DNA of 64,000 bases from Rhodocyclales bacterium (GTDB lineage Bacteria; Pseudomonadota; Gammaproteobacteria; Burkholderiales; Rhodocyclaceae): contig JACOUN010000047.1 of NCBI GenBank assembly GCA_016177805.1, positions 1 to 64,000 of the forward strand, in the 5' to 3' direction. The notes beneath the pieces are model-generated. The model was not told the origin of the DNA and did no database searches. It saw only the letters and a program-made list of their open reading frames with translations. Positions 1-64,000 of the stretch are shown in pieces (position 1 is the stretch's first letter; every line of letters starts with the position of its first letter). Position numbers and translations under genes: made by a program.

Positions 1-293
1 TCCGAAAGATTACGTGCGAGGCGCAATGCAGCCTTGATGTCCTTGGCCTGGGTAGTCTCGTCCCCACCCGCCAGCAGAATGATCAGCTCTCGCCCTCGCT
101 TCTTGAAATACACCCGGTAACCGGGGCCGTAGTTGATTCGCAACTCCGAGACACCTTCGCCAACCGGTTCGACATCACCGGGGTTTCCAGCGGCAAGCCG
201 TTCGATCCTTGCTTGGACGCGCGCTCTCGCCTGGAGGTCGCGCAAGTCGTCAAGCCACTGAACGAAGAGAACGGTTTTTCGAATTTCAATCAC
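1..293 (-). CDS. RelE/HigB-type (phage Gp49-like) toxin, 3' end outside window
   Basis: The minus-strand reading frame starts at a GTG (293) and runs off the window after about 97 codons, close to the usual length of this family (about 100 residues). The translation has the hallmarks of the addiction-module killer/Gp49-like branch of RelE toxins: an N-terminal VIEIRKT strand, RARVQARIERLAAGN, then ELRINYGPGYRVYF and a lysine-rich KKRGREL turn before a GGDE loop. Such toxins are ribosome-associated mRNA nucleases. In this branch the toxin gene usually comes first and an HTH antitoxin gene follows; that gene would lie just left of position 1. An in-frame stop lies 8 codons upstream of the GTG, and no ATG lies between, so the GTG is the likely start. 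The gene opens an integron cassette whose attC core ends at 352-358. Confidence 0.8.
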   Translation of the reverse strand, partial: MIEIRKTVLFVQWLDDLRDLQARARVQARIERLAAGNPGDVEPVGEGVSELRINYGPGYRVYFKKRGRELIILLAGGDETTQAKDIKAALRLARNLS

Positions 294-299
294 GGAGAA

Positions 300-328
300 A
301 CTGTAGCCCAGCAGCTACATGTTGTCAA
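300..328 (-). promoter_or_regulatory. sigma-70 promoter of the toxin cassette, possibly giving a leaderless mRNA
   Basis: On the minus strand a perfect -35 TTGACA (328-323) and a -10 TACAGT (305-300) are separated by exactly 17 bases. Transcription would begin about 7 bases further, at or next to the GTG start (293), so the mRNA would have almost no leader. No Shine-Dalgarno sequence precedes the GTG, which fits. The promoter lies inside the cassette, directly after the attC core. Confidence 0.6.
302..319. promoter_or_regulatory. Candidate autoregulatory operator (TGTAGC-N6-GCTACA)
   Basis: A perfect 6-base inverted repeat TGTAGC/GCTACA with a 6-base centre overlaps the -10 element and spacer of the toxin promoter. 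Binding there would block RNA polymerase, as expected for autoregulation by a toxin-antitoxin complex. This is an inference from position only. Confidence 0.45.
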
Positions 329-351
329 TGCCATACGCGCTGTCCTGAGGC

Positions 352-431
352 GCCCAACGTGCAGCTAAACGGCGCGCCGCTTGCGGCGCGTCCGAGCGAC
401 CGAAGGGAGCGTTTTGAGCGGAGTGTTGAAC
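352..431 (-). other. Integron attC site of the IS91-containing cassette
   Basis: Read on the minus strand, the site opens with R'' GTTCAAC (431-425, fits RYYYAAC) and closes with R' GTTGGGC (358-352, fits GTTRRRY). Between them lies an 8-base stem CGCGCCGC/GCGGCGCG (373-380 and 383-390). It is extended by GG/CC across one bulged T at 391, a typical extrahelical base, and by a weaker outer stem (364-370 with 411-419). R'' is the exact complement of GTTGAAC, the core that begins this cassette at 2021, as expected for a cassette inserted from a circle. The cassette to its left (the toxin) begins at this R'. Confidence 0.65.
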
Positions 432-542
432 GAAGCCGCTACGCGGAGATATCGCCTGCCTGGGTGCCACGAACTATCCTGCATGACGGCTCCATCGGGG
501 TGATGGAGTCGATTCTGGATGACTTCGTGAGGAGTGACCAGC

Positions 543-1321
543 ATGACGACCAACTTTCCGGCGCACTTTGCCCGGCAGTACGACAGCCACCTCAAGCACC
601 TGAAGCTGAAGGGGCTGCAACGGAAGACGATTGACGCCTACGCGCGCGCCATCCGGCGCCTGGGCGGGTATTTCGACTACCGCATCGACAGCCTTTCCGA
701 AGCGCAACTGACCGGGTACTTCAGCGCGTTGCTCGACACCCACTCGTGGAGCGCGGTCAAGCTCGATCTGTACGGCCTGAAGTTCTACACCACGCATGTG
801 CTCAAGAAACCGTGGGCGATGCCCGATCTGATCAAGCCGCCCAAGACGCAGCGCCTGCCCGACATCGTCACCATCGACGAGGCACAGCGGCTGTTTGCCG
901 CCACCCGGGTGCTCAGCTACCGGGTCTTCTACTTCACTCTGTACAGCCTGGGGCTGCGCCTGGGCGAGGGGTTGGCGCTCACGGTGGCCGACATCGACGC
1001 CGAGCGCATGCGCGTGCAGATACGCGACGCCAAGGGCAACCGCGACCGCCTGGTGCCGCTGCCGCAGGCCACGCTCGCGGTTCTGCGCCGCTTCTGGCAG
1101 ACGCATCGCCACCCCGAACTCCTGTTTCCCAACCGTCACGCCGGCCTGGCGGGTGCGCAACGGGCCCGCTCGCCGCTCGATCGCGGCGGCGTGCAGACGA
1201 CGCTGAGAAAGGTCGCGACCGAATGCGGGATAAAAAAAAGATCACCCCGCACAGCCTCAGGCACAGCTATGCCACGCACCTGATCGAACAAGGCGTCGAT
1301 CTGAACTGCTCGCCGCCTTGA
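543..1321 (+). pseudogene. Tyrosine recombinase of an IS91-type element, frameshifted and truncated
   Basis: From the ATG at 543 (preceded by GAGGAG) the translation shows a phage-integrase N-terminal SAM-like domain, then a catalytic domain with the first arginine in SLGLRLGEGLAL. At 1232-1239 a run of eight A shifts the frame. Nine A would join GIKK to KITPHSLRHSYATHLIEQG, which holds the HxLRH box. After about 1303 the sequence switches to IS91 transposase sequence, so the second histidine/tryptophan region and the nucleophilic tyrosine are gone. The gene is inactive by frameshift and by deletion. Confidence 0.75.
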
Positions 1322-1818
1322 AACAGGAAGGACTCGTCTTGCCCGCCCGCTTGCCGCACCAATGGGTGGTTGATTGCAAGCGTATGGGCAGCGGCGACAA
1401 GGCGCTTGTCTATATGGGCCGCTATCTGTATCGCGGGGTGATCCGCGAGGCCGACATCCTCGCCTGCGACGAGGACGGCAGCGGCCAGGTCAGCTTCCGC
1501 TACCGCGACAGCCAGAGTGGGGAGATGAAAGTGCGCACGCTGCCCGGCGCCGACTTCCTGCATCTGCTGCTGCAACACGTCCTGCCCAAGGGCTTCCGGC
1601 GGGCGAGGAACTACGGCTTCCTGCATCCGAACAAGAAGGCGCTGATCGCGCTGCTGCATTGGGTGCTCAGGATCGCTGCGCGTCCGCCGCCGGACAAAGC
1701 CCGGCCGGCGTTCCGGTGCCCGTGCTGCGGCGCGCCGATGCGGATCCTGCGCCGGCGCCTCGCCCCCGCAGCCGTCCGACGACGAGAAACGGCGTCTGAC
1801 GCGGAGACGGCCGTGTAA
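1304..1818 (+). pseudogene. IS91-family Y2 transposase, 3' fragment
   Basis: The reading frame entering at about 1304 gives LLAALKQEG, then ARLPHQWVVDCKR and the conserved IS91-type C-terminal stretch YLYRGVIREADILACDEDG, FRYRDSQSG, RTLPGADFLHLLLQHVLPKGFRRARNYGFLHPN, ending with a CPCCG zinc-finger-like motif. The N-terminal half, with the zinc ribbon and the two catalytic tyrosines of the HUH domain, is missing. It begins directly at the truncated recombinase, so a single deletion removed the end of one gene and the start of the other. It cannot transpose on its own. Confidence 0.8.
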
Positions 1819-2014
1819 GCCCGACCACCTGCAAGACGGTGCGCCCGCCGGCGCCACGGCCGCGCTCGGCCCGAAAAGGCCGAAAAACGCGAAATCGACC
1901 GGATCAGCCCGCTTCCGGCGATGATCCGGACATCCCCCGCTCATTGAGCGGACCTGCCGGCCCGATTCAGGGCTAGGGTACAGAAAGCTATTTCCAGGGA
2001 ACCCGACCGGGCTT

Positions 2015-2077
2015 GTTCAACAACCGGTTATGTCGTGGCTCGCTTCGCGATCACGACATAACCTTAATCGTTAGAAC
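2015..2077 (-). other. Integron attC site of the membrane-protein cassette
   Basis: On the minus strand the R'' GTTCTAAC (2077-2070) directly follows the stop codon of the membrane-protein gene. A perfect 12-base stem GGTTATGTCGTG/CACGACATAACC (2026-2037 and 2052-2063) with a 14-base loop follows, then R' GTTGAAC (2021-2015, fits GTTRRRY). The total length of 63 bases is within the attC range. R'' is the exact complement of GTTAGAAC, the core at the 5' end of the same cassette. Confidence 0.75.
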
Positions 2078-2482
2078 TCAAGCCGGAACAACCTTGCGAA
2101 ACCAACCAGCACCAGGCTGGCTGAACAGCAGAAAAAGCGCGTAAGCCTGGAGGCCCACCTGGGCGACTGATAGCGCCCCGAGAACAGCCGAACGAGAACA
2201 CTCGCCAAGCATGATGGGGATGGTGGGCAGCACACCGATGATGAATAGGACAAGAAACGTAATGCGCGCCCAGTTTTTCCCGGCAGAAATCTTGAAGATA
2301 AGGAAGCCAATTAGGGCGAACGTAAACACCAAGACAAAATTCGTGAACGCCGCTGGTGCCATACCACTGAGGTGTACAAAGTCCATAAGCATTTTGACCA
2401 AGCCTACCGCTAGTGATGCCCAAAGAAGATTGACGGCAGTGCTAACGGACTGGGGCTTCTGTGCTGCGGATTGAGCTTCCAT
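2078..2482 (-). CDS. Small four-helix membrane protein (integron cassette gene)
   Basis: The ATG at 2482 is preceded by a good AAGGAG six bases upstream. The 134-residue product has four hydrophobic segments at about residues 19-38, 44-66, 71-93 and 100-122, with short polar loops. The loop KISAGKNWARI between helices 2 and 3 resembles small uncharacterised membrane proteins seen in cassettes and elsewhere. No enzyme motif is visible and the function is unknown. The stop TGA abuts the attC R'' core and the start lies 14 bases after the preceding R' core, so the cassette is compact and holds only this gene. It has no obvious promoter of its own. Confidence 0.7.
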   Translation of the reverse strand: MEAQSAAQKPQSVSTAVNLLWASLAVGLVKMLMDFVHLSGMAPAAFTNFVLVFTFALIGFLIFKISAGKNWARITFLVLFIIGVLPTIPIMLGECSRSAVLGALSVAQVGLQAYALFLLFSQPGAGWFRKVVPA

Positions 2483-2495
2483 GAGTTCTCCTTGA

Positions 2496-2557
2496 GTTCT
2501 AACGTAGAAGTGAGCGGCCTGCGCGGCTTTTCGCGCAGGTCCGCTCGACTGCCGGGT
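2496..2557 (-). other. attC site of the metallopeptidase cassette, split by the intron
   Basis: On the minus strand, R' is GTTAGAAC (2503-2496). The stem is GAGCGG plus CCTGCGCG (2512-2525) against CGCGCAGG and CCGCTC (2532-2546) with one extrahelical T at 2540. The other core is split: GT at 2556-2557 lies left of the intron and TAGCCC at 4520-4525 lies right of it. Removing the intron restores GGGCTAAC on the minus strand. That core is the exact complement of GTTAGCCC at the 5' end of the cassette (5608-5601). Confidence 0.7.
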
Positions 2558-3078
2558 GTGCGCCCAGCATGGGCGCGATGTCATGGGGTGGAAGTCCCCT
2601 GTGGGAGTGCCGACATGGGTTTGTCATGAACCGATGATAACCACTAGCCGAAGGCAAGGGCAATCCCGCGAGGGCTTGTCCGGAGGAAGCCGGAGCGCAA
2701 ACGTGCGAGGCGACGGACAGAAACTGCATAGAAGGCCTGGTCTGCGGGCGAGCTGGCACCTCGTGGCGAAGCCCATCGGAACAGCGGACAAGGTAAATGC
2801 AGCGCTTGTGCACGGAAACATCGCGTTCTTACCTAGGGAGATCTGACCGGCATGCGATGCGTCGTTGAACCGTCAAACCAGCAGGGATCACTGGAACCCA
2901 ACGATCCGGGCGTCGCGGCGGGTTGCCGGCTGCGAACGAGCGAACACGGCAACGAACGGAACAGCGGACATAGCGCGTCGCGCAGAAATGCGCGACGTGA
3001 CCGGTCAGAAGTCAGCAGAGGTCGTAGTAGGCGCCGGTATGGGCCGAAGGGCCGAACATCAACAGACAAGGAGGAGCC

Positions 3079-4424
3079 GTGACCGACTCGACCACGACGA
3101 TGAACCCGACCGGGGGAGTCGCGGATCGGCGTCGGGCCACGCAGCCAACCTTGCACGACCACCTGATGGAAGAAGTACTGTCGTCGGCCAACCTGCAACA
3201 GGCGTGGCGCCGCGTAAAGTCCAACCGAGGCGCGCCGGGAACCGACGGCATGCGCATCGAAGACTTTCCGGCGTATGCCCGCGAAGCGTGGCCGGCGATC
3301 CGCCAAAGCCTCAACGATGGCAGCTATCGACCGCAACCGGTACGACGGGTCACCATCCCGAAGCCCGATGGCGGCGAACGCGCGCTGGGCATCCCGACCG
3401 TCGTTGATCGGGTTGTCCAGCAAGCCATCGCCCAAGTCATGACGCCGATCTTCGATCCGGAATTCTCCGAATCGAGCTATGGCTTCCGACCGAAACGCTC
3501 CGCCCACGGCGCGCTCAGGCAGGTAACGGCCGACATCAAGGCCGGCTATCGCATCGCCGTCGATCTCGACCTGGCGAAATTCTTCGACAACGTCGATCAC
3601 GACATCCTGATGGCCCGCGTGGCCCGACGGATCAGCGACCAGCGATTGCTGGCCCTCATCGGCCGCTACTTGCGGGCGGGCGTATTGATCCATGACGAGA
3701 TTCAACCCAGCGAATTGGGAACGCCGCAGGGCGGACCCCTCTCGCCACTGCTGGCCAACATCCTGCTCGACGATCTGGACCGGGAACTGGAAGGTCGAGG
3801 GCATCGCTTCGTGCCTCAGTTGCCAATAAGGCCGACGACCTGCTGGTGCTGGTCAAGAGCGAACGGGCGGGCCAGCGTGTCAAAGCCAATCTGACCACCT
3901 ACCTTGGCCGGCAACTCAAGCTGCCGGTCAACGAGAAGAAGAGCCAAGTGGCGAAGATCGAGCAATGCGTGTTCCTCGGATTCAGCTTCAAGAGGGGCAA
4001 GCTGCGCTGGTCGGATGCCGCCTTCGCGGACTTCAAGCACCGCCTCCGTGAATTGACGGGGCGGAGTTGGGGCGTCTCGATGGAACACCGGTTCCAGAAG
4101 CTCGGGCAGTATCTGCGTGGCTGGATGGGCTACTTCGGCATCTCCGAGTATTACCGACCGGTTCCTGAGCTGGACGAATGGCTGCGCCGACGCGTGCGCA
4201 TGTGCTACTGGAAACAGTGGCGCCTGTGCCGCACGAAGATCAGTCATCTTCTGGCGCTGGGGGTCGGCAAGCGGACGGCGATCTTGACGGGCGTCAGCAG
4301 CAAGAGCTACTGGCACCTGTCACGATCAAAGGCGACGCAAGTCGGGATGACGAACGATTGGTTGAAGGCGCAAGGACTGGTGAGTATCCGCGACCTTTGG
4401 ATGAAGGCCCACGGCTACGCATAG
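3079..4424 (+). pseudogene. ltrA: Group IIC intron reverse transcriptase/maturase, broken at the active site
   Basis: A GTG start at 3079 follows AAGGAGGAG. The N-terminal part shows RT-0 to RT-4 blocks: NRGAPGTDGM, IPKPDGGERALGIPTVVDRVVQQA, SSYGFRPKRSAHGA, DLDLAKFFDNVDH and GTPQGGPLSPLLANILLDDLDREL. At about 3811-3830 the bases that should encode the RYADD motif are replaced by unrelated sequence. The frame then shifts, and ADDLLVLVKSERAGQR continues from about 3831 in another frame to the maturase domain ending KAHGYA at 4424. A sequence error is possible, but more than one base differs from expectation. Confidence 0.8.
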
Positions 4425-4448
4425 GGGAATCGTGTGCGCCCTGTTGAT

Positions 4449-4519
4449 GAACCGCCCGGTGCGGACCCGCATGCCGGGTGGTGTGGGGAGGGCCGGTTAG
4501 AAGCCGGTCCTTGCCCGAT
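4449..4519 (+). ncRNA. Group II intron domains V and VI
   Basis: The stretch GAACCGCCCGGTGCGG followed by ACCCGCATGCCGGGTGGTG folds as the short domain V hairpin of class C introns. It is followed by the GGGCCGG/CCGGTCC hairpin of domain VI and the terminal CCCGAT. This fixes the 3' splice site at about 4519. Confidence 0.7.
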
Positions 4520-5580
4520 TAGCCCGCACTGAACGCTCCCCGCTCGGGAGCGCCGATCCACGCGGCAGGGTTTGGCGCCCACTGCGCAGAGGGCCCCTGC
4601 TCCAACAACGCAGAGACAACATCGCCAAGGTGAACACCCAAGTGCTCGGCGGCGGCGGACGCACCACCATCTTCAGCGTTCGCGGAAAGCACGAACGAAC
4701 GAAAGCGATCCCATGCAGCACCGAATTGGGAAACGATGATTCGCGCCAGATCGTAGGAGAGTTCATTGCCCTCATCGGTGCGTAGGAAGGACTTGCCGGA
4801 CCAGAACTGCTGGATCTCTCCTGGACCCCAGAACTTCTGATGGCGTGCGTGCATTTGCTGGGGGGTTGTGCCGGCTGAGCTCGGCGGTGGCGGCGGGCAG
4901 AGCCGCCGCTCGGTGTTGACGGCAATGCCCTCGTTCAACCATGCAGGGATGGGTAGGTGGCTCAGGCATGCATGGGTCAGCTCATGAGCGATGACGGGCT
5001 CGATGGCGCGCAGATCGGCCTTCACGGTCACGAAATGGCCGCAACCTGCGTTGATGTACATGCCGCCGCTTCCGGCGAACTCACCTGCCTCCGGGTAGTA
5101 GTGAGCGACGTACTTGTAGTAGGCGTCGTCATCGTCGAAGACGATGAGGATGTCGTGACCCCACTCGGGTACATGGGCGACACCATCAAGAATGCGCACG
5201 ACTCGCTGAAGCGTCTTGTCGACAAAGGCGAGCGTGGCTTCGGCAACGTTCTTTTCCAGTGTGGAGAGGAGCAAGGCGGTGTCGAGCTCGCGTAGCCGGT
5301 ACTCAGGCCCAAGGGCGACTCGGAGGTGCTCGAGCCATGCTCGCTCGCATTCGGACCAGGCCCGGGCTTGCGCTGCCTCACCCTCGACACCATCGACCCA
5401 CTGTTGAGCGGCGTCCCAGTTAAGCACAGGTAGGCCATTTGCACCGAGCAGGTTCTCGGTGACGCTGAAGTCATCTGAGCCCTCTGCCGAGACGGCGACG
5501 GGTGGTGGCGGAAGTGCCGCTACCGCCTCGGTAGTAGCAAGCTGCTTTGGCTTGACGAGAGAACGAAGTAGCTTCAGCAC
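4519..5580 (-). CDS. Gluzincin-type (peptidase MA-like) zinc metallopeptidase, cassette gene
   Basis: The frame starts with GTG at 5580 and encodes 353 residues. It contains HELTH at 199-203 and, 13 residues later, the AWLNEGIAV stretch with Glu217. This is the HExxH-E arrangement of gluzincins such as the peptidase MA family, so metal binding looks intact. A proline-rich N-terminal segment (about 24-30) and a proline-rich loop after the zinc site (about 229-234) look flexible. No signal peptide is evident, so a cytoplasmic location is likely. Substrate and role are unknown. The stop TAA sits at the cassette's attC core, which the group IIC intron has split. The start lies about 20 bases after the upstream core. 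Confidence 0.65.
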   Translation of the reverse strand: MLKLLRSLVKPKQLATTEAVAALPPPPVAVSAEGSDDFSVTENLLGANGLPVLNWDAAQQWVDGVEGEAAQARAWSECERAWLEHLRVALGPEYRLRELDTALLLSTLEKNVAEATLAFVDKTLQRVVRILDGVAHVPEWGHDILIVFDDDDAYYKYVAHYYPEAGEFAGSGGMYINAGCGHFVTVKADLRAIEPVIAHELTHACLSHLPIPAWLNEGIAVNTERRLCPPPPPSSAGTTPQQMHARHQKFWGPGEIQQFWSGKSFLRTDEGNELSYDLARIIVSQFGAAWDRFRSFVLSANAEDGGASAAAEHLGVHLGDVVSALLEQGPSAQWAPNPAAWIGAPERGAFSAG

Positions 5581-5598
5581 GATACGGAGGGCCCCGGT

Positions 5599-5622
5599 GC
5601 GGGCTAACGTGTATTAGCCCGC
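5599..5622 (-). other. Cassette boundary: degenerate or collapsed attC
   Basis: GCGGGCTAA and TTAGCCCGC form a perfect 9-base inverted repeat with a 6-base centre. On the minus strand it contains GTTAGCCC, the R' core that opens the metallopeptidase cassette (its complement ends that cassette). The partner core reads GGGCTAAT, one base off. With only a few bases between cores there is no room for a normal attC stem, so this is either a collapsed attC or the inner part of an attI-like site. Confidence 0.45.
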
Positions 5623-5912
5623 AATTCTGCGGACTCATCTGGATCGCTGCGGTATAACAAGCCCAACCCCGCAGCACGAACCGCTTGATTCCATGTGGGT
5701 TTCATTGGTGTGCTGTAGTTATGTACAGTCATAACAAATCCGACAAAACCCGCAAGGCGGGTACGAGGCGTTCCGTAGCTCGTCTGTTGACTCCAACGCG
5801 CTTGCTTGATCAGGTGCGGGAACGCATTCGGTAGAAGCATTGCAGTTTGCGGGGCGGACGGCAACACGTTATTCAGGGGCGTGCGGTGGGGTGAGTGCGG
5901 AACGATTGAGAG
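5623..5912. other. Gene-poor leader to the right of the cassette array, possibly attI-derived
   Basis: This stretch of nearly 300 bases holds no convincing gene. A minus-strand frame of 87 codons (5604-5867, GTG start) has no recognisable domain. Visible structure: an inverted repeat GTTATG/CATAAC (5718-5735), a terminator-like hairpin (5748-5762) and a short GC-rich repeat GCTGCGG/CCGCAGC. On the minus strand the words TTTGTTATGACTGTAC recall the leader next to attI1 of class 1 integrons, but this is from memory and weak. No integron integrase gene is present before the next gene. Confidence 0.35.
5743..5762 (-). terminator. Terminator-like hairpin before the cassette array
   Basis: On the minus strand ACCCGC-CTT-GCGGGT is followed by TTTG. 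The stem is only 6 base pairs and the T-run short, so termination would be partial. It would reduce read-through from the VOC gene into the cassettes. Confidence 0.35.
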
Positions 5913-6362
5913 TCAGTCGCCGCCGGTGTCATCCCACCGATCGTGACGCTCGCGTCGTTCTTCGCGGTAGTTGGTGATTTCGAGGCGGATGCCGTCGGGG
6001 TCGGTGAGGAAGGTGGCGTGGTAGTCGGGGGCGTATTCGGGGTAGGGCTGGGCGGGGCTGGCGGGGATGCCGAGTTGGGCCAGTTTGCACGCGGCGGTGT
6101 CGACATCGGCGGGGGTGGCGACGCGTAGGCACAGGTGGTGGAGGCCGGGGGCGTAGGGTTGGTGCTCGGTGTTGGTTCGGGCCGGGCGCAGGACGATGCC
6201 GAAGTGGCGGTTGTAGTACTGGATGTGGGGGTCGCCGCCGAGGCTGAAGGTGTTCTTGCGAAAACCCAGCGTGTCGAGCAGGAGGCGGTCGTAGAAACGT
6301 TCGGAGACGTCGAGGTCGGAGACGGTGAGGTAGATGTGATCGATGCCGATGACGTCGGTCAT
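5913..6362 (-). CDS. VOC-family (glyoxalase/bleomycin-resistance-like) protein
   Basis: The 149-residue product has the paired beta-alpha-beta-beta-beta modules of the vicinal oxygen chelate superfamily. It opens with VIGIDHIYLTVSDLDVSERFY (His9 a likely metal ligand). The second module has APGLHHLCLRV, and the C-terminal strand DPDGIRLEITNY carries the usual terminal glutamate ligand. Members are glyoxalases, dioxygenases or resistance proteins; the substrate cannot be told. The ATG at 6362 follows GGAGACTC. It stands alone, between the cassette array and the flagellar genes, with a palindromic repeat just upstream. The C-terminus is arginine- and aspartate-rich. Confidence 0.8.
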   Translation of the reverse strand: MTDVIGIDHIYLTVSDLDVSERFYDRLLLDTLGFRKNTFSLGGDPHIQYYNRHFGIVLRPARTNTEHQPYAPGLHHLCLRVATPADVDTAACKLAQLGIPASPAQPYPEYAPDYHATFLTDPDGIRLEITNYREERRERHDRWDDTGGD

Positions 6363-6388
6363 GAAGAGTCTCCTGAACGCTGACTCCG

Positions 6389-6476
6389 GTCATTGCGAGC
6401 GCAGCGAAGCAATCTCGGGGTTGGGTGCGGGGTCAGTCAGTAGGGATTGCTTCGTTGCTGCGCGCCTCGCAATGAC
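6389..6476. repeat. Palindromic intergenic repeat (GTCATTGCGAG type)
   Basis: The 88-base element begins GTCATTGCGAGCGCAGCG and ends CGCGCCTCGCAATGAC, near-perfect reverse complements, with further arms AAGCAATC/GATTGCTT inside. Repeats with these ends occur in many proteobacterial genomes, so it is probably a short non-autonomous repeat. As RNA it would form a long hairpin after flgN, and might act as a terminator or stabiliser. Confidence 0.7.
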
Positions 6477-6507
6477 AGGCCAGGAGACGGCTGTTTGCGT
6501 CGGCGGC

Positions 6508-6981
6508 TCAGGCGCTGCCGAGGTGGCGACCCCGCCCGGTGGGGCGGGCGGCGCCTTCGGCGTCGTAGAGTTGCGGCGCTTCGGCGGCGGCGAGCAGGAC
6601 CGACAGCGCGGCCTGGTTGTTGTGCATGCGCTCGGTGATGAGCTTGCCGTTGCTCTGGTTGCGCGCCTGGGCGGTGCGGGCGAGTTCGAGGGTGGCGTCC
6701 CAGCGCGCCAGCGTGTCGGGCGCGGTGCTGCACAGTTGGCGGATGGCGGCGTCGGTGTTGGGGAGCTTTTCGCCGCGCAGCAGTTGCGCGCGGGTGTCGT
6801 GCTGGCGTTGCAGCAGGTGGTAGATCTCGGTCTTTTCGCGCGTGAGCGCCATCAGGGCGTCGGTTTCGCCCGCGATCAGCAGCGCTTCCTCGCGTTCCAG
6901 CAGGGTCAGGAAGCGGCGCAGCAGCCCTTGCTCGGCATCGATGAGATGCGCGAGTCGCGAGGCTGTTGACGCCGGCATCAT
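6508..6981 (-). CDS. flgN: Flagellar chaperone FlgN
   Basis: The product has 157 residues, mostly helical, with the FlgN pattern: LAHLIDAEQGLLRRFLTLLEREEALL, then ALTREKTEIYHLL, and a C-terminal NGKLITERMHNNQAALSVL helix. FlgN holds the hook-filament junction proteins FlgK and FlgL for export. Its start (ATGATG) overlaps the flgM stop codon, so the two are translationally coupled. The C-terminus after residue 135 is low-complexity. The pair lies in front of flgA, as in many proteobacteria. Confidence 0.85.
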   Translation of the reverse strand: MMPASTASRLAHLIDAEQGLLRRFLTLLEREEALLIAGETDALMALTREKTEIYHLLQRQHDTRAQLLRGEKLPNTDAAIRQLCSTAPDTLARWDATLELARTAQARNQSNGKLITERMHNNQAALSVLLAAAEAPQLYDAEGAARPTGRGRHLGSA

Positions 6982-7286
6982 GGCCGGGTGGTTTGCGCGT
7001 CGAGCATCTCGCGCACGCTGTTGATCAGGCCGTCGGCGATGCGGCTGGCGTCGACTTTGAAGCGGCCTTCGCTGATGGCCTGGCGGATTTCATCCACCCG
7101 CGCCTGGTCGATGACCGGGGTCGAGGCGATGGCCGCTTCGGCCTTGCCCAAACTCGAAGACAGCGGCGACAGGTCGACCTTGGAGGCGTCGCCCGCCGGG
7201 GCGCGTGCGGTGGTGGGCTGCGCCTTGGCCTTGTTGTCGGGGGCGAGTGGTCCGCCCGGTGATTTGATCAGTCCGTCGATTTTCAC
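6978..7286 (-). CDS. flgM: Anti-sigma-28 factor FlgM
   Basis: The 102-residue product starts with KIDGLIKSPGG and has a disordered middle rich in Ala and Pro. It ends in the conserved sigma-28-binding part: VDEIRQAISEGRFKVDASRIADGLINSVREML. The start is GTG at 7286, with TGGAG 8 bases upstream. FlgM holds FliA inactive until it is exported through the finished hook. A sigma-28 promoter lies 34-60 bases upstream, so FlgM expression is under its own target factor. Confidence 0.9.
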   Translation of the reverse strand: MKIDGLIKSPGGPLAPDNKAKAQPTTARAPAGDASKVDLSPLSSSLGKAEAAIASTPVIDQARVDEIRQAISEGRFKVDASRIADGLINSVREMLDAQTTRP

Positions 7287-7319
7287 GATTGCACTCCAGT
7301 AGCCGGTTCTCTGATGTTC

Positions 7320-7346
7320 ACTACGGCATCGCGCCGCGTAACTTTA
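7320..7346 (-). promoter_or_regulatory. Sigma-28 (FliA) promoter of flgMN
   Basis: On the minus strand TAAAGTTA (7346-7339) and GCCGTAGT (7327-7320) are separated by exactly 11 bases. The consensus is TAAAGTTT-N11-GCCGATAA. It lies 34 bases upstream of the flgM start. Confidence 0.75.
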
Positions 7347-7383
7347 GTGCAATTTGAAAAGAATTGCGGAATGTGCGGCGGGT

Positions 7384-8088
7384 TCAGTATCGCACTTCGA
7401 CGATACCACCGGGCTGGGCGGTGCCGGTGACCACCTGGCCGTTCTTGAGCCTGACCTTGACGCTTTCGCCCGCGCCGGCGCGGTTCAACGCGCGTCCTTC
7501 GTTGGTGACGCTGAAGCCCGTGCCGACGCTGACGACCTTGACGGTTTGCCCCTGCTGTACTGCCGGGGGAATGCGCAGCATGGTGGCGCGCAGCGGCTTG
7601 CCCGCTGCGATCGCGTAGCGGCTGTGGTGGCCGATGGCCTGGGTCGGGTCGGTGAGGATGTTGGCGGGCAGGGTGGTGAGGTCGCCGTGTTCGGGCGCCA
7701 GGTCGCCGGGCGCGACGATCTGGCCGGCCCGTATCGGCCGGGCGGTGATCAGGTAGTCGTTCATGACCGCGACCCTGGCGGGCAGGAACACGGTCCACGC
7801 GACCGGCGCGAGGCAGCGCACCCCGACGTTGATCTGCCCCCAGGCGCGCGTGCCGGCGGGCAGGAAGGGTTCCAGTTGCGCGCATTCGGGCAGGTGGTTG
7901 GCGCCCTGCATTGCTTCGACGGTGACGACTACCTGGCCGGGCAGGCCCGCACTTTCGCGGTCGAGCAACTGGCGGGCGGTTTCGGTGACCGGTTCGGGTG
8001 GTTGCTGGGCGTGGAGGCTGGGGGCGGCCAGCAGTGCCGCGAGGGCGGTCGCCAGGTGAATCACGAGGGACTTCGGGGTGGGGTGCAT
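7384..8088 (-). CDS. flgA: Flagellar P-ring assembly chaperone FlgA
   Basis: From the ATG at 8088 the product has 234 residues with a signal peptide ending near SLHAQ (about residue 23). The conserved SAF domain follows: MNDYLITARPIRAGQIVAPGDLAPEHGDLTTLP, then GHHSRYAIAAGKPLRATML, and a C-terminal beta domain with GQTVKVVSVGTGFSV and GESVKVRLKNGQVVTGTAQPGGIVEVRY. FlgA helps FlgI form the P ring in the periplasm. The frame stays open upstream, but the signal peptide fixes the start. It is divergent from flgB. Confidence 0.88.
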   Translation of the reverse strand: MHPTPKSLVIHLATALAALLAAPSLHAQQPPEPVTETARQLLDRESAGLPGQVVVTVEAMQGANHLPECAQLEPFLPAGTRAWGQINVGVRCLAPVAWTVFLPARVAVMNDYLITARPIRAGQIVAPGDLAPEHGDLTTLPANILTDPTQAIGHHSRYAIAAGKPLRATMLRIPPAVQQGQTVKVVSVGTGFSVTNEGRALNRAGAGESVKVRLKNGQVVTGTAQPGGIVEVRY

Positions 8089-8123
8089 GGGGGGATTGCA
8101 CCACGCTTGGGGCGCGCGAGCAA

Positions 8124-8142
8124 GGCGGCAAGTTTTTCCGCC
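8124..8142. promoter_or_regulatory. Candidate FleR-type enhancer site (flgA-flgB region)
   Basis: GGCGGCAAGTTTTTCCGCC is an imperfect copy of the palindrome GCGGCA-N5-TGCCGC, with one arm base changed. It lies about 140 bases upstream of the start site expected for the flgB sigma-54 promoter. Three other copies lie near sigma-54 promoters in this window. Confidence 0.4.
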
Positions 8143-8245
8143 ATGCGGCAACGCGGGCGGAGCGGGGCGCGCGAAAACGGCCAAATTGGCCGGTAATTCC
8201 GCCCCTTTTCGGCGCGATCCGGCACCGGGCGGGCGTCTAAGATGA

Positions 8246-8262
8246 CTGGCATGGAAGGTGCA
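8246..8262 (+). promoter_or_regulatory. Sigma-54 promoter of the flgB operon
   Basis: CTGGCATGGAAGGTGCA matches YTGGCACG-N4-TTGCW, with the invariant GG (8248-8249) and GC (8260-8261) at correct spacing. Transcription would start near 8273, about 50 bases before flgB. Confidence 0.65.
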
Positions 8263-8324
8263 ATGGCCTTCCTGCAGGCGGACCGATTCAAGCGGTCGCT
8301 GCTCACGCAACCCGAGGTGACGCC

Positions 8325-8729
8325 ATGAAAGCCCTGATCGACAACGCACTGCAGTTTCACCAGTCCGCCCTGAATCTGCAGGCGCACCGTCAGCAGATGA
8401 TTGCGTCGAACATCGCCAATGCGGATACCCCCAACTACAAGGCGCGTGACGTGGATTTTCGCGGGGCGCTGCAGGGCGCGTTGAAGCAACGCTTCGCGCC
8501 GCTGGCGCTGGCGACTTCGTCGGCGGCGCACCTGACGTCGACGACAGCGCTGCCGTTCGAGGGGTATACCGGTTATCGCGTGCCGATGCAGGCGAGCGCG
8601 GATGGCAACACCGTCAACATGGATGTCGAGCGCGCTGCCTTTACCGAGAATTCGTTGCACTACGAGGCCAGCATCACCTTCATCAACGGGCTGTTGCGCG
8701 GCATGCAGACCGCGATCTCCGGTCAGTAA
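8325..8729 (+). CDS. flgB: Flagellar proximal rod protein FlgB
   Basis: The 134-residue product has the rod-protein N-terminal motif: [24 protein letters not shown], close to the ANNLANxxTxGYK signature. It ends in the short C-terminal helix ([15 protein letters not shown]). FlgB is at the base of the rod and is exported without cleavage. It is the first gene of the rod/hook operon. flgC begins 16 bases after its stop, and its start follows GAGGTG. Confidence 0.92.
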
Positions 8730-8745
8730 GAGGGGGACGACGAGC

Positions 8746-9150
8746 ATGAGCATGTTCAACGTTTTCAACATTGCGGGTTCGGCGCTGCAGGCCCAGTCGG
8801 TGCGCCTGAACGCGACGGCCTCGAATCTGGCCAACGCCGACAGTGTCGCCGGGCCGGACGGCCAGCCGTATCGCGCCAAGCAGGTGGTATTCACGGCGCA
8901 GCCGGTGGCCGGTGCGTCGGCGGTCGGGGTGCGGGTCACCGATGTGGTGGAAAGCGCCGCGCCGGCGCGTCTGGTGTATGACCCCAACAGCCCGGCGGCA
9001 AACCCGGAAGGCTACGTCGAGATGTCCAATGTCAACGTGGTCGAAGAGATGACCAACATGATTTCAGCCTCGCGCGCCTACCAGACCAACGCGGAACTGA
9101 TGAGCACGGCCAAGAGCCTGGTGCAGCGCACCTTGGCGATAGGCCAGTAA
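8746..9150 (+). CDS. flgC: Flagellar proximal rod protein FlgC
   Basis: The 134-residue product starts [34 protein letters not shown] and ends with the rod/hook C-terminal helix [34 protein letters not shown]. It has the length of standard FlgC. It assembles next to FlgB in the proximal rod. Of two close ATGs the first (8746) is nearer the upstream AGAGGGGGA. Confidence 0.93.
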
Positions 9151-9168
9151 CCGAGAGTGGAGAGCGCC

Positions 9169-9843
9169 ATGAGCACCGTAAGCGACACGACCAAGACTGC
9201 AGCCGAAACGGTCCTTGCCGGCTTGAGCCGCAAGAAGGAAGAGACATCCAAGACCGAGGACGCTCAGACGCGCTTTCTGACCTTGCTCACCACGCAGCTC
9301 AAGAACCAGGACCCGATGGACCCGATGGACAACGCGCAGGTGACTTCGCAGCTTGCGCAGATCAGCACCGTCGATGGCATCGAGCGGCTCAACATCATGC
9401 TGGGCAAGATCATGGAGGGGCAGCAGTCGAGCGAGGCGCTGCAGGCCGCGGAGCTGGTCGGGCGCGGGGTGCTGGTGCCGGGCAAGGGGCTGTTGTTGAC
9501 GGACAAGGGCGCGGTTGGCGGTTTCAGTCTGGAGACGCCCGCCGACAAGGTGACGTTGAACATAACCGATGCGAACGGGCTGGATATCGCTGAAATCGAT
9601 CTGGGCGCCTTCGATACCGGCACGCACAACTTCCAGTGGGACGGCACCGCTCTGGATGGCAGTCGTGCGGCGGATGGCAAGTACACCGTCACGATCAGTG
9701 CCGCCACCGCCGGCGAGCCGGTCAACGCCGAGATGCTCCAACTGGGTGCGGTGACCAGCGTGGTGCGCGGACCCAAGAGCATCGACCTGCAACTCGGCGA
9801 CATGGGCATCTTCAAGATGTCCGATATCCGGCAAATTCTCTGA
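9169..9843 (+). CDS. flgD: Flagellar hook cap protein FlgD
   Basis: The product has 224 residues. The N-terminal half carries the FlgD motif RFLTLLTTQLKNQDPMDPMDNAQVTSQLAQISTVDGIERLN. The C-terminal half is the Ig/tudor-like domain with NFQWDGTALDGSRAADGKYTVTI (FLGD_tudor). It caps the growing hook and is needed for FlgE polymerisation. The start at 9169 follows GTGGAG; a GTG four codons earlier is a weaker alternative. Confidence 0.93.
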   Translation: MSTVSDTTKTAAETVLAGLSRKKEETSKTEDAQTRFLTLLTTQLKNQDPMDPMDNAQVTSQLAQISTVDGIERLNIMLGKIMEGQQSSEALQAAELVGRGVLVPGKGLLLTDKGAVGGFSLETPADKVTLNITDANGLDIAEIDLGAFDTGTHNFQWDGTALDGSRAADGKYTVTISAATAGEPVNAEMLQLGAVTSVVRGPKSIDLQLGDMGIFKMSDIRQIL

Positions 9844-9867
9844 TACACAACTCCGCGGGAGAAGATC

Positions 9868-11124
9868 ATGGCGTTCCAGCAAGGTTTGAGCGGCCTCAAC
9901 GCATCGTCCAAGGCGCTCGACGTCATCAGCAACAACATCGCCAACTCCAACACGGTGGGCTTCAAGGCCGGTCGCACCGGCTTTACCGATGTCTATGCGG
10001 CGGCGTTGAACGGTGCCGCGGGCGGGGTTCAGGTCGGCATCGGTTCGGCGGTCGCGCAGGTGTCGCAGTTGTTCTCGCAGGGCAACATCACCACCACCGG
10101 CAATCCGCTCGATATTGCGATCAACGGCAACGGCTTTTTCCGCATGGCGAGTATCGACGGCACCGTGGCCTATACGCGCAACGGTCAGTTCGACGTGGAC
10201 AAGAACGGTTTCATCGTCAATGCCCAGGGCTATCGCCTGACCGGCTACCCGGCCACCAATGGCGTGGTTCTCTCCGGCGGCGATCCGCAGGCGCTGCAAC
10301 TCGATTATTCCGATGTGGCGCCGAACATCACCTCCCAACTGACGGTCGGCATGAACTTCGATTCGCGCGACCTGGTGGGCACCTCCGTCCCACAGTTCGA
10401 CGTGAATGCCCCGGCGCCGCTCGATCGCAGCAACCTCGGCGGCGGCGGCTACAACTACTCGACGACCGCGACGGTGTACGACAGCCTGGGCAATGCGCAC
10501 AACCTGACCTATTTCTTCGTCAAGACCGCGACCCCCGGCGAATGGGAGCTTTACTTCCAGGTTGACGGCGCGGTGCCCGCCACGGCGCTGACCAACATGG
10601 TGTTCGATACCAACGGGCAGTGGGTGTCGGGCGGTGATGATGTCATCACGCTGGACTTCTCCGCCTCGGGTGCCGATGCGGCGCAGAACATCACCCTCGA
10701 TTTCACCAATAGTAGCCAGTATGGTAGCCCGTTTGGCGTCAATACCCTGACCCAGGACGGCTTTGCCTCGGGACGTCTGACCGGCGTCACGGTCGGCACC
10801 GACGGTGTGATCCTGGGGCGCTACAGCAACGGTCAGAGCCGTGACCTGGGGCAGGTGGTGCTGGCCAACTTCCCCAGCCCCAACGGGCTGTTGTCGCTGG
10901 GGGGCAACCTGTACGCCGAGTCGCCTGATTCGGGCCAGCCGATCGTGGGCACGGCCGGCAGCGCCAACCTGGGTTTGCTCTCCGCCGGGTCGGTCGAAGA
11001 AGCCAACGTCGACATGACCGCCGAACTGGTGGCGCTGATCGTGATGCAGCGCGCCTATCAGGCCAACGCCCAGTCGGTGCGCGCCCAGGACCAGATCCTG
11101 CAGACCATCGTGAACCTGAGGTAA
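9868..11124 (+). CDS. flgE: Flagellar hook protein FlgE
   Basis: The 418-residue product has the N-terminal [32 protein letters not shown] and the C-terminal SVEEANVDMTAELVALIVMQRAYQANAQSVRAQDQILQTIVNLR. These are the two helices that form the D0 core of the hook. The middle (about 140-340) holds the D1/D2 beta domains with GNAHNLTYFFVKT. It lies 24 bases after flgD, preceded by GGGAGA, and length is typical for FlgE. Confidence 0.94.
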   Translation: MAFQQGLSGLNASSKALDVISNNIANSNTVGFKAGRTGFTDVYAAALNGAAGGVQVGIGSAVAQVSQLFSQGNITTTGNPLDIAINGNGFFRMASIDGTVAYTRNGQFDVDKNGFIVNAQGYRLTGYPATNGVVLSGGDPQALQLDYSDVAPNITSQLTVGMNFDSRDLVGTSVPQFDVNAPAPLDRSNLGGGGYNYSTTATVYDSLGNAHNLTYFFVKTATPGEWELYFQVDGAVPATALTNMVFDTNGQWVSGGDDVITLDFSASGADAAQNITLDFTNSSQYGSPFGVNTLTQDGFASGRLTGVTVGTDGVILGRYSNGQSRDLGQVVLANFPSPNGLLSLGGNLYAESPDSGQPIVGTAGSANLGLLSAGSVEEANVDMTAELVALIVMQRAYQANAQSVRAQDQILQTIVNLR

Positions 11125-11164
11125 GCGGCTAAGTGAGCGCCAAGCAGGAATACTGGAGTACGCC

Positions 11165-11849
11165 ATGGACCGCCTGATCTACACCGCCATGACCGGTGCC
11201 AAGTACACCATGGGGCAGCAGGCCGCGGTAGCCAACAACCTGGCCAACGCGAACTCGACCGGCTTTCGCGCCGAAATGCACAAGACCCGCGCGGTGCCGA
11301 TCCAGGGCGAGGGTCTGCCGACACGCGCGTTCGCGGTCGATGCGAGCATCTCGACCAACTTCGAATCCGGGCCGCTGCAATACACCGGACGCAACTACGA
11401 CGTGGCGGTGGAAGGCAAGGGCTGGCTGGTGGTGCAGGGCCCCGACGGACGCGAGGCCTACACCCGCGACGGCAGCCTGGAACTGAGCCCGAACGGTGTG
11501 TTGCAGACGCGTCGCGGCTACCCGGTGATCGGCGACGGCGGCCCGATCTCGATTCCGCCCGACAGCGAAGTGCTGATCGGCAAGGATGGCACGTTATCGT
11601 CGGTGTCGGCCGGAGGGTCGGAGGCCATCATCAACGTGCTGGGTCAGCTCAAGCTCGTCAATCCGCCCGAGGAAAACCTGGTGCGCGGCGACGACGGGTT
11701 GTTTCGCACCCGCGACGGCGCGCCGGCGGTGGCCGACGAGAACGTGCAGGTGGCGTTCGCTGGGGCGCCAGTTCGAGATGCAGATCAAGATGCTGCAGAC
11801 CGCCGAGGCCAACGACCGGGCCGCCACCCAAGTGCTGGCGCAGCGCTGA
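11165..11849 (+). pseudogene. flgF: Flagellar proximal rod protein FlgF, broken by internal deletion and frameshift
   Basis: The frame from 11165 reads as normal FlgF: MDRLIYTAMTGAKYTMGQQAAVANNLANANSTGF, through GWLVVQGPDGREAYTRDGS, to ADENVQVA near residue 197. There, at about 11753-11760, it jumps frame. The normal C-terminus (SLGRQFEMQIKMLQTAEANDRAATQVLAQR) continues in the third frame to 11849. The conserved piece that should join them (LEGSNVNAVEAMVQMI in relatives) is missing, roughly 15-25 codons. The unshifted frame runs on to 11926 as nonsense. FlgF is normally needed for the rod, so either the cell is non-motile, the deletion is tolerated, or the assembly is wrong here. Confidence 0.8.
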
Positions 11850-11984
11850 GGCACGCACCGCAAGCGCGGGATAGAAGGGGTTTTTCGCGCGTGTTCCACC
11901 GATGGGGCGCGGCGGCGACGCCGTAAGCTGGTACTCGTACGGATGGGCGTATCGGCCCTTCGGTCGCACTCAGGAGTCACGATC

Positions 11985-12767
11985 ATGATTCGATCATTGT
12001 GGATAGCCCGGACCGGGCTCGACGCGCAGCAGTCCCAGCTCGACGTCATTTCCAACAACATCGCCAACGTCGGCACCAACGGCTTCAAGCGCTCGCGCGC
12101 GGTGTTCGAGGATCTGTTGTACCAGACCTTGCGCCAGCCCGGCGCGCAGAACACCCAGACCAACCGCATCGGCAGCGGCCTGCAGATCGGCACTGGTACG
12201 CGCATGGTGGCGACCGAGAATATCCACACCCAGGGCAATCTGCAGCAGACCGGCAATCCGCTCGACATGGCGGTACAGGGCAAGGGCCTGTTCCAGGTGA
12301 CGCTGCCGGATGGCTCGGCCGCGTATACGCGTGACGGGGTGTTCCAGCTCGACTCCCAAGGGCAGATGGCCACCGCGAGCGGTTACCCGCTGGAGCCGGC
12401 GATCATCATTCCGGCCGATGCGGAAAACATCACGATCGGCAAGGACGGCACGGTCAGCGTGCTGCAGGCCGGGCAGACCACGCCGACCGTGGTGGGCAAC
12501 ATCCAGCTTGCGACCTTCACCAATCCGGGTGGCCTGTCCAACCAGGGCGAGAATCTGTACAAGGAAACCGCCTCCAGCGGCGTGGCCACCCCCGCCACGC
12601 CCGGCACCAACGGCGCCGGGGTCATCAACCAGGGCTATGTCGAAACCTCGAACGTGAACGTGGCTGAAGAACTGGTGAGCATGATCACCACGCAGCGCGC
12701 CTACGAACTGAATTCGCGCGCGATCCAGACTTCCGACACCATGCTCGGGCGGCTGACGCAGTTGTAA
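11985..12767 (+). CDS. flgG: Flagellar distal rod protein FlgG
   Basis: The product has 260 residues, the standard FlgG length. It starts [47 protein letters not shown] and ends [39 protein letters not shown]. FlgG forms the long distal rod that passes the P and L rings. The ATG at 11985 follows CAGGAG. The 135 bases between flgF and flgG contain no gene and no clear promoter, though a weak one cannot be excluded. Confidence 0.94.
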
Positions 12768-12778
12768 CGGGGACCGTC

Positions 12779-13453
12779 ATGAAGGCCGCACTCATCCTGC
12801 CGCTGCTCGTCCTGGCCGTATTGCCGGGCTGCGCGGCGCTGTACTCGACCCCGCCGACCGCCGTGCACCAGCCGATGACCGCGACCCCCGAAGCGCGGGC
12901 GCAAGCGACCGAAGCCACCGGCGCGATCTACCGCAGCGCAGCGGTGCAGCCGCTGTTCGAAGACCGGCGTGCGCGGCGCGTCGGCGACATCATCACCATC
13001 AATCTGGTGGAAAAGACCTCGGCGCAGAAGGCATCGAATGCCAGCGCGACGCGCGACTCGTCGATGAAGGGCGGCATCACCACCGCGACGCGGGTGCCGC
13101 TGTCGGGGCTGGGGGGCATGAACATCGACGCGGGGGTCGATTCCGAGTTCGCGGGCAAGGGCGCGGCGGCGGCCAACAACGCGTTCACCGGCACCATCAC
13201 GGTCACGGTGATCGACGTCTACGCCAACGGCAACCTGTTGGTGTCGGGCGAGAAACAGATCGCGATCAACCAGGGCAACGAGTACATCCGCTTCTCCGGC
13301 GTGATCAACCCGAACAACGTCACCGGCTCCAACACCGTGCAATCGACCCAGGTGGCCGATGCGCGCATCGAATACAAGGGCAGCGGTTACATCGACGAGT
13401 CGCAGCAAATGGGCTGGATGCAGCGCTTCTTCGTCGCGCTGCTGCCGTTCTGA
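12779..13453 (+). CDS. flgH: Flagellar L-ring lipoprotein FlgH
   Basis: The 224-residue product has a lipoprotein signal peptide ([15 protein letters not shown], Cys18). It then has the FlgH core: [59 protein letters not shown] and [28 protein letters not shown]. It forms the ring in the outer membrane around the rod. It follows flgG by 11 bases. Confidence 0.94.
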
Positions 13454-13471
13454 CGGGCAGGAGCAAGCACC

Positions 13472-14587
13472 ATGAACAGCCATCTTCGCCTGCTGCGCAC
13501 TCTGATCTGCCTGCTCGGGGTGGCGCTGGCGCCGACGTCGTTCGCCGCCGAGCGCCTCAAGGATCTCGCCTCCATCGCCGGGGTGCGCGACAACCAGCTG
13601 GTCGGCTACGGCCTCGTCATCGGCCTGGACGGCACCGGCGACCAGACCACCCAAACGCCGTTCACGGTGCAGAGCATCGTCAACATGCTGAGCAACATGG
13701 GCGTGAGCCTGCCCGCGGGCACCAGCCTGCAGCTCAAGAACGTCGCCGCCGTCATGGTCACCACCAGCCTGCCGCCGTTCGCGCGGCCGGGGCAACCGAT
13801 CGACGTCACGGTGTCGTCGATCGGCAACGCCAAGAGCCTGCGCGGCGGCACGCTGGTCATGACCCCGCTCAAGGGGGTCGATGGCAATGTCTACGCGATG
13901 GCGCAGGGCAACCTGCTGGTGGGGGGCGCTGGCGCCTCCAGCGGTGGTGCCTCGCAGACCATCAATCATCTGCTGGCCGGGCGCATCCCCGGTGGCGCCA
14001 CCGTCGAGCGTGCGGTGCCCAGCCCACTGGGGCAGGGTGAGTTCGTCACCCTGGAACTGCATGAAACCGATTTCGGCACCGCCGGGCGGGTGGTCAGCGC
14101 GATCAATCTGGCCATGATGGACGGCGCGGCGCGGGCGCTGGATGGGCGCTCCATCCAGGTCAGGGCGCCGCTCGACATGTCGGACCGGGTCGCCTTTCTC
14201 GGCACGCTGGAGAACATCGTCGTGACCCCGGAGCAGCAGGCTGCCAAGGTCATCGTCAACTCGCGCACCGGCTCCATCGTCATGAACCAGCGCGTCACGC
14301 TGCAGAACGTCGCGGTCGCCCACGGCAATCTGACCGTCACGGTCGGCACCGACGTGGGCGTGAGCCAGCCTCCGCCGTTGTCCGGCGGCAGCACCGTGGT
14401 GGTCGAACAAGGGAAAGTGAATATCGACCAGGCGCCGGGCAGCCTGATCAACATCCGCCAGGGCGCCAGCCTGGCCGACGTGGTCAATGCACTGAACGCG
14501 ATCGGCGCGACCCCGCTCGACCTGGTCAGCATCCTGCAGGCGATGAAAGCCGCCGGGGCGTTGCGCGCCGAACTTGAGGTGATCTGA
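13472..14587 (+). CDS. flgI: Flagellar P-ring protein FlgI
   Basis: The 371-residue product has a Sec signal peptide ending ATSFAAE (about residue 26). Conserved stretches follow: RLKDLASIAGVRDNQLVGYGLVIGLDGTGDQ, FTVQSIVNMLSNMGV, NVAAVMVTTSLPPFARPGQPIDVTVSSIGNAKSLRGG and, near the end, SLADVVNALNAIGATPLDLVSILQAMKAAGAL. It forms the periplasmic ring, with help from FlgA. Its stop lies one base before the flgJ start. Confidence 0.95.
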   Translation: MNSHLRLLRTLICLLGVALAPTSFAAERLKDLASIAGVRDNQLVGYGLVIGLDGTGDQTTQTPFTVQSIVNMLSNMGVSLPAGTSLQLKNVAAVMVTTSLPPFARPGQPIDVTVSSIGNAKSLRGGTLVMTPLKGVDGNVYAMAQGNLLVGGAGASSGGASQTINHLLAGRIPGGATVERAVPSPLGQGEFVTLELHETDFGTAGRVVSAINLAMMDGAARALDGRSIQVRAPLDMSDRVAFLGTLENIVVTPEQQAAKVIVNSRTGSIVMNQRVTLQNVAVAHGNLTVTVGTDVGVSQPPPLSGGSTVVVEQGKVNIDQAPGSLINIRQGASLADVVNALNAIGATPLDLVSILQAMKAAGALRAELEVI

Positions 14588-14588
14588 C

Positions 14589-15581
14589 ATGGTTGCCGCC
14601 GCCACCCAATTCAACGCGCTCGACCCCAATGCGCTCGCGGACCTGAAGCGGCTGGCGCGCAGCGATGCCAATTCGCCCGAAGCCTTGCGTGCGGCGGCCA
14701 AGCAGTTCGAAGCGCTGTTCCTGCAGATGGTGTTGAAGAGCATGCGTGACGCGGTCCCGTCGAGCGGGCTGATGGATAGCGACGAGACGCGCATGTTCCA
14801 GTCGCTGCAGGACCAGCAGATGACGATGAACCTTGCCCAGGGGCGTGGCGTGGGCTTGGCCGAGGTGCTGTACCGGCAACTGGGCGGCACGGCGGATGGC
14901 GAGCCCGCTCCGGGCGCCGCTGACCCGCTTGGCACCGCGTGGCCGCATGCCTTCCCGGTGCCGCCGCGTGCGGCATTTTCTGCCGCTCGGGCGGCGCAAG
15001 GGGAAAATTCCGCCGCTGTCGGCACCATCGCGTCATTGCACGAGCGGGCGCGGAGCTGGGCGGCGGAAAAGCAGCAGGAAGTCACGGCGGCGCTGGAGGC
15101 GCGCGTGCCTGAAGGTGCGCGCGAGTTCGTGAACCGGGTGTGGGAACATGCCCTTGCCGCCAGCGACAGCACCCGCGTGCCGGCGCATTTCATGGTGGCG
15201 CAGGCGGCGCTGGAAACCGGCTGGGGCAAGGCCGAACTGCGCCACCCCGACGGCACGCCCAGCTACAACCTGTTCAACATCAAGGCCGGCGCGGGCTGGA
15301 ATGGCCCGGTGGTGGAACGTAGCGTCACCGAGTACGCCAACGGCCAGACCTACACCGAGAACGCGCGCTTCCGCTCGTATGGTTCGTACGCCGAGGCATT
15401 TCGCGACTACGCCCGCCTGCTGAGCGACAACCCGCGCTACGCGGCGGTGCTCGGGCAGCGCGATGCCGCCGGTTTCGCGCGCGGCCTGCAGAACGCGGGC
15501 TATGCCACCGACCCGATGTACGCCGACAAGCTGACCCGCATCATCGGTGGCAATACGCTACGTGCGGCGCTGTCGGGATGA
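14589..15581 (+). CDS. flgJ: Peptidoglycan hydrolase and rod scaffold FlgJ
   Basis: The 330-residue product is the two-domain form. Residues 1-100 are the rod-capping domain (AAKQFEALFLQMVLKSMRDAVPSSGLMDSDETRMFQSLQDQQM). Residues 180-330 are the glucosaminidase domain with AQAALETGWGKAEL (catalytic Glu209) and SYNLFNIKAG. It opens the peptidoglycan for the rod. The two domains are joined by a low-complexity linker of about 80 residues. Being the dual-domain type, it fits beta- and gammaproteobacteria. Confidence 0.94.
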   Translation: MVAAATQFNALDPNALADLKRLARSDANSPEALRAAAKQFEALFLQMVLKSMRDAVPSSGLMDSDETRMFQSLQDQQMTMNLAQGRGVGLAEVLYRQLGGTADGEPAPGAADPLGTAWPHAFPVPPRAAFSAARAAQGENSAAVGTIASLHERARSWAAEKQQEVTAALEARVPEGAREFVNRVWEHALAASDSTRVPAHFMVAQAALETGWGKAELRHPDGTPSYNLFNIKAGAGWNGPVVERSVTEYANGQTYTENARFRSYGSYAEAFRDYARLLSDNPRYAAVLGQRDAAGFARGLQNAGYATDPMYADKLTRIIGGNTLRAALSG

Positions 15582-15582
15582 T

Positions 15583-15640
15583 GTAGGAGGGGCTTTAGCC
15601 CCGAATCAGTAGGGCGGTCGCGGCTAAAGCCGCTCCTACG
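15583..15640. repeat. REP-like inverted pair (GTAGGAGGGGCTTTAGCCCC)
   Basis: GTAGGAGGGGCTTTAGCCCC and, in reverse, TCGCGGCTAAAGCCGCTCC form two small palindromes in opposite orientation, just after the flgJ stop. The same unit recurs at 20871-21026 and 42357-42415. It matches the REP class seen in Pseudomonas and betaproteobacteria (from memory). Confidence 0.75.
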
Positions 15641-15694
15641 AAGGCATTTCGGTCTAATCGCGGCCACTGTGGTCATCAATCGCAAGTTCTCAAT

Positions 15695-15711
15695 CTGGCA
15701 AGCTTATTGCT
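15695..15711 (+). promoter_or_regulatory. Sigma-54 promoter of flgKL
   Basis: CTGGCAAGCTTATTGCT matches YTGGCACG-N4-TTGCW with GG and GC at correct spacing and only one base off (A for C). Transcription would start near 15723, 27 bases before flgK. The REP element upstream separates this promoter from flgJ. Confidence 0.7.
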
Positions 15712-15749
15712 CAGTAACCGGTAACCGCAGTCGTTAAAGGGCAGCCATC

Positions 15750-17162
15750 ATGGCCGGACTACTCAACATTGGCCTCACCGGTATCAACTCGGCACAGGCC
15801 AATCTGCTGGCGACCAGCCACAACATTACCAACGCCAATACGCCGGGGTTCTCGCGCCAACGCGTGCTGCAGTCCACCAACGAGCCGCAGTTCACCGGCG
15901 CGGGGTTCTTCGGGCAGGGTTCGCGGGTGGATGCGGTGCGCCGCCAGTACGACGCCTTCCTCAACCAGCAGGTGCTCAACACCTCGGCGCGCAAGGAAGA
16001 ATACAGCACCTACAGCGCCGCCATCAGCCAGGTCGACAATCTGTTGGGTGACGAAAGCGCCGGGTTGTCGTCGGCCATGGCGGACTTCTTTCGCGGGGTG
16101 AACGATGTTGCGAACAACCCCTCCAGCGTGCCCGCGCGCCAAGCGCTGATTTCGACCGCGAATTCGCTCGCCGGGCGCTTCGGCGCGCTCGACAATCGCC
16201 TGATCGAGATCCGTGACGCAAATGAGGGACAGATTGTCAGCGTGGTCACCGAAATCAACAGCTTCGCGCGCCAGATCGCCGACCTGAACCAGCGCATCGG
16301 TGAAGTCCAGGTTGCGGGGCCGAACGTGCAGGCCAACGACTTGCTCGACCAGCGCGACAACTTGGTGGCCGAGCTGAACAAGCTGATCAAGGTCAGCACC
16401 ACCGCCGAGTCGGACGGCTCGCTGAGTGTGTTCATGGGCAGCGGCCAGGCGCTGGTGGTAGGGTCCTCCGCGACCAATCTGAAGGTCGATTATCCGAGCT
16501 TGACCGATCCATTGCGTGGCCAGGTCTTTCTCACCACGCCGGGCGGAGATGTGCTGATTCCGGATTCGGTGCTGCAGGGGGGCGAACTGGGGGGGCTGAT
16601 CGCGTTCCGCAACCAGACGCTCGACAGCGCCCGCGACCAGCTCGGTGAAATCGCCAAGTCGCTGTCCGCAACCTTCAACACCCAGCACCTGCTGGGCGTC
16701 GATCTGAATGGCGCCGCCGGCGGCAATTTCTTCGCCGATCTGACCGCCGTGAGTGCGCGCGACGCGGCCGGGGCGTTCGCGGTGCTGGTTACCGACCCGG
16801 CCACCATTGCCGCGTCGAGCACCACCATACCCGGCGTGGGCAACAATGGGAACGCGCTGGCGCTGGCGGCGCTGCAGACCACCAAGGTCATGAACAGCGG
16901 CACGGCGACTTTCCAGTCAGCCTATTCGCAACTGGTCAGTTCGGTGGGCAACAAGGCGCGTGAAGTGCAGATCGCCGAGGCGGCGCAGGATGTGCAACTG
17001 GAGCAGGCGATCGCCGCGCGGGAGTCGGTGTCGGGGGTGAACCTCGATGAAGAGGCGGCCAATCTGATCCGTTTCCAGCAGGCCTACCAGGCGGCGGCAC
17101 GGGTGATGGGAGTCGCCGGCACTTTGTTTGAAGAAGTGCTGGGCGTGGCACGGGCGGGGTGA
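15750..17162 (+). CDS. flgK: Hook-filament junction protein FlgK (HAP1)
   Basis: The 470-residue product starts MAGLLNIGLTGINSAQANLLATSHNITNANTPGFSRQRVLQST and ends with the helix NLDEEAANLIRFQQAYQAAARVMGVAGTLFEEVLGV. It joins hook and filament. The central coiled region (about 130-230) is typical. It has its own sigma-54 promoter and precedes flgL by 4 bases. Confidence 0.94.
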   Translation: MAGLLNIGLTGINSAQANLLATSHNITNANTPGFSRQRVLQSTNEPQFTGAGFFGQGSRVDAVRRQYDAFLNQQVLNTSARKEEYSTYSAAISQVDNLLGDESAGLSSAMADFFRGVNDVANNPSSVPARQALISTANSLAGRFGALDNRLIEIRDANEGQIVSVVTEINSFARQIADLNQRIGEVQVAGPNVQANDLLDQRDNLVAELNKLIKVSTTAESDGSLSVFMGSGQALVVGSSATNLKVDYPSLTDPLRGQVFLTTPGGDVLIPDSVLQGGELGGLIAFRNQTLDSARDQLGEIAKSLSATFNTQHLLGVDLNGAAGGNFFADLTAVSARDAAGAFAVLVTDPATIAASSTTIPGVGNNGNALALAALQTTKVMNSGTATFQSAYSQLVSSVGNKAREVQIAEAAQDVQLEQAIAARESVSGVNLDEEAANLIRFQQAYQAAARVMGVAGTLFEEVLGVARAG

Positions 17163-17166
17163 TGCG

Positions 17167-18069
17167 ATGAGAGTCTCGACCAGCATGATCTACGATTTCG
17201 GGCGCAACGCGATGATGCGTCAGACGGCCGAATTCACGAATACCCAGTTGCAGCTAGCCTCCGGGCGGCGGGTGCTCAAGCCTTCGGACGACCCGGTGGC
17301 GGCGGCACGCGCGCTGGAAGTGTCGCAAAGCAAGAATGTGAACGGCCAGTTCCTGGAGAACATGGGCTACGCCAGGGACAACCTGCGCCAGGTCGAAGGC
17401 GCGATGACCGCCGCGACCGAACTGATCACCTATGCGCGCACCCGCGCCGTCGATGCGGGCAACGCGACCTACACCCAGCCGGAGCTGAACGCGATCGCCT
17501 CCGATCTGCGCGCCCAGTACGAGCAGTTGCGCGCGCTGGCCAACACGCGCGACGGCGAGGGCAATTACCTGTTCGCCGGCTTCTCGTTGAACACCGAGCC
17601 GTTCGTCGGTGATCTGAGCGCCCCTGCCACCACCTATGCCGGCGATGCCGGGGTGCGTGAGATTCGGGTCTCGGCCAGCCGCGACATCCCGGTGTCGGCC
17701 CCCGGCGATCTGATCTTCGGCGACGGGGTGACGGGCTTGTTCGCCGATTTTCGTACCCTGATCACGCGGCTCGAATCCGGCACCTTCAACAGCACCGACG
17801 TGGGCAACGCGCTCAACGGCATGAACTCGGCGATGGACGTGCTGATGCGCGAGCATGCTGCGGTCGGTTCGCGCCTGGGCGAGATCGACGCACTGGAGAA
17901 TGTGAACGCCGATTTCGACCTGCAGTACGCCGAAACGCTGTCGCGCATCCAGGACCTGGACTACACCGAAGCGATCTCGCGCTTCTCGCAGCAGCAGACG
18001 CTGCTGGAGGCAGCGCAACAGTCGTATGTCCGGGTCACCGGCTTGTCGCTGTTCGACTTGCTGCGGTGA
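17167..18069 (+). CDS. flgL: Hook-filament junction protein FlgL (HAP3)
   Basis: The 300-residue product has the flagellin-like N-terminus MRVSTSMIYDFGRNAMMRQTAEFTNTQLQLASGRRVLKPSDDPVAAARAL and the C-terminal helix EAISRFSQQQTLLEAAQQSYVRVTGLSLFDLLR. The ATG at 17167 starts 4 bases after the flgK stop. It caps the junction next to the filament. Confidence 0.93.
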   Translation: MRVSTSMIYDFGRNAMMRQTAEFTNTQLQLASGRRVLKPSDDPVAAARALEVSQSKNVNGQFLENMGYARDNLRQVEGAMTAATELITYARTRAVDAGNATYTQPELNAIASDLRAQYEQLRALANTRDGEGNYLFAGFSLNTEPFVGDLSAPATTYAGDAGVREIRVSASRDIPVSAPGDLIFGDGVTGLFADFRTLITRLESGTFNSTDVGNALNGMNSAMDVLMREHAAVGSRLGEIDALENVNADFDLQYAETLSRIQDLDYTEAISRFSQQQTLLEAAQQSYVRVTGLSLFDLLR

Positions 18070-18075
18070 CGTAAC

Positions 18076-18495
18076 ATGCGACGCCAGCGCCTGCTCGCCT
18101 GTTGCGCCGTACCGCTGTTGGGCGGGTGTACGGCGCTCCCGGATGCCATCAATGCCGAGTGGACGAACGCCCAATTGCAGGAGTTCGGTATGGTGGCGGT
18201 GGCGGCCTACGTGCTCTACGACCCGTTCGCGCCGACGTGGAAGATAGAAGTCGCGCATCTGGACGAGGAGCGGGTGAGGCTTGATCTGCGCATGCGCGTG
18301 CTTGCCACCGGCGGTGAAGGTGAGTCGCGGCGGGTGTTCATGCGCAACGCGCGCGAAATTGCCGAGAAGGGCGGTTTTGCGGGCTTTGACGTGATCCGCT
18401 ATGAGGAAGGGGTCGAGAGCAGCCGGCCGTTCGCGCAGCGCTTTGCCAGCGGTGAGATACGCTTGGCGCGATCGCGCGCGTGGCCGGCGCTGTAG
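18076..18495 (+). CDS. Small putative lipoprotein after flgL
   Basis: The 139-residue product begins with RRQRLLACCAVPLLGGCTALP, a lipoprotein-type signal with a lipobox (LLGGC) at about residue 18. The mature part is about 120 residues with alternating strands and no enzyme motif: VAAYVLYDPFAPTWKIEVAHLDEERVRLDLRMRVL. It follows flgL by only 6 bases, so it belongs to the same transcript. I do not recognise a named family. A role in the flagellar base or envelope is possible from position only. It converges with fliR, with 3 bases between the stops. Confidence 0.7.
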   Translation: MRRQRLLACCAVPLLGGCTALPDAINAEWTNAQLQEFGMVAVAAYVLYDPFAPTWKIEVAHLDEERVRLDLRMRVLATGGEGESRRVFMRNAREIAEKGGFAGFDVIRYEEGVESSRPFAQRFASGEIRLARSRAWPAL

Positions 18496-18498
18496 CCG

Positions 18499-19278
18499 TC
18501 ACCGCATCGCGCGCAGTAACTGGTCGATCGCCGTGAAGCCGCTTTCAAGCAGGTTCTGCAACATGGGGCCGAAGGCGGCCATGCTGAACAGCAGCATCAG
18601 CATGCCCGCCGACAGCGTGATCGGAAAACCCACCGCGAACAGGTTCAGTTGCGGCGCCGCGCGCGTCAGCACCCCCAGCGCGATGTTGGTGATCAGCAGC
18701 GCCGCCACCATCGGCAGCGCCAGCAGCACGCCGGACGCGAACATGGCCGCCGCGTAACGTACCAGCAGCAGCCAGGCCTTGTGGTGGGTGGCCTCGCCCA
18801 CCGGCAGCCACTCGAAGCTCATCGCCACGACCTGGACCAGCATCAGGTGACCATTCAGGGCGAGGAATACCAGCAAGGTCAGCAGGCCCAGGATCTCCGC
18901 GACCACCGATGACTGGCCACCGGTCTGCGGGTTGAAGAACACCGCGAACGACAAGCCCATCTGCAGCCCTATCATTTCGCCGGCCACATCCACCGCGGCG
19001 AAGAACAACCGCATCATGAAGCCGATCGCGATGCCGATGAAGGCCTGGTGCACCAGTATCCCCAGCGCCATCCACGAGTCGGCGGGAACCGCCGGCATGG
19101 GCGGCAGCGCCGGCAATATCGCCATCGCGGCGGCCAGCCCCACCGCCAGGCGGATGCGCAGCGGCACGGCACGGTTGCTCAGCAGCGGCGCCGAGGCGAT
19201 CAACCCCAGCACCCGCGCCAGCGGAAACATCAATGCCGCCAGCCAGGCATCGAGTTGCGCGCTGCTGACGTCCAGCAT
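18499..19278 (-). CDS. fliR: Flagellar export gate protein FliR
   Basis: The 259-residue product has about six hydrophobic segments and FliR signatures: LAALMFPLARVLGLIASAPLLSNRAVPLRIRLAVGL, EMIGLQMGLSFAVFFNPQTGG and a C-terminal LNLFAVGFPITLSAGMLML. It is the last gene of the fliF-R set. The start at 19278 gives the usual FliR length; the frame is open further upstream but would only add unrelated residues overlapping fliQ. Confidence 0.92.
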   Translation of the reverse strand: MLDVSSAQLDAWLAALMFPLARVLGLIASAPLLSNRAVPLRIRLAVGLAAAMAILPALPPMPAVPADSWMALGILVHQAFIGIAIGFMMRLFFAAVDVAGEMIGLQMGLSFAVFFNPQTGGQSSVVAEILGLLTLLVFLALNGHLMLVQVVAMSFEWLPVGEATHHKAWLLLVRYAAAMFASGVLLALPMVAALLITNIALGVLTRAAPQLNLFAVGFPITLSAGMLMLLFSMAAFGPMLQNLLESGFTAIDQLLRAMR

Positions 19279-19295
19279 CGTCCGCGTCCCGTGGG

Positions 19296-19565
19296 TCAGC
19301 CGATGAGTGACGGAATCGAGCCGTACAGCCGGCTGGCGAAGTCGGTGATCAGCGTGATCATCCATGGACCGGCGATCACCAGCGTGACGAAGATCGCCAC
19401 CAGCTTCGGCACGAAAGACAGCGTCATCTCGTTGATCTGGGTCGCGGCCTGGAAAACGCTCACGATCAGGCCGGTCACCAGGGCGACGAGAAACAGCGGG
19501 GCCGACATCATCAGTGCGATCTCTATGGCCTGGCGGCCGATGTCCATCACGGTTCCGGGGGTCAT
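19296..19565 (-). CDS. fliQ: Flagellar export gate protein FliQ
   Basis: The ATG at 19565 gives 89 residues, exactly the usual FliQ length. Two membrane helices are visible: IEIALMMSAPLFLVALVTGLIVSVFQAATQINEMTLSFVPKLVAIFVTLVIAG. It forms the gate with FliP and FliR. The frame extends 8 codons further upstream, into the fliP end, but the shorter start fits the family. Confidence 0.93.
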   Translation of the reverse strand: MTPGTVMDIGRQAIEIALMMSAPLFLVALVTGLIVSVFQAATQINEMTLSFVPKLVAIFVTLVIAGPWMITLITDFASRLYGSIPSLIG

Positions 19566-19578
19566 GGCGTTTGCTCCG

Positions 19579-20337
19579 TCATAGCGCAAAACTTTGTACG
19601 AGCGAACCGATCAGCAGCGTCCAGCCATCGATCAGCACGAACAGCATGATCTTGAACGGCAGTGACACGATGACCGGCGACATCATCATCATCCCCATCG
19701 ACATCAGCACCGAGGCGACGATCATGTCGATGATGAGAAACGGGATGAAGATCACGAAACCGATCTGGAACGCGGTCTTCAGTTCGGAGGTGACGAAGGC
19801 CGGCACCACGACCCGCATCGGCAGGTCTTCGGCCTTTTCCACCGGCGGTGTTTTGGACAGCTTGGCGAACAGGCTCAGATCGGCCTCGCGGATCTGGTTG
19901 AGCATGAAGGCCTTGACCGGCACCGAGGCCCGCTTCAGCGCCACGTCCATCTGTATGGCGCCAGTCGACATCGGCTGGTAGGCCTCGGTGTACACCCGCT
20001 CGGCGATCGGCGACATGATGAAAAAGGTCAGGAACAGCGCCAGCCCGAGCAGCACCTGGTTGGGCGGCGAGGTCTGGGTGCCCATCGCGGTGCGCAGCAG
20101 CGCAAACACGATGATGATGCGGGTGAAGCTGGTCATCATCAGCAGCACGGCGGGCAGGAACGACAGCGCCGTCAGCAGCAGCAGGGTCTGGATGCTCAGG
20201 CTGTAGTTGGTACCCCCGCCGGCGGTGGGAGTGCTGGTGATGGCGGGCAAACTCTGCGCTTCGACCAGTGCCGGCGCGAGCAGCAACAGGGTCGGCAGCA
20301 GCGCGCGCAGCAGCGACGGGAGTGCGTCATTGCGCAT
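19579..20337 (-). CDS. fliP: Flagellar export gate protein FliP
   Basis: The 252-residue product has a signal-like N-terminus and the conserved [65 protein letters not shown], then [44 protein letters not shown]. This is the FliP/SctR signature. Its ATG overlaps the end of fliO by 11 bases. Confidence 0.95.
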
Positions 20338-20749
20338 CTTTGCGTCGCTCCATCGAGAGTTTGAGCCAGCGCGTGAAGTCCTTGCCGGGCGGGACGGCGG
20401 GGTCGTCGTCGCCGTTCTGCAGTTCGGCCGCGTCGAGGGTGTGCAGGGTGGACACGCTGGCCGACGACACGCCGACCACCAGCACCTTCTCCGCCACCTT
20501 GATCAGGACCACCCGCTCGCGCGAGCCGACCGATACCGCGCCCAGCACCTTGAGTCCGGCGGCCGCGCCGCGCGGCGCGGCAAGACGCTTGATCAGCCAC
20601 AGGCTCACCAGCAGGATGGCGATCACGGCGCCCAGCCCGATCACCATCTGGCCGACCCCGGTTGCTAGATCGGGGGTGGGTTCGGCGGCACGCGCGGCAT
20701 GCGGCGCGATCGCCAGGGTCAGGGCTATGAGCAGGGTGAGTGGGTACAC
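20327..20749 (-). CDS. fliO: Flagellar export assembly protein FliO
   Basis: The 140-residue product starts at GTG 20749, with a signal-like stretch (residues 1-22). A membrane helix follows ([22 protein letters not shown], about 35-56). The FliO cytoplasmic domain comes after it, with [30 protein letters not shown]. It stabilises FliP during assembly. Its distance from fliN is unusually large (286 bases) because of a REP cluster. Confidence 0.9.
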
Positions 20750-20870
20750 GGTGGGTCCGCAAGTGCTTCCGATGATGGAAGCTTAGCGGTCCCGTGTGCC
20801 GGATCAGGCCCGGATAAGACGGGCAAAAGCGCGGCTATTCGATGCTTGGGGGGATCGGTTCGAACGTTTC

Positions 20871-21026
20871 GAAGGAGCGGCTTCAGTCCCGAACGTTAGG
20901 ATGGTCGCGGCTGAAGCCGCTCCTACGTGAGGCGTGGTTCGGTCGTTTCGTAGGAGGGGCTTTAGCCCCGAACTCCTTCGCGAGGCGTGGTTCGGTCGTT
21001 TCGTGGGAGGGGCTTCAGCTCCGAAC
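20871..21026. repeat. REP-like cluster between fliN and fliO
   Basis: Four units of the GGAGCGGCTT-CAG/GGAGGGGCTTTAGCCCC family lie at about 20871-20893, 20904-20927 (reverse), 20949-20973 and 21002-21026. The last two sit in direct repeats that share the leader GGCGTGGTTCGGTCGTTTCG. The cluster separates fliO from fliN in an otherwise tight operon. As RNA the inverted pair could form a hairpin. Confidence 0.75.
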
Positions 21027-21035
21027 CGCGCGCGC

Positions 21036-21515
21036 TCAGCTACGTATTTTGCGCATGCGTTCGGCGGGCGTGATGATGTCGGTCAGGCGGATGCCGAACT
21101 TGTCGTTGACCACCACCACCTCGCCCTGCGCGATGAGGGTGCCATTGACCAGCACGTCCATCGGCTCGCCCGCCAGCCCTTCCAGTTCCACCACCGAGCC
21201 GTGGGCGAGCTGGAGCAGGTTGCGGATCGACAATTTGGTGCGGCCCAGCTCCACGGTGAGCGACACCGGGATGTCCAGGATCATGTCGAAGTCGTTCATC
21301 GCGCCGGCCTTGCCTTCGGATGCGCCGAAATCCGGAAATATCTGGCTGGCTGGTTTGGCCTGATAGGGCGAGCCGGCCGCCTCGGCGAGTTCCGAGGCGA
21401 CCCGCGCGCTCTCGGGATCGGCGGCCGCGCCTTCGGTCTCGGCCTGTTCCATCATTGCCGAGGCCCAGTCGTCCTCGGTGATCTGGTTGTCTTCCTGGGC
21501 GTCGTTGTCAGCCAT
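21036..21515 (-). CDS. fliN: Flagellar C-ring switch protein FliN
   Basis: The 159-residue product has an acidic N-terminal extension and then the SpoA/FliN domain (about 75-159): ILDIPVSLTVELGRTKLSIRNLLQLAHGSVVELEGLAGEPMDVLVNGTLIAQGEVVVVNDKFGIRLTDII. It is the typical longer FliN form of proteobacteria. The ATG at 21515 follows GGAGG and overlaps the fliM end by 8 bases. Confidence 0.93.
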   Translation of the reverse strand: MADNDAQEDNQITEDDWASAMMEQAETEGAAADPESARVASELAEAAGSPYQAKPASQIFPDFGASEGKAGAMNDFDMILDIPVSLTVELGRTKLSIRNLLQLAHGSVVELEGLAGEPMDVLVNGTLIAQGEVVVVNDKFGIRLTDIITPAERMRKIRS

Positions 21516-22515
21516 CGTGGCCTCCGGTGAAAGTGGTGTCGGCATCCTGTTGCGACAGGAATCGCTCGACCTTGACGGCGTAGCGCCCGGACTGCATCCC
21601 GTAGTGCACCTGGATCACCGGCACACCATCGACTTCGCATTCGAGCAGGCGCGGGACATTGAGCGGAATCACGTCGCCGACACGCATGTTGACGATGTCG
21701 CGCAGGGTCACGCGTGTGTCCCCGAACGTACATACCAGTTCGACCTCGGCACCCTGCAATTGTTTGGTCAACAGCTTGATCCAGCGGTTGTCCTGGGTCA
21801 GATGGTCGCTCTGCATGGTCGAGTACAGCGTGTCGCGGATGGGCTCGACCATCGAATACGGAAAGCAGATGTGCATGTCGGCCTGGGAACCGCCGAACTC
21901 CAGGGTATAGGTCGTTGCCACGACGATTTCGGAGGGGGTGGCGATGTTGGCGAACTGCGAGTTCATCTCCGAGCGCACATACTCGAGATCGATCTTGAAC
22001 ACCGGCGCCCAGGCCTTGCCGTACTCGGCAAACACCACCCCGAGCATGCCCTGGATGATGCGTTGCTCGGTCGGGGTGAAATCCCGCCCTTCGACACGTG
22101 AATGAAAGCGCCCGTCGCCGCCGAACATGTTGTCCACCACCAGGAACACCAGGTTGGGATCGAACACGATCAGCCCGGTGCCGCGCAGCGGTTTGACCTG
22201 CACCAGGTTGAGGTTGGTCGGTACCACCAGGTTGCGCACGAACTCGCCGTACTTCTGCACCTTGATCGGCCCCACCGATACCTCGGTGCTGCGATGCATG
22301 AAATTGAACAGGCCGATGCGCAGGTAGCGGGCGAAACGTTCGTTGATGAGTTCCAGCGTGGGCATGCGCCCGCGCACGATGCGTTCCTGGGTAGCGAGGT
22401 TGTAGGGGCGGACCCCGCCCTGGTCCTCGCCACTGTCTTCCGGTTCGTCAGACTCTCCCGTGACGCCCTTGAGCAGGGCATCAACTTCGTCTTGGGAGAG
22501 AAAATCGGAAGACAT
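21508..22515 (-). CDS. fliM: Flagellar switch protein FliM
   Basis: The 335-residue product starts SSDFLSQDEVDALLKGVTG, the conserved CheY-P-binding N-terminus. It then has the CheC-like middle domain (RMPTLELINERFARYLRIGLFNFMH, GLIVFDPNLVFLVVDNMFGGDGR) and a C-terminal SpoA domain (DIVNMRVGDVIPLNVPRLLECEVDGVPVIQVHYG). It links chemotaxis to rotor reversal. Confidence 0.95.
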   Translation of the reverse strand: MSSDFLSQDEVDALLKGVTGESDEPEDSGEDQGGVRPYNLATQERIVRGRMPTLELINERFARYLRIGLFNFMHRSTEVSVGPIKVQKYGEFVRNLVVPTNLNLVQVKPLRGTGLIVFDPNLVFLVVDNMFGGDGRFHSRVEGRDFTPTEQRIIQGMLGVVFAEYGKAWAPVFKIDLEYVRSEMNSQFANIATPSEIVVATTYTLEFGGSQADMHICFPYSMVEPIRDTLYSTMQSDHLTQDNRWIKLLTKQLQGAEVELVCTFGDTRVTLRDIVNMRVGDVIPLNVPRLLECEVDGVPVIQVHYGMQSGRYAVKVERFLSQQDADTTFTGGHDG

Positions 22516-22529
22516 GGTCCTGGTCTCCG

Positions 22530-23078
22530 CTACTGGATGATGAAGGAGCTGAACAGCACGGCCTGCACCGGCGCGGTGGCACGATTGGCCGCGCCGGGGG
22601 GGGCGCCGAGCACTTCGTTCACACCGTCGGCGATTTCGTTCGCGAGTGCTTCGCGGCCCTCGGTGGTGGCCAGCTCGGACGGCAGCTTGCTCGACAGCAG
22701 CAGGTTGATGCGATGCCGGATCTGCGGCATGAAGCCCTTGAGTCCGTCGCTCAGCTTGGGATCGGCAACGTGCAGCGACATCACGACCTGGAGGAAGCGG
22801 TCGCCTTCGCCCAGCGCGAGGTTGACCACGAACGGATCAAGCGGAACGAAGGTGGGCGGCTTGGACAGGTCCACCATTGCAGGCGCAGCGGCGGTCTCTT
22901 CGTGTGCCGCGTCGTCCTTCTTGCCCTTCTTGAGCAGCAGCAGACCTACCACACCGGCGCCGGCGAGTATCACGATCAACACCACGATGATGATGATGAG
23001 CTTCAGCTTCTTGCCCTTTTTGGGCTTGGCAGTTGCTTCCGCGTCGTCGTCGGGGGGGGCGGCCTTGGCCTTAGCCAT
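22530..23078 (-). CDS. fliL: Flagellar basal body-associated protein FliL
   Basis: The 182-residue product has a lysine-rich cytoplasmic start, one membrane helix (LKLIIIIVVLIVILAGAGVVGLLLL, about 25-49) and a periplasmic domain with FVPLDPFVVNLALGEGDRFLQVVMSLHV. It ends with a conserved VLFSSFIIQ-type tail. It supports stator function. The ATG at 23078 follows CAGGAGA. Confidence 0.92.
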   Translation of the reverse strand: MAKAKAAPPDDDAEATAKPKKGKKLKLIIIIVVLIVILAGAGVVGLLLLKKGKKDDAAHEETAAAPAMVDLSKPPTFVPLDPFVVNLALGEGDRFLQVVMSLHVADPKLSDGLKGFMPQIRHRINLLLSSKLPSELATTEGREALANEIADGVNEVLGAPPGAANRATAPVQAVLFSSFIIQ

Positions 23079-23169
23079 GATTTCTCCTGATGTTGCAAGC
23101 GATTATGAGGGATGGGCGTCCCGGTCCAGGCCGGGAATAGTGGGGCAGAGCGGCCCCAATTCTCCCATT

Positions 23170-24636
23170 TTACGCGAATGTATCGATCACCCCGGTGCCG
23201 CCCCGTATCCACTGCGCGGACGATGCGAGCGGCAGCGGCGCGTCGTCCCGGCTGGCGGCGCTTGCACCCCCATGCGGATACGGCGAACGGTGGGTGGCGG
23301 CGTCTTCGCGTGCTTGATGCTGGCCGGATGTGCTCACGTCCGTCTGACCCAGGTTGATGCCCGATTGTTGCAGCATTTCGCGCAGGCGCGGCATGGCCTG
23401 TTCCAGTGCCTCGCGCGCGGCCGGCGTGGCCGCGACAAAGTGAGCGGTTGTCTGGTCGCCATTGATGTGGATCGACACCCCCAGCTTGCCCATGCTGGGG
23501 GGGGTCAATACCAGTTCGGCACGGCTTTCGCCGCGCCCGACCATCCACGTCAGCTTGGTGCCGACATCCTCGGCCCATGCGCGTTGTCCGACGGGCGTGG
23601 CGACCGGCAGTTGCTGGAGTGGCGCCGATTCGGTGCGCGCCACGCCCACCCCGGCGGTGCCGGCAGTGTGCGGCAGACCGGTGGAGGCGGGCTCGGCAGC
23701 GAGCAGGGGGGCGGGCGGGGTGGGGAGTCGTACCGCCGGGTCGGCGCCGGGTTCGGTCGCCATGCGTGCAGTTGTCGCTGCGGGGGTGGCCGCCGGTTGC
23801 TTGCTCGCCAGCAGCGCGGCGAAGTCGGTTACGGCATCGGCATCGGCATCGGCAGCGGCAGCGGCGTTGCCAATGGTGCCGGGCGCGGCAGCGAGTTTGG
23901 TGGTTGCCGCACCCGATCCATCCGCCCCGCCCTCGACGCCCTTGCCACCTTCGCCGCTGGTAGTTGCGGCCGGGTGGCCGAACAAACGGGCCATCAGAGT
24001 GCTGGCCAGGGTGCGGGCCGGGGTGGGGGGCGAGGTGGCGGTAAGGTCTGCTTCCGGTGCGCTCGCGTCGGGCTCCGGGGCGAGCGCGATACCGGCAAGA
24101 ACCGGCGCCAGCGCGGCAAGGCTTGCCGCAACGGCAGTTTCGTTTTCGGCTGGATCGGGGGTGGGGTTGCCGGTGAGCAGTGCATCCGGAACCTCGGCCG
24201 GGACGGCCGGAACGGGCGCGTCGTCCTGCGACGACGACGTGCCGATCTCGCTCGCGGCGCTGTCGGTAGCGGCAACAGCAGCGGCAGCGGCAGCCACGGC
24301 CGCGGCGGACTCTTCCACCTTGCCCTGGGTGGCCGCCACAGCGGCCGCCTGGTCCGTGGCGGCTTTGCTGTCGGGTGTCGGGGCAGGCGCCTGGGCGGCC
24401 GGTTTGGCGCTGGGGCCCGGCGTCGGCGCGGGGCGTGTTTGTTCCGCGGGCGTTGGGCGGGGGGGTGTTGCGGCAGCTTCGCGCGGGCGCGTCGCGGCTT
24501 GGTCGTTGTTTCGCATGTTGCGTTCCAGCACGTCGGAGAAGGTGCTGTTTGCGGTGGCGCTGGCCGGGCTCGCGCTTGCATCGCGGGTGGCCATGATGAG
24601 GTTCGAGGCCGAGGTGCTGGTGATGGGGCTTGCCAT
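23170..24636 (-). CDS. fliK: Flagellar hook-length control protein FliK
   Basis: The 488-residue product is Ala/Pro/Thr-rich over most of its length, as usual for the FliK ruler. The C-terminal domain (about 355-460) matches Flg_hook: LTWMVGRGESRAELVLTPPSMGKLGVSIHINGDQTTAHFVAATPAAREALEQAMPRLREMLQQSGINLGQTDVS. It has a sigma-54 promoter just upstream, so it can be expressed apart from fliF-J. A second FliK-like gene lies at 34472-35860. Confidence 0.88.
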   Translation of the reverse strand: MASPITSTSASNLIMATRDASASPASATANSTFSDVLERNMRNNDQAATRPREAAATPPRPTPAEQTRPAPTPGPSAKPAAQAPAPTPDSKAATDQAAAVAATQGKVEESAAAVAAAAAAVAATDSAASEIGTSSSQDDAPVPAVPAEVPDALLTGNPTPDPAENETAVAASLAALAPVLAGIALAPEPDASAPEADLTATSPPTPARTLASTLMARLFGHPAATTSGEGGKGVEGGADGSGAATTKLAAAPGTIGNAAAAADADADAVTDFAALLASKQPAATPAATTARMATEPGADPAVRLPTPPAPLLAAEPASTGLPHTAGTAGVGVARTESAPLQQLPVATPVGQRAWAEDVGTKLTWMVGRGESRAELVLTPPSMGKLGVSIHINGDQTTAHFVAATPAAREALEQAMPRLREMLQQSGINLGQTDVSTSGQHQAREDAATHRSPYPHGGASAASRDDAPLPLASSAQWIRGGTGVIDTFA

Positions 24637-24685
24637 GGCTGAAATCCCTGGAATGGTGTGTTCAGGCGGTCTTCAGGGGAGGTTC

Positions 24686-24702
24686 AGCAAGGCGCGTGCC
24701 AG
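24686..24702 (-). promoter_or_regulatory. Sigma-54 promoter of fliK
   Basis: On the minus strand CTGGCACGCGCCTTGCT is a perfect match to YTGGCACG-N4-TTGCW. Transcription would start near 24674, about 38 bases before fliK. This splits the fliF-R block into at least two transcription units. Confidence 0.8.
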
Positions 24703-24729
24703 TTGCACTGTCGGCTCGGGCGGCGGTGC

Positions 24730-25185
24730 TCAGCGCTCGCCTTCGTCCTTGAGGCGGTGGATGCGATTGGCGGTGTGTTCGTCGGACTGGCGTTGTTCCT
24801 CGCGCGCGCTCTTGCGCTCTTCGCGCTCGATATGCCGGTCGTGCAGCGTGTCGTAGGCCTTGACCTTGTTGCGCTGGGCCATCCATTGTTGCTTGCCCGA
24901 GGCGGTGTGCTGTTGCGACTGGCTCAGGCTCGCGTGCTGGATGTCGATGGCTTCGTCGATGCGGGCCATGAAGGCGCTGTAGTTGCGTAGCGCCTCGACC
25001 CCGATCCCGCCATGCAGCGCCGCGACGAAGCGGGCCTCGTACTCGGCGCGGTAGTTGCGTAGCAATTCGAGCTTGCGCTGACCTTCCTGCTCCAGCGCGA
25101 TCAGCCGGCCGAGTTCGCGCGCGGCGCTGTCCATGCGGTTCTGGCTCAGGTCGAGCAGGGGTTGCAATGAAAACGGTTTGGTCAT
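24730..25185 (-). CDS. fliJ: Flagellar export chaperone FliJ
   Basis: The 151-residue product is a charged, almost entirely helical coiled coil: FSLQPLLDLSQNRMDSAARELGRLIALEQEGQRKLELLRNYRAEYEARF. It ends with highly charged ERKSAREEQRQSDEHTANRIHRLKDEGER. FliJ links the ATPase FliI to the export gate. The ATG at 25185 gives the usual length. It follows fliI by about 120 non-coding bases. Confidence 0.88.
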   Translation of the reverse strand: MTKPFSLQPLLDLSQNRMDSAARELGRLIALEQEGQRKLELLRNYRAEYEARFVAALHGGIGVEALRNYSAFMARIDEAIDIQHASLSQSQQHTASGKQQWMAQRNKVKAYDTLHDRHIEREERKSAREEQRQSDEHTANRIHRLKDEGER

Positions 25186-25304
25186 GATGTCTGCTGTTGC
25201 GGCCACGTTACCCGTGGGAGGGTGTGCGTACCTGTTTCAGACAACCCGGAGAGGGCTGCCGTTCCGGCGGGTTCGGTGGGTTGTCAGGGGGTGGGCGAGC
25301 CGTT

Positions 25305-26711
25305 TCATCCCGGTGTGTCGGCAAACAGGCGCGTGAGTTGTGCGACCGCCTGTGGCCAGGATTCGCGCTGGTCGAAGCGCTGTTGCAGGAATTTCTCCAG
25401 TGCGGGATACATCTGTACCGCAGTGTCGAGCAATGGGTCGGCGCCGGCCTGGTAGGCGCCGACGGTGATCAGGTCGCGCGAGCGCTGGTAGCGCGAATAC
25501 AGTTGCTTGAAGCGGCGCACCTGTTCGAACTGGTGCGCCGGAACGAGGCCGTGCATGGCGCGTGAGATCGATTGTTCGATGTCGATGGCGGGGTAGTGGC
25601 CCTGGTCGGCGAGGTGGCGCGACAGGACGAAGTGACCGTCCAGGATGGCGCGCGCGGCGTCGGCGATCGGGTCCTGCTGATCGTCACCCTCGGCTAGCAC
25701 GGTGTAGAACGCGGTGATCGAGCCTCCGCCTTCGAGCCCGTTTCCCGCCCGTTCGACCAGGCTGGGCATGCGCGCGAACACGCTCGGCGGGTAGCCGCGC
25801 GTGACCGGTGGTTCGCCGACCGCCAGGGCGATCTCGCGCTGCGCCATCGCGTAACGGGTCAGCGAATCCATGATCAGCAAGACCTGCTTGCCCTGATCAC
25901 GAAAGTACTCGGCGATGGTCGTGGCGTAGGCCGCGCCTTGCAGGCGCATCAGCGGGCTGGTGTCGGCGGGGGCGGCTACCACCACCGAACGGGCGCGACC
26001 TTCGGCGCGCAGGTTTTCCTCGATGAACTCCTTGACCTCGCGCCCCCGCTCGCCGATCAGGCCGACCACGATCACGTCGGCCGAGGTATAGCGCGCCATC
26101 ATTCCGATCAGCACTGACTTGCCCACGCCCGAGCCCGAGAACAACCCCAGGCGCTGACCGCGTCCGACCGTCAGCAGGGCGTTGATCGAGCGGATGCCGA
26201 CGTCCAGCACCTGGCGGATCGGGGCACGCATGAGCGGGTTGTAGGGCCGGCTTTGCAGCGAGCGGGTGAGTTCGGTGTCGAGCGGGCCGAGTCCGTCCAG
26301 CGGCCGCCCGGCGCCGTCGAGCACCCGACCCAGCAGCGACGGGCCGACCGGAAGGTGTTTGGCGCGATCCGAGGTGCGCCGCCGTGGCGGCGTCGCGTCG
26401 CCGACCATCGGGGGTAGCTGGCCTGGCTCGACCGGGTACACCGGTGCGCCTGGGGCCAGGCCGTAGACGTCGTCGGTGGGCATCATGTAGAGGCGGTCGC
26501 CGTTGAAGCCGACCACTTCGGCCTCGACCGTGCCGCCGTTCTGGGCCGCGATGCGGCAACTCGAACCGAGCGGCAGCTTGATGCCCTCGGCTTCCATGAC
26601 CAGACCGTTGATGCGCGTCAGGCGCCCGGAAACCTGCAGCGGGGTGACCGCTTCGAGCAGGTCGAGGTTGTCGGACAGATACTTGCGCCACACGGCTGCG
26701 TGGTCACGCAT
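25305..26711 (-). CDS. fliI: Flagellar export ATPase FliI
   Basis: The 468-residue product has the F1-type ATPase core: Walker A GSGVGKS (193-199), [18 protein letters not shown] and Walker [48 protein letters not shown]. The N-terminal 20-100 region is the beta-barrel. It works with FliH and FliJ to drive export. The ATG at 26711 overlaps the end of fliH by 8 bases. Confidence 0.96.
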
Positions 26712-27366
26712 CGGCTTGATCCCATGTGGAGGTGCGCCCCATGCCTTCCAGGATACGCCGCCAGCGCGTCTCCAGGGTTGCGTCGATCTGGCTGCCGGTG
26801 GCTTCGGCACGGCAGCCGCCGCGCTGGATGGCGGGGTCCTCGACGATGCGGTGGTGGCCCTGTTCCAGCGGGGTGGCCAGATGCTCGCGCACCAGGGCGG
26901 CATCGTCGGGATGCAGATGAAGGCGGACTTCGTTGTGCGATGTCTGCTGCAGGACTTCCTTGACCGTGTCGACGATGCTCGCGGGGGTGTCGATCAGCGT
27001 CTGGCCTACCATGCGCCGCGCCACCGCGATCGCGAGCGCGATGATTTCCTCGGCGACTGCGTCGTCCACGCTGTCCAGGGCCGCGTCCATGGTGCTGACC
27101 AGGCTCGCCAGGCGTGTCGCCTCGGCGCGTGCGGCGGCCAGCCCTTCGGCACGCCCCGCTTCCATTCCTTCTGCGCGGGCCTGTTCGAACATCGCTTCGA
27201 TGTCCTGGGCCGTGGGGAGTTTGATCGATGGCGGCTCCGGCGTGGCCGAGGTGGCCTTGTCAGCGGGCGGGTCGACCTTGGCGGACGCCGCGACAACTTC
27301 TTCGTCGAAGGCGGTCGGGGTCCAGCGCTGATAGGCGCCCACCGCTTGATGTCGCGCCACGCTCAT
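26704..27366 (-). CDS. fliH: Flagellar export ATPase regulator FliH
   Basis: The ATG at 27366 (GGAG eight bases before) gives 220 residues. A GxxxG-like repeat ([23 protein letters not shown], about 60-82) precedes the conserved ATPase-stator domain: [36 protein letters not shown] and [17 protein letters not shown]. It ends TWDQADA. It anchors FliI to the C ring. A TTG five codons earlier is an unlikely alternative start. Confidence 0.9.
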
Positions 27367-27384
27367 CGCGTGCTCCAGCAAGAC

Positions 27385-28386
27385 TTACACGAACGCATCG
27401 TCCCCACCCTTGCCGCCAAGCATGATCTGGCCCTCTTCGGCGAGACGGCGGACCGTCTTGAGAATTTCCTTCTGTTCGGCCTCGACTTCGGACAAGCGCA
27501 CCGGTCCCTTCGATTCGAGGTCCTCGCGCAGCATCTCGGCCGCGCGTTGCGACATGTTCTTGAAAATCTTTTCGCGCAGGTCCGGCGCCGCGCCCTTGAG
27601 CGCGACCACCAGCGAGTCGGACTGCACTTCGCGCAGCAGGGTCTGGATGCCGCGATCGTCGATGTCCATGATGTTCTCGAACACGAACATCTCGTCGAGT
27701 ATCTTCTGCGCCAGATCCGGGTCGTACTCGCGCACGTTGTCGAGCACCGCCGTTTCGGCCGCAGCGCCGACGAAGTTCAGTATTTCGGCCGCGTGGCGCA
27801 CCCCCCCCATGGCGGCCTTCTTCACCGACGTGGTGCCGGACAGCATGCGCGTCAGCGCTTCGTTCAGTTCCCTGAGCGCGATGGGTTGCACGCCGTCCAG
27901 CGTGGCGATGCGCAGGATCACGTCGTTGCGCAGGCGGTCGGTGAAGTGCTTGAGGATTTCACCCGCCTGGTCGAACTCCAGGTGCACCAGGATCGTGGCG
28001 ATGATCTGCGAATGCTCGTTGCGGATCAGGTCGGCGGCGGTGGCGGGGTCCATCCACTTCAGGCTTTCGATTCCAGCGGTATCCGAGCCGTGCAGGATGC
28101 GCGCCAGGATGTGGCCGGCGCGGTCGTCGCCCAGCGCCTTGGTCAGCATGCTGCGGATCTGTTCTTCGTTGGCCTCGATCGGCGCGCCCTGCTCGCAATG
28201 GGCTTCGAGTTCGTTGATCAATTCCTCGACCCGCGCGCGCGGCTGGGCCGACATCGATGCCATGGACGAACCCAGTTTCTGCACTTCGCGCGGCCCCAGG
28301 TGCTTGAGCACTTCGGCCGCCTCGTCCGAGCCGAGCGTCAGCAGCAGCAACGCGGCCTTCTCAAGACCGTCGTCCGACCCACTCAT
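27385..28386 (-). CDS. fliG: Flagellar motor switch protein FliG
   Basis: The 333-residue product has the FliG repeats LEKAALLLLTLGSDEAAEVLKHLGPREVQKLG, the middle domain with EHSQIIATILVHLEFDQAGEILKHF, and the torque helix region QTLLREVQSDSLVVALKGAAPDLREKIFKNMSQRAAEMLREDLESKGPVRLSEVEAEQKEIL. It forms the rotor face. It overlaps fliF by 4 bases (ATGA), which couples translation. Confidence 0.96.
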   Translation of the reverse strand: MSGSDDGLEKAALLLLTLGSDEAAEVLKHLGPREVQKLGSSMASMSAQPRARVEELINELEAHCEQGAPIEANEEQIRSMLTKALGDDRAGHILARILHGSDTAGIESLKWMDPATAADLIRNEHSQIIATILVHLEFDQAGEILKHFTDRLRNDVILRIATLDGVQPIALRELNEALTRMLSGTTSVKKAAMGGVRHAAEILNFVGAAAETAVLDNVREYDPDLAQKILDEMFVFENIMDIDDRGIQTLLREVQSDSLVVALKGAAPDLREKIFKNMSQRAAEMLREDLESKGPVRLSEVEAEQKEILKTVRRLAEEGQIMLGGKGGDDAFV

Positions 28387-30047
28387 TTCTTGCTCTCCTC
28401 ATTCGCCCCCAGCCAATCCTTGATCAGGTTGGCCACGACTTTGGGATCATTCTTCGCCAATTCGCGCGCGCGCGCGAGTCTTTCCTCGAACGACGCCATC
28501 TTCAGCGCCGACAACGTCACCTTGGCATCGGCCTCGTCGACTTCCTCCTCCTCTTCCTCTCCAGCCTTGCCCGCATGCCTGGAGGGCGTCGCCGCCGCGC
28601 GCACCAGCGGCTTGATCACGTTGAAGTACACCAACGCCAGAACCGCCGCCACAACCAGGTATTTGAGCAGTTCCTTGCCCAGTGCCAGCAGTTCCGGGTC
28701 CTTCCAGATCGGCAGGGCGACCAGCTCTTCCTCTTCGACAGCGGCAAACGGCGCCGCCGATACGTTCAGGCTGTCCCCCCGCGCCTGGTTGAAACCCATG
28801 GCCTCACGCACCAAGCTGGTAACGCGCGCCATTTCGGCGTCTGTCAACGGTGTGGTGCGCGTCTGGCCATTGGGCAACGTCTGGGTGCGATGGTTCACCA
28901 CCACCGCGACCGACAGGCGACGAATCTGGCCGGGGGCCTGACGGGTGTGCTGTATGGTCCGGTCCAGTTCGTAGTTGAGTACCGCCGAGCGGTTGGCACT
29001 GAGCGGCAATACGCCGGATCCGGTGGCATTGGCGCCGGCAGGCTGGGTGACCGGAGCGGTGGCCGGCACCGGCGGCTGGTTGCTCAGCGCGCCGGGCACG
29101 CCTTGCGCCCCCGCGTCGCGCGTTTGCTGCTCGGTAGTCTGCTGGCTGCGGATCGCCTGGTCGGGCGACGGATTGGGTTTGAACGATTCAGCCGTTTCCT
29201 CGACCTGGTTGAAGTCCAGGTCGGCCGCGACTTCAGCCTTGAAGTTGCCCGGCCCGACGATGGGCGCGAGTATCGATTCGATGCGGCTGATGTAAGCCGA
29301 TTCGACTTGGCGCACGAAGCTCAACTGGTTCGAGTCCAGGCCCGCGTTGCGCGTCGGGTCGGCGGCGCTGGTCAGCAGTTTGCCGTTCTGGTCGATCACG
29401 CTGACCTTGTCGTTGGCCATGCGCGGCACGCTGGAGGCGATCAGATGCACGATGCCGGCGATCTGCGACGGCTCCATGCCGCGCCCGGCGTACAGATTGA
29501 CCATCACCGAGGCCGAAGGCTTCTGTTCGTCGCGCAGGAAACCGGTCTGCTTGGGGATCGCCAGATGCACGCGCGCGGAGGCGACCGAGCCTATCGACTG
29601 GATGGTGCGCGCCAGTTCGCCTTCGAGGGCGCGCTGGTAATTGACCTGCTCCAGGAACTGGGACACCCCGAGCTTCTGGTCCTCCATGATCTCGAAACCC
29701 ACCAGCCCGCCCTTGGGCAGCCCTTGGGCCGCCAGGCGCAGACGCACTTCATGCACCATCGTGGCCGGCACCATGATGGCCGTGCCGCCGGGGGCTACCT
29801 TGTACGGAATGTTCTGCTGCTGCAGCGCGGCGATGATGGTGCCGCCCTCGCGCTCGTCCAGGTTGGCGAACATCACCGCGAAGTCCGGCGTCCGGCTCCA
29901 CAGCCACACTCCCACCAGCATCGAGATGGCCACGGCGATTGCCGCCGCGGCGGCGAGCTGCTGGCGCTGACTCATCGAGGTCAGGAACTGCAGCGCTTGC
30001 GGGGCCGGCGCGGCGTTGCGCGCGGCAGCGGTGTCGGCGGTGGCCAT
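28383..30047 (-). CDS. fliF: Flagellar MS-ring protein FliF
   Basis: The 554-residue product has a first membrane helix (LAAAAAIAVAISMLVGVWLW, about 32-51) and the YscJ/FliF domain: FAVMFANLDEREGGTIIAALQQQNIPYKVAPGGTAIMVPA, then VSQFLEQVNYQRALEGELARTIQSI. A second helix lies near 450, before an acidic EEEEEEVDEAD stretch and the C-terminal FliG-binding tail. The ATG at 30047 follows AAGGAAG. First gene of its operon. Confidence 0.95.
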   Translation of the reverse strand: MATADTAAARNAAPAPQALQFLTSMSQRQQLAAAAAIAVAISMLVGVWLWSRTPDFAVMFANLDEREGGTIIAALQQQNIPYKVAPGGTAIMVPATMVHEVRLRLAAQGLPKGGLVGFEIMEDQKLGVSQFLEQVNYQRALEGELARTIQSIGSVASARVHLAIPKQTGFLRDEQKPSASVMVNLYAGRGMEPSQIAGIVHLIASSVPRMANDKVSVIDQNGKLLTSAADPTRNAGLDSNQLSFVRQVESAYISRIESILAPIVGPGNFKAEVAADLDFNQVEETAESFKPNPSPDQAIRSQQTTEQQTRDAGAQGVPGALSNQPPVPATAPVTQPAGANATGSGVLPLSANRSAVLNYELDRTIQHTRQAPGQIRRLSVAVVVNHRTQTLPNGQTRTTPLTDAEMARVTSLVREAMGFNQARGDSLNVSAAPFAAVEEEELVALPIWKDPELLALGKELLKYLVVAAVLALVYFNVIKPLVRAAATPSRHAGKAGEEEEEEVDEADAKVTLSALKMASFEERLARARELAKNDPKVVANLIKDWLGANEESKK

Positions 30048-30123
30048 GGTCGCTTCCTTCAACAATTCCATTTACGGATGACGGCATTGTCGCGCCGCCC
30101 ATGCAAGGCCGAGGCATCGATAA

Positions 30124-30141
30124 GCGGCAGTTTTTGCCGCC
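30124..30141. promoter_or_regulatory. Candidate FleR-type enhancer site (fliF leader)
   Basis: GCGGCAGTTTTTGCCGCC contains a perfect GCGGCA-N5-TGCCGC palindrome. It lies about 24 bases downstream of the predicted fliF start site, inside the leader. Downstream enhancers of this kind are known for FlrC-type regulators in Vibrio. It also lies upstream of divergent fleS. Confidence 0.5.
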
Positions 30142-30167
30142 TATTTGCCGGTTACCATATACATGCG

Positions 30168-30183
30168 AGCAACTATCCTGCCC
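30168..30183 (-). promoter_or_regulatory. Sigma-54 promoter of the fliF operon
   Basis: On the minus strand GGGCAGGATAGTTGCT keeps GG and GC of the sigma-54 motif at correct spacing, with GGCA and a full TTGCT. Two consensus positions are off. Transcription would start near 30156, about 110 bases before fliF. Confidence 0.55.
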
Positions 30184-30209
30184 AATGTGAAATCGCCATA
30201 GCCCACCTC

Positions 30210-31379
30210 ATGCCAGCGCAACCGCCCGATTCCGATCTTGCGCCCGTCAGCGCGCCGCCTCTGGATGCCGCCCAACTGGCCGAGGCGTTCGCGCTGTTCT
30301 CGCGCGCGTCCGAGGAATTGACCAGTGCCTACAACGCACTGCAGGGGCAGGTGTCGCAACTGACCGAGCGCCTCAACGTGCTGATGGGGGCGTTGCCCGC
30401 CGGGGTCGTGGTGCTGGACGGTGCGCACAAGGTGGTGCAGTTCAACCGGGCGGCGGAAAGTCTGCTCGGCGCGGGGCTGGCGCACTGCGCCTGGGCGCAG
30501 ATCCTGAGACGCTTCGAACCCACCGAAAGCGATGGCGAGGTCACGCTGACACACCAGGGCGGCGCGCGCCGCCTGGCGTTGTCCGAAGCGGCGCTCGAAT
30601 CGGGGCAGGGGCGCATCGTGCTGCTCCATGACGTGACGGACGCGCACCGAATGCGGTTGCAGGCCGAACGGCATGAGCGCCTGGCCGCCATGGGTGAGTT
30701 GGTGGCCGGTCTGGCACACCAGCTACGCACGCCGCTGGCGGCGGCGCTGCTGTACACGTCCAACCTGCGTCAGCCGACGCTGACGCCCGCGGACCGCGAC
30801 AAGGTGGCCGATCGTGCCATCGAGCGACTGCGCTATCTCGAACGACTCATCGCCGACATGCTGCTGTTCGCGCGCGGTGACAGCCTGGGGCGGCAACGCT
30901 TTGCGGTGTGCGAGCTGGTGTCCGAGGTGGCGCACACGCTGGAGCCGCTCGCGCGAGCGCGCCAGATTGCATTTTCCGCCCGCTGTGATTGCGGCGACCT
31001 CACCCTACTGGGCGACCGCAAGGCACTGGGTGGCGCGCTGACCAATCTGATGGACAACGCGCTGCTGGCGGCAGGGGTGGAGGGCACGGTCGCGGTGCAC
31101 GCCTTCGTGGACGCCGACATGGTGTGTTTTCGCGTCAGCGACGACGGGGCCGGTATTGCTCCGGAGCTACAGGCGCGCCTGTTCGAACCCTTTTATACGA
31201 CCCGCGCGGAAGGGACCGGCCTGGGGCTGGCGATCGCGCGCGGCGCGGCGCGGGGCCATGGCGGCGACATCGCCATCGTATCGACGCCGGGCGGCGGGTC
31301 GGTGTTCACGCTGACCCTGCCGCTGCTGCAAAGTCCGGGCGGTGACGCCGGCTCGACAGACAAGGACCAGTCATCATGA
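30210..31379 (+). CDS. fleS: Flagellar two-component sensor kinase (FleS/FlrB type)
   Basis: The ATG at 30210 gives 389 residues. Residues about 60-145 look like a PAS domain (GVVVLDGAHKVVQFNRAAESLLG). The H box LVAGLAHQLRTPLAAALLY has His170, followed by NLMDNALLAA, DDGAGI and GTGLGLAIA (ATPase domain). No membrane helix is visible, so it is cytoplasmic, as is FleS. It is paired with the next gene by a 4-base ATGA overlap. It should phosphorylate FleR for class III flagellar genes. Confidence 0.85.
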   Translation: MPAQPPDSDLAPVSAPPLDAAQLAEAFALFSRASEELTSAYNALQGQVSQLTERLNVLMGALPAGVVVLDGAHKVVQFNRAAESLLGAGLAHCAWAQILRRFEPTESDGEVTLTHQGGARRLALSEAALESGQGRIVLLHDVTDAHRMRLQAERHERLAAMGELVAGLAHQLRTPLAAALLYTSNLRQPTLTPADRDKVADRAIERLRYLERLIADMLLFARGDSLGRQRFAVCELVSEVAHTLEPLARARQIAFSARCDCGDLTLLGDRKALGGALTNLMDNALLAAGVEGTVAVHAFVDADMVCFRVSDDGAGIAPELQARLFEPFYTTRAEGTGLGLAIARGAARGHGGDIAIVSTPGGGSVFTLTLPLLQSPGGDAGSTDKDQSS

Positions 31380-32767
31380 TCGAACAGATCAACATACTCG
31401 TGGTTGAGGACGACGCCGCGCTGCGCGACGCCGTGTGCATGACGCTGGAACTGGCCGGGCATCAGGTCACCGGTGTCGATGGCGGACCGGCGGCGCTCGA
31501 CGCGATCGCACACACGGCCTACAGCCTGGTGGTCAGCGACCTGCGCATGCAGCCCATGGATGGGCTGCAACTGTTGTCCGAGTTGCGCGCGCGCCAGCCG
31601 CAACTGCCAGTGCTGCTGATGACTGCCTACGGCGACGTCGAGAAGGCGGTGGCGGCCATGCGAGGCGGGGCCTGTGACTTTCTGATGAAGCCGTTCGAGC
31701 CGGAAGCCCTGCTTGAGCACGTGCGGCGTTACGCCGCCGCGCCACCGGGGGACGACGAGTTTGTCGCGGAGGATGTGCGGACGCGGGAGCTGTTGGCGGT
31801 CGCCGCGCGCGTTGCCGCGACCGATGCGACCGTGTTGCTGACCGGGGAAAGCGGCACCGGCAAGGAAGTGTTCGCACGCTACATACATGCGCACTCGCCG
31901 CGCAAGGCGGGGCCGTTCATCGCGATCAACTGCGCCGCGATACCGGAGAACCTGCTGGAAGCGACGCTGTTTGGCTACGAAAAGGGGGCATTCACCGGCG
32001 CCCAAACGGCCCAGGCGGGCAAGTTCGAACAGGCCCAGGGCGGCACCATACTGCTTGACGAGATCTCCGAAATGCCGCTTGGGCTGCAGGCCAAGCTGCT
32101 GCGCGTGCTGCAGGAGCACGAAGTGGAGCGGGTCGGGGGCAAAAGGCCGGTGGCGCTGGACATACGGGTGCTCGCGACGAGCAACCGCAACATGACTGGC
32201 GAAGTCGCGGCGGGACGGTTCCGCGAAGACCTGTTCTACCGCCTCAACGTCTTCCCGCTGGAAATACCCCGCCTGCGTGCCCGCCCGGCCGATATCCTGC
32301 CGCTGGCCCGGTACTTCCTCACGGTACATGGCGCACGTCTCAAACGCCCGGCGACGCTCGATGCGCGGGCCGAGTCCGTGCTGCTGGGGCATGCCTGGCC
32401 GGGTAACGTGCGCGAGCTGGAAAACGCGGTCCAGCGCGCGCTGATACTGTCGACTGACCAGACCATTACGGCCGAGACGCTGCGTTACTGCCTGCCGCCC
32501 GATACGGCGCCGTCCGCGCTCGACGGCGAAGGGTCCGGCGCGCGTTTGCCGCTGGCGGCAGTTTTTGCCGCCACGCCGGCACGGGAGAGCGTGGGGGAGG
32601 GAGAACGCCGACCCGCGAACATGAAGGACCTGGAGCGCGAGCACATCCTGGCGACCCTGCGTGAAGTGGGGGGGTCGCGCCGCCGCGCGGTGGAAAAACT
32701 GGGGATTTCGGAGCGCACCCTGCGCTACAAACTGCAGCAATACCGCGACGAAGGCCACGACGTATGA
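31376..32767 (+). CDS. fleR: Sigma-54-dependent flagellar response regulator (FleR/FlrC type)
   Basis: The 463-residue product has a receiver domain with Asp55 and Lys105. A sigma-54 AAA+ domain follows, with Walker A GESGTGKE (157-164) and the GAFTGA loop (204-209). The C-terminal Fis-type helix-turn-helix reads LREVGGSRRRAVEKLGISERTLRYKLQQY. It should activate the sigma-54 promoters seen here. Near its 3' end the DNA itself carries a perfect GCGGCA-N5-TGCCGC palindrome. Confidence 0.93.
   Translation: MIEQINILVVEDDAALRDAVCMTLELAGHQVTGVDGGPAALDAIAHTAYSLVVSDLRMQPMDGLQLLSELRARQPQLPVLLMTAYGDVEKAVAAMRGGACDFLMKPFEPEALLEHVRRYAAAPPGDDEFVAEDVRTRELLAVAARVAATDATVLLTGESGTGKEVFARYIHAHSPRKAGPFIAINCAAIPENLLEATLFGYEKGAFTGAQTAQAGKFEQAQGGTILLDEISEMPLGLQAKLLRVLQEHEVERVGGKRPVALDIRVLATSNRNMTGEVAAGRFREDLFYRLNVFPLEIPRLRARPADILPLARYFLTVHGARLKRPATLDARAESVLLGHAWPGNVRELENAVQRALILSTDQTITAETLRYCLPPDTAPSALDGEGSGARLPLAAVFAATPARESVGEGERRPANMKDLEREHILATLREVGGSRRRAVEKLGISERTLRYKLQQYRDEGHDV
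32554..32572. promoter_or_regulatory. Candidate FleR-type enhancer site within fleR (upstream of fliE)
   Basis: GGCGGCAGTTTTTGCCGCC is a perfect 19-base palindrome arrangement (arms GGCGGCA/TGCCGCC, centre GTTTT). It lies inside the linker-coding part of fleR, about 250 bases upstream of the fliE start site. It shares 18 consecutive bases with the fliF-leader copy. Confidence 0.5.
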
Positions 32768-32791
32768 GTCGGCTCGATCATGCGCGCGGCG

Positions 32792-32808
32792 CTGGTGTGC
32801 TTCTTGCG
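32792..32808 (+). promoter_or_regulatory. Sigma-54 promoter of fliE
   Basis: CTGGTGTGCTTCTTGCG has GG and TTGC at the correct spacing of the sigma-54 motif. The stretch between (TGT) is off. Transcription would start near 32820, about 93 bases before fliE. Confidence 0.6.
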
Positions 32809-32912
32809 TATACCTGTCTGAAGTGGGGGCAGCACCGCGAGGCGCTTGTTGTGTCGTCGAATTGCTCTGCTAAACTGAACCTGAGAATAACTCGGTCTTA
32901 GAGGTCGAGATC

Positions 32913-33236
32913 ATGGATACGCGCGGAATCGAACAGATGATCAGCGAGTTGCGCTCGACGGCGCAGGCGGCTGGTGGCAAACAGGTGGCGCAAGGCACCC
33001 CTGAAGCTGGCGCCGTGGACTTTGCCGAAGTCTTGCAGACCGCGCTCAAGGATGTCAGTGCGGCACAGGGCGAGGCCCGCGCGATGGCGCAGAATTTTTC
33101 AGCGGGCGATCCCAACGTCAATTTGCAGGAAGTGATGGTGAATCTGCAAAAGGCGAGCCTGTCATTCAACCAGATGGTGCAAGTCCGCAACCGCCTGGTC
33201 AGCGCCTATCAGGACATCATGAACATGCCGGTCTGA
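32913..33236 (+). CDS. fliE: Flagellar hook-basal body protein FliE
   Basis: The 107-residue product has the FliE pattern: VDFAEVLQTALKDVSAAQGEARAMAQNFSAGDPNVNLQEVMVNLQKASLSFNQMVQVRNRLVSAYQDIMNMPV. It connects the MS ring to the rod. It is single-gene, with its own sigma-54 promoter; the ATG at 32913 follows GAGGTCGAG. It faces the PilZ gene tail to tail. Confidence 0.94.
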   Translation: MDTRGIEQMISELRSTAQAAGGKQVAQGTPEAGAVDFAEVLQTALKDVSAAQGEARAMAQNFSAGDPNVNLQEVMVNLQKASLSFNQMVQVRNRLVSAYQDIMNMPV

Positions 33237-33291
33237 CTGTTTCGGTGGTCCCAAGGGCCGAGGTCACTCCGCGTAACTGCACTGCACTCCC

Positions 33292-34068
33292 TCAGTGGTT
33301 GGGCTCAAGGGTCCGTCGGTCGCGCTCGATCTGGAAGATGTAGCGTTGGACCTGGGCCATGAACTTTCGCGGCATGTCGTAGAACTCGCATCCGGCGCGC
33401 AGCGTGGGGTGGCCGGCGCGGCTGCTGACGTGAAACAGGTTGCGCACCCTGAGCTTGACCGTAACTGGTGCTTGCTCCGGGATCGATACCACGCAGTTTT
33501 CAAATTCCTGTCCGGGTTCGAACTCGATACTCTTCGGAGGAACGAGAACCGCGATACCCCCATTGCTGATGTCCAGCACCCGGATCGGTATCGAGCGATG
33601 CTCTCCGGCTTCGTTGGTGATCACGATGACACAGGATACCGCGTTGGCCATCGGCACCGTCTGACGATAGAACTCGCGGCGTTGCAGCCGCAGTACCGAG
33701 GCAGGCAGCGGAACGTGCAAGGCAGCCAGACCCTGGTCTACGGCGCGCGCCGGCGTCGCGACGGTGAACTGCAGCCGCACCCCGTCCAGCCGGGTCACAC
33801 ACACCAGTTCGGACGCGTTGGCGGCGCGTTCGTTGAGGCTGGCGTCCGGACTGGTGTCGAGGGTCAGTGTTTGTTCGTCGTCGCTGATGCCCAGCACGGC
33901 TGTGACGAATGACGTGTCGTGGTCGATATAGGCACTCATCAACGTACGTTTGTCCAGCATCGCCTTGCATAGATGCAGGATCTCGCGGCGGTCGCGGATC
34001 ACGAAGTCCGGAAACGCTTCCGGGTCCAGGATCTCGTGTCGGTTGCCGTGCTTGTTTTCGTCGTTCAT
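33292..34068 (-). CDS. Flagellar brake protein, YcgR-like (PilZ)
   Basis: The 258-residue product has an N-terminal YcgR domain (about 20-130). A PilZ domain follows, with the c-di-GMP signature RLQRREFYR (RxxxR) and DISNGG (DxSxxG) about 36 residues later. Such proteins bind c-di-GMP and slow the motor. It lies between fliE and the flagellar export and flagellin block, which supports that role. The ATG at 34068 is preceded by a possible -10 TATAAA region near 34110. The symbol ycgR would fit, but orthology is not proven. Confidence 0.85.
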   Translation of the reverse strand: MNDENKHGNRHEILDPEAFPDFVIRDRREILHLCKAMLDKRTLMSAYIDHDTSFVTAVLGISDDEQTLTLDTSPDASLNERAANASELVCVTRLDGVRLQFTVATPARAVDQGLAALHVPLPASVLRLQRREFYRQTVPMANAVSCVIVITNEAGEHRSIPIRVLDISNGGIAVLVPPKSIEFEPGQEFENCVVSIPEQAPVTVKLRVRNLFHVSSRAGHPTLRAGCEFYDMPRKFMAQVQRYIFQIERDRRTLEPNH

Positions 34069-34170
34069 GCCGATAGTAACCGCAGTGCGCAGGGCGTATT
34101 TATAGCATGACCACCCCGCGCGCGAGCGACTATACCGGGCCTCACCGATCGCGCAAGTCAGACCGGCGCA

Positions 34171-34482
34171 TTACCTGCGTGGGCTTGCTTCGGGCGGGCT
34201 GTTCTGGCCCTGCTGCTCGATGCGGTACAGCCATGCCAGCAGTTCGGCGACCGCGACATAGAGTTGCGGCGGGATGCGCGAGTCCAGATCGACTTGCATC
34301 AACAACCCCACCAGTTCGGGTGATTCGTGCACGAACACGCCGGCTTCGCGGGCACGCTCGATGATTTCGCGCGCGATCAAGCCGCGCCCTTTGGCGACCA
34401 CGCGCGGAGCGGCGTCGCCTGCGGTGTAGGCAAGCGCGACCGCCTCGTCGCGCGGCGCGGGGTCGAGCGAGTCAGCGCCCAT
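34171..34482 (-). CDS. FlhB C-terminal-like protein (FhlB)
   Basis: The 103-residue product matches the cytoplasmic C-terminal half of FlhB: AVALAYTAGDAAPRVVAKGRGLIAREIIERAREAGVFVHESPELVGLLMQVDLDSRIPPQLYVAVAELLAWLYRI. It lacks the NPTH autocleavage motif and membrane helices, so it is a stand-alone FlhB2/FhlB type. Such proteins can support substrate switching. It overlaps the FliK-like gene by 11 bases, so the two are probably coupled. Confidence 0.85.
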   Translation of the reverse strand: MGADSLDPAPRDEAVALAYTAGDAAPRVVAKGRGLIAREIIERAREAGVFVHESPELVGLLMQVDLDSRIPPQLYVAVAELLAWLYRIEQQGQNSPPEASPRR

Positions 34483-35860
34483 TGCCGGATTCCACGACGA
34501 AGCCGGTCAACGGCACGTTGGCTGCGGACAGGGCCGAGTCGAGCCGGTCGCGCGCCGCGTCCAGCGCCGCGACGGTATCCGGGGTGTCCGCGACCAGACG
34601 CAAGGCGAGGCCCGCCGGAGTCAGGTGCATGCGCGCCTCGACCCCGCCCAGTTGTGGCAAGGTCAGGCGCAAGGTGGTGTTCCAGGTGTTCTCCGGCTCG
34701 TCGCCCGGCGCGCGTTCTTCATGTTGCGGGTCCTCGATTTCCCACTCTATCGGTTGTCCGGGCCATGCCTGACCGTGCCAGACATAGGTCTGGGTGGCCA
34801 TTGCATTGAGTTGCTGGTGAACCAGTGGCACCAGGCGGTCCGGTACCGTGGGTGGGCGTGGCTGGGCGGTATCGGGTGCTGGTTGTCCAGCCAGGTTTTC
34901 CGCGCCGCGCGCAGCCGGGGCAGACGTGGCAGGTGCGGCGGACGAGGCAGGGGCGTTGCTCTGCCCCGTGGCAGAGGTGCCGGGCGGGGCGTTCGCCACG
35001 CGCTGGGGGGCGGCGCCCGCCGTGTCCTTCGCCATGCCGTCCGCCGCCACCCGCTCGGCCGGGGTGTAGGGGCGCGCGGTCGTCAGCGATTGACCCACCT
35101 CCAGGTATTTCGCCGCTTGACCTTCGGCGGTACGAACCAAAGTGTTTTCGCCCGTGAGTGCCAATGTGTTTAGCGTCACGCGTGCCGCGACCCCCTGTGT
35201 GTCGGCCGGGGGGGCATTGGAAGGTGCCGCGCCGGCGGGGTGGCTCAAGGTGGGTTGCGGACGGGCGCTCGGTTGTTGCCCCTGGGGTTCCTTGAGCAAG
35301 TTGGCGGTGTCGAGCTTGCCTGACAGCCACTGGAGTTGATGTGATTCATAGAACAACCCGGTTTGCGCGAGTGCCTGGCGCAGCATGGGTGCGAGGTCGG
35401 CACCGTTGCCGGCGGGGGGGGCGCTGAGCAAGGGTTTGCCGGCTGCCAGCAGGGCGGGCTGGGGTTCGGGCTGGCCGGTGAGCAGAAAGCTGATCAAGCG
35501 CCCGGTCGGGCTCAGGCTGGCGCGCGCGGGGTCAGCCGGCCCACTCGGCACGGGTACGGGCACGGCCTGGGCATACACGGTGCCGGGCGTGCTCTTGGTA
35601 ACGACCAGTTCCAGCGTGTCGCCCGCTTTGGCGGACTGGTTCAAGGCGAGGGTGTAGTTGCGCCCGGCGACGACGGCCTGGTAGGTGCCGTCGGGCAGCC
35701 CGCGCAGCAACGTGGCGGTGAATTGCTGGCCGGGGATGAGTTGCGGCAGGCGCGCCTGGACTTCGCGAACCTTGGCCGTGCCCTGTACCGGAGGTTCGCT
35801 GTCGAAGAAGCTCGCTTCGGTGAGCATTCTCAGTCGCGCGGCGAGGTCGCTTGGAATCAT
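34472..35860 (-). CDS. Second FliK-like (flagellar hook-length control) protein
   Basis: The 462-residue product starts with an OB-like N-terminal part (PQLIPGQQFTATLLRGLPDGTYQAVVAGRNYTLALNQSAKAGDTLELVVT). A low-complexity middle follows (170-330). The C-terminal domain reads VWHGQAWPGQPIEWEIED, then LPQLGGVEARMHLTPAGLALRLVAD, similar to the FliK/Flg_hook C-terminus of the group often placed next to FlhB2. It is distinct from fliK at 23170-24636. It could be a second ruler or regulator; its function is inferred. Confidence 0.7.
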   Translation of the reverse strand: MIPSDLAARLRMLTEASFFDSEPPVQGTAKVREVQARLPQLIPGQQFTATLLRGLPDGTYQAVVAGRNYTLALNQSAKAGDTLELVVTKSTPGTVYAQAVPVPVPSGPADPARASLSPTGRLISFLLTGQPEPQPALLAAGKPLLSAPPAGNGADLAPMLRQALAQTGLFYESHQLQWLSGKLDTANLLKEPQGQQPSARPQPTLSHPAGAAPSNAPPADTQGVAARVTLNTLALTGENTLVRTAEGQAAKYLEVGQSLTTARPYTPAERVAADGMAKDTAGAAPQRVANAPPGTSATGQSNAPASSAAPATSAPAARGAENLAGQPAPDTAQPRPPTVPDRLVPLVHQQLNAMATQTYVWHGQAWPGQPIEWEIEDPQHEERAPGDEPENTWNTTLRLTLPQLGGVEARMHLTPAGLALRLVADTPDTVAALDAARDRLDSALSAANVPLTGFVVESGNGR

Positions 35861-35941
35861 GTGGTTGTCCTGCGTGGCGCCGCCGGGGTCGGGACCGGAA
35901 TAGTCGGATCAGGTCGGTCGTCGTTAGGGCTCGTTCATCAA

Positions 35942-36268
35942 TCAAACGCCGTAACTGTTTGAAATCCTGCCGCGCAATGCGTTCTCGGAGAGCTGCGCGG
36001 CGGTTTCGGCGCGAGCGGGCTCAGCCAGACCGCGCAGTTCGGTGACGAGCCCCAACGTACGTTCGATCCGTTCCTTCTTTTCCCTCAGCCCTGCCGCACT
36101 CAGCGTCGCGCCGGCCTCAAGTGCGGTCAGCTTCGAGATGATGGATTGCGCCGTTCCGCCGATGGCGGCGGCCTCATCCCAGTTTCCCAGCCGGGCGCGA
36201 TCGAGCGCCTGCCGATGTGCGGCTTCGAGTTGCGCATATAGCGTCAGGATGCGGGGTTGGGCGTCCAT
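35942..36268 (-). CDS. fliT: Flagellar export chaperone FliT
   Basis: The 108-residue product is a helical, charged protein. The order RILTLYAQLEAAHRQALDRARLGNWDEAAAIGGTAQSIISKLTAL and its place directly after fliS fit FliT, the chaperone of the cap protein FliD. The similarity is short, so identification relies partly on context. It starts 9 bases after the fliS stop. Confidence 0.72.
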   Translation of the reverse strand: MDAQPRILTLYAQLEAAHRQALDRARLGNWDEAAAIGGTAQSIISKLTALEAGATLSAAGLREKKERIERTLGLVTELRGLAEPARAETAAQLSENALRGRISNSYGV

Positions 36269-36277
36269 GATTGGATC

Positions 36278-36682
36278 TCAGCTCGGATCGACTTCCTTGC
36301 CGATCTTGTCCCAGGCGTCGGCGATTTGCCACAACAGTTTCTCGGCTTCGTCCAGCAGGGCCGGATCATTCTGCAGGTGGGCCTTGACGAGTTGCAGCCC
36401 GATGTATTCGTATAGATCGTCCAGTGACTGGGCCAGTTCGCCGCCTTCATTCAGATTGAGGCTGGCGCGCAGGCCGCGCGAAATCAGATCGACGGCACGC
36501 GTGATCGCCTCGGCCTTGTCCTGTACGTTGCCCGCCATCATGTGCTGCCGGGCCTTGCCGATATAGGCGAAGGCGCCGTCGAAGAGCAGCTTGATCAGGC
36601 GATGCGGGCTGGAGCCGAGGATCTCCGCCTCAAGCCCTGCGGTTCGATACGCGCTGCGGATGTTCATGGCTTGCGCAAACAT
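36278..36682 (-). CDS. fliS: Flagellin export chaperone FliS
   Basis: The 134-residue product has the FliS signature: SAYRTAGLEAEILGSSPHRLIKLLFDGAFAYIGKARQHMMAGNVQDKAEAITRAVDLISRGLRASLNLNEGGELAQSLDDLYEYIGLQLVKAHLQND. It keeps flagellin unpolymerised in the cytoplasm. The ATG at 36682 follows AAAGGA. It lies between fliD and fliT. Confidence 0.95.
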   Translation of the reverse strand: MFAQAMNIRSAYRTAGLEAEILGSSPHRLIKLLFDGAFAYIGKARQHMMAGNVQDKAEAITRAVDLISRGLRASLNLNEGGELAQSLDDLYEYIGLQLVKAHLQNDPALLDEAEKLLWQIADAWDKIGKEVDPS

Positions 36683-36711
36683 GGGGGCTATCCTTTGGTT
36701 TCGTTGGCTGT

Positions 36712-38055
36712 TCAGCCGTTACTCAAGGCGCTCAGGCTCGCCAGTTGCTGGGTCAGGAACGAACTGGTGGTGTTGAGTCGCCCGACCAGGGTGTCGAGCG
36801 CCGTGAATTGGGCACGCAGGCGCTTCTCGGTCAGTTCAAGACGGGACTCCATCTTGATGCGCTGGTCGGCGATGCGGGAGACGGTGGCGCTCAAGCCGTC
36901 GGTGCGGTTCGTGAGCAGGCCATCGAAGCGCGTGGCTTGATCTCCCAGATCGGAGAAAGCGCTACCGAAGGCCGTCAGGGTGTTGGTGACGGCGGTGAAG
37001 TCGGTGTCGATCGCGCTGTTCAGTGTGGTTTCATCGAGCAGCAGGGTGCCATCCTGCTGGAAACGGATGCCCAGCGATGACAGGGTTTCATAGGTGCTGC
37101 CGGCGATGCCCGCCGGGGTGGTGTTGCCGGTGTCGCGCAGCAGCCCCTGCAGGGTACGCACGGTGGCGTCACCATTGAGCGTCCCGCCGACCTTGGTCGT
37201 GGTGTTGTATGCGCTTACCGTGCGCAGTTCCGTGACCGCGCTGTTGAACGCGGTGACGAAGGCCTTGACCGTGTCGACCGCGCTGGTGGAGCTGCGCGCG
37301 ATATCGAGCGTGGTGGTGCCGACCGACTTGGCCGTGATCGTCACGTCCGGAATCGCGCCGGTAATGGTATTGGACTGCGAGGTGATGGTTTCGCCCTCGA
37401 CTTTCACCGAGGCGTTCGAGGCTGCGAGCGCGTTCGGGTGCGCGCCGTCGAAGGTGGCGAGGCTCAGCAGGTTGGCGTCGCCGCCGGTGACCGAGAGCGA
37501 GAAGGCGGCGTCGGTGCCGGTTTCCTTAGCCGTATACACCAGGCGCGTACCGCTGTCGCCGGTGACGGTAGTCGCGGTGACCCCGATGTCGGCGGCGTTG
37601 ATGGCGCTGCGCACATCGGCCAGCGACCCTCCGCCGAAGACGATGTCGTGGTTGGTGCCGTCTATCGTGAAGGTCAGCGTTCCGGCGGCAAAGGTATCGC
37701 TCGTGCCGTACAGGTTGGAGAACGATTTCTGCGCCTGGGCGAGCTGGAGCACTTGGACGCTGTAGCTGCCGGGTCCGGCCAGCGAACCGGCGGATGCCGA
37801 CAGAACGTCGCTGTCGCCCACCGTCGGGGTGAACGCGGCCAGCTTGGCGGGGTCGGCCATGTTGTCGGCGGCGGTCTTGATCGCGTCGAAACGCGTCTTG
37901 AGCGAGCCGAACGCCGATATCTTGGCGTTGTACGACACCTCCCGCTGGTTCAGGATGTTCAGTGGCACCCGTTCCAGCGTCATCAGCTTCTCGACGATGC
38001 TGTTGGCGTCGATGCCGGTGCCTATGCCGAGTGATGTGATGGTGGGTGTGGCCAT
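36712..38055 (-). CDS. fliD: Flagellar filament cap protein FliD (HAP2)
   Basis: The 447-residue product starts ATPTITSLGIGTGIDANSIVEKLMTLERVPLNIL, the FliD N-terminal helix. It ends with RIADQRIKMESRLELTEKRLRAQFTALDTLVGRLNTTSSFLTQQLASL. It is a typical cap of pentamer or hexamer type that folds flagellin at the tip. The ATG at 38055 follows GAGGTACC. It is 37 bases after flaG. Confidence 0.95.
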   Translation of the reverse strand: MATPTITSLGIGTGIDANSIVEKLMTLERVPLNILNQREVSYNAKISAFGSLKTRFDAIKTAADNMADPAKLAAFTPTVGDSDVLSASAGSLAGPGSYSVQVLQLAQAQKSFSNLYGTSDTFAAGTLTFTIDGTNHDIVFGGGSLADVRSAINAADIGVTATTVTGDSGTRLVYTAKETGTDAAFSLSVTGGDANLLSLATFDGAHPNALAASNASVKVEGETITSQSNTITGAIPDVTITAKSVGTTTLDIARSSTSAVDTVKAFVTAFNSAVTELRTVSAYNTTTKVGGTLNGDATVRTLQGLLRDTGNTTPAGIAGSTYETLSSLGIRFQQDGTLLLDETTLNSAIDTDFTAVTNTLTAFGSAFSDLGDQATRFDGLLTNRTDGLSATVSRIADQRIKMESRLELTEKRLRAQFTALDTLVGRLNTTSSFLTQQLASLSALSNG

Positions 38056-38092
38056 GATGGGTACCTCTTGACTACGATTTCGTCACAGGTTC

Positions 38093-38551
38093 TCAGACTT
38101 CCTGCTTCAGGAGCAGTCCGGGCAGGCTACCGCCCTGCATGGCCTCGATGTTCTCGGCGATGCGCAGCATCTCCTCGCCGGGAATCTGGCGTATCACTTC
38201 CTTGGACTCTCGGTCGATGATGCGGACGATGATCTGTCCGGTCTTCTCGTGAATGCTGAACGCCATGTCGCGAACCTGCGGCTCGACGATCTTCTGCGCA
38301 CGCTCGACCGCCGCCAGCAGTTCCTGCCGGGAACGGCCGGACTGACGTTGATCGACGGCATCCACCGGCGGGGTCTGAACGGCTGCCGGTGCCGTGGATG
38401 CACTCGCATCGGTGGTGCCAGCGTTATCCGCGACGACCACGGCCCCGCGCTGCGCTATGGCAACCGGGGCGGTTTGAGTACTGCCGCTTTGCCGTGTCAC
38501 CGGCTTGGGCGGTGACAGGGGAAAGGGCGTTTCTATCGGTCGGATGGACAT
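38093..38551 (-). CDS. flaG: FlaG-family protein
   Basis: The 152-residue product has a low-complexity first half and a FlaG C-terminal domain (about 80-150): RQELLAAVERAQKIVEPQVRDMAFSIHEKTGQIIVRIIDRESKEVIRQIPGEEMLRIAENIEAMQG. FlaG influences filament length in several bacteria. The ATG at 38551 follows CTGGAGGG. It starts the flaG-fliD-fliS-fliT operon. Confidence 0.9.
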   Translation of the reverse strand: MSIRPIETPFPLSPPKPVTRQSGSTQTAPVAIAQRGAVVVADNAGTTDASASTAPAAVQTPPVDAVDQRQSGRSRQELLAAVERAQKIVEPQVRDMAFSIHEKTGQIIVRIIDRESKEVIRQIPGEEMLRIAENIEAMQGGSLPGLLLKQEV

Positions 38552-38568
38552 GGTGCCCTCCAGACTGC

Positions 38569-38632
38569 GGCCGGAACGATCGGTATGATCATTCCGGCCT
38601 GCTTCCAGCCTATGCGCTATTCATTATAGCGC
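38569..38632. terminator. Inverted repeats between the second flagellin gene and flaG
   Basis: On the minus strand, after the flagellin stop, there are two inverted repeats. One is GCGCTAT/ATAGCGC (38614-38632), which includes TATAAT and so could also be a -10 element for flaG. The other is GGCCGGAA/TTCCGGCC (38569-38599). No T-run follows, so a terminator role is uncertain. Confidence 0.35.
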
Positions 38633-38643
38633 CGGTTTCTCGG

Positions 38644-39435
38644 TTAGCGCAGCAGCGACAGCACGTTCTGCGGCAGCGCGTTGGCTTGCGACACCATGGC
38701 CACGCCGGACTGTTGCAGGATCTGGGCGCGCGACAGGTTCGCCGATTCCATGGCGAAGTCGGCATCCATGATGCGGCTGCGTGCGGCGTACTGGTTCTCG
38801 CGTGCGGTTTCGATCGATTCCATGCGGAACTGCAAGGCCGACAGCGTTCCACCGATGGTGGCGCGGTTGGTTGCGACCGAGGTCAGGGCGGCGTCGATTG
38901 CGGTCAGCGCGGCGGAGGCGCCGGCACTGGTCGAAACCGAACCACCTGCTGCGGCGACGCTGGTGAAGGTGCCGGTAATGGTCTGGCTGGCTTCCGCGCC
39001 CACCTGGAAGGTGAAGGAGCCGAACACGGACTGGTTGTTGAGTTTGGCCGCGCCTTGCAGTGCGCCGACTTCGGTGTTGAGGCGGCTGTATTCCGCGTCG
39101 AGGTTGGCCAGTTCGGTCGAACCCAGCGTGCCGTTGAGCGCCTGTACCGACAGTTCGCGCATCCGTTGCAGGATGTCGGCTACCGTGCCGAGCGCGCCGT
39201 CGGCGGTCTGGCCGAAGGAGGTGCCGTCGGCGGCGTTGCGCAGTGCCACGGTCAGGCCGCGTCCGCTCGCTTCCATGCGCTGGGCAATCGCGAGACCGGC
39301 TGCGTCGTCCTTGGCGGAGTTGATGCGCAGGCCCGAGGACAGACGCTCGAGTGCGGTGGACAGTCCCAGGGTGTTCTTGTTCAGGTGCCGCTGGGAATTC
39401 AGCGAGAACGTGTTGGTGTTGATGACTTGTGCCAT
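38644..39435 (-). CDS. fliC: Flagellin, short form (sigma-28 copy)
   Basis: The 263-residue product has the conserved D0/D1 ends: MAQVINTNTFSLNSQRHLNK, LSSGLRINSAKDDAAGLAIAQRME and, at the C-terminus, RENQYAARSRIMDADFAMESANLSRAQILQQSGVAMVSQANALPQNVLSLLR. The middle is short, with little D2/D3, so surface-exposed Ser/Thr near 170-200 are the obvious sites for glycans. A sigma-28 promoter lies 85 bases upstream. It is a close paralogue of the next flagellin. Confidence 0.96.
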   Translation of the reverse strand: MAQVINTNTFSLNSQRHLNKNTLGLSTALERLSSGLRINSAKDDAAGLAIAQRMEASGRGLTVALRNAADGTSFGQTADGALGTVADILQRMRELSVQALNGTLGSTELANLDAEYSRLNTEVGALQGAAKLNNQSVFGSFTFQVGAEASQTITGTFTSVAAAGGSVSTSAGASAALTAIDAALTSVATNRATIGGTLSALQFRMESIETARENQYAARSRIMDADFAMESANLSRAQILQQSGVAMVSQANALPQNVLSLLR

Positions 39436-39519
39436 TTTGGGCCTCCTGCGATGGATGGTTGATCACACGGCAGACCCGCTGTCGCCAGTCGCAGTCATGA
39501 TCGTTGCCGTACAGTTGCA

Positions 39520-39546
39520 TTAACGGTCGATCACGAAAAAACTTTA
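39520..39546 (-). promoter_or_regulatory. Sigma-28 promoter of the second flagellin gene
   Basis: On the minus strand TAAAGTTT (39546-39539) and ACCGTTAA (39527-39520) are separated by exactly 11 bases. The first half is a perfect consensus match and the second is two bases off GCCGATAA. Confidence 0.75.
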
Positions 39547-39620
39547 GCCCAATTTCCCGGCACCGGTCAGAGGCGGACCCGCCACGCTGGCGCGACGGGT
39601 TCGGTCCCGGATGCATGTTA

Positions 39621-40415
39621 TCAGCCTTGCAGCAGTTGCAGCACGCTCTGCGGAATGGCGTTGGCCTGCGACACCATGGCGACACCCGACTGTTGCAGGA
39701 TCTGGGCGCGCGACAGGTTCGCCGATTCCATGGCGAAGTCGGCATCCATGATGCGGCTGCGTGCGGCGAACTGGTTCTCGCGTGCGGTTTCGATCGATTC
39801 CATGCGGAACTGCAGGGCCGACATGGTGCCGCCGATGGTGGCGCGGTTGGTCGCGACCGAGGTCAGGGCGTTGTCGATCGCGGTCAGTGCGGCGGCGGCG
39901 CCGGCGCTGGTCGAAACCGAGCCGCCGGCAGTGGCGACGCTGGTGAAGGTGCCGACGATGGTCTGGCCGGATTCAGCGCCCACCTGGAAGTTGAACGTGC
40001 CGAACACCGACTGGTTGTTCAGTTTGGCCGCGCCCTGCAGTGCGGTGACCTCGGAATTGAGGCGGCTGTATTCCGCGTCGAGGTTGGCCAGTTCGTTGGT
40101 GCCGAGCGTGCCGTTGAGCGCCTGCACCGACAATTCGCGCATCCGTTGCAGGATGTCGGCCACCGTGCCGAGCGCGCCGTCGGCGGTCTGGCCGAACGAG
40201 ATGCCGTCGGAGGCGTTGCGCAGTGCCACGGTCAGGCCGCGTCCCGTGGCTTCCATGCGTTGCGCGATGGCGAGGCCGGCGGCGTCGTCCTTGGCGGAGT
40301 TGACGCGCAAGCCCGAGGACAGGCGCTCCAGCGCCGTGGCCAGCCCGGTGGAGTTCTTGTTCAGGTGCCGCTGGGAATTCAGCGAGAACGTGTTGGTGTT
40401 AATGACTTGTGCCAT
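39621..40415 (-). CDS. fliC: Flagellin, short form (sigma-54 copy)
   Basis: The 264-residue product is closely similar to its neighbour across its length and ends SQANAIPQSVLQLLQG. Differences cluster in the middle, where Ser/Thr-rich segments lie (GTFTSVATAGGSVSTSAG). It is preceded by a strong AGGAGG and by a sigma-54 promoter. Two flagellins under different sigma factors would be made at different stages. Either may be the major filament protein. Confidence 0.96.
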   Translation of the reverse strand: MAQVINTNTFSLNSQRHLNKNSTGLATALERLSSGLRVNSAKDDAAGLAIAQRMEATGRGLTVALRNASDGISFGQTADGALGTVADILQRMRELSVQALNGTLGTNELANLDAEYSRLNSEVTALQGAAKLNNQSVFGTFNFQVGAESGQTIVGTFTSVATAGGSVSTSAGAAAALTAIDNALTSVATNRATIGGTMSALQFRMESIETARENQFAARSRIMDADFAMESANLSRAQILQQSGVAMVSQANAIPQSVLQLLQG

Positions 40416-40510
40416 TTCGGGCCTCCTGTCGTCGATGTCGCGAAGTTGTCGAATTCAGGTGCCAGCAGGCCGTTTGCCAGTGGCTCCCTTCTGGTCCCTG
40501 TCAGGCACTA

Positions 40511-40527
40511 CGCAAGTCCGGTGCCAG
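40511..40527 (-). promoter_or_regulatory. Sigma-54 promoter of the first flagellin gene
   Basis: On the minus strand CTGGCACCGGACTTGCG matches YTGGCACG-N4-TTGCW at 8 conserved core positions, with only the eighth (C for G) and last base off. Transcription would start near 40500, giving a leader of about 85 bases. Confidence 0.75.
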
Positions 40528-40608
40528 CTTGTGTGCCCGTGTAAACAGTGTTTTTTTGCCGCTTTTCGGGGTGCCGGTCACCGTCGGCTGGCAGAAATTG
40601 TTGTCCGC

Positions 40609-40625
40609 GCGGCAAGCCTTGCCGC
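40609..40625. promoter_or_regulatory. Candidate FleR-type enhancer site upstream of fliC
   Basis: GCGGCAAGCCTTGCCGC fits GCGGCA-N5-TGCCGC perfectly. It lies about 115 bases upstream of the predicted fliC start site, in the intergenic region. Half-sites (TTTTTGCCGC near 40553-40563) lie between. Confidence 0.45.
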
Positions 40626-40646
40626 CCCTGTGAACCGCTTGCCGTC

Positions 40647-42185
40647 TCACGCTACGACGCCGAGCTTGCGCGCCCGCTCCAGGGCGCCGTTGGCCTCCAA
40701 TTCGTCGTGCAGGTCGAGCGCGAGCTGGGCGACCTCGGCGGGCCCGAGTGTGCCGTCGCCTTCCTCGAAGCTCAGTCCGCACGCTTGCATCAGCTCCCAC
40801 AGCGCGGTTTCAGACGGCGTGTCGCCGGACCCCGACAGCGCGCACAGCGCCAATGCCTGGGTCTTGTCGAACTCGAAGGCGCAACCGAAGCGTGGGGAAC
40901 CCAGCCAGGCGGTGGTGGCGTTCTGGTCGTGCATCGCATCGGCGAGCAGCGTCCGGTTCAGGTGGGCCACGGTTTCGTTGCCGGCGTCGGTGGCAATGGT
41001 GGTTGCCGGGCGCGCCTGGCCCGAGAGCACCCACCAGCAGATCGCGTCCACCAGCGCTGTCGGGGGCATGGCTTGCAGGCCGGGATGGGCGTGGAGCTGG
41101 GCCGGTGTTCGTGGCGCGTCCTGCAGCAGACTCAGAATGATGCGGCTCTCGCGCGTATTGAGCGGCAGTTGCAGCGCGCCGCGTTGAACGGTGAGTTGCA
41201 CCGCGTCGGGCTCGGTCACCGAGCAGAATGGCGTGTTCCACAGGGCCGAGCACCGGTCGTGCGCCGCAAGCACGCGCGGGGCGGGGCGCACGTAGAGGTC
41301 GGTACGGAAGACGGTGTTGTAGATGAAGTCCTTGTGCGCTTCGCGCGCGATCCGGCCGGTGTCCGCAGTGAAGAGGCCGGTCAGGTTGGCCGGGATGTCC
41401 GCCTCGACGTGGTTCTGCCACAACGGCAGGGTGCCGGCGAACGCCAGCCCCATGCCGCCCATGTCGCCCGCGACCTGGTCGACCGCGTAGGCGTTGTGCT
41501 GCTCGTGGAAGAACTCGTGGGCGATGTAGTGCAAGTCCAGTTGGAACAGCGATTCGGCGTATTTCTCCAGCTCGGGGTTGAGCGCGAAGAACGGCGCGCG
41601 GGCATCGAGCATCAGGCGCAGATACGACAGCCCGAGCTGGGCGCGTTCCAATGAGTTCTGCGCGAGCGGCACGGCGAAGCGGCGCATGATGTCGCGCAGC
41701 GGCCGACGCCCGGCCCAGCCGGGCATGGCGTTGTAGCTGATCAGCACCTGCCCGCCGGGCTTGAGCCGCGCGTCGATGAAGCGGTGCACGCTCAGGCGCA
41801 CGTTCTCCGGTAAGTAGGAATAGACGCCGTGCAGGACGATGAAGTCGAAGTCGGGCAGGCCGGATGCGGTCAGTTCATCGCCGAAGGGTTCGGCCAGCAG
41901 GCGCAGGTTGGTGATGCCTGCAGCGTCGGCGCGTGCTTGCGCGCGCGCGATGTGTTCGGGGTTGAGGTCCACTCCGACGAAGCGTCCGCCGGGATGGGTG
42001 GCGGCGTGCACCAGCAGCGACAGCCCGAGGCCGCAACCCAGCTCGCAGTAGTCGAAACTGCCCGGATCGACCGGCGGGTGGCCGTTGAGCGCGGCCAGAT
42101 AGTTCAGCGCGAGCGGGCTGAGTTGTTCGTAGTAGTTGTCGGTGTAGACGACGTCGGTGACGTAGCCGGGTGAGTCAGTAGCCAT
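40647..42185 (-). CDS. SAM methyltransferase with methyltransferase regulatory domain
   Basis: The N-terminal half has a class I SAM-binding fold: DYCELGCGLGLSLLVHA (motif I), FVGVDLNPEHIARAQA and DFIVLHGVYSYLP. The rest (about 220-430) matches the methyltransferase regulatory domain (MethyTransf_Reg). Its position next to fliC suggests that it methylates flagellin or a glycan on it, but this is inference. The ATG at 42185 fits the family start MATDSPGYVTD; a second ATG at 42215 is closer to a -10 TATAGT at 42233-42238. Confidence 0.8.
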   Translation of the reverse strand: MATDSPGYVTDVVYTDNYYEQLSPLALNYLAALNGHPPVDPGSFDYCELGCGLGLSLLVHAATHPGGRFVGVDLNPEHIARAQARADAAGITNLRLLAEPFGDELTASGLPDFDFIVLHGVYSYLPENVRLSVHRFIDARLKPGGQVLISYNAMPGWAGRRPLRDIMRRFAVPLAQNSLERAQLGLSYLRLMLDARAPFFALNPELEKYAESLFQLDLHYIAHEFFHEQHNAYAVDQVAGDMGGMGLAFAGTLPLWQNHVEADIPANLTGLFTADTGRIAREAHKDFIYNTVFRTDLYVRPAPRVLAAHDRCSALWNTPFCSVTEPDAVQLTVQRGALQLPLNTRESRIILSLLQDAPRTPAQLHAHPGLQAMPPTALVDAICWWVLSGQARPATTIATDAGNETVAHLNRTLLADAMHDQNATTAWLGSPRFGCAFEFDKTQALALCALSGSGDTPSETALWELMQACGLSFEEGDGTLGPAEVAQLALDLHDELEANGALERARKLGVVA

Positions 42186-42356
42186 GAATGTGCGCCCTGT
42201 GGTCGTTGTCTGCATGGCAGACCATGGGTGCCACTATAGGCGCGCGTTGGCTACGTGATCGGTGAATGAAAAGCGGAAAACCCGCCCAATTCGCCTGTTT
42301 TGGGGGCAGTCGGCAGGGCAATCGCATGATCCATGAAACCGAACGATCAGCGATCT

Positions 42357-42415
42357 CGTAGGAGCGGCTTTAGCCGCGAATAAACCAGCATTCGCGGCTA
42401 AAGCCGCTCCTACGA
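42357..42415. repeat. REP-like inverted pair
   Basis: CGTAGGAGCGGCTTTAGCCG and, in reverse, GCGGCTAAAGCCGCTCCTAC flank a short centre and form one large palindrome. It is the same family as at 15583 and 20871. It lies in a 295-base gap between the glycosyltransferase gene and the methyltransferase gene; the rest of that gap holds only a promoter-like -10. Confidence 0.75.
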
Positions 42416-42480
42416 AGTGTCCAAAGCCATACCCGCGTGCTCGGAATATACGCAAAACAACTTCATGGGATTGGCCTGCG

Positions 42481-45400
42481 TCAGTCTGGCAGGTGCGCGC
42501 GCATCCAGGTGTCGAGATGGTCTTCGAGGATGTAATGGTCGACCACCCACTGGCGCATCGCGTCGCCTTCGCGCGCGGCGGCGTCGAGGTCGTGGATGCG
42601 CTCGCGCAGGGCGTCCACCCACGCGCGCGGTTGGTTGGCTACCCTGCAGGCGGGCGAGTTGCGATAGGGGTCGATGTCGGTGCACACCACCGGGATCGCC
42701 AGCGCGCCATATTCGAGCAGGCGCAGGTTGCTCTTGCCGCGATTGAACGGGATTTGCTCCAGAGGCGCCACCGCCAGGTCGAGGTTGAGCGCGGCGAGCC
42801 GGGACGGATACTCGTCGTAGTTCGTGAATGGGTGAAATTCCTTGACGAACGGGCGGATCTCGTCCGGACACATGCCCATGAACACCCAGTCGATCTCCTT
42901 TGCCGTGACCGCGACGACGTCGATGATGAGTTGCAGGTCGCCCGCGTGGGCGGTGCCGCCCGCCCAGCCGACGCGGGGTTTGGGCGTGGTGCGGCGGCGC
43001 GACTGGAGCGGCAGCCAGACGTCGCGTTCGAGGCGGTTCGGCACCACCCGGATGTCGGCGATGTAGTCGCGATAGGCTTCGGCCAGGTAGTCGGTGCTGA
43101 CCACCAGGCGGTCGCAGTCGCGCAGCGCGCGAGCGAGGTAGCTGCGCGCGTCGGCCGGCACCCCGCCGCGCAGCGAGCTCATGCCCGGCATGTCGGTAAA
43201 CAGGTCGTCGAGCTGATAGACGAGGAAGGTGTTCTTGAGGAAGGTGCGCCACTGATGCAGGGCCGTGACGCTGGAGGGGCCGAGCAACTGGTGTGCGACG
43301 ATCGCATCCGGGGCGTGGCGCGCGAGATCCTGCACAGCCGGGATCTCGCGCGTTTCGGCATCCCACTGGAACACGCAGGTGTGGGCCTTGCCCGCCCGGC
43401 GCAGCGCCATCAGCGGCTGGGTGACGCGGATCAGCCCCTGCGCGCTGGTGACCGGGAAGGCCATGAAGCGCGGCCCTTGGTAGGGGATGGCGTGCCACGT
43501 GGGCATGCCGCGCATCTCCAGCTTGACCTCACTGCTGCCGCGATCGAAGTGGCGGCTGCAGTAGCGCTCCGAGGCGAAATGCTCGAACCAGCGGTGGAAC
43601 ATCGTTTCTTGCGCGCGCAGCGTGGCGAGCCGGATCTCGGCGATTTCTATGGCCGAGTTGAATTCCGGCTCCAGCGACGAGGCGCCCAGCCGCACCAGTT
43701 GCAGCTCGCTCGCCACCACGTGGGTCTTGCCCAGTGCGCCCAGCCGCAGGCAGAAGTCGATGTCGGCGTAGCTGGCGACCTCGCGGGCGGTGTCCACCCC
43801 CGCGACCGCGTGAAAGTCGGCGACGCGCACCAGCATGCAGGCTGCCGACAGCGCCGCGGCCGAGCGCTGTGCCGTCAGCGCGTCGAGATAACCGGGGGTG
43901 TCGGCGAGCACCGCCCCCTGCTGCGGGCTGCTGGCGAAGCCGCCCAGCCCGAGCACGTAGCCGGCATGGTCGACGTGGCCGGCGGGGGGCTTGAGCAGGA
44001 TGGGAGCGACGCAGCCGGTTTGCTCGCGCGCGCCGTGGCGCACCAGCACGTTGATCCAGTCGGGCCGCAGCACCCGTACGTCGTCGGCGAGCAGCAGCAG
44101 GAACTCGCCCTGTGCCTGCGCGGCGGCGGCGTTGGCGAAGCTGGCGAGGTTGAACGGTGCTTCGGCGCGCACGATACGCACCGGCGCTTCGCCGCGCTGG
44201 CGCAGGCGCTCGAACAGCGCGAGGGTTTCCTTCTCCGTTGAGCCGCCATCCACCACCACGATTTCGTAGTCCGGGTAGGTGGTCTGGGTGAGGATCAGGT
44301 TCACGCACTCGGCCAGGTACTCGGGTTTGTCGCGGCACGGAATAGCGACCGTGACCGGCGGGGTGGGGCCGGCGTAGTCGATGCGCCAGGTGTTGTCGGA
44401 TATCTTGACGATCTTGCCCTTGTGTTTGCGCCGGGTCAGCGAGCGCCGCACCGCTGCCATGCATTTGTCCGCATACGGCTCCAGCGGCAGGCTGGCGGGC
44501 AGGCTCAGCAGCGGTTCGGCGACGTGGCCGACGCTCGCCGTGCCGTTCGCGTCCACCACGCGCAGCGCCAGGTCGTACCACGGGCGGGTGGCGTCGGCGG
44601 ATGCCCCCCCCGCTGCGTGCCAGGCGAGGGTGCTGACGAATACCGGGCCGAGCAGATCGGCGCAGCGCATCCACTCGACATCGAGCGCCGGCTTCAGGCG
44701 CGGCGAGTGGCGCATGCCGTTGACGTCGACCAGGTCGTCGTCGCAGTACCAGGCGACTGCCGCGGTGTTGGTGGCGTGGGCGATCGCCGCGTGGGCGATG
44801 CGCAACAGGCACAGCGGATCGAGCACCGCGCCGGCCGGCAGCTCACACACCCAGGCGTGCCTGTGGGTGGTGACGATCAGATCGATCGCCACTTTGGCCT
44901 CGCTCGCCGCCGCGATTCTGTGCCACCCCAGTTGCGTACCGGCCATGATCGAGGCGGGCTGGTCGGTGGTACTCACCACGTCGACGCGCCAGTTGCCGTA
45001 GAGCTGGTGGGCAAGGCTGGCCAGCGTGTGCGCCAGCAGCGCGAAGTGCGTCGGCTCGACCCGCAGCAGCAGATGCATGGAAGGCGGTGCCGCCCAAGTG
45101 TCGATCAGGGCGTGCAGCGTCGTGACGTCGGTCGGAGTCGGACGGCGTTGTGCGAGCCAGCGCGGGTAGTCGGGAAACCCCCCTTCGGATGAGTCCAGCA
45201 TCAGGGCCGCGCCGGCCATGTCGTGCCGGGCGCTTGCTTGAGCGCCTGGCGTGGCCGCCGCATCGAGGGTGTAGGCCTTGCCCTTGAGCGTGAGGTTGGG
45301 GTTGTAGGCCGGGTCATGGGCGATCAGATGTGCCCAGCGCGACCGCATGGCCGTGGCTTCGCGGGAGAAGCGCACGATCCGCTGCGCCTCGGGTGTGCGT

Positions 45401-47979
45401 TCGACATTGGAGAGCTGGCTGGCACTGGACTCGTGCATCAGCACCGCGAGTGGTGTCCATACCACCAGCTTGCCCAGTTCGCGCACCCGCAGGCAGAAGT
45501 CGATGTCGTTGTAACTGACGCCGAAGTGTTGCTCGTCGAGCCCGCCCAGCTCCCGGTATAGCGATGCACGGACCAGCATGCACGCGGCGGTGACCGCCGA
45601 AAAATCCTGTGCGACCTGGGCGCGGTAGAGATAGCCGGGCGCGGCCGGTTGCATGCCGCCGAAGGGGTGCTCGGCGGTGCCCAGCAGGCCCAGTATCACG
45701 CCGGCGTGCTGGATCTGACCGCTCGGGAAGAACAGCGCCGCTCCGACCACCCCCACCTCGGGGCGCAGCGCGTGGCGCAGCATGTGGGTGAGCCAGTCCG
45801 GATGCAGCGCTTCGGTGTCGTTGTTGAGCAGCAGCAGGTACTCGCCGCGTGCTTCGGCCGCCGCGAGGTTGTTCATGCGCGAGAAGTTGAACGGCCCCGG
45901 ATGGCTGAGTACGCGGATGCGGCCGGGCGCGGCTGCTTCGAGTCCGCCAAGATAGTGACGCGCCTCGCGCGTCACGCTGGCGTTGTCGACCACGATGATC
46001 TCGTAGTTCGGGTAGGCGGTTTTCTCCAGCACCGACTCCAGGCAGCGCTGCAGCAGCGGCAGCATGTCCTTGGTCGGAACGATGATGCTGACCAGCGGCG
46101 TGGCGGTGAGCGGCGGCAGGAAATGGAAGGTGCCGGGCGCCGGGCCGGTGATGATTTCGGCACCGGGCATGCAGCGCTCGGCGTGGCCGTGCAGGATCTG
46201 GGCGAGTGCATCCGCTTCGGCCGGTGACCCAGCCCACACCGCCGGAACGCGTGGGTCGAGGTGCGCCAGCACCGCCGGGACGTGCGCCAGCGCTTCGGCC
46301 CCGCCGTCCTCGAGCGCGCGCAGGGCCAGCTCATAGGCGCTGCCCAGATCCAGCGGCGCCGTCACGGGCTGTGCCGCCAGCCAGTCGCCGCGCGCGACCA
46401 GGGCGCGGCCCAGGTAGGGGTAGCTGCGCAGCAGGTCGGGATTGGCGTCGGGCTTGAAGTGCGGGTTGATGTAGGTGCCGTCGGCGGCAATTTTGTCGTG
46501 GTCGAAGTACAGCAGCGACGGCACGCCCGCGCTGCGGCGCTCGTCCAGCGCGTTGGCGATCAGGCACAGCGCTTCGGCAGCCAGGGTGTCGCCCGCCTGC
46601 AGCGTGAGTACCCAGTCGCCGCACGTGCCATGCCGCGCCGCGAGCAGCGCATCGAGGGCGTCGACCGACTCCAGCGCGGTGAAGGGCGGCAAGTCGGCGT
46701 GGATGGCGGGCGGTGCGGCCGGGTCGGTCAGTACGATCAGGGCGGCCGGCTGAAGCACTTGCCGCGCGACACTCTTGAGCGTGCGCTCCAGCATCGCCGG
46801 GGCGCCACGCGCGTCGACCAGCACGCACAGCCCCGCGCCGCTGGCGGGCGGATGGGCGCTCGCCGCGAGGCGCAATTGCTCCAGCGCCGCCGCGTCCGGC
46901 GTGTGTGTCTTGCGCCAGGCCTGGTAGTCCGCGTGCGGCAGGTTCACTTCCTGGAAATACGGCCCGGCGCCGGTGTGGGCGGTGGTGGTGTCGGCGCCTT
47001 GTTCCGGCAACATCGCCAGCAGCTTGTCGGCGTTGTCCAGCGAATCGCTCATCGAGGCGGCGCGGCCGCCCCAGGCGCGTATGCCCTGCGCGGCCAGACG
47101 TAGCAGTTCCGCTCTGACGGGGGCCACCAGCTCGCGCATGAAGGGCGCGGCGCGTTCTTCGCCGAAGCTGCACACGGTCTCGGCCAGGGTCCTGCCGGTC
47201 AGCAACTGGAATTGCCGCGCCTTGGCTAGCAGGCGTACCGCGAGCGGCCATTGTTCGCCTTCGAACACCAGGTCCAGCAGGTGGATGTGGTCGTGCGCGC
47301 TGCGCCCGCTCTGGAACAGCCCGTAGGACTCGTTGGCGTCGTGAAAGCGCAGCCGGCCGAGGTTTTCGGCCACGTAGTAACCCCGCCCGGCACTGCACAG
47401 CCGCAGCCACAGGTAGAGATCGCCCAGCATCGGCAGGTACAGCGGATAGGCGCCGCCGACCTGCTCGCAGATGCCGCGCCGGAACACCCCGAACGACAGC
47501 GGGATGTGGTTCTGGATGACCAGGCAGGCCAGGTCATCCACCACCCCGCCGTGGGCGTGCGGGATGAGCTGCATGGGCTGGTCGGGTTCGTTCGCGTCGC
47601 CGCTGCCGGTGTGCCAGCCGGTGTAGGCATAGGTGCATTCGGGATGGGCCTCGAGCGCGGCGCAGGTGGTTTCGAGAAAGGTCGGGCGCCACATGTCGTC
47701 GGCCGGCAGGATCGCGACGTACTCGGCTTCGGTCATCTCGTAGCCGAGCTTCATGTTGCCGACCGCGCCGAGGTTCTCGGCGTTGCGGTGGTAGCGGATG
47801 CGCGCGTCGTGCGCCATCCAGCGCGCCGCGACTTCGGCGGTGTCGTCGTCCGAGGCGTTGTCCATCACCAGCACCTGGAAGTCGCCGCGCGTCTGGGCGG
47901 TGACGAAACCCAGGCATTCGTCGAGGAAGCGGCCGTAGTTGTAGCAGGGGATGATGATGTCGATCTTGTGCATGGGCAT
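42481..47979 (-). CDS. Giant multi-module glycosyltransferase (1832 residues)
   Basis: From the ATG at 47979 the product has 1832 residues. Modules in order: a GT2 at about 5-230 (LVMDNASDDD, ADD 93-95); a partial GT2 at 385-600 (YFDHDKIAADG, HFKPDANPDLLRSYPYLG); a complete GT2 at 628-860 (VDNAS, LLLNNDTEALHPDWL); another partial GT2 at 970-1160 (CDDDLVDVNGMRHSPRLKPALD); a third GT2 at 1208-1440 (VVDGGS, ADD 1299-1300); and a GT4-like C-terminus at 1505-1830 (PRVGWAGGTAHAGDL, NLRLLEYGALAIPVVCTD). No membrane helix is seen. It probably builds a chain of several sugars, on O-antigen or flagellin. It is the last gene of its operon. Confidence 0.88.
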   Translation of the reverse strand: MPMHKIDIIIPCYNYGRFLDECLGFVTAQTRGDFQVLVMDNASDDDTAEVAARWMAHDARIRYHRNAENLGAVGNMKLGYEMTEAEYVAILPADDMWRPTFLETTCAALEAHPECTYAYTGWHTGSGDANEPDQPMQLIPHAHGGVVDDLACLVIQNHIPLSFGVFRRGICEQVGGAYPLYLPMLGDLYLWLRLCSAGRGYYVAENLGRLRFHDANESYGLFQSGRSAHDHIHLLDLVFEGEQWPLAVRLLAKARQFQLLTGRTLAETVCSFGEERAAPFMRELVAPVRAELLRLAAQGIRAWGGRAASMSDSLDNADKLLAMLPEQGADTTTAHTGAGPYFQEVNLPHADYQAWRKTHTPDAAALEQLRLAASAHPPASGAGLCVLVDARGAPAMLERTLKSVARQVLQPAALIVLTDPAAPPAIHADLPPFTALESVDALDALLAARHGTCGDWVLTLQAGDTLAAEALCLIANALDERRSAGVPSLLYFDHDKIAADGTYINPHFKPDANPDLLRSYPYLGRALVARGDWLAAQPVTAPLDLGSAYELALRALEDGGAEALAHVPAVLAHLDPRVPAVWAGSPAEADALAQILHGHAERCMPGAEIITGPAPGTFHFLPPLTATPLVSIIVPTKDMLPLLQRCLESVLEKTAYPNYEIIVVDNASVTREARHYLGGLEAAAPGRIRVLSHPGPFNFSRMNNLAAAEARGEYLLLLNNDTEALHPDWLTHMLRHALRPEVGVVGAALFFPSGQIQHAGVILGLLGTAEHPFGGMQPAAPGYLYRAQVAQDFSAVTAACMLVRASLYRELGGLDEQHFGVSYNDIDFCLRVRELGKLVVWTPLAVLMHESSASQLSNVERTPEAQRIVRFSREATAMRSRWAHLIAHDPAYNPNLTLKGKAYTLDAAATPGAQASARHDMAGAALMLDSSEGGFPDYPRWLAQRRPTPTDVTTLHALIDTWAAPPSMHLLLRVEPTHFALLAHTLASLAHQLYGNWRVDVVSTTDQPASIMAGTQLGWHRIAAASEAKVAIDLIVTTHRHAWVCELPAGAVLDPLCLLRIAHAAIAHATNTAAVAWYCDDDLVDVNGMRHSPRLKPALDVEWMRCADLLGPVFVSTLAWHAAGGASADATRPWYDLALRVVDANGTASVGHVAEPLLSLPASLPLEPYADKCMAAVRRSLTRRKHKGKIVKISDNTWRIDYAGPTPPVTVAIPCRDKPEYLAECVNLILTQTTYPDYEIVVVDGGSTEKETLALFERLRQRGEAPVRIVRAEAPFNLASFANAAAAQAQGEFLLLLADDVRVLRPDWINVLVRHGAREQTGCVAPILLKPPAGHVDHAGYVLGLGGFASSPQQGAVLADTPGYLDALTAQRSAAALSAACMLVRVADFHAVAGVDTAREVASYADIDFCLRLGALGKTHVVASELQLVRLGASSLEPEFNSAIEIAEIRLATLRAQETMFHRWFEHFASERYCSRHFDRGSSEVKLEMRGMPTWHAIPYQGPRFMAFPVTSAQGLIRVTQPLMALRRAGKAHTCVFQWDAETREIPAVQDLARHAPDAIVAHQLLGPSSVTALHQWRTFLKNTFLVYQLDDLFTDMPGMSSLRGGVPADARSYLARALRDCDRLVVSTDYLAEAYRDYIADIRVVPNRLERDVWLPLQSRRRTTPKPRVGWAGGTAHAGDLQLIIDVVAVTAKEIDWVFMGMCPDEIRPFVKEFHPFTNYDEYPSRLAALNLDLAVAPLEQIPFNRGKSNLRLLEYGALAIPVVCTDIDPYRNSPACRVANQPRAWVDALRERIHDLDAAAREGDAMRQWVVDHYILEDHLDTWMRAHLPD

Positions 47980-47993
47980 GGCCTGCGGGGGAT

Positions 47994-48722
47994 TCAAGTA
48001 CGGCGGCGCAGATAGCCTTCGGGCGCGACCGTGACGGCGAGCTTGTCGTGGATGCTGCGGTCGGTCTCGAACTCGGGGTGGGTGGCGAGGAATTCGCGCA
48101 CCGCCGTGAGCGGGTTGTCGCCGACGCCCCAGGGGCGGTCGCCGAACAGCCGGTCGGGCATGTTCTCGACCACCGTGTCCATCACCACGCAGTAGCTGCC
48201 GGGGCTGACCAGCGGCGCGTAGTGTTGCAGTTCGGCCAGCACGTGCTCGTGGGTGTGGTTGGAGTCCAGCACCACCATGACCTTCTTGCCGTGCGCGGCC
48301 TCGGTGGCCTGCGCGACGATGGCCGCATCGACGCTGGAGCCCTGCAGCAGGCGGATGCGGCGTGCCATGGTGTGGGCTTCGATAGCCGCGCGGTTGTGCG
48401 CGCGGATGTCGATGTCGATGCCGAGCACCTCGCCGCGCCCGAGCAGTTCCAGCATCGAGGCGTAGAACACCAGCGAGCCGCCGCGCGCCACCCCGGTTTC
48501 GATCACCAGTTCGGGCTGGATGCGCCACATCAGCTCCTGCATCGCGACGATGTCCTGCGGGTACTGGATGATGGGCAGCCCCATCCAGCGGAAATGGTAG
48601 GAGTAGCGCAGCTCCTGGGCGCGATCGATCCACGCCTGCGACAGATCACGGAATCCCTGATCGTTGCCCATGGCGTCCACTTCGGTGGCGCACTCGGCGG
48701 CGAATTGTTCGTGGTCGTTCAT
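47994..48722 (-). CDS. CmcI-like (cephalosporin hydroxylase family) methyltransferase
   Basis: The 242-residue product has IIQYPQDIVAMQELMWRIQPELVIETGVARGGSLVFYASML, LGIDIDIRAHNR and VMVVLDSNHTHEHVLAELQHYAPLVSPGSYCVVMDT. This is the CmcI/RhmtI family, SAM-dependent O-methyltransferases, often in LPS or glycan clusters. A sugar O-methylation is likely. It overlaps the upstream gene by ATGA and precedes the glycosyltransferase by 14 bases. Confidence 0.87.
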   Translation of the reverse strand: MNDHEQFAAECATEVDAMGNDQGFRDLSQAWIDRAQELRYSYHFRWMGLPIIQYPQDIVAMQELMWRIQPELVIETGVARGGSLVFYASMLELLGRGEVLGIDIDIRAHNRAAIEAHTMARRIRLLQGSSVDAAIVAQATEAAHGKKVMVVLDSNHTHEHVLAELQHYAPLVSPGSYCVVMDTVVENMPDRLFGDRPWGVGDNPLTAVREFLATHPEFETDRSIHDKLAVTVAPEGYLRRRT

Positions 48723-49648
48723 GATCGTGGTTCCTTGTGCGGCGGATGGCGGGCGCGCCACCACGCGATGGTTGCGGTCAGGCCGCGCGCGAGATCGACG
48801 GCGGGGGTCCAGCCTAGCGCCCGCAGACGGCGGTTGTCGCCGACCAGCAGCGGCGGGTCGTCGGGGCGCATCGGTAGCGCGCCGAATTCGGGTTGCGCAT
48901 CCGTTTGCAGCAGCGCGGCCAGTGTGCCGACCAGTTCGCGCAGTTGCAGCGGTTGCCCGGAGGCGATGTTGTAGATGCCGCTGTCGCCGCTTTCGAGCAG
49001 GGTGCGAAACGCGCTGGCGACATCGGCGACATGCAGGAAGTCGCGGTACTGCGTGCCGGCGGTGCAGCGCAGCGGCTGTCCGGCGAGCGCGGCGTTGATC
49101 AGCGATGGGATCAGGCGCGCCGGGTTCTCGTGCGGACCGTAGGGGAAGAACACCCGCCCCCAGGCGAGGCTGGGTCCGTCCGGGGCGCAGTAGCCGAAGG
49201 CCAGTTGGCGCAATGCGTTCTTGCTGATGCCGTACAGGGTGTGCGGTGCGAGCGGGGTCAGCTCTTCGCGGCAGTAGCCGTGACCCCAGTCGTACTCGGC
49301 GCAGGTCCCGGCGATCACCGCGCGGCTGCCGCCGCTGGCGCGGAAGGCCTGCAGCAGGGCGAGGCTGGAGGCGACCCAGGTCAGGTTGTCGTCGGCGCTC
49401 CAGTATTGGCCGTGGGTGGTGTTCCACGCCAGATGCAGCAGATGGCTGGGGCGCAGGCGTTGGCACAGCGCGGCGGTGGCGGCGGTATCGTGCAGATCCA
49501 GCGCTTCCCAGCGCACGGAGGGATCGGTGGCGGGGGGCGGCTGGCGGCTGAGCGCCGTAACCTGCCAGCCGTGCGCGGCCAGTTCGGCGACCGCCGCGCG
49601 GCCGATGAAGCCGCCGGCGCCGGTCACCAGGACGTGGCGGCTCACCAT
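48719..49648 (-). CDS. NAD-dependent epimerase/reductase (extended SDR)
   Basis: The 309-residue product has the Rossmann motif VTGAGGFIGRAAV, the LLHLAW strand, and YGISKNALRQL (YxxxK). It belongs to extended SDRs. In a CDP-sugar cluster it is the most likely 4-ketoreductase of the final step (inference). The ATG at 49648 overlaps the previous gene's end by 7 bases. Confidence 0.85.
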   Translation of the reverse strand: MVSRHVLVTGAGGFIGRAAVAELAAHGWQVTALSRQPPPATDPSVRWEALDLHDTAATAALCQRLRPSHLLHLAWNTTHGQYWSADDNLTWVASSLALLQAFRASGGSRAVIAGTCAEYDWGHGYCREELTPLAPHTLYGISKNALRQLAFGYCAPDGPSLAWGRVFFPYGPHENPARLIPSLINAALAGQPLRCTAGTQYRDFLHVADVASAFRTLLESGDSGIYNIASGQPLQLRELVGTLAALLQTDAQPEFGALPMRPDDPPLLVGDNRRLRALGWTPAVDLARGLTATIAWWRARHPPHKEPRS

Positions 49649-50865
49649 ACGGCCAGCTCCGGCACGGCGGTGACGAAGCGCCCGCCCCAGTCGCGTATCG
49701 CGGCAAGCTGGGTGCCGACTTCGTCGCGCAGATTCCACGGCAGGATCAGCACGTGGTCCGGGCGCTGCGCCCACAGGCGGTCCTCGCCGACGATCGGGAT
49801 GCGGCTGCCGGGCAGGTACTGGCCCTGTTTGTGCGGGTTGCGATCCACCACCCAGGGCAGCAGATCCGCGCGCACCCCGGCGAAGTTGAGCAGGGTGTTG
49901 CCCTTGGCCGCCGCGCCATAGGCGGCGACGCGCTCGCCCCGGTCATGGCAGTCGATGAGGAAACGCAGCAGGTCGTTCTTGATCGTTTCGGCGCGCGCCT
50001 GCAGTTCGAGGTAGGCGTCACGGCGGGTCAGGCCGGCGCGGTCCTCGCAGTCCAGCATCGCTGCGACGGCGGGCGCGATGGGGTGCGGACCGTGCGCGCG
50101 CTGCGCGAACACGCGCAGGCTGCCGCCGTGGGTGGTCAGCTCGTCCACGTCGAACACCCGCAGGCCGTTGGCGGCGAAGATGCGCGTGACGCTGGTGAGC
50201 GACAGATATGAGTAGTGCTCATGGTAAATGGTGTCGAACTGCGATTCGGCGAGCAGCCGCAGCAGATGCGGAAACTCGAAGGTCGCGACTCCGCCGGGTT
50301 TGAGCAGCAGCGCGAAACCGGCGACGAAGTCGTTGATGTCGGGGACGTGGGCGAGCACGTTGTTGGCCGCGATCAGGTCCGCCTGTCGCCCGGCGCCCGC
50401 GAGTTCGCGCGCCAGCGCGGTGCCGAAGAAGCGTTCGACGATCTCCAGCCCCAGCGCCCGCGCTGCGGCGGCGGTGCTGGTGGTCGGCTCGATGCCGTAG
50501 CAGGGGATGCCGGCGTCGCGCACGTAACGCAGCAGATAGCCGTCGTTGGCGGCGACTTCGACCACCTGGCTGGCGGCGCCCAGATTGAGGCGCCGCGTCA
50601 TGTCGGCGACGTAGCGCCGGGCGTGCGCCAGCCAACTGGTCGAATAGCTGCTGAAATAGGCGTAGTCGCCGGCGAACAGCTCGTCGGCGCGGGCGAAGTC
50701 CTCGGTCTGGGCCAGCCAGCACGATTCGCACACCAGCACCCGCAGCGGATACCACAACTCGGGCTGGTGCAGCCGCGCCGCGTTCAGATAGGCGTTGGAG
50801 GGCGGGGCGCTGCCCAGGTCGATCAGGCTCAGTGCGAGCGGGGTGTCGCAATGGCGGCACTTCAT
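49642..50865 (-). CDS. Sugar C-methyltransferase (NovU/TylCIII-like)
   Basis: The 407-residue product has a zinc-binding N-terminus with CRHCDTPL and VCESCWL (CxxC pairs). A SAM domain follows (VVEVAANDGYLLRYVRDAG, ANNVLAHVPDINDFV). The C-terminal Methyltransf_14 domain reads AAYGAAAKGNTLLNFAGV, LPWVVDRNPHKQGQYLPGSRIPI. This three-part layout is that of 3-C-methyltransferases acting on 4-keto-6-deoxy sugar nucleotides. With RfbF, RfbG and an epimerase beside it, the product is probably a C-methyl-branched CDP-deoxysugar. Confidence 0.85.
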   Translation of the reverse strand: MKCRHCDTPLALSLIDLGSAPPSNAYLNAARLHQPELWYPLRVLVCESCWLAQTEDFARADELFAGDYAYFSSYSTSWLAHARRYVADMTRRLNLGAASQVVEVAANDGYLLRYVRDAGIPCYGIEPTTSTAAAARALGLEIVERFFGTALARELAGAGRQADLIAANNVLAHVPDINDFVAGFALLLKPGGVATFEFPHLLRLLAESQFDTIYHEHYSYLSLTSVTRIFAANGLRVFDVDELTTHGGSLRVFAQRAHGPHPIAPAVAAMLDCEDRAGLTRRDAYLELQARAETIKNDLLRFLIDCHDRGERVAAYGAAAKGNTLLNFAGVRADLLPWVVDRNPHKQGQYLPGSRIPIVGEDRLWAQRPDHVLILPWNLRDEVGTQLAAIRDWGGRFVTAVPELAVW

Positions 50866-51452
50866 GGCAGCAACCCCGCGAAATCGGGGGGCAGGTGCGG
50901 GTGGTTGCGGTCGCGCTCGGACAGGTCGGTGGGCGGCAGCGGCCACGCGATGTTCAGACGCGGGTCGAACGGATCGAGTCCGTCCTCGGCCGTCGGCACG
51001 TAGTCGGCGGTGTGCAGGTAGAGCAGTTCGGTGTCGTCTTCCAGGGTCTGCATGCCGTGCGCGAAGCCGTCGGGAATCAGTAGCCCGACCCCATTGGCGG
51101 CGGACAGGATCTGGCCGTGCCAGTGCAGCAGGGTGGGCGAGCCGCGACGCAGATCGACCGCGACGTCGAACACCGCGCCGCGCAGACACTGCACGAACTT
51201 GGTCTCGGTGTGCGGCGGGTGCTGGAAGTGCAGCCCGCGCAGGGTGCCCTGGCGCAGCGTGATGCTGCGGTTGATCTGGCGGATCGCGCCTTGCACCTCA
51301 AGCTCGGCGAACAGCTCCGGGCAGTACAGACGCTCCAGGCTGCCCCGGCTGTCTTCGCGCGGCAGCCGGCGCACGCCGCGCAGGCCGGCGATTGCGGTGT
51401 CGCGCGCGAGAAACCGGCCGTTGCCGCCGACCGGGCGCCAGTCCAGGGTCAT
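50862..51452 (-). CDS. dTDP-4-dehydrorhamnose 3,5-epimerase-like protein
   Basis: The 196-residue product is of the RmlC cupin type: REDSRGSLERLYC, INRSITLRQGTLRGLHFQHPPHTETKFVQCLRGAVFDVAVDLRRGSPT and IPDGFAHGMQTLEDDTELLYLHTADYVP. His in RGLHFQ is the usual catalytic base. In this cluster it probably epimerises a CDP-4-keto-6-deoxyhexose. It overlaps both neighbours by 4 bases. Confidence 0.87.
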   Translation of the reverse strand: MTLDWRPVGGNGRFLARDTAIAGLRGVRRLPREDSRGSLERLYCPELFAELEVQGAIRQINRSITLRQGTLRGLHFQHPPHTETKFVQCLRGAVFDVAVDLRRGSPTLLHWHGQILSAANGVGLLIPDGFAHGMQTLEDDTELLYLHTADYVPTAEDGLDPFDPRLNIAWPLPPTDLSERDRNHPHLPPDFAGLLP

Positions 51453-52576
51453 GGGATAGGGTTCCCCGGTGGGTTTGCCAAGGGGGCGATGGCTACTTCA
51501 TGCCGGGCAATGGCTTCGAGGCACAGTTGCCGGGCGTCGCGTCCGTGCGCCCAGGCGCGATACCACTCGGCGGTTTCGCTCAGGGTGCCGGGCAGGCCCA
51601 GCACCGGCTGCCAGCCCAGTCTGGCGCGCGCGGCGCGGCAGTCCAGGCGCAGCGTGAAAGCCTCGGGTAGCAGGGTGGCGTCAGGCTCGGTCTGCCAGCG
51701 CGCGCCGCCGCCCCAGATGCCGGAGAAGGTGGTGGCCAGTTCGGCCACGGTCAGCGCGTCCTCGGCGTCGGGGCCGAAGTTCCAGCCACGCGCGTAGTCC
51801 TGGCCGTTGTGCAGCATGCGCGCGGCCAGCAGCAGATAACCCCACAGCGGATCGAGCACGTGCTGCCATGGGCGCACCGCGTAGGGGTTGCGTATTGCCA
51901 CCGGCTGGCCGGTGGCAAAGGCGCGGATCATGTCGGGCACCAGCCGGTCCTCGGCCCAGTCGCCGCCGCCGATGACGTTGCCGGCGCGCGCCGAGGCCAG
52001 CGCCACGCCGTGGTCGGCAATGCGGTCGGGCGGGAAGAAGGAATGGCGCCAGGCTTCAGTCACCAGCTCAGTGGCGGCCTTGCTGCTGCTGTAGGGGTCG
52101 GCGCCGCCCAGCGGAGCAGTTTCGGTGAAGCCGGCGCGCGGCATGTCGCCGTCGCCGTTGCGGTAGCACTTGTCGCTGGTCACCACCACCGCCGCCCGCA
52201 CGCTGTCGATGCCGCGCAGCGCGTCGAGCAGGTGCACGGTGCCCATCACGTTGGTGGCGTAGGTGTCGACCGGGTTGCGATAGGAGGCGCGCACCAGCGA
52301 CTGGGCCGCGAGGTGGAACACGATTTCGGGCTGGAAACGTTCCAGGGTGGCGCGCAGGGTGGCCGGGTCGCGCACGTCGGCATACACGCTGTCGATGCCG
52401 TGGTCGACCCGTGCCAGGGTGTAAAGCGCCGGCTCGGTGTCCGGCGCCAGTGCGTAGCCGCATACCTCGGCCCCCAGATGCTTGAGCCACAGCGCCAGCC
52501 AGCTGCCCTTGAATCCGGTGTGGCCGGTGACCAGCACCCGTCGCCCGGCGTAGGTGGAACGGATCAGCTCCAGCAT
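51449..52576 (-). CDS. rfbG: CDP-glucose 4,6-dehydratase
   Basis: The 375-residue product has VLVTGHTGFKGSWLALWLKHLGAEVCGYALAP (NAD site), IVFHLAAQSLVRASYRNPVDTYATNVMGTVHLLDALR, VVTSDKCY and PYSSSKAATELVTEAWR (YxxxK). These are the features of RfbG. It converts CDP-glucose to CDP-4-keto-6-deoxyglucose. Its start at 52576 overlaps the rfbF end by 13 bases. Confidence 0.93.
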   Translation of the reverse strand: MLELIRSTYAGRRVLVTGHTGFKGSWLALWLKHLGAEVCGYALAPDTEPALYTLARVDHGIDSVYADVRDPATLRATLERFQPEIVFHLAAQSLVRASYRNPVDTYATNVMGTVHLLDALRGIDSVRAAVVVTSDKCYRNGDGDMPRAGFTETAPLGGADPYSSSKAATELVTEAWRHSFFPPDRIADHGVALASARAGNVIGGGDWAEDRLVPDMIRAFATGQPVAIRNPYAVRPWQHVLDPLWGYLLLAARMLHNGQDYARGWNFGPDAEDALTVAELATTFSGIWGGGARWQTEPDATLLPEAFTLRLDCRAARARLGWQPVLGLPGTLSETAEWYRAWAHGRDARQLCLEAIARHEVAIAPLANPPGNPIP

Positions 52577-53337
52577 TTCCACGGCGCCTTGCCGCTGGCC
52601 CACAGGGCTTCGAGCTGGTTCTTGTCGCGCAGGGTGTCCATCGGTTGCCAGAAACCGCGATGTTCGAAGGCGCGCAACTGGTCCTGGCGGATCAGTTCGG
52701 CCATGGGTTCGTTTTCCCAGGTGGTCTGGTCGCCCGCGATCAGGTCGATGACCGCAGGCGACAGCACGAAGAAGCCGCCGTTGATCAGGTTGCCGTCGCC
52801 GGCCGGCTTCTCGCGAAAGCCGGTGACCTTGTCGCTGGTGATCTCCAGCGCGCCAAAGCGCCCGGGCGGTGCGACGGCGGTGACCGTGGCCTGCCGCCCG
52901 TGCTGGCGGTGGAAGGCCAGCAATGCCGTGAGGTCTACGTTGCTGAGACCGTCGCCATAGGTCATGAAGAAGGCGTCGTCGTCCTCGACGTAGCGGCGAA
53001 TCCGAGCAATTCGTCCGCCGGTCATGCTCAGTTCGCCGGTGTCGACCAGCGTGACGCGCCACGGCTCGGTGTGCTGCTCGTGCACCTCCATGCGGTTGGA
53101 GCGCATGTCGAAGGTCACGTCCGAGGTGTGGAGAAAATAGTTGGCGAAGAACTCCTTGACCGCGTAGCCACGGTAGCCAAGGCAGATCACGAAGTCGGTG
53201 ATGCCGTGAGCGGTGAAGCTCTTCATCAGATGCCACAGGATGGGCCGCCCGCCGATCTCGACCATGGGCTTGGGCTTGAGGTGGGTTTCCTCGGACAGCC
53301 GGCTGCCGAGTCCGCCGGCCAGTATCACCGCCTTCAT
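52564..53337 (-). CDS. rfbF: Glucose-1-phosphate cytidylyltransferase
   Basis: The 257-residue product has the nucleotidyltransferase motif ILAGGLGSRLSEETHLKPKPMVEIGGRPILWHLMK and the RfbF-specific YRGYAVKEFFANYF, DVTFDMRSNRMEVH, and DAFFMTYGDGLSNVDL. It makes CDP-glucose from CTP and glucose-1-phosphate, the first step of this pathway. It is the first gene of the minus-strand operon, facing the divergent operon at 53536. Confidence 0.94.
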   Translation of the reverse strand: MKAVILAGGLGSRLSEETHLKPKPMVEIGGRPILWHLMKSFTAHGITDFVICLGYRGYAVKEFFANYFLHTSDVTFDMRSNRMEVHEQHTEPWRVTLVDTGELSMTGGRIARIRRYVEDDDAFFMTYGDGLSNVDLTALLAFHRQHGRQATVTAVAPPGRFGALEITSDKVTGFREKPAGDGNLINGGFFVLSPAVIDLIAGDQTTWENEPMAELIRQDQLRAFEHRGFWQPMDTLRDKNQLEALWASGKAPWKCWS

Positions 53338-53535
53338 CGTTATCGCTCCTCCGCCCCACGCGGGTTTACGGGACGCTGCCGGATGATAGTAACCAAAAGA
53401 AGTGCGAGAATGAACCGGAGATAAGGGGCTTTTGCGCCGGTATTCGGCGTTTGCGCGCCCGGCCGTGCGGTTATGCTGGATATGTCGGAGCCACGCGGGG
53501 CGTGCGCCCGCGCAAGCTGGAGCCATGTGACAAAG

Positions 53536-54498
53536 ATGAAAACCGTTTTCGTGACCGGTGCGTGCGGCTACAAGGGCACGGTGCTGGTGCCCAAGCTGCT
53601 CGCGGCGGGGCACCGTGTCGTTGCGCTCGACCTGATGTGGTTCGGCAACTTCCTGCCCGATCACCCCCGGCTCACGGTGCTGCGCCAGGACGTGCGCGAC
53701 GCCGACGCGATCGACCTGGGCGGGGTCGACGCGATCATCCACCTGTCGTCGGTGGCCAACGATCCGTGCGGTGACCTGGACCCCAAGCTGACCTGGGAGA
53801 TCAGCGCGCTGGCGACCATGCAGCTCGCCGACAAGGCGGCGCGTGCCGGGGTGGGGCAGTTCATCTACGCCTCGTCGGGCAGCGTGTATGGGGTCAAGGA
53901 CGAGGACCAGGTCACCGAGGACCTCGAACTGCGGCCGATCTCCGAGTACAACAAGACCAAGATGGTGTCCGAGCGGGTGCTGCTGAGCTACGCCGACCGG
54001 ATGGCGGTGCAGATCGTGCGCCCGGCCACGGTGTGCGGTTTTTCCCCGCGCATGCGTCTGGACGTGTCGGTGAACCTGCTCACCATGCAGGCACTCACGC
54101 GCGGCGCGATCACGGTGTTCGGCGGCAGCCAGACCCGCCCCAACATCCATATCGACGACATCACCGACGTGTATCTGCATCTGCTCGACCGGCCCGACAT
54201 CCAGGGGGTGTACAACGCCGGCTTCGAGAACCTGTCCATCCTGGAGATCGCGAACATGGTCGCGGCGCGCATTCCGGCCGGGATCTCGGTCGCGCCATCG
54301 AGCGACCCGCGTTCCTACCGCGTCAATTCCGACCGTCTGCTCGCGACCGGCTTCCAGCCGCGCAAGACGGTCGCGGATGCGATCGACGAACTGGTGGTCG
54401 CTTACCGCGACGGGCGGCTCAGGGACGAGGACCGCTTCCACAACCTGCGCTGGATGCAGCAGACGGTGCTGAAGCCGGTGGCCAAGGAACTCGGATGA
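53536..54498 (+). CDS. NAD-dependent epimerase (extended SDR)
   Basis: The 320-residue product starts MKTVFVTGACGYKGTVLVPKLLAAGHRVVALDLMWFGNFLP (Rossmann motif GxxGYKG). It continues with IIHLSSVANDPCGDLDP, YASSGSVYGV and YNKTKMVSERVLL (YxxxK). It acts on an unknown nucleotide sugar. First gene of the plus-strand operon. Its frame stays open upstream, but the Rossmann strand fixes this start. A 198-base divergent region lies before it. Confidence 0.87.
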   Translation: MKTVFVTGACGYKGTVLVPKLLAAGHRVVALDLMWFGNFLPDHPRLTVLRQDVRDADAIDLGGVDAIIHLSSVANDPCGDLDPKLTWEISALATMQLADKAARAGVGQFIYASSGSVYGVKDEDQVTEDLELRPISEYNKTKMVSERVLLSYADRMAVQIVRPATVCGFSPRMRLDVSVNLLTMQALTRGAITVFGGSQTRPNIHIDDITDVYLHLLDRPDIQGVYNAGFENLSILEIANMVAARIPAGISVAPSSDPRSYRVNSDRLLATGFQPRKTVADAIDELVVAYRDGRLRDEDRFHNLRWMQQTVLKPVAKELG

Positions 54499-55067
54499 GA
54501 GACTATTGCGCGGACTACGCGACCCGCTTGACCCGTTTGCTCGACAGCTTCGACTGGAGCGCGGTCGAAACCCTGGGCCTGGCGCTGCAACGCTGCTGGC
54601 GTGATGGGCGGCAGTTTTTCATCGTCGGTAACGGCGGCAGCGACGGCAACGCGCTGCACATGGCCAACGACTTCCTCTACGGCGTGGGGGGCGGGCGCAT
54701 GCCGGGGCTCAAGGTGCATGCGCTGGGGGCCAATGCGTCGGTGCTGACTTGTCTGGCCAACGATCTGGGCTACGAGCGGGTGTTTTCCGCCCAGCTCGAA
54801 ACCTTGGCCAACCCCGGCGATGTGCTGCTGGCGCTGTCCGGCAGCGGCAATTCGCCCAACATCCTGCGCGCCATCGAGATGGCAACGCACAAGCAGATGC
54901 AGACTTTCGCGATCCTCGGCTACGGCGGCGGCAAGGCCAAGGCCATGGTCGATACCGCGATCCACTTCGAGGTCGACGACATGCAACTGGCCGAGGACTG
55001 CCAGTTGATCGTCGGCCACATGCTGATGCGCTGGCTGTGCGCGCATCCGCCGGAGCCGCGCGCATGA
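54495..55067 (+). CDS. SIS-domain sugar isomerase, GmhA-like
   Basis: The 190-residue product has the SIS pattern of sedoheptulose-7-phosphate isomerase: FIVGNGGSDGNALHMANDFLYG, GANASVLTCLANDLGYERVFSAQLETLANPGDVLLALSGSGNSPNILRAIEMA, and ILGYGGGKAKAM. GmhA makes heptose precursors; here it sits with epimerases, so a heptose branch of a glycan is likely. It overlaps the previous stop (ATGA). Confidence 0.85.
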   Translation: MRDYCADYATRLTRLLDSFDWSAVETLGLALQRCWRDGRQFFIVGNGGSDGNALHMANDFLYGVGGGRMPGLKVHALGANASVLTCLANDLGYERVFSAQLETLANPGDVLLALSGSGNSPNILRAIEMATHKQMQTFAILGYGGGKAKAMVDTAIHFEVDDMQLAEDCQLIVGHMLMRWLCAHPPEPRA

Positions 55068-56065
55068 CCGGCTTGCCCGCGACGGCGCTGGTGCTGGGGA
55101 GCAATTCGTTCTCCGGCGCGAGTTTTGCGGCGCATCTGCTGCGCGCCGGGGTGCGCGTGATCGGCGCGAGCCGCTCGCCCGAACCGCGCGAGGCCTTCCT
55201 GCCGTATCGCTGGGGTGGGCTGGGCGAAGGTTTTCGCTTTGTGCAGGCGGACCTGAACCACGATCTCGATGCGCTGATGGACGTGATCGCGCACGAGCGC
55301 CCGGCCTGGGTGGTGAACTTTGCCGCGCAGAGCATGGTCGCGGAGAGCTGGCGGCATCCCGAACACTGGTTTCGCACCAACGTGGTCGCGACCATCGCCT
55401 TGCACGAGCGGCTGCGCCATTGCGATTTTCTCGAACGCTACGTGCACATCACCACGCCCGAGGTCTATGGCTCGACCGCCGGACTGGTGGACGAAGACGC
55501 CCCGTTCAACCCGAGCACCCCCTACGCGGTGTCGCGCGCGGCGGCGGACATGAGCCTCAGGACCTTCCACACCGCCTACGGCTTTCCGGTGGTGTATACG
55601 CGCGCCGCCAACGTCTATGGCCCGGGCCAGCAGCTCTACCGCCTGGTGCCGCGCGCGATGCTGAGCGGGCGGCTCGGGCGGCGCCTGCCGCTGCACGGCG
55701 GGGGCTGGTCGGAGCGTTCCTTCATCCATATCGACGACGTGTGCGAGGCCACCTTGCTGATCGCACGCGACGGCCGGCCGGGGCAGGCCTATCACATCTC
55801 GACCGAACGCATGGTCGCGATCCGCGACCTGGTGGCGCTGATCGCGACGCGCATGGGTCTTGCTTTTGAACAACTGGCGGAACCGGTCGGTGAACGCCTG
55901 GGCAAGGACGCCGCCTATCGGCTCGACAGCGCCAAACTGCGCGACGAACTCGGCTGGCGCGACCGCATCGGACTGGAACAGGGGCTGGACAGCGTGCTGA
56001 CCTGGGTGGATGCGCACCTGGACGAGCTGCGCACGCTGCCGCTGGATTACGTACACAAGGCATGA
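55064..56065 (+). CDS. NAD-dependent sugar-nucleotide dehydratase/epimerase (GDP-mannose dehydratase- or RmlB-like)
   Basis: The 333-residue product has LVLGSNSFSGASFAAHLLRAGV, then WVVNFAAQSMVAESWRHPEHWFRTNVVAT, ITTPEVYGSTAGLVDEDAPFNPSTPYAVSRAAADMSL (YxxxR in place of YxxxK) and YTRAANVYGPGQQ. It resembles 4,6-dehydratases (AAQS, TPEVYG). The SxxxY-xxx-R change should be checked. It overlaps both neighbours by 4 bases, hence is co-translated. Confidence 0.82.
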   Translation: MTGLPATALVLGSNSFSGASFAAHLLRAGVRVIGASRSPEPREAFLPYRWGGLGEGFRFVQADLNHDLDALMDVIAHERPAWVVNFAAQSMVAESWRHPEHWFRTNVVATIALHERLRHCDFLERYVHITTPEVYGSTAGLVDEDAPFNPSTPYAVSRAAADMSLRTFHTAYGFPVVYTRAANVYGPGQQLYRLVPRAMLSGRLGRRLPLHGGGWSERSFIHIDDVCEATLLIARDGRPGQAYHISTERMVAIRDLVALIATRMGLAFEQLAEPVGERLGKDAAYRLDSAKLRDELGWRDRIGLEQGLDSVLTWVDAHLDELRTLPLDYVHKA

Positions 56066-56727
56066 ACATGGGCATCGAGATCGATCTGCTGGCCAACTAT
56101 CCGCGCGCCAAGCGCAACGTCGAGGCGCGCGGCGCGGAGAAAACCGAGGAAGACCGGCGCATTGCGCGCCAGTTCGGGCGCGAGTTCTTCGACGGCGAGC
56201 GGCGCCACGGCTACGGAGGCTTCGGCTATCAGCCGCGTTTCTGGCAACCGGTGGTGCCCGATCTGCAGCGCCACTTCGGCCTGCGCGAGGGCATGCGGCT
56301 GCTGGACGTGGGCTGCGCCAAGGGCTTCATGCTGCACGACCTGCAGACGCTGATACCGGGTTTGCAGGTCGCGGGTGTGGATGTGTCCGGCTACGCGATC
56401 GAGTACGCAATGGAGAGCGTGTGTGATCAACTGCAGGTGGCCGACGCGCGTGAGCTGCCGTTTGCCGACGCCAGCTTCGACGTGGTGATCTCGATCAACA
56501 CCATCCACAACCTCGAGCGCGACGAATGCGCCCAGGCGCTGCGCGAGATCGAGCGGGTCGGGCGCGGACGGGCGTTCGTCACCGTCGACGCCTACCGCAA
56601 CGATGAGGAGCGCGAACGCATGATGGCGTGGAACCTCACCGCCAAAACCATCATGTCGGTGGATGAGTGGATCGCGTTCTTTGCCGATGCGGGTTATACC
56701 GGCGACTACTACTGGTTCATTCCGTGA
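56062..56727 (+). CDS. Class I SAM-dependent methyltransferase
   Basis: The 221-residue product has RLLDVGCAKGFMLHDLQ (motif I), VAGVDVSGYAIEYA and FDVVISINTIHNLERDECAQALREIERVGRG. It is a small methyltransferase with a family start of about 55 residues before motif I. The substrate is probably a sugar or lipid in the same cluster. Last gene of the divergent operon. Confidence 0.82.
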   Translation: MNMGIEIDLLANYPRAKRNVEARGAEKTEEDRRIARQFGREFFDGERRHGYGGFGYQPRFWQPVVPDLQRHFGLREGMRLLDVGCAKGFMLHDLQTLIPGLQVAGVDVSGYAIEYAMESVCDQLQVADARELPFADASFDVVISINTIHNLERDECAQALREIERVGRGRAFVTVDAYRNDEERERMMAWNLTAKTIMSVDEWIAFFADAGYTGDYYWFIP

Positions 56728-56753
56728 AACGTCACGCGTCCCGCAGGGAGTTC

Positions 56754-56791
56754 TTGACGGAAGTGGGCGCAAGTTATATTTTGATATAACT
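56754..56791 (+). promoter_or_regulatory. Promoter and palindromic operator of the MazEF-like module
   Basis: A -35 TTGACG (56754-56759) and a -10 TATTTT (56777-56782) are 17 bases apart. The -10 lies inside a perfect palindrome AGTTATAT-TTTG-ATATAACT (56772-56791), a likely binding site for an AbrB-type antitoxin. Transcription would start near 56789, 22 bases before the gene. Confidence 0.6.
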
Positions 56792-56810
56792 AATAGAATG
56801 GAGACGCATC

Positions 56811-57065
56811 ATGCACACAACCAGTCTTCGCAAGGTCGGCGGCTCGGTCATGCTGGCCGTACCGCCCGCCATTCTCGACTTGCTGCATCTGCAAGCCGGA
56901 GCCACGGTCGGCGTGACCATTGATGGCGGACGCCTGGTGATCGAGCCGCAGCGTCCCCGTTACACGTTGGACGAATTGCTTGCACAATGTGACGCTTCCG
57001 TCGAAGAGGGGCCCGAGGATCGAGTCTGGCTCGACGACAAGCCGGCGGGCAGCGAGTTGCTTTGA
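56811..57065 (+). CDS. mazE: MazE-like AbrB-fold antitoxin
   Basis: The 84-residue product has an N-terminal AbrB/MazE swapped-hairpin: TTSLRKVGGSVMLAVPPAILDLLHLQAGATVGVTIDGGRLVIEPQR. An acidic flexible tail follows (LDELLAQCDASVEEGPEDRVWLDD) that would bind the toxin. The ATG at 56811 follows ATGGAGACG. A palindrome at its promoter suggests autoregulation. The toxin gene is 243 bases downstream. Confidence 0.87.
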   Translation: MHTTSLRKVGGSVMLAVPPAILDLLHLQAGATVGVTIDGGRLVIEPQRPRYTLDELLAQCDASVEEGPEDRVWLDDKPAGSELL

Positions 57066-57308
57066 ACCTGGATTCCGCAGTTGACCGCTTTATGGATGGG
57101 TTTAGCAGCATGCATACGATTGGCTTTTCAGGTTGTGTGACACTTGCTCTCGAGGCTGGCAACGCTACGGGCTGGATTGCACGCCTCGCGCGGCACATGG
57201 CAGCGTTGCAAGCACTTGAAATGGAACCGTCATTTCTGCGCGCTTGCGCCTTGCCCTGCACCGCGCCAGTCGCACACTCCAGCCCGTCCAACTGCGGAAT
57301 TCAGGTTC
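57066..57308 (+). other. Unusual gap between antitoxin and toxin genes
   Basis: MazE and MazF genes usually overlap or nearly touch. Here 243 bases separate them. A TTG-started frame of 86 codons (57062-57322) covers the gap and runs into the toxin gene, but its product looks unlike a real protein and lacks any domain. It contains no clear promoter or hairpin that I can support. It might hold an insertion or a decayed gene. Confidence 0.4.
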
Positions 57309-57641
57309 ATGGAACGCGGTGATATCTACCTGGTGTCGCTGGACCCGACATCGGGACATGAGCAGCAGGGAACACGTCCTGTACTGATCGTGTCGCCGAC
57401 ATCTTTCAACCGGCTGACCAAGACGCCGATCGTGCTGCCTATCACCAGCGGTGGAAACTTTGCCCGCACAGCGGGTTTTGCCGTCTCGCTCATGGGGGCA
57501 GGGACCGCCACCACGGGAGTCGTGCGTTGCGATCAACTGCGTGCACTTGACCTGAATTCCCGGCGTGGCCGGAAGCTGGAAAGCGTTCCATCCGACATCA
57601 TGGAAGAGGTACTGGCACGGCTGGCACCTCTCTTCGAATGA
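57309..57641 (+). CDS. mazF: MazF/PemK-type mRNA interferase toxin
   Basis: The 110-residue product has the PemK/MazF SH3-like fold: MERGDIYLVSLDPTSGHEQQGTRPVLIVSPTSFNRLTKTPIVLPITSG, with GTATTGVVRCDQLRALD and a C-terminal helix VLARLAPLFE. Catalytic residues of the family (the Arg in GTRPVLIVS and Thr/Ser nearby) are present. It looks intact. The start ATG at 57309 has only a weak Shine-Dalgarno sequence. Confidence 0.9.
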   Translation: MERGDIYLVSLDPTSGHEQQGTRPVLIVSPTSFNRLTKTPIVLPITSGGNFARTAGFAVSLMGAGTATTGVVRCDQLRALDLNSRRGRKLESVPSDIMEEVLARLAPLFE

Positions 57642-57717
57642 GCCGGCAGCATCACCGGAAGCGACGCTCGCCCCTTGTCGCCATGCCACGACGTAACCGC
57701 AGTAGTGAGGCCATCTT

Positions 57718-58692
57718 GTGAATTGGGAAGTCGCGCAGACCCTGCTGACCACCATGTGGCGCATCCGCGGCGTCGAGGAGGCGATCGCGCGGCGTTACCC
57801 GGCCGGGCGCATGCGTTGCCCGGTGCATCTGTCGATCGGGCAGGAAGCAGTGCCGGCGGCGGTGGCCGCCTGCGTGCGGCGCGACGACTACGCAGTCAGC
57901 ACCCATCGCGGCCACGCCCACTATCTGGCCAAGGGCGGCGACCTCGCCGCGATGATCGCCGAGCTGCACGGCAAGGCCAGCGGCTGCGCCGGTGGGCGCG
58001 GCGGTTCCATGCATCTGATCGACCCGGCCGTGGGCTTCATGGGCACCTCGGCCATCGTCGGCAACAGCATCCCCGTCGGGGTCGGCCTGGCGCTGGCGCT
58101 GCAGGCGCGCGGCGGCGACGCGGTGAGCCTGGTGTTTCTAGGCGACGGCGCGGTCGAGGAGGGGGTGTTCTACGAATCGGTGAACTTCGCCGTGGTGCGC
58201 AAGCTGCCAGTGATCTTCGTGTGCGAGAACAACCTGTATTCGGTGTATTCGCCGATGGCGGTGCGCCAGCCCGAGCAACCGGGCATCGCCGCGCGCGTGG
58301 GCGGGCTGGGCATCGCCGCGTACTCGGGCGACGGCAACGACGCGCTGGCCTGCCTGGAGGTGCTGCAAGCGGCGTTCGCCCGCGTGCGCGGCGGCGATGG
58401 CCCGGCCTTCGTCGAGTTTTCCACCTACCGCTGGCGCGAGCATTGCGGCCCGCACTACGACAACGATCTGGGCTATCGCAGCGTGGCCGAGTTCGAGGAC
58501 TGGCAGGAGCGCGATCCCGTCGTGGCGCTGGAACGCACCCTGAGCGCGGCGATGGCGGGCGATTGGGACGGGTGGCGGCGCGACACCCGCGCCGCGCTGG
58601 CGGACGAATGCGAAGCCGCGTTTGCGGCGGCCGACGCCGCGCCGTTTCCCGAGGCGGCTACCGCCTACGTCGGGGAGTACGCCACATCATGA
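57718..58692 (+). CDS. Thiamine-diphosphate-dependent E1 component, alpha subunit
   Basis: The 324-residue product (GTG start at 57718) resembles the alpha subunit of pyruvate/acetoin dehydrogenase E1: RCPVHLSIGQEAVPAAVAA, STHRGHAHYLAKGG, GGRGGSMHLID and GDGAVEEGVFYESVNFAVVRKLPVIFVCENN, the GDG-NN TPP motif. No E2 or E3 gene is near, so it is not part of a dehydrogenase complex. It probably does a decarboxylation or carboligation for a sugar or side chain. It overlaps the beta gene by ATGA. Confidence 0.88.
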   Translation: MNWEVAQTLLTTMWRIRGVEEAIARRYPAGRMRCPVHLSIGQEAVPAAVAACVRRDDYAVSTHRGHAHYLAKGGDLAAMIAELHGKASGCAGGRGGSMHLIDPAVGFMGTSAIVGNSIPVGVGLALALQARGGDAVSLVFLGDGAVEEGVFYESVNFAVVRKLPVIFVCENNLYSVYSPMAVRQPEQPGIAARVGGLGIAAYSGDGNDALACLEVLQAAFARVRGGDGPAFVEFSTYRWREHCGPHYDNDLGYRSVAEFEDWQERDPVVALERTLSAAMAGDWDGWRRDTRAALADECEAAFAAADAAPFPEAATAYVGEYATS

Positions 58693-59768
58693 GCGCGGAG
58701 CATCCCACCGAAACCCGCACCCTGAACTGTGCCGAAGCGATCAACGACGCGCTCGCCACCGCGATGGCCGCCGACCCGGCGGTGATCTGCTACGGCCTCG
58801 GCGTGACCGACCCCAAGGGCGTGTTCGGCACCACCAGCGGACTGGAGGCGCGCTTCGGCGCGGCGCGCGTGTTCGACATGCCGACCTCGGAGAACGCGAT
58901 GACCGGCGTCGCGATCGGCGCCGCGATGGGCGGACTCAAGCCGGTCATGACGCACCAGCGCCTCGATTTCTTCCTGCTCGCGCTGGACCAACTGGTCAAC
59001 GGCGCGGCCAAGGCGCGCTACATGTTCAACGGGCGGGTCGGCGTGCCGATCACGATCCGCCTGATCCTCGGGCGCGGCTGGGGCCAGGGGCCGACCCACT
59101 CGCAGAATCTGCAGGCGTGGTTCGCCCACGTGCCCGGCCTCAAGGTCGTCACCCCGGCCACCCCGGAGGACGCGCGCGGGCTGCTGCTGGCGTCCATCTT
59201 CGACCCCGATCCGGTGGTGTTTCTCGAACACCGCTGGCTGCACGCCACGCGCGGCGTGGTGCCGCACGGCGTGGTCGCCACACCCATCGGCCAGGCGCGC
59301 CACGTGCGCGAAGGCGCCGACGTGACCATCGTCGCGATGTCCTACCTGGTGGCCGAAGCCGTGCACGCCGCCGACTGGCTGGCGACGCGCGGCGTCAGCG
59401 TCGACATCCTCGACCTGCGCACGCTGCGCCCGCTCGACTGGCCGGCGGTATTCGCCTCGGCGCGCCGCACCGGCCGGTTGCTGGCGCTCGATTGCGGTTT
59501 TGCCACCGGCTCGGTGGCGGGCGAGATCATCGCGCGCGTCGCGATGGAATGCTGGGACGCGCTGCGCGCCGCGCCACGCCGCCTCGCCATGCCCGACGTC
59601 CCCGAACCCACCAGCCCGGCGCTGACGCGCGGCTTCTACGTGCGGGCCGGCGACATCGCTGCAGCCGTGCTCGAAATGCTCGGCCACGACGCCACCCCCG
59701 CCCGCGCCGCGCTGCCCGAACCGCAGCCGCACGACGTGCCGGGCGACTGGTTCAAGGGGCCGTTCTGA
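58689..59768 (+). CDS. Thiamine-diphosphate-dependent E1 component, beta subunit
   Basis: The 359-residue product has the transketolase-like pyrimidine-binding domain: FDMPTSENAMTGVAIGAAMGGLKPVMTHQRLDFFLLALDQLVNGAAKARYMFNG, with Glu in SENAM as the likely TPP-activating residue. It then has HSQNLQAWFAHVPGLKVVTPATPEDARGLL and the C-terminal domain with VDILDLRTLRPLDWPAV. It pairs with the previous gene. It ends one base into the next gene's start. Confidence 0.88.
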   Translation: MSAEHPTETRTLNCAEAINDALATAMAADPAVICYGLGVTDPKGVFGTTSGLEARFGAARVFDMPTSENAMTGVAIGAAMGGLKPVMTHQRLDFFLLALDQLVNGAAKARYMFNGRVGVPITIRLILGRGWGQGPTHSQNLQAWFAHVPGLKVVTPATPEDARGLLLASIFDPDPVVFLEHRWLHATRGVVPHGVVATPIGQARHVREGADVTIVAMSYLVAEAVHAADWLATRGVSVDILDLRTLRPLDWPAVFASARRTGRLLALDCGFATGSVAGEIIARVAMECWDALRAAPRRLAMPDVPEPTSPALTRGFYVRAGDIAAAVLEMLGHDATPARAALPEPQPHDVPGDWFKGPF

Positions 59769-60583
59769 TGGCGGCGGTCACGGTGATCCTGTCCGCGAGC
59801 AGCGACATCGGGCTGGCCCTGGCGCAGCGACGGTTGGCCGCCGGAGACGAGGTCTGGGGCACCTATCGGCGCGCTTCGGAGGCGACCCGCGCTCTGGTTG
59901 CGCGCGGCGCGCGGCTGGTGGAGGCCGATTTCTCCGATCCTGCTTCAGTGCAGCGTGCATGTCGCCAACTGGCGCCGGATGGGTGGGATGAGCTGGTGCT
60001 GGCGCCGGGCATGCTCGAACCGGTCGGCCCGTTCGTCGAGGCCGATTTCGCGCGCTGGGAGCAGTCGCTGGACGTCAACCTGGTGCAGCAGGCACGCGCC
60101 ACCCATGCGTTGCTGCCGCGTCGTCGTGACAACGCCATGGTGCTGTTCTTTGCCGGTGGTGGCAGCAACTCGGCGCCGCCCTGCTTCAGCGCCTATACCT
60201 TGTCGAAAGTTGCGCTGATCAAGCTGACCGAGTTGCTGCAGGCCGAGTTGCCGGACACCCGCGTGTGCATCCTCGGGCCGGGCTGGGTGAACACCAAGAT
60301 CCACCAGGAGACCCTGCGCGCCGGCGGGCGGGCGGGCGAGGCGCTCGCCGCGACCCGCGACCGTCTGGCGCGTGACGCGTTCGTGCCGATGGCCGACGTG
60401 CTCGACTGCATCGACTGGCTGCGCACCCAGCCGCGCGAGGTCATCGGCGGGCGCAACTTCAGCGTGGCCCACGATCCCTGGCGTGATCCGGCGTTTGCCA
60501 AGCATCTGGCCGACCATCCCGACCACGCCAAACTGCGCCGCGCCGGCAACGACGCATTCTTACCGGAGTCCCCCCGTGCCTGA
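59768..60583 (+). CDS. Short-chain dehydrogenase/reductase
   Basis: The 271-residue product has VILSASSDIGLALAQRRLAAGDEVWGTYRR, a loose GxxxGIG-like nucleotide site (SASSDIG). The catalytic region reads FFAGGGSNSAPPCFSAYTLSKVALIKLTELL with YxxxK. It may reduce the product of the E1 or carboligase enzymes. It is co-translated with the E1 beta gene (the TGA stop shares the A of its ATG). Confidence 0.82.
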   Translation: MAAVTVILSASSDIGLALAQRRLAAGDEVWGTYRRASEATRALVARGARLVEADFSDPASVQRACRQLAPDGWDELVLAPGMLEPVGPFVEADFARWEQSLDVNLVQQARATHALLPRRRDNAMVLFFAGGGSNSAPPCFSAYTLSKVALIKLTELLQAELPDTRVCILGPGWVNTKIHQETLRAGGRAGEALAATRDRLARDAFVPMADVLDCIDWLRTQPREVIGGRNFSVAHDPWRDPAFAKHLADHPDHAKLRRAGNDAFLPESPRA

Positions 60584-61445
60584 ACTGTCACTGCCCGAAC
60601 AAATCCTCGCCGTGCTGCCGACCGTGCGCGAGCGGCACGATCCGCGCGACTTGCTGCATGTGGTGCTCAAGCAGGCCGCCCATCAGGCGTATGCCGTGGC
60701 GTTCTCCGACCCGGCGGGGGGCGCGGTGCGGCTGGCGCCGTTCGGTGAGTTGCGCTTTCCCTACGTGCGCATGGGGGCGGTGGATTCGGTCAACCTGTTC
60801 GATCTGGACGAGCTGATCCTGTTCGCTTTCTACCATCTGAACCGCACCCGCTACCACAAGGTTGCGGACATCGGCGGCAACCTCGGGCTGCATAGCCTGA
60901 TGCTGGCGCGTTGCGGTTTCGAGGTGCACTGCTACGAGCCGGACCCGGTGCACGCCGAACTGCTGCAAGCCAATCTCGAACGCAATTCGGTCCAGGGGGT
61001 GACGCTGGTGCGTGCGGCGGTCTCGTCCGAGGCGGGCGAGCTGGAGTTCGTGCGGGTCAAGGGCAACACCACCGGCAGCCACCTGGCGGGCGCCAAGGCG
61101 AATCCCTACGGCGAACTGGAGCGTTTCCCGGTCCGGGTGGAGGCCATGGGTCCCATCCTCGAACGGGCGGATTTTCTCAAGATCGATGCCGAAGGGCATG
61201 AGGCCGAAATACTGTGTGCCACTCCCCCGCAGGCGTGGCGCGGCAAGGAGGCGGTGGTCGAGGTGGGCAGCGCGGAAAACGCGGAGCGCATCTTCGCGCA
61301 TTTTCACGGCGGCGATGTGCGGCTTTTCGCCCAGCGGTTGAACTGGGGCGAAGTCACGCGCCGCGACGACATGCCGGAAAGCTACAAGCATGGCTCGCTC
61401 TTCATCGGCGGGCGCGGCGAGCCCATGCCCTGGGGGGCGGCGTGA
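60576..61445 (+). CDS. FkbM-family methyltransferase
   Basis: The 289-residue product (GTG start at 60576, after CCGGAG) has HKVADIGGNLGLHSLMLARCGFEVHCYEPDPVHAELLQANLERN and VTLVRAAVSSEAGELEFV, then LERADFLKIDAEGHEAEIL, which is the FkbM signature. FkbM-type enzymes O-methylate sugars or polyketides. Gene overlap with both neighbours suggests a shared pathway. Confidence 0.88.
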   Translation: MPELSLPEQILAVLPTVRERHDPRDLLHVVLKQAAHQAYAVAFSDPAGGAVRLAPFGELRFPYVRMGAVDSVNLFDLDELILFAFYHLNRTRYHKVADIGGNLGLHSLMLARCGFEVHCYEPDPVHAELLQANLERNSVQGVTLVRAAVSSEAGELEFVRVKGNTTGSHLAGAKANPYGELERFPVRVEAMGPILERADFLKIDAEGHEAEILCATPPQAWRGKEAVVEVGSAENAERIFAHFHGGDVRLFAQRLNWGEVTRRDDMPESYKHGSLFIGGRGEPMPWGAA

Positions 61446-63220
61446 AACTGTCCGACTACATCGCCCGCTTTCTCGCCGAACGTGGCATCCGCCACGTGTT
61501 CGCGGTGTCGGGCGGGGCGTCGTTGCACCTGATCCACTCGCTCGATGCCGTGGAAGGGATCACCTTTGTCTGCCCGCAGCATGAGCAGGCCGGGGCGATG
61601 GCGGCCGACGGCTACGCGCGAACCCGTGGCGCACCGGGCGCGGCGGTGGCCACCAGCGGTCCGGGCGCGACCAATCTGATCACCGGTATCTGCGGTTGCT
61701 ACTACGACTCGGTGCCGGTGTTGTTCCTCACCGGGCAGGTCGCCACCTTCCGCATGGCGGCCGATACGGGGGTGCGCCAGATCGGCTTCCAGGAGACGCC
61801 CATCCTCGATCTGTGCCGCCCGATCACCAATTACGCCGTCCAGATCGGCGATCCGTCGCGGATACGGTACGAGCTGGAAAAGGCCTGGCATCTGGCGACT
61901 CACGGGCGGCCGGGGCCGGTGCTGATCGACGTGCCGGACAATGTGCAGCGCATGGAGATCGATCCGCAGGCTTTGACCGGTTTCGTGCCCCCGCAGCCAG
62001 GTCAAGGCGCATTCGGCGGCATGGCGGAAGCCTTGCCGACTGTCCGCGATTGGCTGCGCGCCAGCCACCGTCCGGTGGTGGTGGCGGGCTGGGGGCTGCA
62101 TCTGGCCGGGGTGGCGGACGCTTTCCGCGCCTGGGTCGAAGCGCTGCGGCTGCCGGTCGCGCCGACCTGGGGGGCGGCGGACATCCTGCCCGCCGGCCAC
62201 CCGCTGTATGTCGGCACTTTCGGCACCCATGGCTGCCGTCATGCCAATTTCGCGGTGCAGAATGCCGACCTGATCATCAGCCTCGGCTCGCGGCTCGATA
62301 CCAAGAGCACGGGCAGTCCGATCACCACCTTTGCGCGTGGGGCGAGGAAGGTCGTGGTCGACATCGACGCCGACGAACTGCGCAAGTTCGCGGCCTTCGG
62401 TCTGCACATCGATCTGCCGGTGCAGGACGATCTGCGCGAGGCGTTGCCGCTTCTTGCCGGTCTGGATACGCCCTGCGACAGCACGGCGTGGCTGCAAACC
62501 ATAGCCGGCTGGAGGGCCGCGTACCCGGTTTGTCCGCGCGAATGGCGGGATGAAGTAGCGGTCAATCCCTATGTGCTGGTGGAGCGTCTCTCGGAATTGT
62601 TGCCCGCGCCGTGCAACCTCTACATCGACACCGGCTGCGGCATCGCGTGGATGATGCAGGCGTTCCGGGTACGCACCGGACAGCGCCTGTTCCATGATTT
62701 CAACAATACCGCGATGGGTTGGGCGTTGCCGGCCGCGATAGGCGGGCGCCTTGCCGATCCGGCCACGCCGGTGGTGTGCGTCAGCGGCGACGGTTCGCTG
62801 CTCATGAACATCCAGGAGCTGGCGACCGCCGCCCGGCATGCGTTGCCGCTCAAGCTCGTCCTGCTCAACAACGGTGGCTACGCGATGATCCAGCAGACCC
62901 AGGACCAGTGGTTGGGGTCGCGTTACCTTGCCTCGTCGGTCGAGGGGGGGCTGGCATTCCCCGATTTCGACGCGGTGGCGCGCGGCTTCGGCTGGGAGGT
63001 CCGCCACCTGCGGCGCAACGACCAACTCCAAAGCGGGTTGCGTGATGCGCTTGCCTTGCCCGGCCCGGTGCTGATCAACGTGGAGATCCCGGCCGCGCAC
63101 CGGGTCACCCCGCAGGTCAAGTTCGGGCGGCCCAACGAGGATTCCGAGCCGCTGCTGCCGCGCGGCGAATTTCTCGCCAACATGATCGTGCCCGCGCTAG
63201 AGGTATCGCAAAAGGAATGA
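61442..63220 (+). CDS. Thiamine-diphosphate-dependent carboligase (acetolactate-synthase-like)
   Basis: The 592-residue product (GTG start at 61442) has the three-domain layout of acetolactate synthase. The N-terminus has the activating Glu48 in CPQHEQAGAMAADGYAR, the middle is a Rossmann domain (210-340), and the C-terminal TPP site has GDGSLL (449-454) and LLNN (474-477). In CDP-sugar clusters such enzymes (YerE, from yersiniose synthesis) add a two-carbon unit from pyruvate onto C4 of a CDP-4-keto-deoxy sugar. That reaction is plausible here, but not proven. It could also act on a simple keto acid. Confidence 0.88.
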   Translation: MKLSDYIARFLAERGIRHVFAVSGGASLHLIHSLDAVEGITFVCPQHEQAGAMAADGYARTRGAPGAAVATSGPGATNLITGICGCYYDSVPVLFLTGQVATFRMAADTGVRQIGFQETPILDLCRPITNYAVQIGDPSRIRYELEKAWHLATHGRPGPVLIDVPDNVQRMEIDPQALTGFVPPQPGQGAFGGMAEALPTVRDWLRASHRPVVVAGWGLHLAGVADAFRAWVEALRLPVAPTWGAADILPAGHPLYVGTFGTHGCRHANFAVQNADLIISLGSRLDTKSTGSPITTFARGARKVVVDIDADELRKFAAFGLHIDLPVQDDLREALPLLAGLDTPCDSTAWLQTIAGWRAAYPVCPREWRDEVAVNPYVLVERLSELLPAPCNLYIDTGCGIAWMMQAFRVRTGQRLFHDFNNTAMGWALPAAIGGRLADPATPVVCVSGDGSLLMNIQELATAARHALPLKLVLLNNGGYAMIQQTQDQWLGSRYLASSVEGGLAFPDFDAVARGFGWEVRHLRRNDQLQSGLRDALALPGPVLINVEIPAAHRVTPQVKFGRPNEDSEPLLPRGEFLANMIVPALEVSQKE

Positions 63221-64000
63221 GCGCCCATCCTGTCCTTGCCCGTGCTGCCGTACTCTACCGGACCGGCGAACCGCTGGTGGTGGAGTCCGGCATCGAACTG
63301 CCCGTGCTGGGGCGGGGGCAGGTGCGCGTTCGCGTGGCGTATGCGGGGCTGTGTCACAGTCAGTTGATGGAGGTGCGCGGCCGTCGCGGCCCGGACCCGT
63401 GGCTGCCGCATCTGCTCGGACACGAGGCGACCGGGCGGGTCGAGGCGGTCGGGGAGGGTGTCGCCAAGGTCGCGCCGGGGCAGCGTGTGGTGCTGGGCTG
63501 GATACGCGGCGCCGGCATCGAGGCGGGTGGGTGCCAGTATCGCAAGGGTGATGTGCTGATCAACTCCGGTGCGGTGACGGCCTTCGGTACGCGCGTGGTG
63601 GTGTCGGAGAACCGTTGCACGCCGCTACCGGACGGGGTGCCGGACGATGTCGGGGTGCTGTTCGGTTGTGCGCTGCCGACGGGTGCTGGCATGGTGCTCA
63701 ATACGCTGCAACCTGAAGCCGGCACCACCCTGGTGGTGTTGGGGCTGGGCGGCATCGGCATGAGCGCGATGCTGGCGGCGCTGACCATTCCGGGAGTGAC
63801 CGTGATCGCGGTGGATGTCGAAGCGCACAAGCTCGCGCTGGCGCGCGAGCTGGGCGCGCATAGCGTGCTCGATGCCGCAACCCAGGATGTGCGGGCGCAG
63901 GTGCGCGCCCTGTCCGATGGCGGCGCGCACTATTGCGTCGAAGCGGTCGGGACGGTCGACAGCATCGAGCTGGGGTTCGAGCTGGTACGTCGTGGTGGCG
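63217..64000 (+). CDS. Zinc-type alcohol dehydrogenase (MDR), 3' end outside window
   Basis: The frame starts at ATG 63217, overlapping the previous stop, and stays open to the window end (261 residues). It has the GroES-like part AYAGLCHSQLMEVRG (Cys46) and HLLGHEATGRVEAVGEGV (His69, Glu70), then VVLGLGGIGMSAMLAAL and DVEAHKLALARELGAHSV (NAD site). The usual cluster of four Cys for a structural zinc is not seen between residues 95 and 125; only one Cys is there. It may oxidise or reduce an alcohol made by the preceding enzymes. Confidence 0.85.
   Translation, partial: MSAHPVLARAAVLYRTGEPLVVESGIELPVLGRGQVRVRVAYAGLCHSQLMEVRGRRGPDPWLPHLLGHEATGRVEAVGEGVAKVAPGQRVVLGWIRGAGIEAGGCQYRKGDVLINSGAVTAFGTRVVVSENRCTPLPDGVPDDVGVLFGCALPTGAGMVLNTLQPEAGTTLVVLGLGGIGMSAMLAALTIPGVTVIAVDVEAHKLALARELGAHSVLDAATQDVRAQVRALSDGGAHYCVEAVGTVDSIELGFELVRRGG

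Follow-up and report, generated by a model that had tools for sequence, protein, structure and literature searches.

A conserved heptose-type sugar operon with an E1 alpha/beta pair and its predicted role in the synthesis of a carbon-branched surface sugar

Organization of the operon

The window, a 64,000-nucleotide stretch of DNA from a Rhodocyclales bacterium, ends within an operon that runs on the forward strand from 53536 to at least 67610, the end of the contig, and is longer than first stated. The six genes reported first are all intact, and their matches lie far above chance. The E1 alpha gene (57718..58692, GTG start; PF00676, E 2.9e-56) is followed by the E1 beta gene (58689..59768; Transket_pyr 5e-32, Transketolase_C 2.9e-27), whose product has a C-terminal extension ending in FKGPF. 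Downstream lie genes for an SDR oxidoreductase (59765..60583, PF00106), an FkbM-family methyltransferase (about 60576..61445, with an uncertain start codon; TIGR01444, 76.8 bits, above the cut-off), a YerE-like ThDP carboligase of the acetolactate-synthase superfamily with all three TPP domains (61442..63220), and an MDR zinc-type dehydrogenase that continues past the window end at 64000 (63217..64284). Adjacent genes of this set overlap by 4-8 bases, and no E2 or E3 gene was found near the E1 pair. The sequence-only reading, in which two ThDP enzymes share an overlapping operon with SDR, FkbM and MDR proteins and with no E2/E3, is thus confirmed in this respect.

Four genes upstream (53536-56727) are on the same strand as the E1 pair and likewise overlap. 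The first gene of the operon (53536..54498) encodes SDR_53473, a Cj1427-like sugar-nucleotide C4 dehydrogenase/epimerase whose best PDB match is 6vo6 (E 2e-34), presumably Cj1427. It is followed by a SIS-domain protein resembling the phosphoheptose isomerase GmhA (54495..55067), which contains PF13580 and has phosphoheptose isomerases as its best PDB matches, with a score below the gmhA equivalog cut-off. The third gene (55064..56065) encodes an NDP-sugar 4,6-dehydratase-like SDR of the dTDP-glucose type, a homologue of the Bradyrhizobium gdh product; its active site is (T/S)-P-E in place of T-D-E, as in all 20 homologues examined. The fourth encodes a class I SAM methyltransferase (56062..56727, PF08241), which shows 63-73% identity in many relatives. 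Between this gene and that for E1 alpha, a MazE/MazF-like cassette (56811-57641) splits the operon.

Beyond the window end, the MDR gene is followed by an HldE-like fusion of a cytidylyltransferase-like domain and a PfkB kinase (64281-65777), in reversed order relative to HldE, by a stand-alone nucleotidyltransferase (65781-66773), and by a B12-binding radical SAM protein cut by the contig end (66801-67610). The kinase domain of the fusion matches heptose 7-phosphate kinase, the support for an HldE-like protein being at the domain level. An RfbH gene had been anticipated to the right of 64000; none was found up to the contig end, the HldE-like and nucleotidyltransferase genes standing there instead. 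A locus of the same bacterial family (L042) has good matches for all the genes, including those for E1, SDR (53% identity to the protein encoded at 59765, which is 43% identical to that of Rhodopseudomonas), FkbM, the YerE-like enzyme (58%), radical SAM, MDR, HldE-like and nucleotidyltransferase proteins. Its gene order is otherwise alike, but it lacks the MazEF-like cassette, and its radical SAM gene precedes the MDR gene, unlike in the window.

The two ThDP enzymes

In the E1 pair, the alpha and beta subunits are separate proteins, both of the 2-oxoacid dehydrogenase E1 type (E1_dh, Transket_pyr, Transketolase_C). The residues of the ThDP site are kept, namely GDG...N in E1 alpha, and the ThDP glutamate (SEN) and the HSQ histidine in E1 beta. 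In the phylogenetic tree, the E1 alpha clade is split with 99% support from PDH-type E1 alpha proteins of human and of bacteria in the same family, and the window E1 alpha scores 262 bits against a TIGR03182 cut-off of 394. In addition, 71 of the 81 E1 beta proteins in the clade carry a C-terminal FxGPF extension, versus none of 12 PDH-like ones. When 95 E1-clade loci were scored for E2, no E2-like match was obtained, whereas all four PDH control loci had one. No alpha-type E1 other than this pair was found in the window genome, and a full AceE (1517 bits, above the cut-off) is encoded on another contig. The tree, the missing E2 and the AceE encoded elsewhere rule out a pyruvate or acetoin dehydrogenase. 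By its architecture the pair is of the alpha-KADH2 type, and transfer of an acetyl group from pyruvate to a keto-sugar is predicted for it.

Among PDB entries, the second ThDP enzyme comes closest to 8rph (302 bits) and 5ahk (281 bits), the latter of which we take to be PpYerE; E. coli AHAS I is close, with 280 bits. Since the 8rph sequence carries a CDG motif, which is unique to JanthE according to a review, this entry was identified with JanthE. In the tree, where the reference branches are long, the window enzyme joins JanthE (98%) and PpYerE (90%), apart from the AHAS of the same genome. The AHAS motif MVRQWQ (MVxQWQ) is missing, the window enzyme having AMIQQTQDQW, and the score for the AHAS equivalog is 383.6 bits against a cut-off of 538.35. 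Motif, score and tree rule out an AHAS. Other acetolactate-synthase homologues, one of them with the AHAS QWQ motif, are encoded elsewhere in the genome. The product of 61442-63220 is therefore filed as YerE-like, with putative acceptance of ketones. In the E1 sub-lineage to which the window belongs, the YerE-like gene accompanies an SDR gene of the 59765 type and the FkbM gene.

Distribution of the E1 clade and relationship to the bradyrhizose operon

Public genomes scanned with an E1 alpha protein alignment gave 80 loci, and neighbourhoods were counted on 95 loci. The scan loci come from Pseudomonadota, Cyanobacteriota, Verrucomicrobiota, Chlamydiota, Planctomycetota, Nitrospirota, Bdellovibrionota, Acidobacteriota, Chloroflexota, Bacteroidota and others, together with two metagenome bins labelled archaea, and relatives of the operon span more than 10 phyla. 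E1 beta adjoins E1 alpha in nearly all of them. Within 10 kb of E1 alpha, the first SDR was matched at 68 of the 95 loci, the dehydratase-like SDR at 66, the HldE-like protein at 50, and the SIS protein and the methyltransferase at 42 each, counts that include weak, low-identity matches at the family level, above all for the SDRs. Where at least 6 kb is available on both sides (58 loci), three or more of seven partners are present at 47. Thus the E1 pair, which had been described as an orphan, is a regular component of an operon that is conserved. A YerE-like gene lies within 10 kb at 19 of the 95 loci by a loose score, suggesting that E1 usually works without such an enzyme. At some loci of the E1 clade (L043, L044, L095, L136 and L145) no heptose partner lies in the vicinity; L145, from Streptomyces, carries genes for an EryCIII-like glycosyltransferase and a dTDP-sugar epimerase, and its E1 falls inside the same clade. 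At another locus (L148), the E1 pair is located inside a PKS-like plasmid cluster. A phylum-wide search of 398 genomes with the SDR returned one further genome besides that of the window, so the operon occurs sporadically. An origin from a phage or a plasmid was rejected: matches to phages were short or weak only, and eight plasmid matches were observed, of which those in Azospirillum sit among glycan genes.

We know of no described biosynthesis for bradyrhizose, an inositol-fused ten-carbon sugar. In 2016, mutation of gdh (BRAO285v1_100023) in a photosynthetic Bradyrhizobium was reported to abolish bradyrhizose, and the gene was placed in an 11-gene O-antigen operon; as the authors admit, polar effects are possible in this mutant (PMC4743980). 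The two published gdh primers have exact matches in a 7.8-Mb genome (G538), where the target gene is 60% identical to that at 55064-56065 of the window. The surrounding operon encodes, in order, HldE-like, nucleotidyltransferase, SDR, SIS and gdh proteins, the N- and C-terminal parts of a transketolase, MDR, HAD and APH-type proteins and a methyltransferase, in total eleven genes as published; the HAD assignment is a reading of the sequence for which Pfam gave no match. Seven genes are common to this operon and that of the window, for the SDR (75% identity), gdh (60%), SIS (58%), reversed HldE-like (52%), methyltransferase (43%), MDR (42%) and nucleotidyltransferase (38%) proteins. In both, an alpha/beta ThDP pair occupies the same slot, but this pair is a split transketolase in the bradyrhizose operon and E1 in the window. 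The bradyrhizose operon also lacks the YerE-like, FkbM and second SDR genes and has HAD and APH-type genes instead. Because E1 stands in place of the split transketolase, the window operon is related to the bradyrhizose operon proper and is not a member of it.

A search with the SDR (E <= 1e-90) in 292 genomes from the family to which Rhodopseudomonas and Bradyrhizobium belong identified 14 operons. In the set of 16 SDR-anchored neighbourhoods, window included, 11 have the E1 pair, five have the transketolase pair and none has both; ten of the 11 E1 genomes are Rhodopseudomonas, so these are not independent events. The SIS protein of the Rhodopseudomonas operons is distant (33-36% identity). 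The exclusion of E1 and transketolase is not universal, because two loci found by E1 (L071 and L086) also carry a more distant transketolase-like pair.

Predicted pathway, alternatives and known systems

In our main reading, to which we give a probability of about 0.6, the operon directs synthesis of a nucleotide-activated, heptose-derived, carbon-branched surface sugar, with E1 adding a two-carbon branch at a C4 ketone. We infer the substrates, the order of the steps and the product. The C. jejuni route to GDP-heptose uses GmhA, HddA, GmhB and HddC, and the C4 position of this sugar nucleotide is then oxidised by Cj1427 (PMC10680097). The matches of the SIS protein, the HldE-like kinase domain and the first SDR point to an NDP-4-keto-heptose as the most likely acceptor. 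NDP-heptose would be formed by the GmhA-like isomerase, the HldE-like kinase/nucleotidyltransferase and the stand-alone nucleotidyltransferase, and the C4 ketone by the Cj1427-like SDR and/or the dehydratase-like SDR. E1 alpha/beta, working without E2/E3, would then decarboxylate pyruvate on ThDP and pass the hydroxyethyl/acetyl carbanion to the ketone, yielding a tertiary alcohol that carries a branch of two carbons, either acetyl or 1-hydroxyethyl. Subsequently, SDR and MDR enzymes may reduce or oxidise the product and the methyltransferases may methylate it. The YerE-like enzyme would be a second carboligase of the E1 sub-lineage that adds a second chain, perhaps one like the caryophyllose side chain described below, or uses a related sugar as substrate.

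The structure of bradyrhizose is consistent with such a step. Its C1 aldehyde closes on OH-4, OH-5 or OH-9 (PMC9912281), and six-membered closures via C5 and C9 require that both be attached to C4, which therefore bears C3, C5, C9 and OH. By implication, C4 is a tertiary alcohol, the product expected when an acyl anion adds to a C4 ketone. At the same step, the split transketolase of the bradyrhizose operon would take a C2 unit from a ketose and add it as hydroxyacetyl. Seven carbons from the heptose and two from the transketolase would make nine, the tenth possibly coming from the methyltransferase, and the inositol ring would be closed by a C7-C8 aldol reaction. A broader proposal, tentative and in our view rather doubtful, is that E1 and split transketolase are exchangeable C2 modules of one ancient operon family for branched, sometimes carbocyclic, heptose sugars (seven plus two carbons, possibly one more from the methyltransferase, and an intramolecular aldol reaction), in which case the window operon would make a deoxy analogue of bradyrhizose.

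The E1 pair might instead prepare the donor for the YerE-like enzyme, converting pyruvate and a sugar aldehyde into a 1-deoxyketose; after conversion of this ketose into a hydroxylated 2-oxo acid, the YerE-like enzyme would add the acid to a 4-keto sugar, giving a side chain of the caryophyllose type. We consider this unlikely. It agrees with the situation in Rhodopseudomonas, where ten of 16 genomes have the operon and precisely these ten carry the YerE-like gene, hence all ten E1 clusters, and the six others lack both, a co-occurrence with a chance of 1 in 8008 by random assignment if the genomes were independent, which they are not. In addition, the O-antigen of R. palustris CGA009 contains a C4-branched sugar related to caryophyllose (PMC9912281), and the side chain of caryophyllose is a tetrahydroxyhexyl group ending in CH(OH)-CH3 (PMC5706390). 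However, just a fifth of the E1-clade loci have a YerE-like gene nearby, and the bradyrhizose operon, with transketolase in the slot, has none.

The expectation of the sequence-only reading, CDP-4-keto-6-deoxyhexose from the adjacent RfbF and RfbG as acceptor with RfbH making the 3-deoxy sugar as in yersiniose, is less likely still. The RfbF/RfbG genes do adjoin the operon, from which they are divergently transcribed (51449-53340), and a CDP-sugar module is located beside the E1 module in L138 too. But the best RfbH score in the genome, which is 91% complete and whose contig is cut at 67610, is 127 bits against a cut-off of 423, and the CDP-sugar module has C-methyltransferase, epimerase-like and reductase-like genes of its own. 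Moreover, RfbF/RfbG are not among the genes common to the Rhodopseudomonas and Bradyrhizobium clusters, and the companions of E1 are of the heptose type, so that the route through CDP-3,6-dideoxyhexose is not supported. Finally, both ThDP enzymes belong to superfamilies of central metabolism, yet it is scarcely credible that an acetoin or pyruvate dehydrogenase E1 and an acetolactate synthase were displaced by chance into a glycan island, given the AceE and acetolactate-synthase homologues (one with QWQ) elsewhere in the genome, the absence of E2 from all 95 loci, the separate clades, and a linkage to sugar genes that is conserved in many phyla. The earlier assignment of the two enzymes to the making of a surface sugar, probably a branched one, and not to central metabolism is supported.

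Synthesis of a heptose-derived, carbon-branched sugar may also be relevant to Coxiella burnetii, whose O-antigen region contains the phosphoheptose isomerase CBU0674, the epimerase-like CBU0676 and CBU0677, and CBU0678, a protein of unknown function with reversed HldE domain order that is needed for full-length LPS (PMC5843353). The region also holds an E1 alpha gene, CBU_0686 (PMC6549354). In a relative living as a tick endosymbiont, genes for E1 alpha/beta, reversed HldE-like, SDR, dehydratase-like SDR, SIS and methyltransferase proteins are found within 26 kb. The proposed pathway would give a plausible reason for the presence of the reversed HldE-like gene behind full-length Coxiella LPS (PMC5843353). 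Among the open-access papers, we found no direct description of an E1 pair in O-antigen or flagellin clusters.

Compared with known systems, the operon shares with the C. jejuni GDP-heptose pathway the isomerase, kinase, nucleotidyltransferase and C4-dehydrogenase types, but that pathway has no ThDP carboligase and adds no carbon branch, whereas the window operon has carboligases. The YerE-like enzyme groups with YerE, JanthE and PpYerE rather than with AHAS; it differs from them in forming its own sub-clade (98%), in having the canonical GDG motif, and in being linked to the E1 pair and heptose genes rather than to RfbF/G/H. When the two operons are compared, the split transketolase for bradyrhizose is assigned a specific role in C-C bond formation, and the comparison predicts which atom changes when the E1 pair replaces it. 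Antibiotic clusters are known to contain E1 pairs, termed alpha-KADH2, that attach an acetyl group to keto-sugars, and for split transketolases the addition of hydroxyacetyl to keto-sugars has been proposed (PMC12247030). The chemistry of the E1 pair therefore has a precedent; what we did not find described is its use in such a heptose-type operon for a surface glycan and the exchange with split transketolase. Like the window operon, the alpha-KADH2 clusters (aldgamycin, kibdelomycin, paulomycin) have an E1 pair without E2/E3 among sugar genes. They differ in making antibiotic hexoses, whereas the partners in the window are of the heptose type and the setting is that of a surface glycan; the tree contains no characterised alpha-KADH2 sequence. 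Enzymes of the alpha-KADH2 type, so far seen mainly in antibiotic clusters (PMC12247030), would now extend to the surface-glycan loci of many phyla.

Surroundings of the sugar operon

The sugar operon, which carries the E1 alpha/beta pair and the YerE-like carboligase, lies divergently to a CDP-sugar module on the minus strand (window 47994-53340) comprising RfbF, RfbG, RfbC-like, C-methyltransferase, SDR and CmcI-like genes. In the Riflebacteria bin L138, an E1 module is likewise adjoined by a CDP-sugar module, with six of six genes present in the same order as in the window. The glycan island is flanked at 36278-42215 by genes for flagellin, for fliD/fliS-like proteins and for a methyltransferase that contains a MethyTransf_Reg domain (PF10119). 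Therefore, the sugar produced by the operon may decorate flagellin rather than LPS.

A toxin-antitoxin insertion

A toxin-antitoxin pair (56811-57641) is inserted in the sugar operon between a methyltransferase gene and E1 alpha. The antitoxin, at 56811-57065, is MazE/ChpBI-like, the toxin, at 57309-57641, is MazF/ChpB-like, and exactly between the two genes lies a 247-base element (57063-57309) with 21-base inverted ends (95%).

E1 pairs in other settings

An E1 pair of the same clade as the operon's is located on Streptomyces griseofuscus plasmid pSGRIFU1 (L148, 14992-17038), where it adjoins condensation-domain, ACP and ketosynthase genes, and no sugar genes were evident around it. Further pairs of this clade come from two metagenome bins (L096, L111) that carry the labels Nanoarchaeota and Woesearchaeota, possibly through mis-binning. 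In a Coxiella endosymbiont (L214, L215; G942:C77), an intact E1 pair (42526-44603) lies near a second, broken one, in pieces at 50901-51545. The single clusters at L071 and L086 each hold the E1 pair together with a more distant pair resembling a split transketolase.
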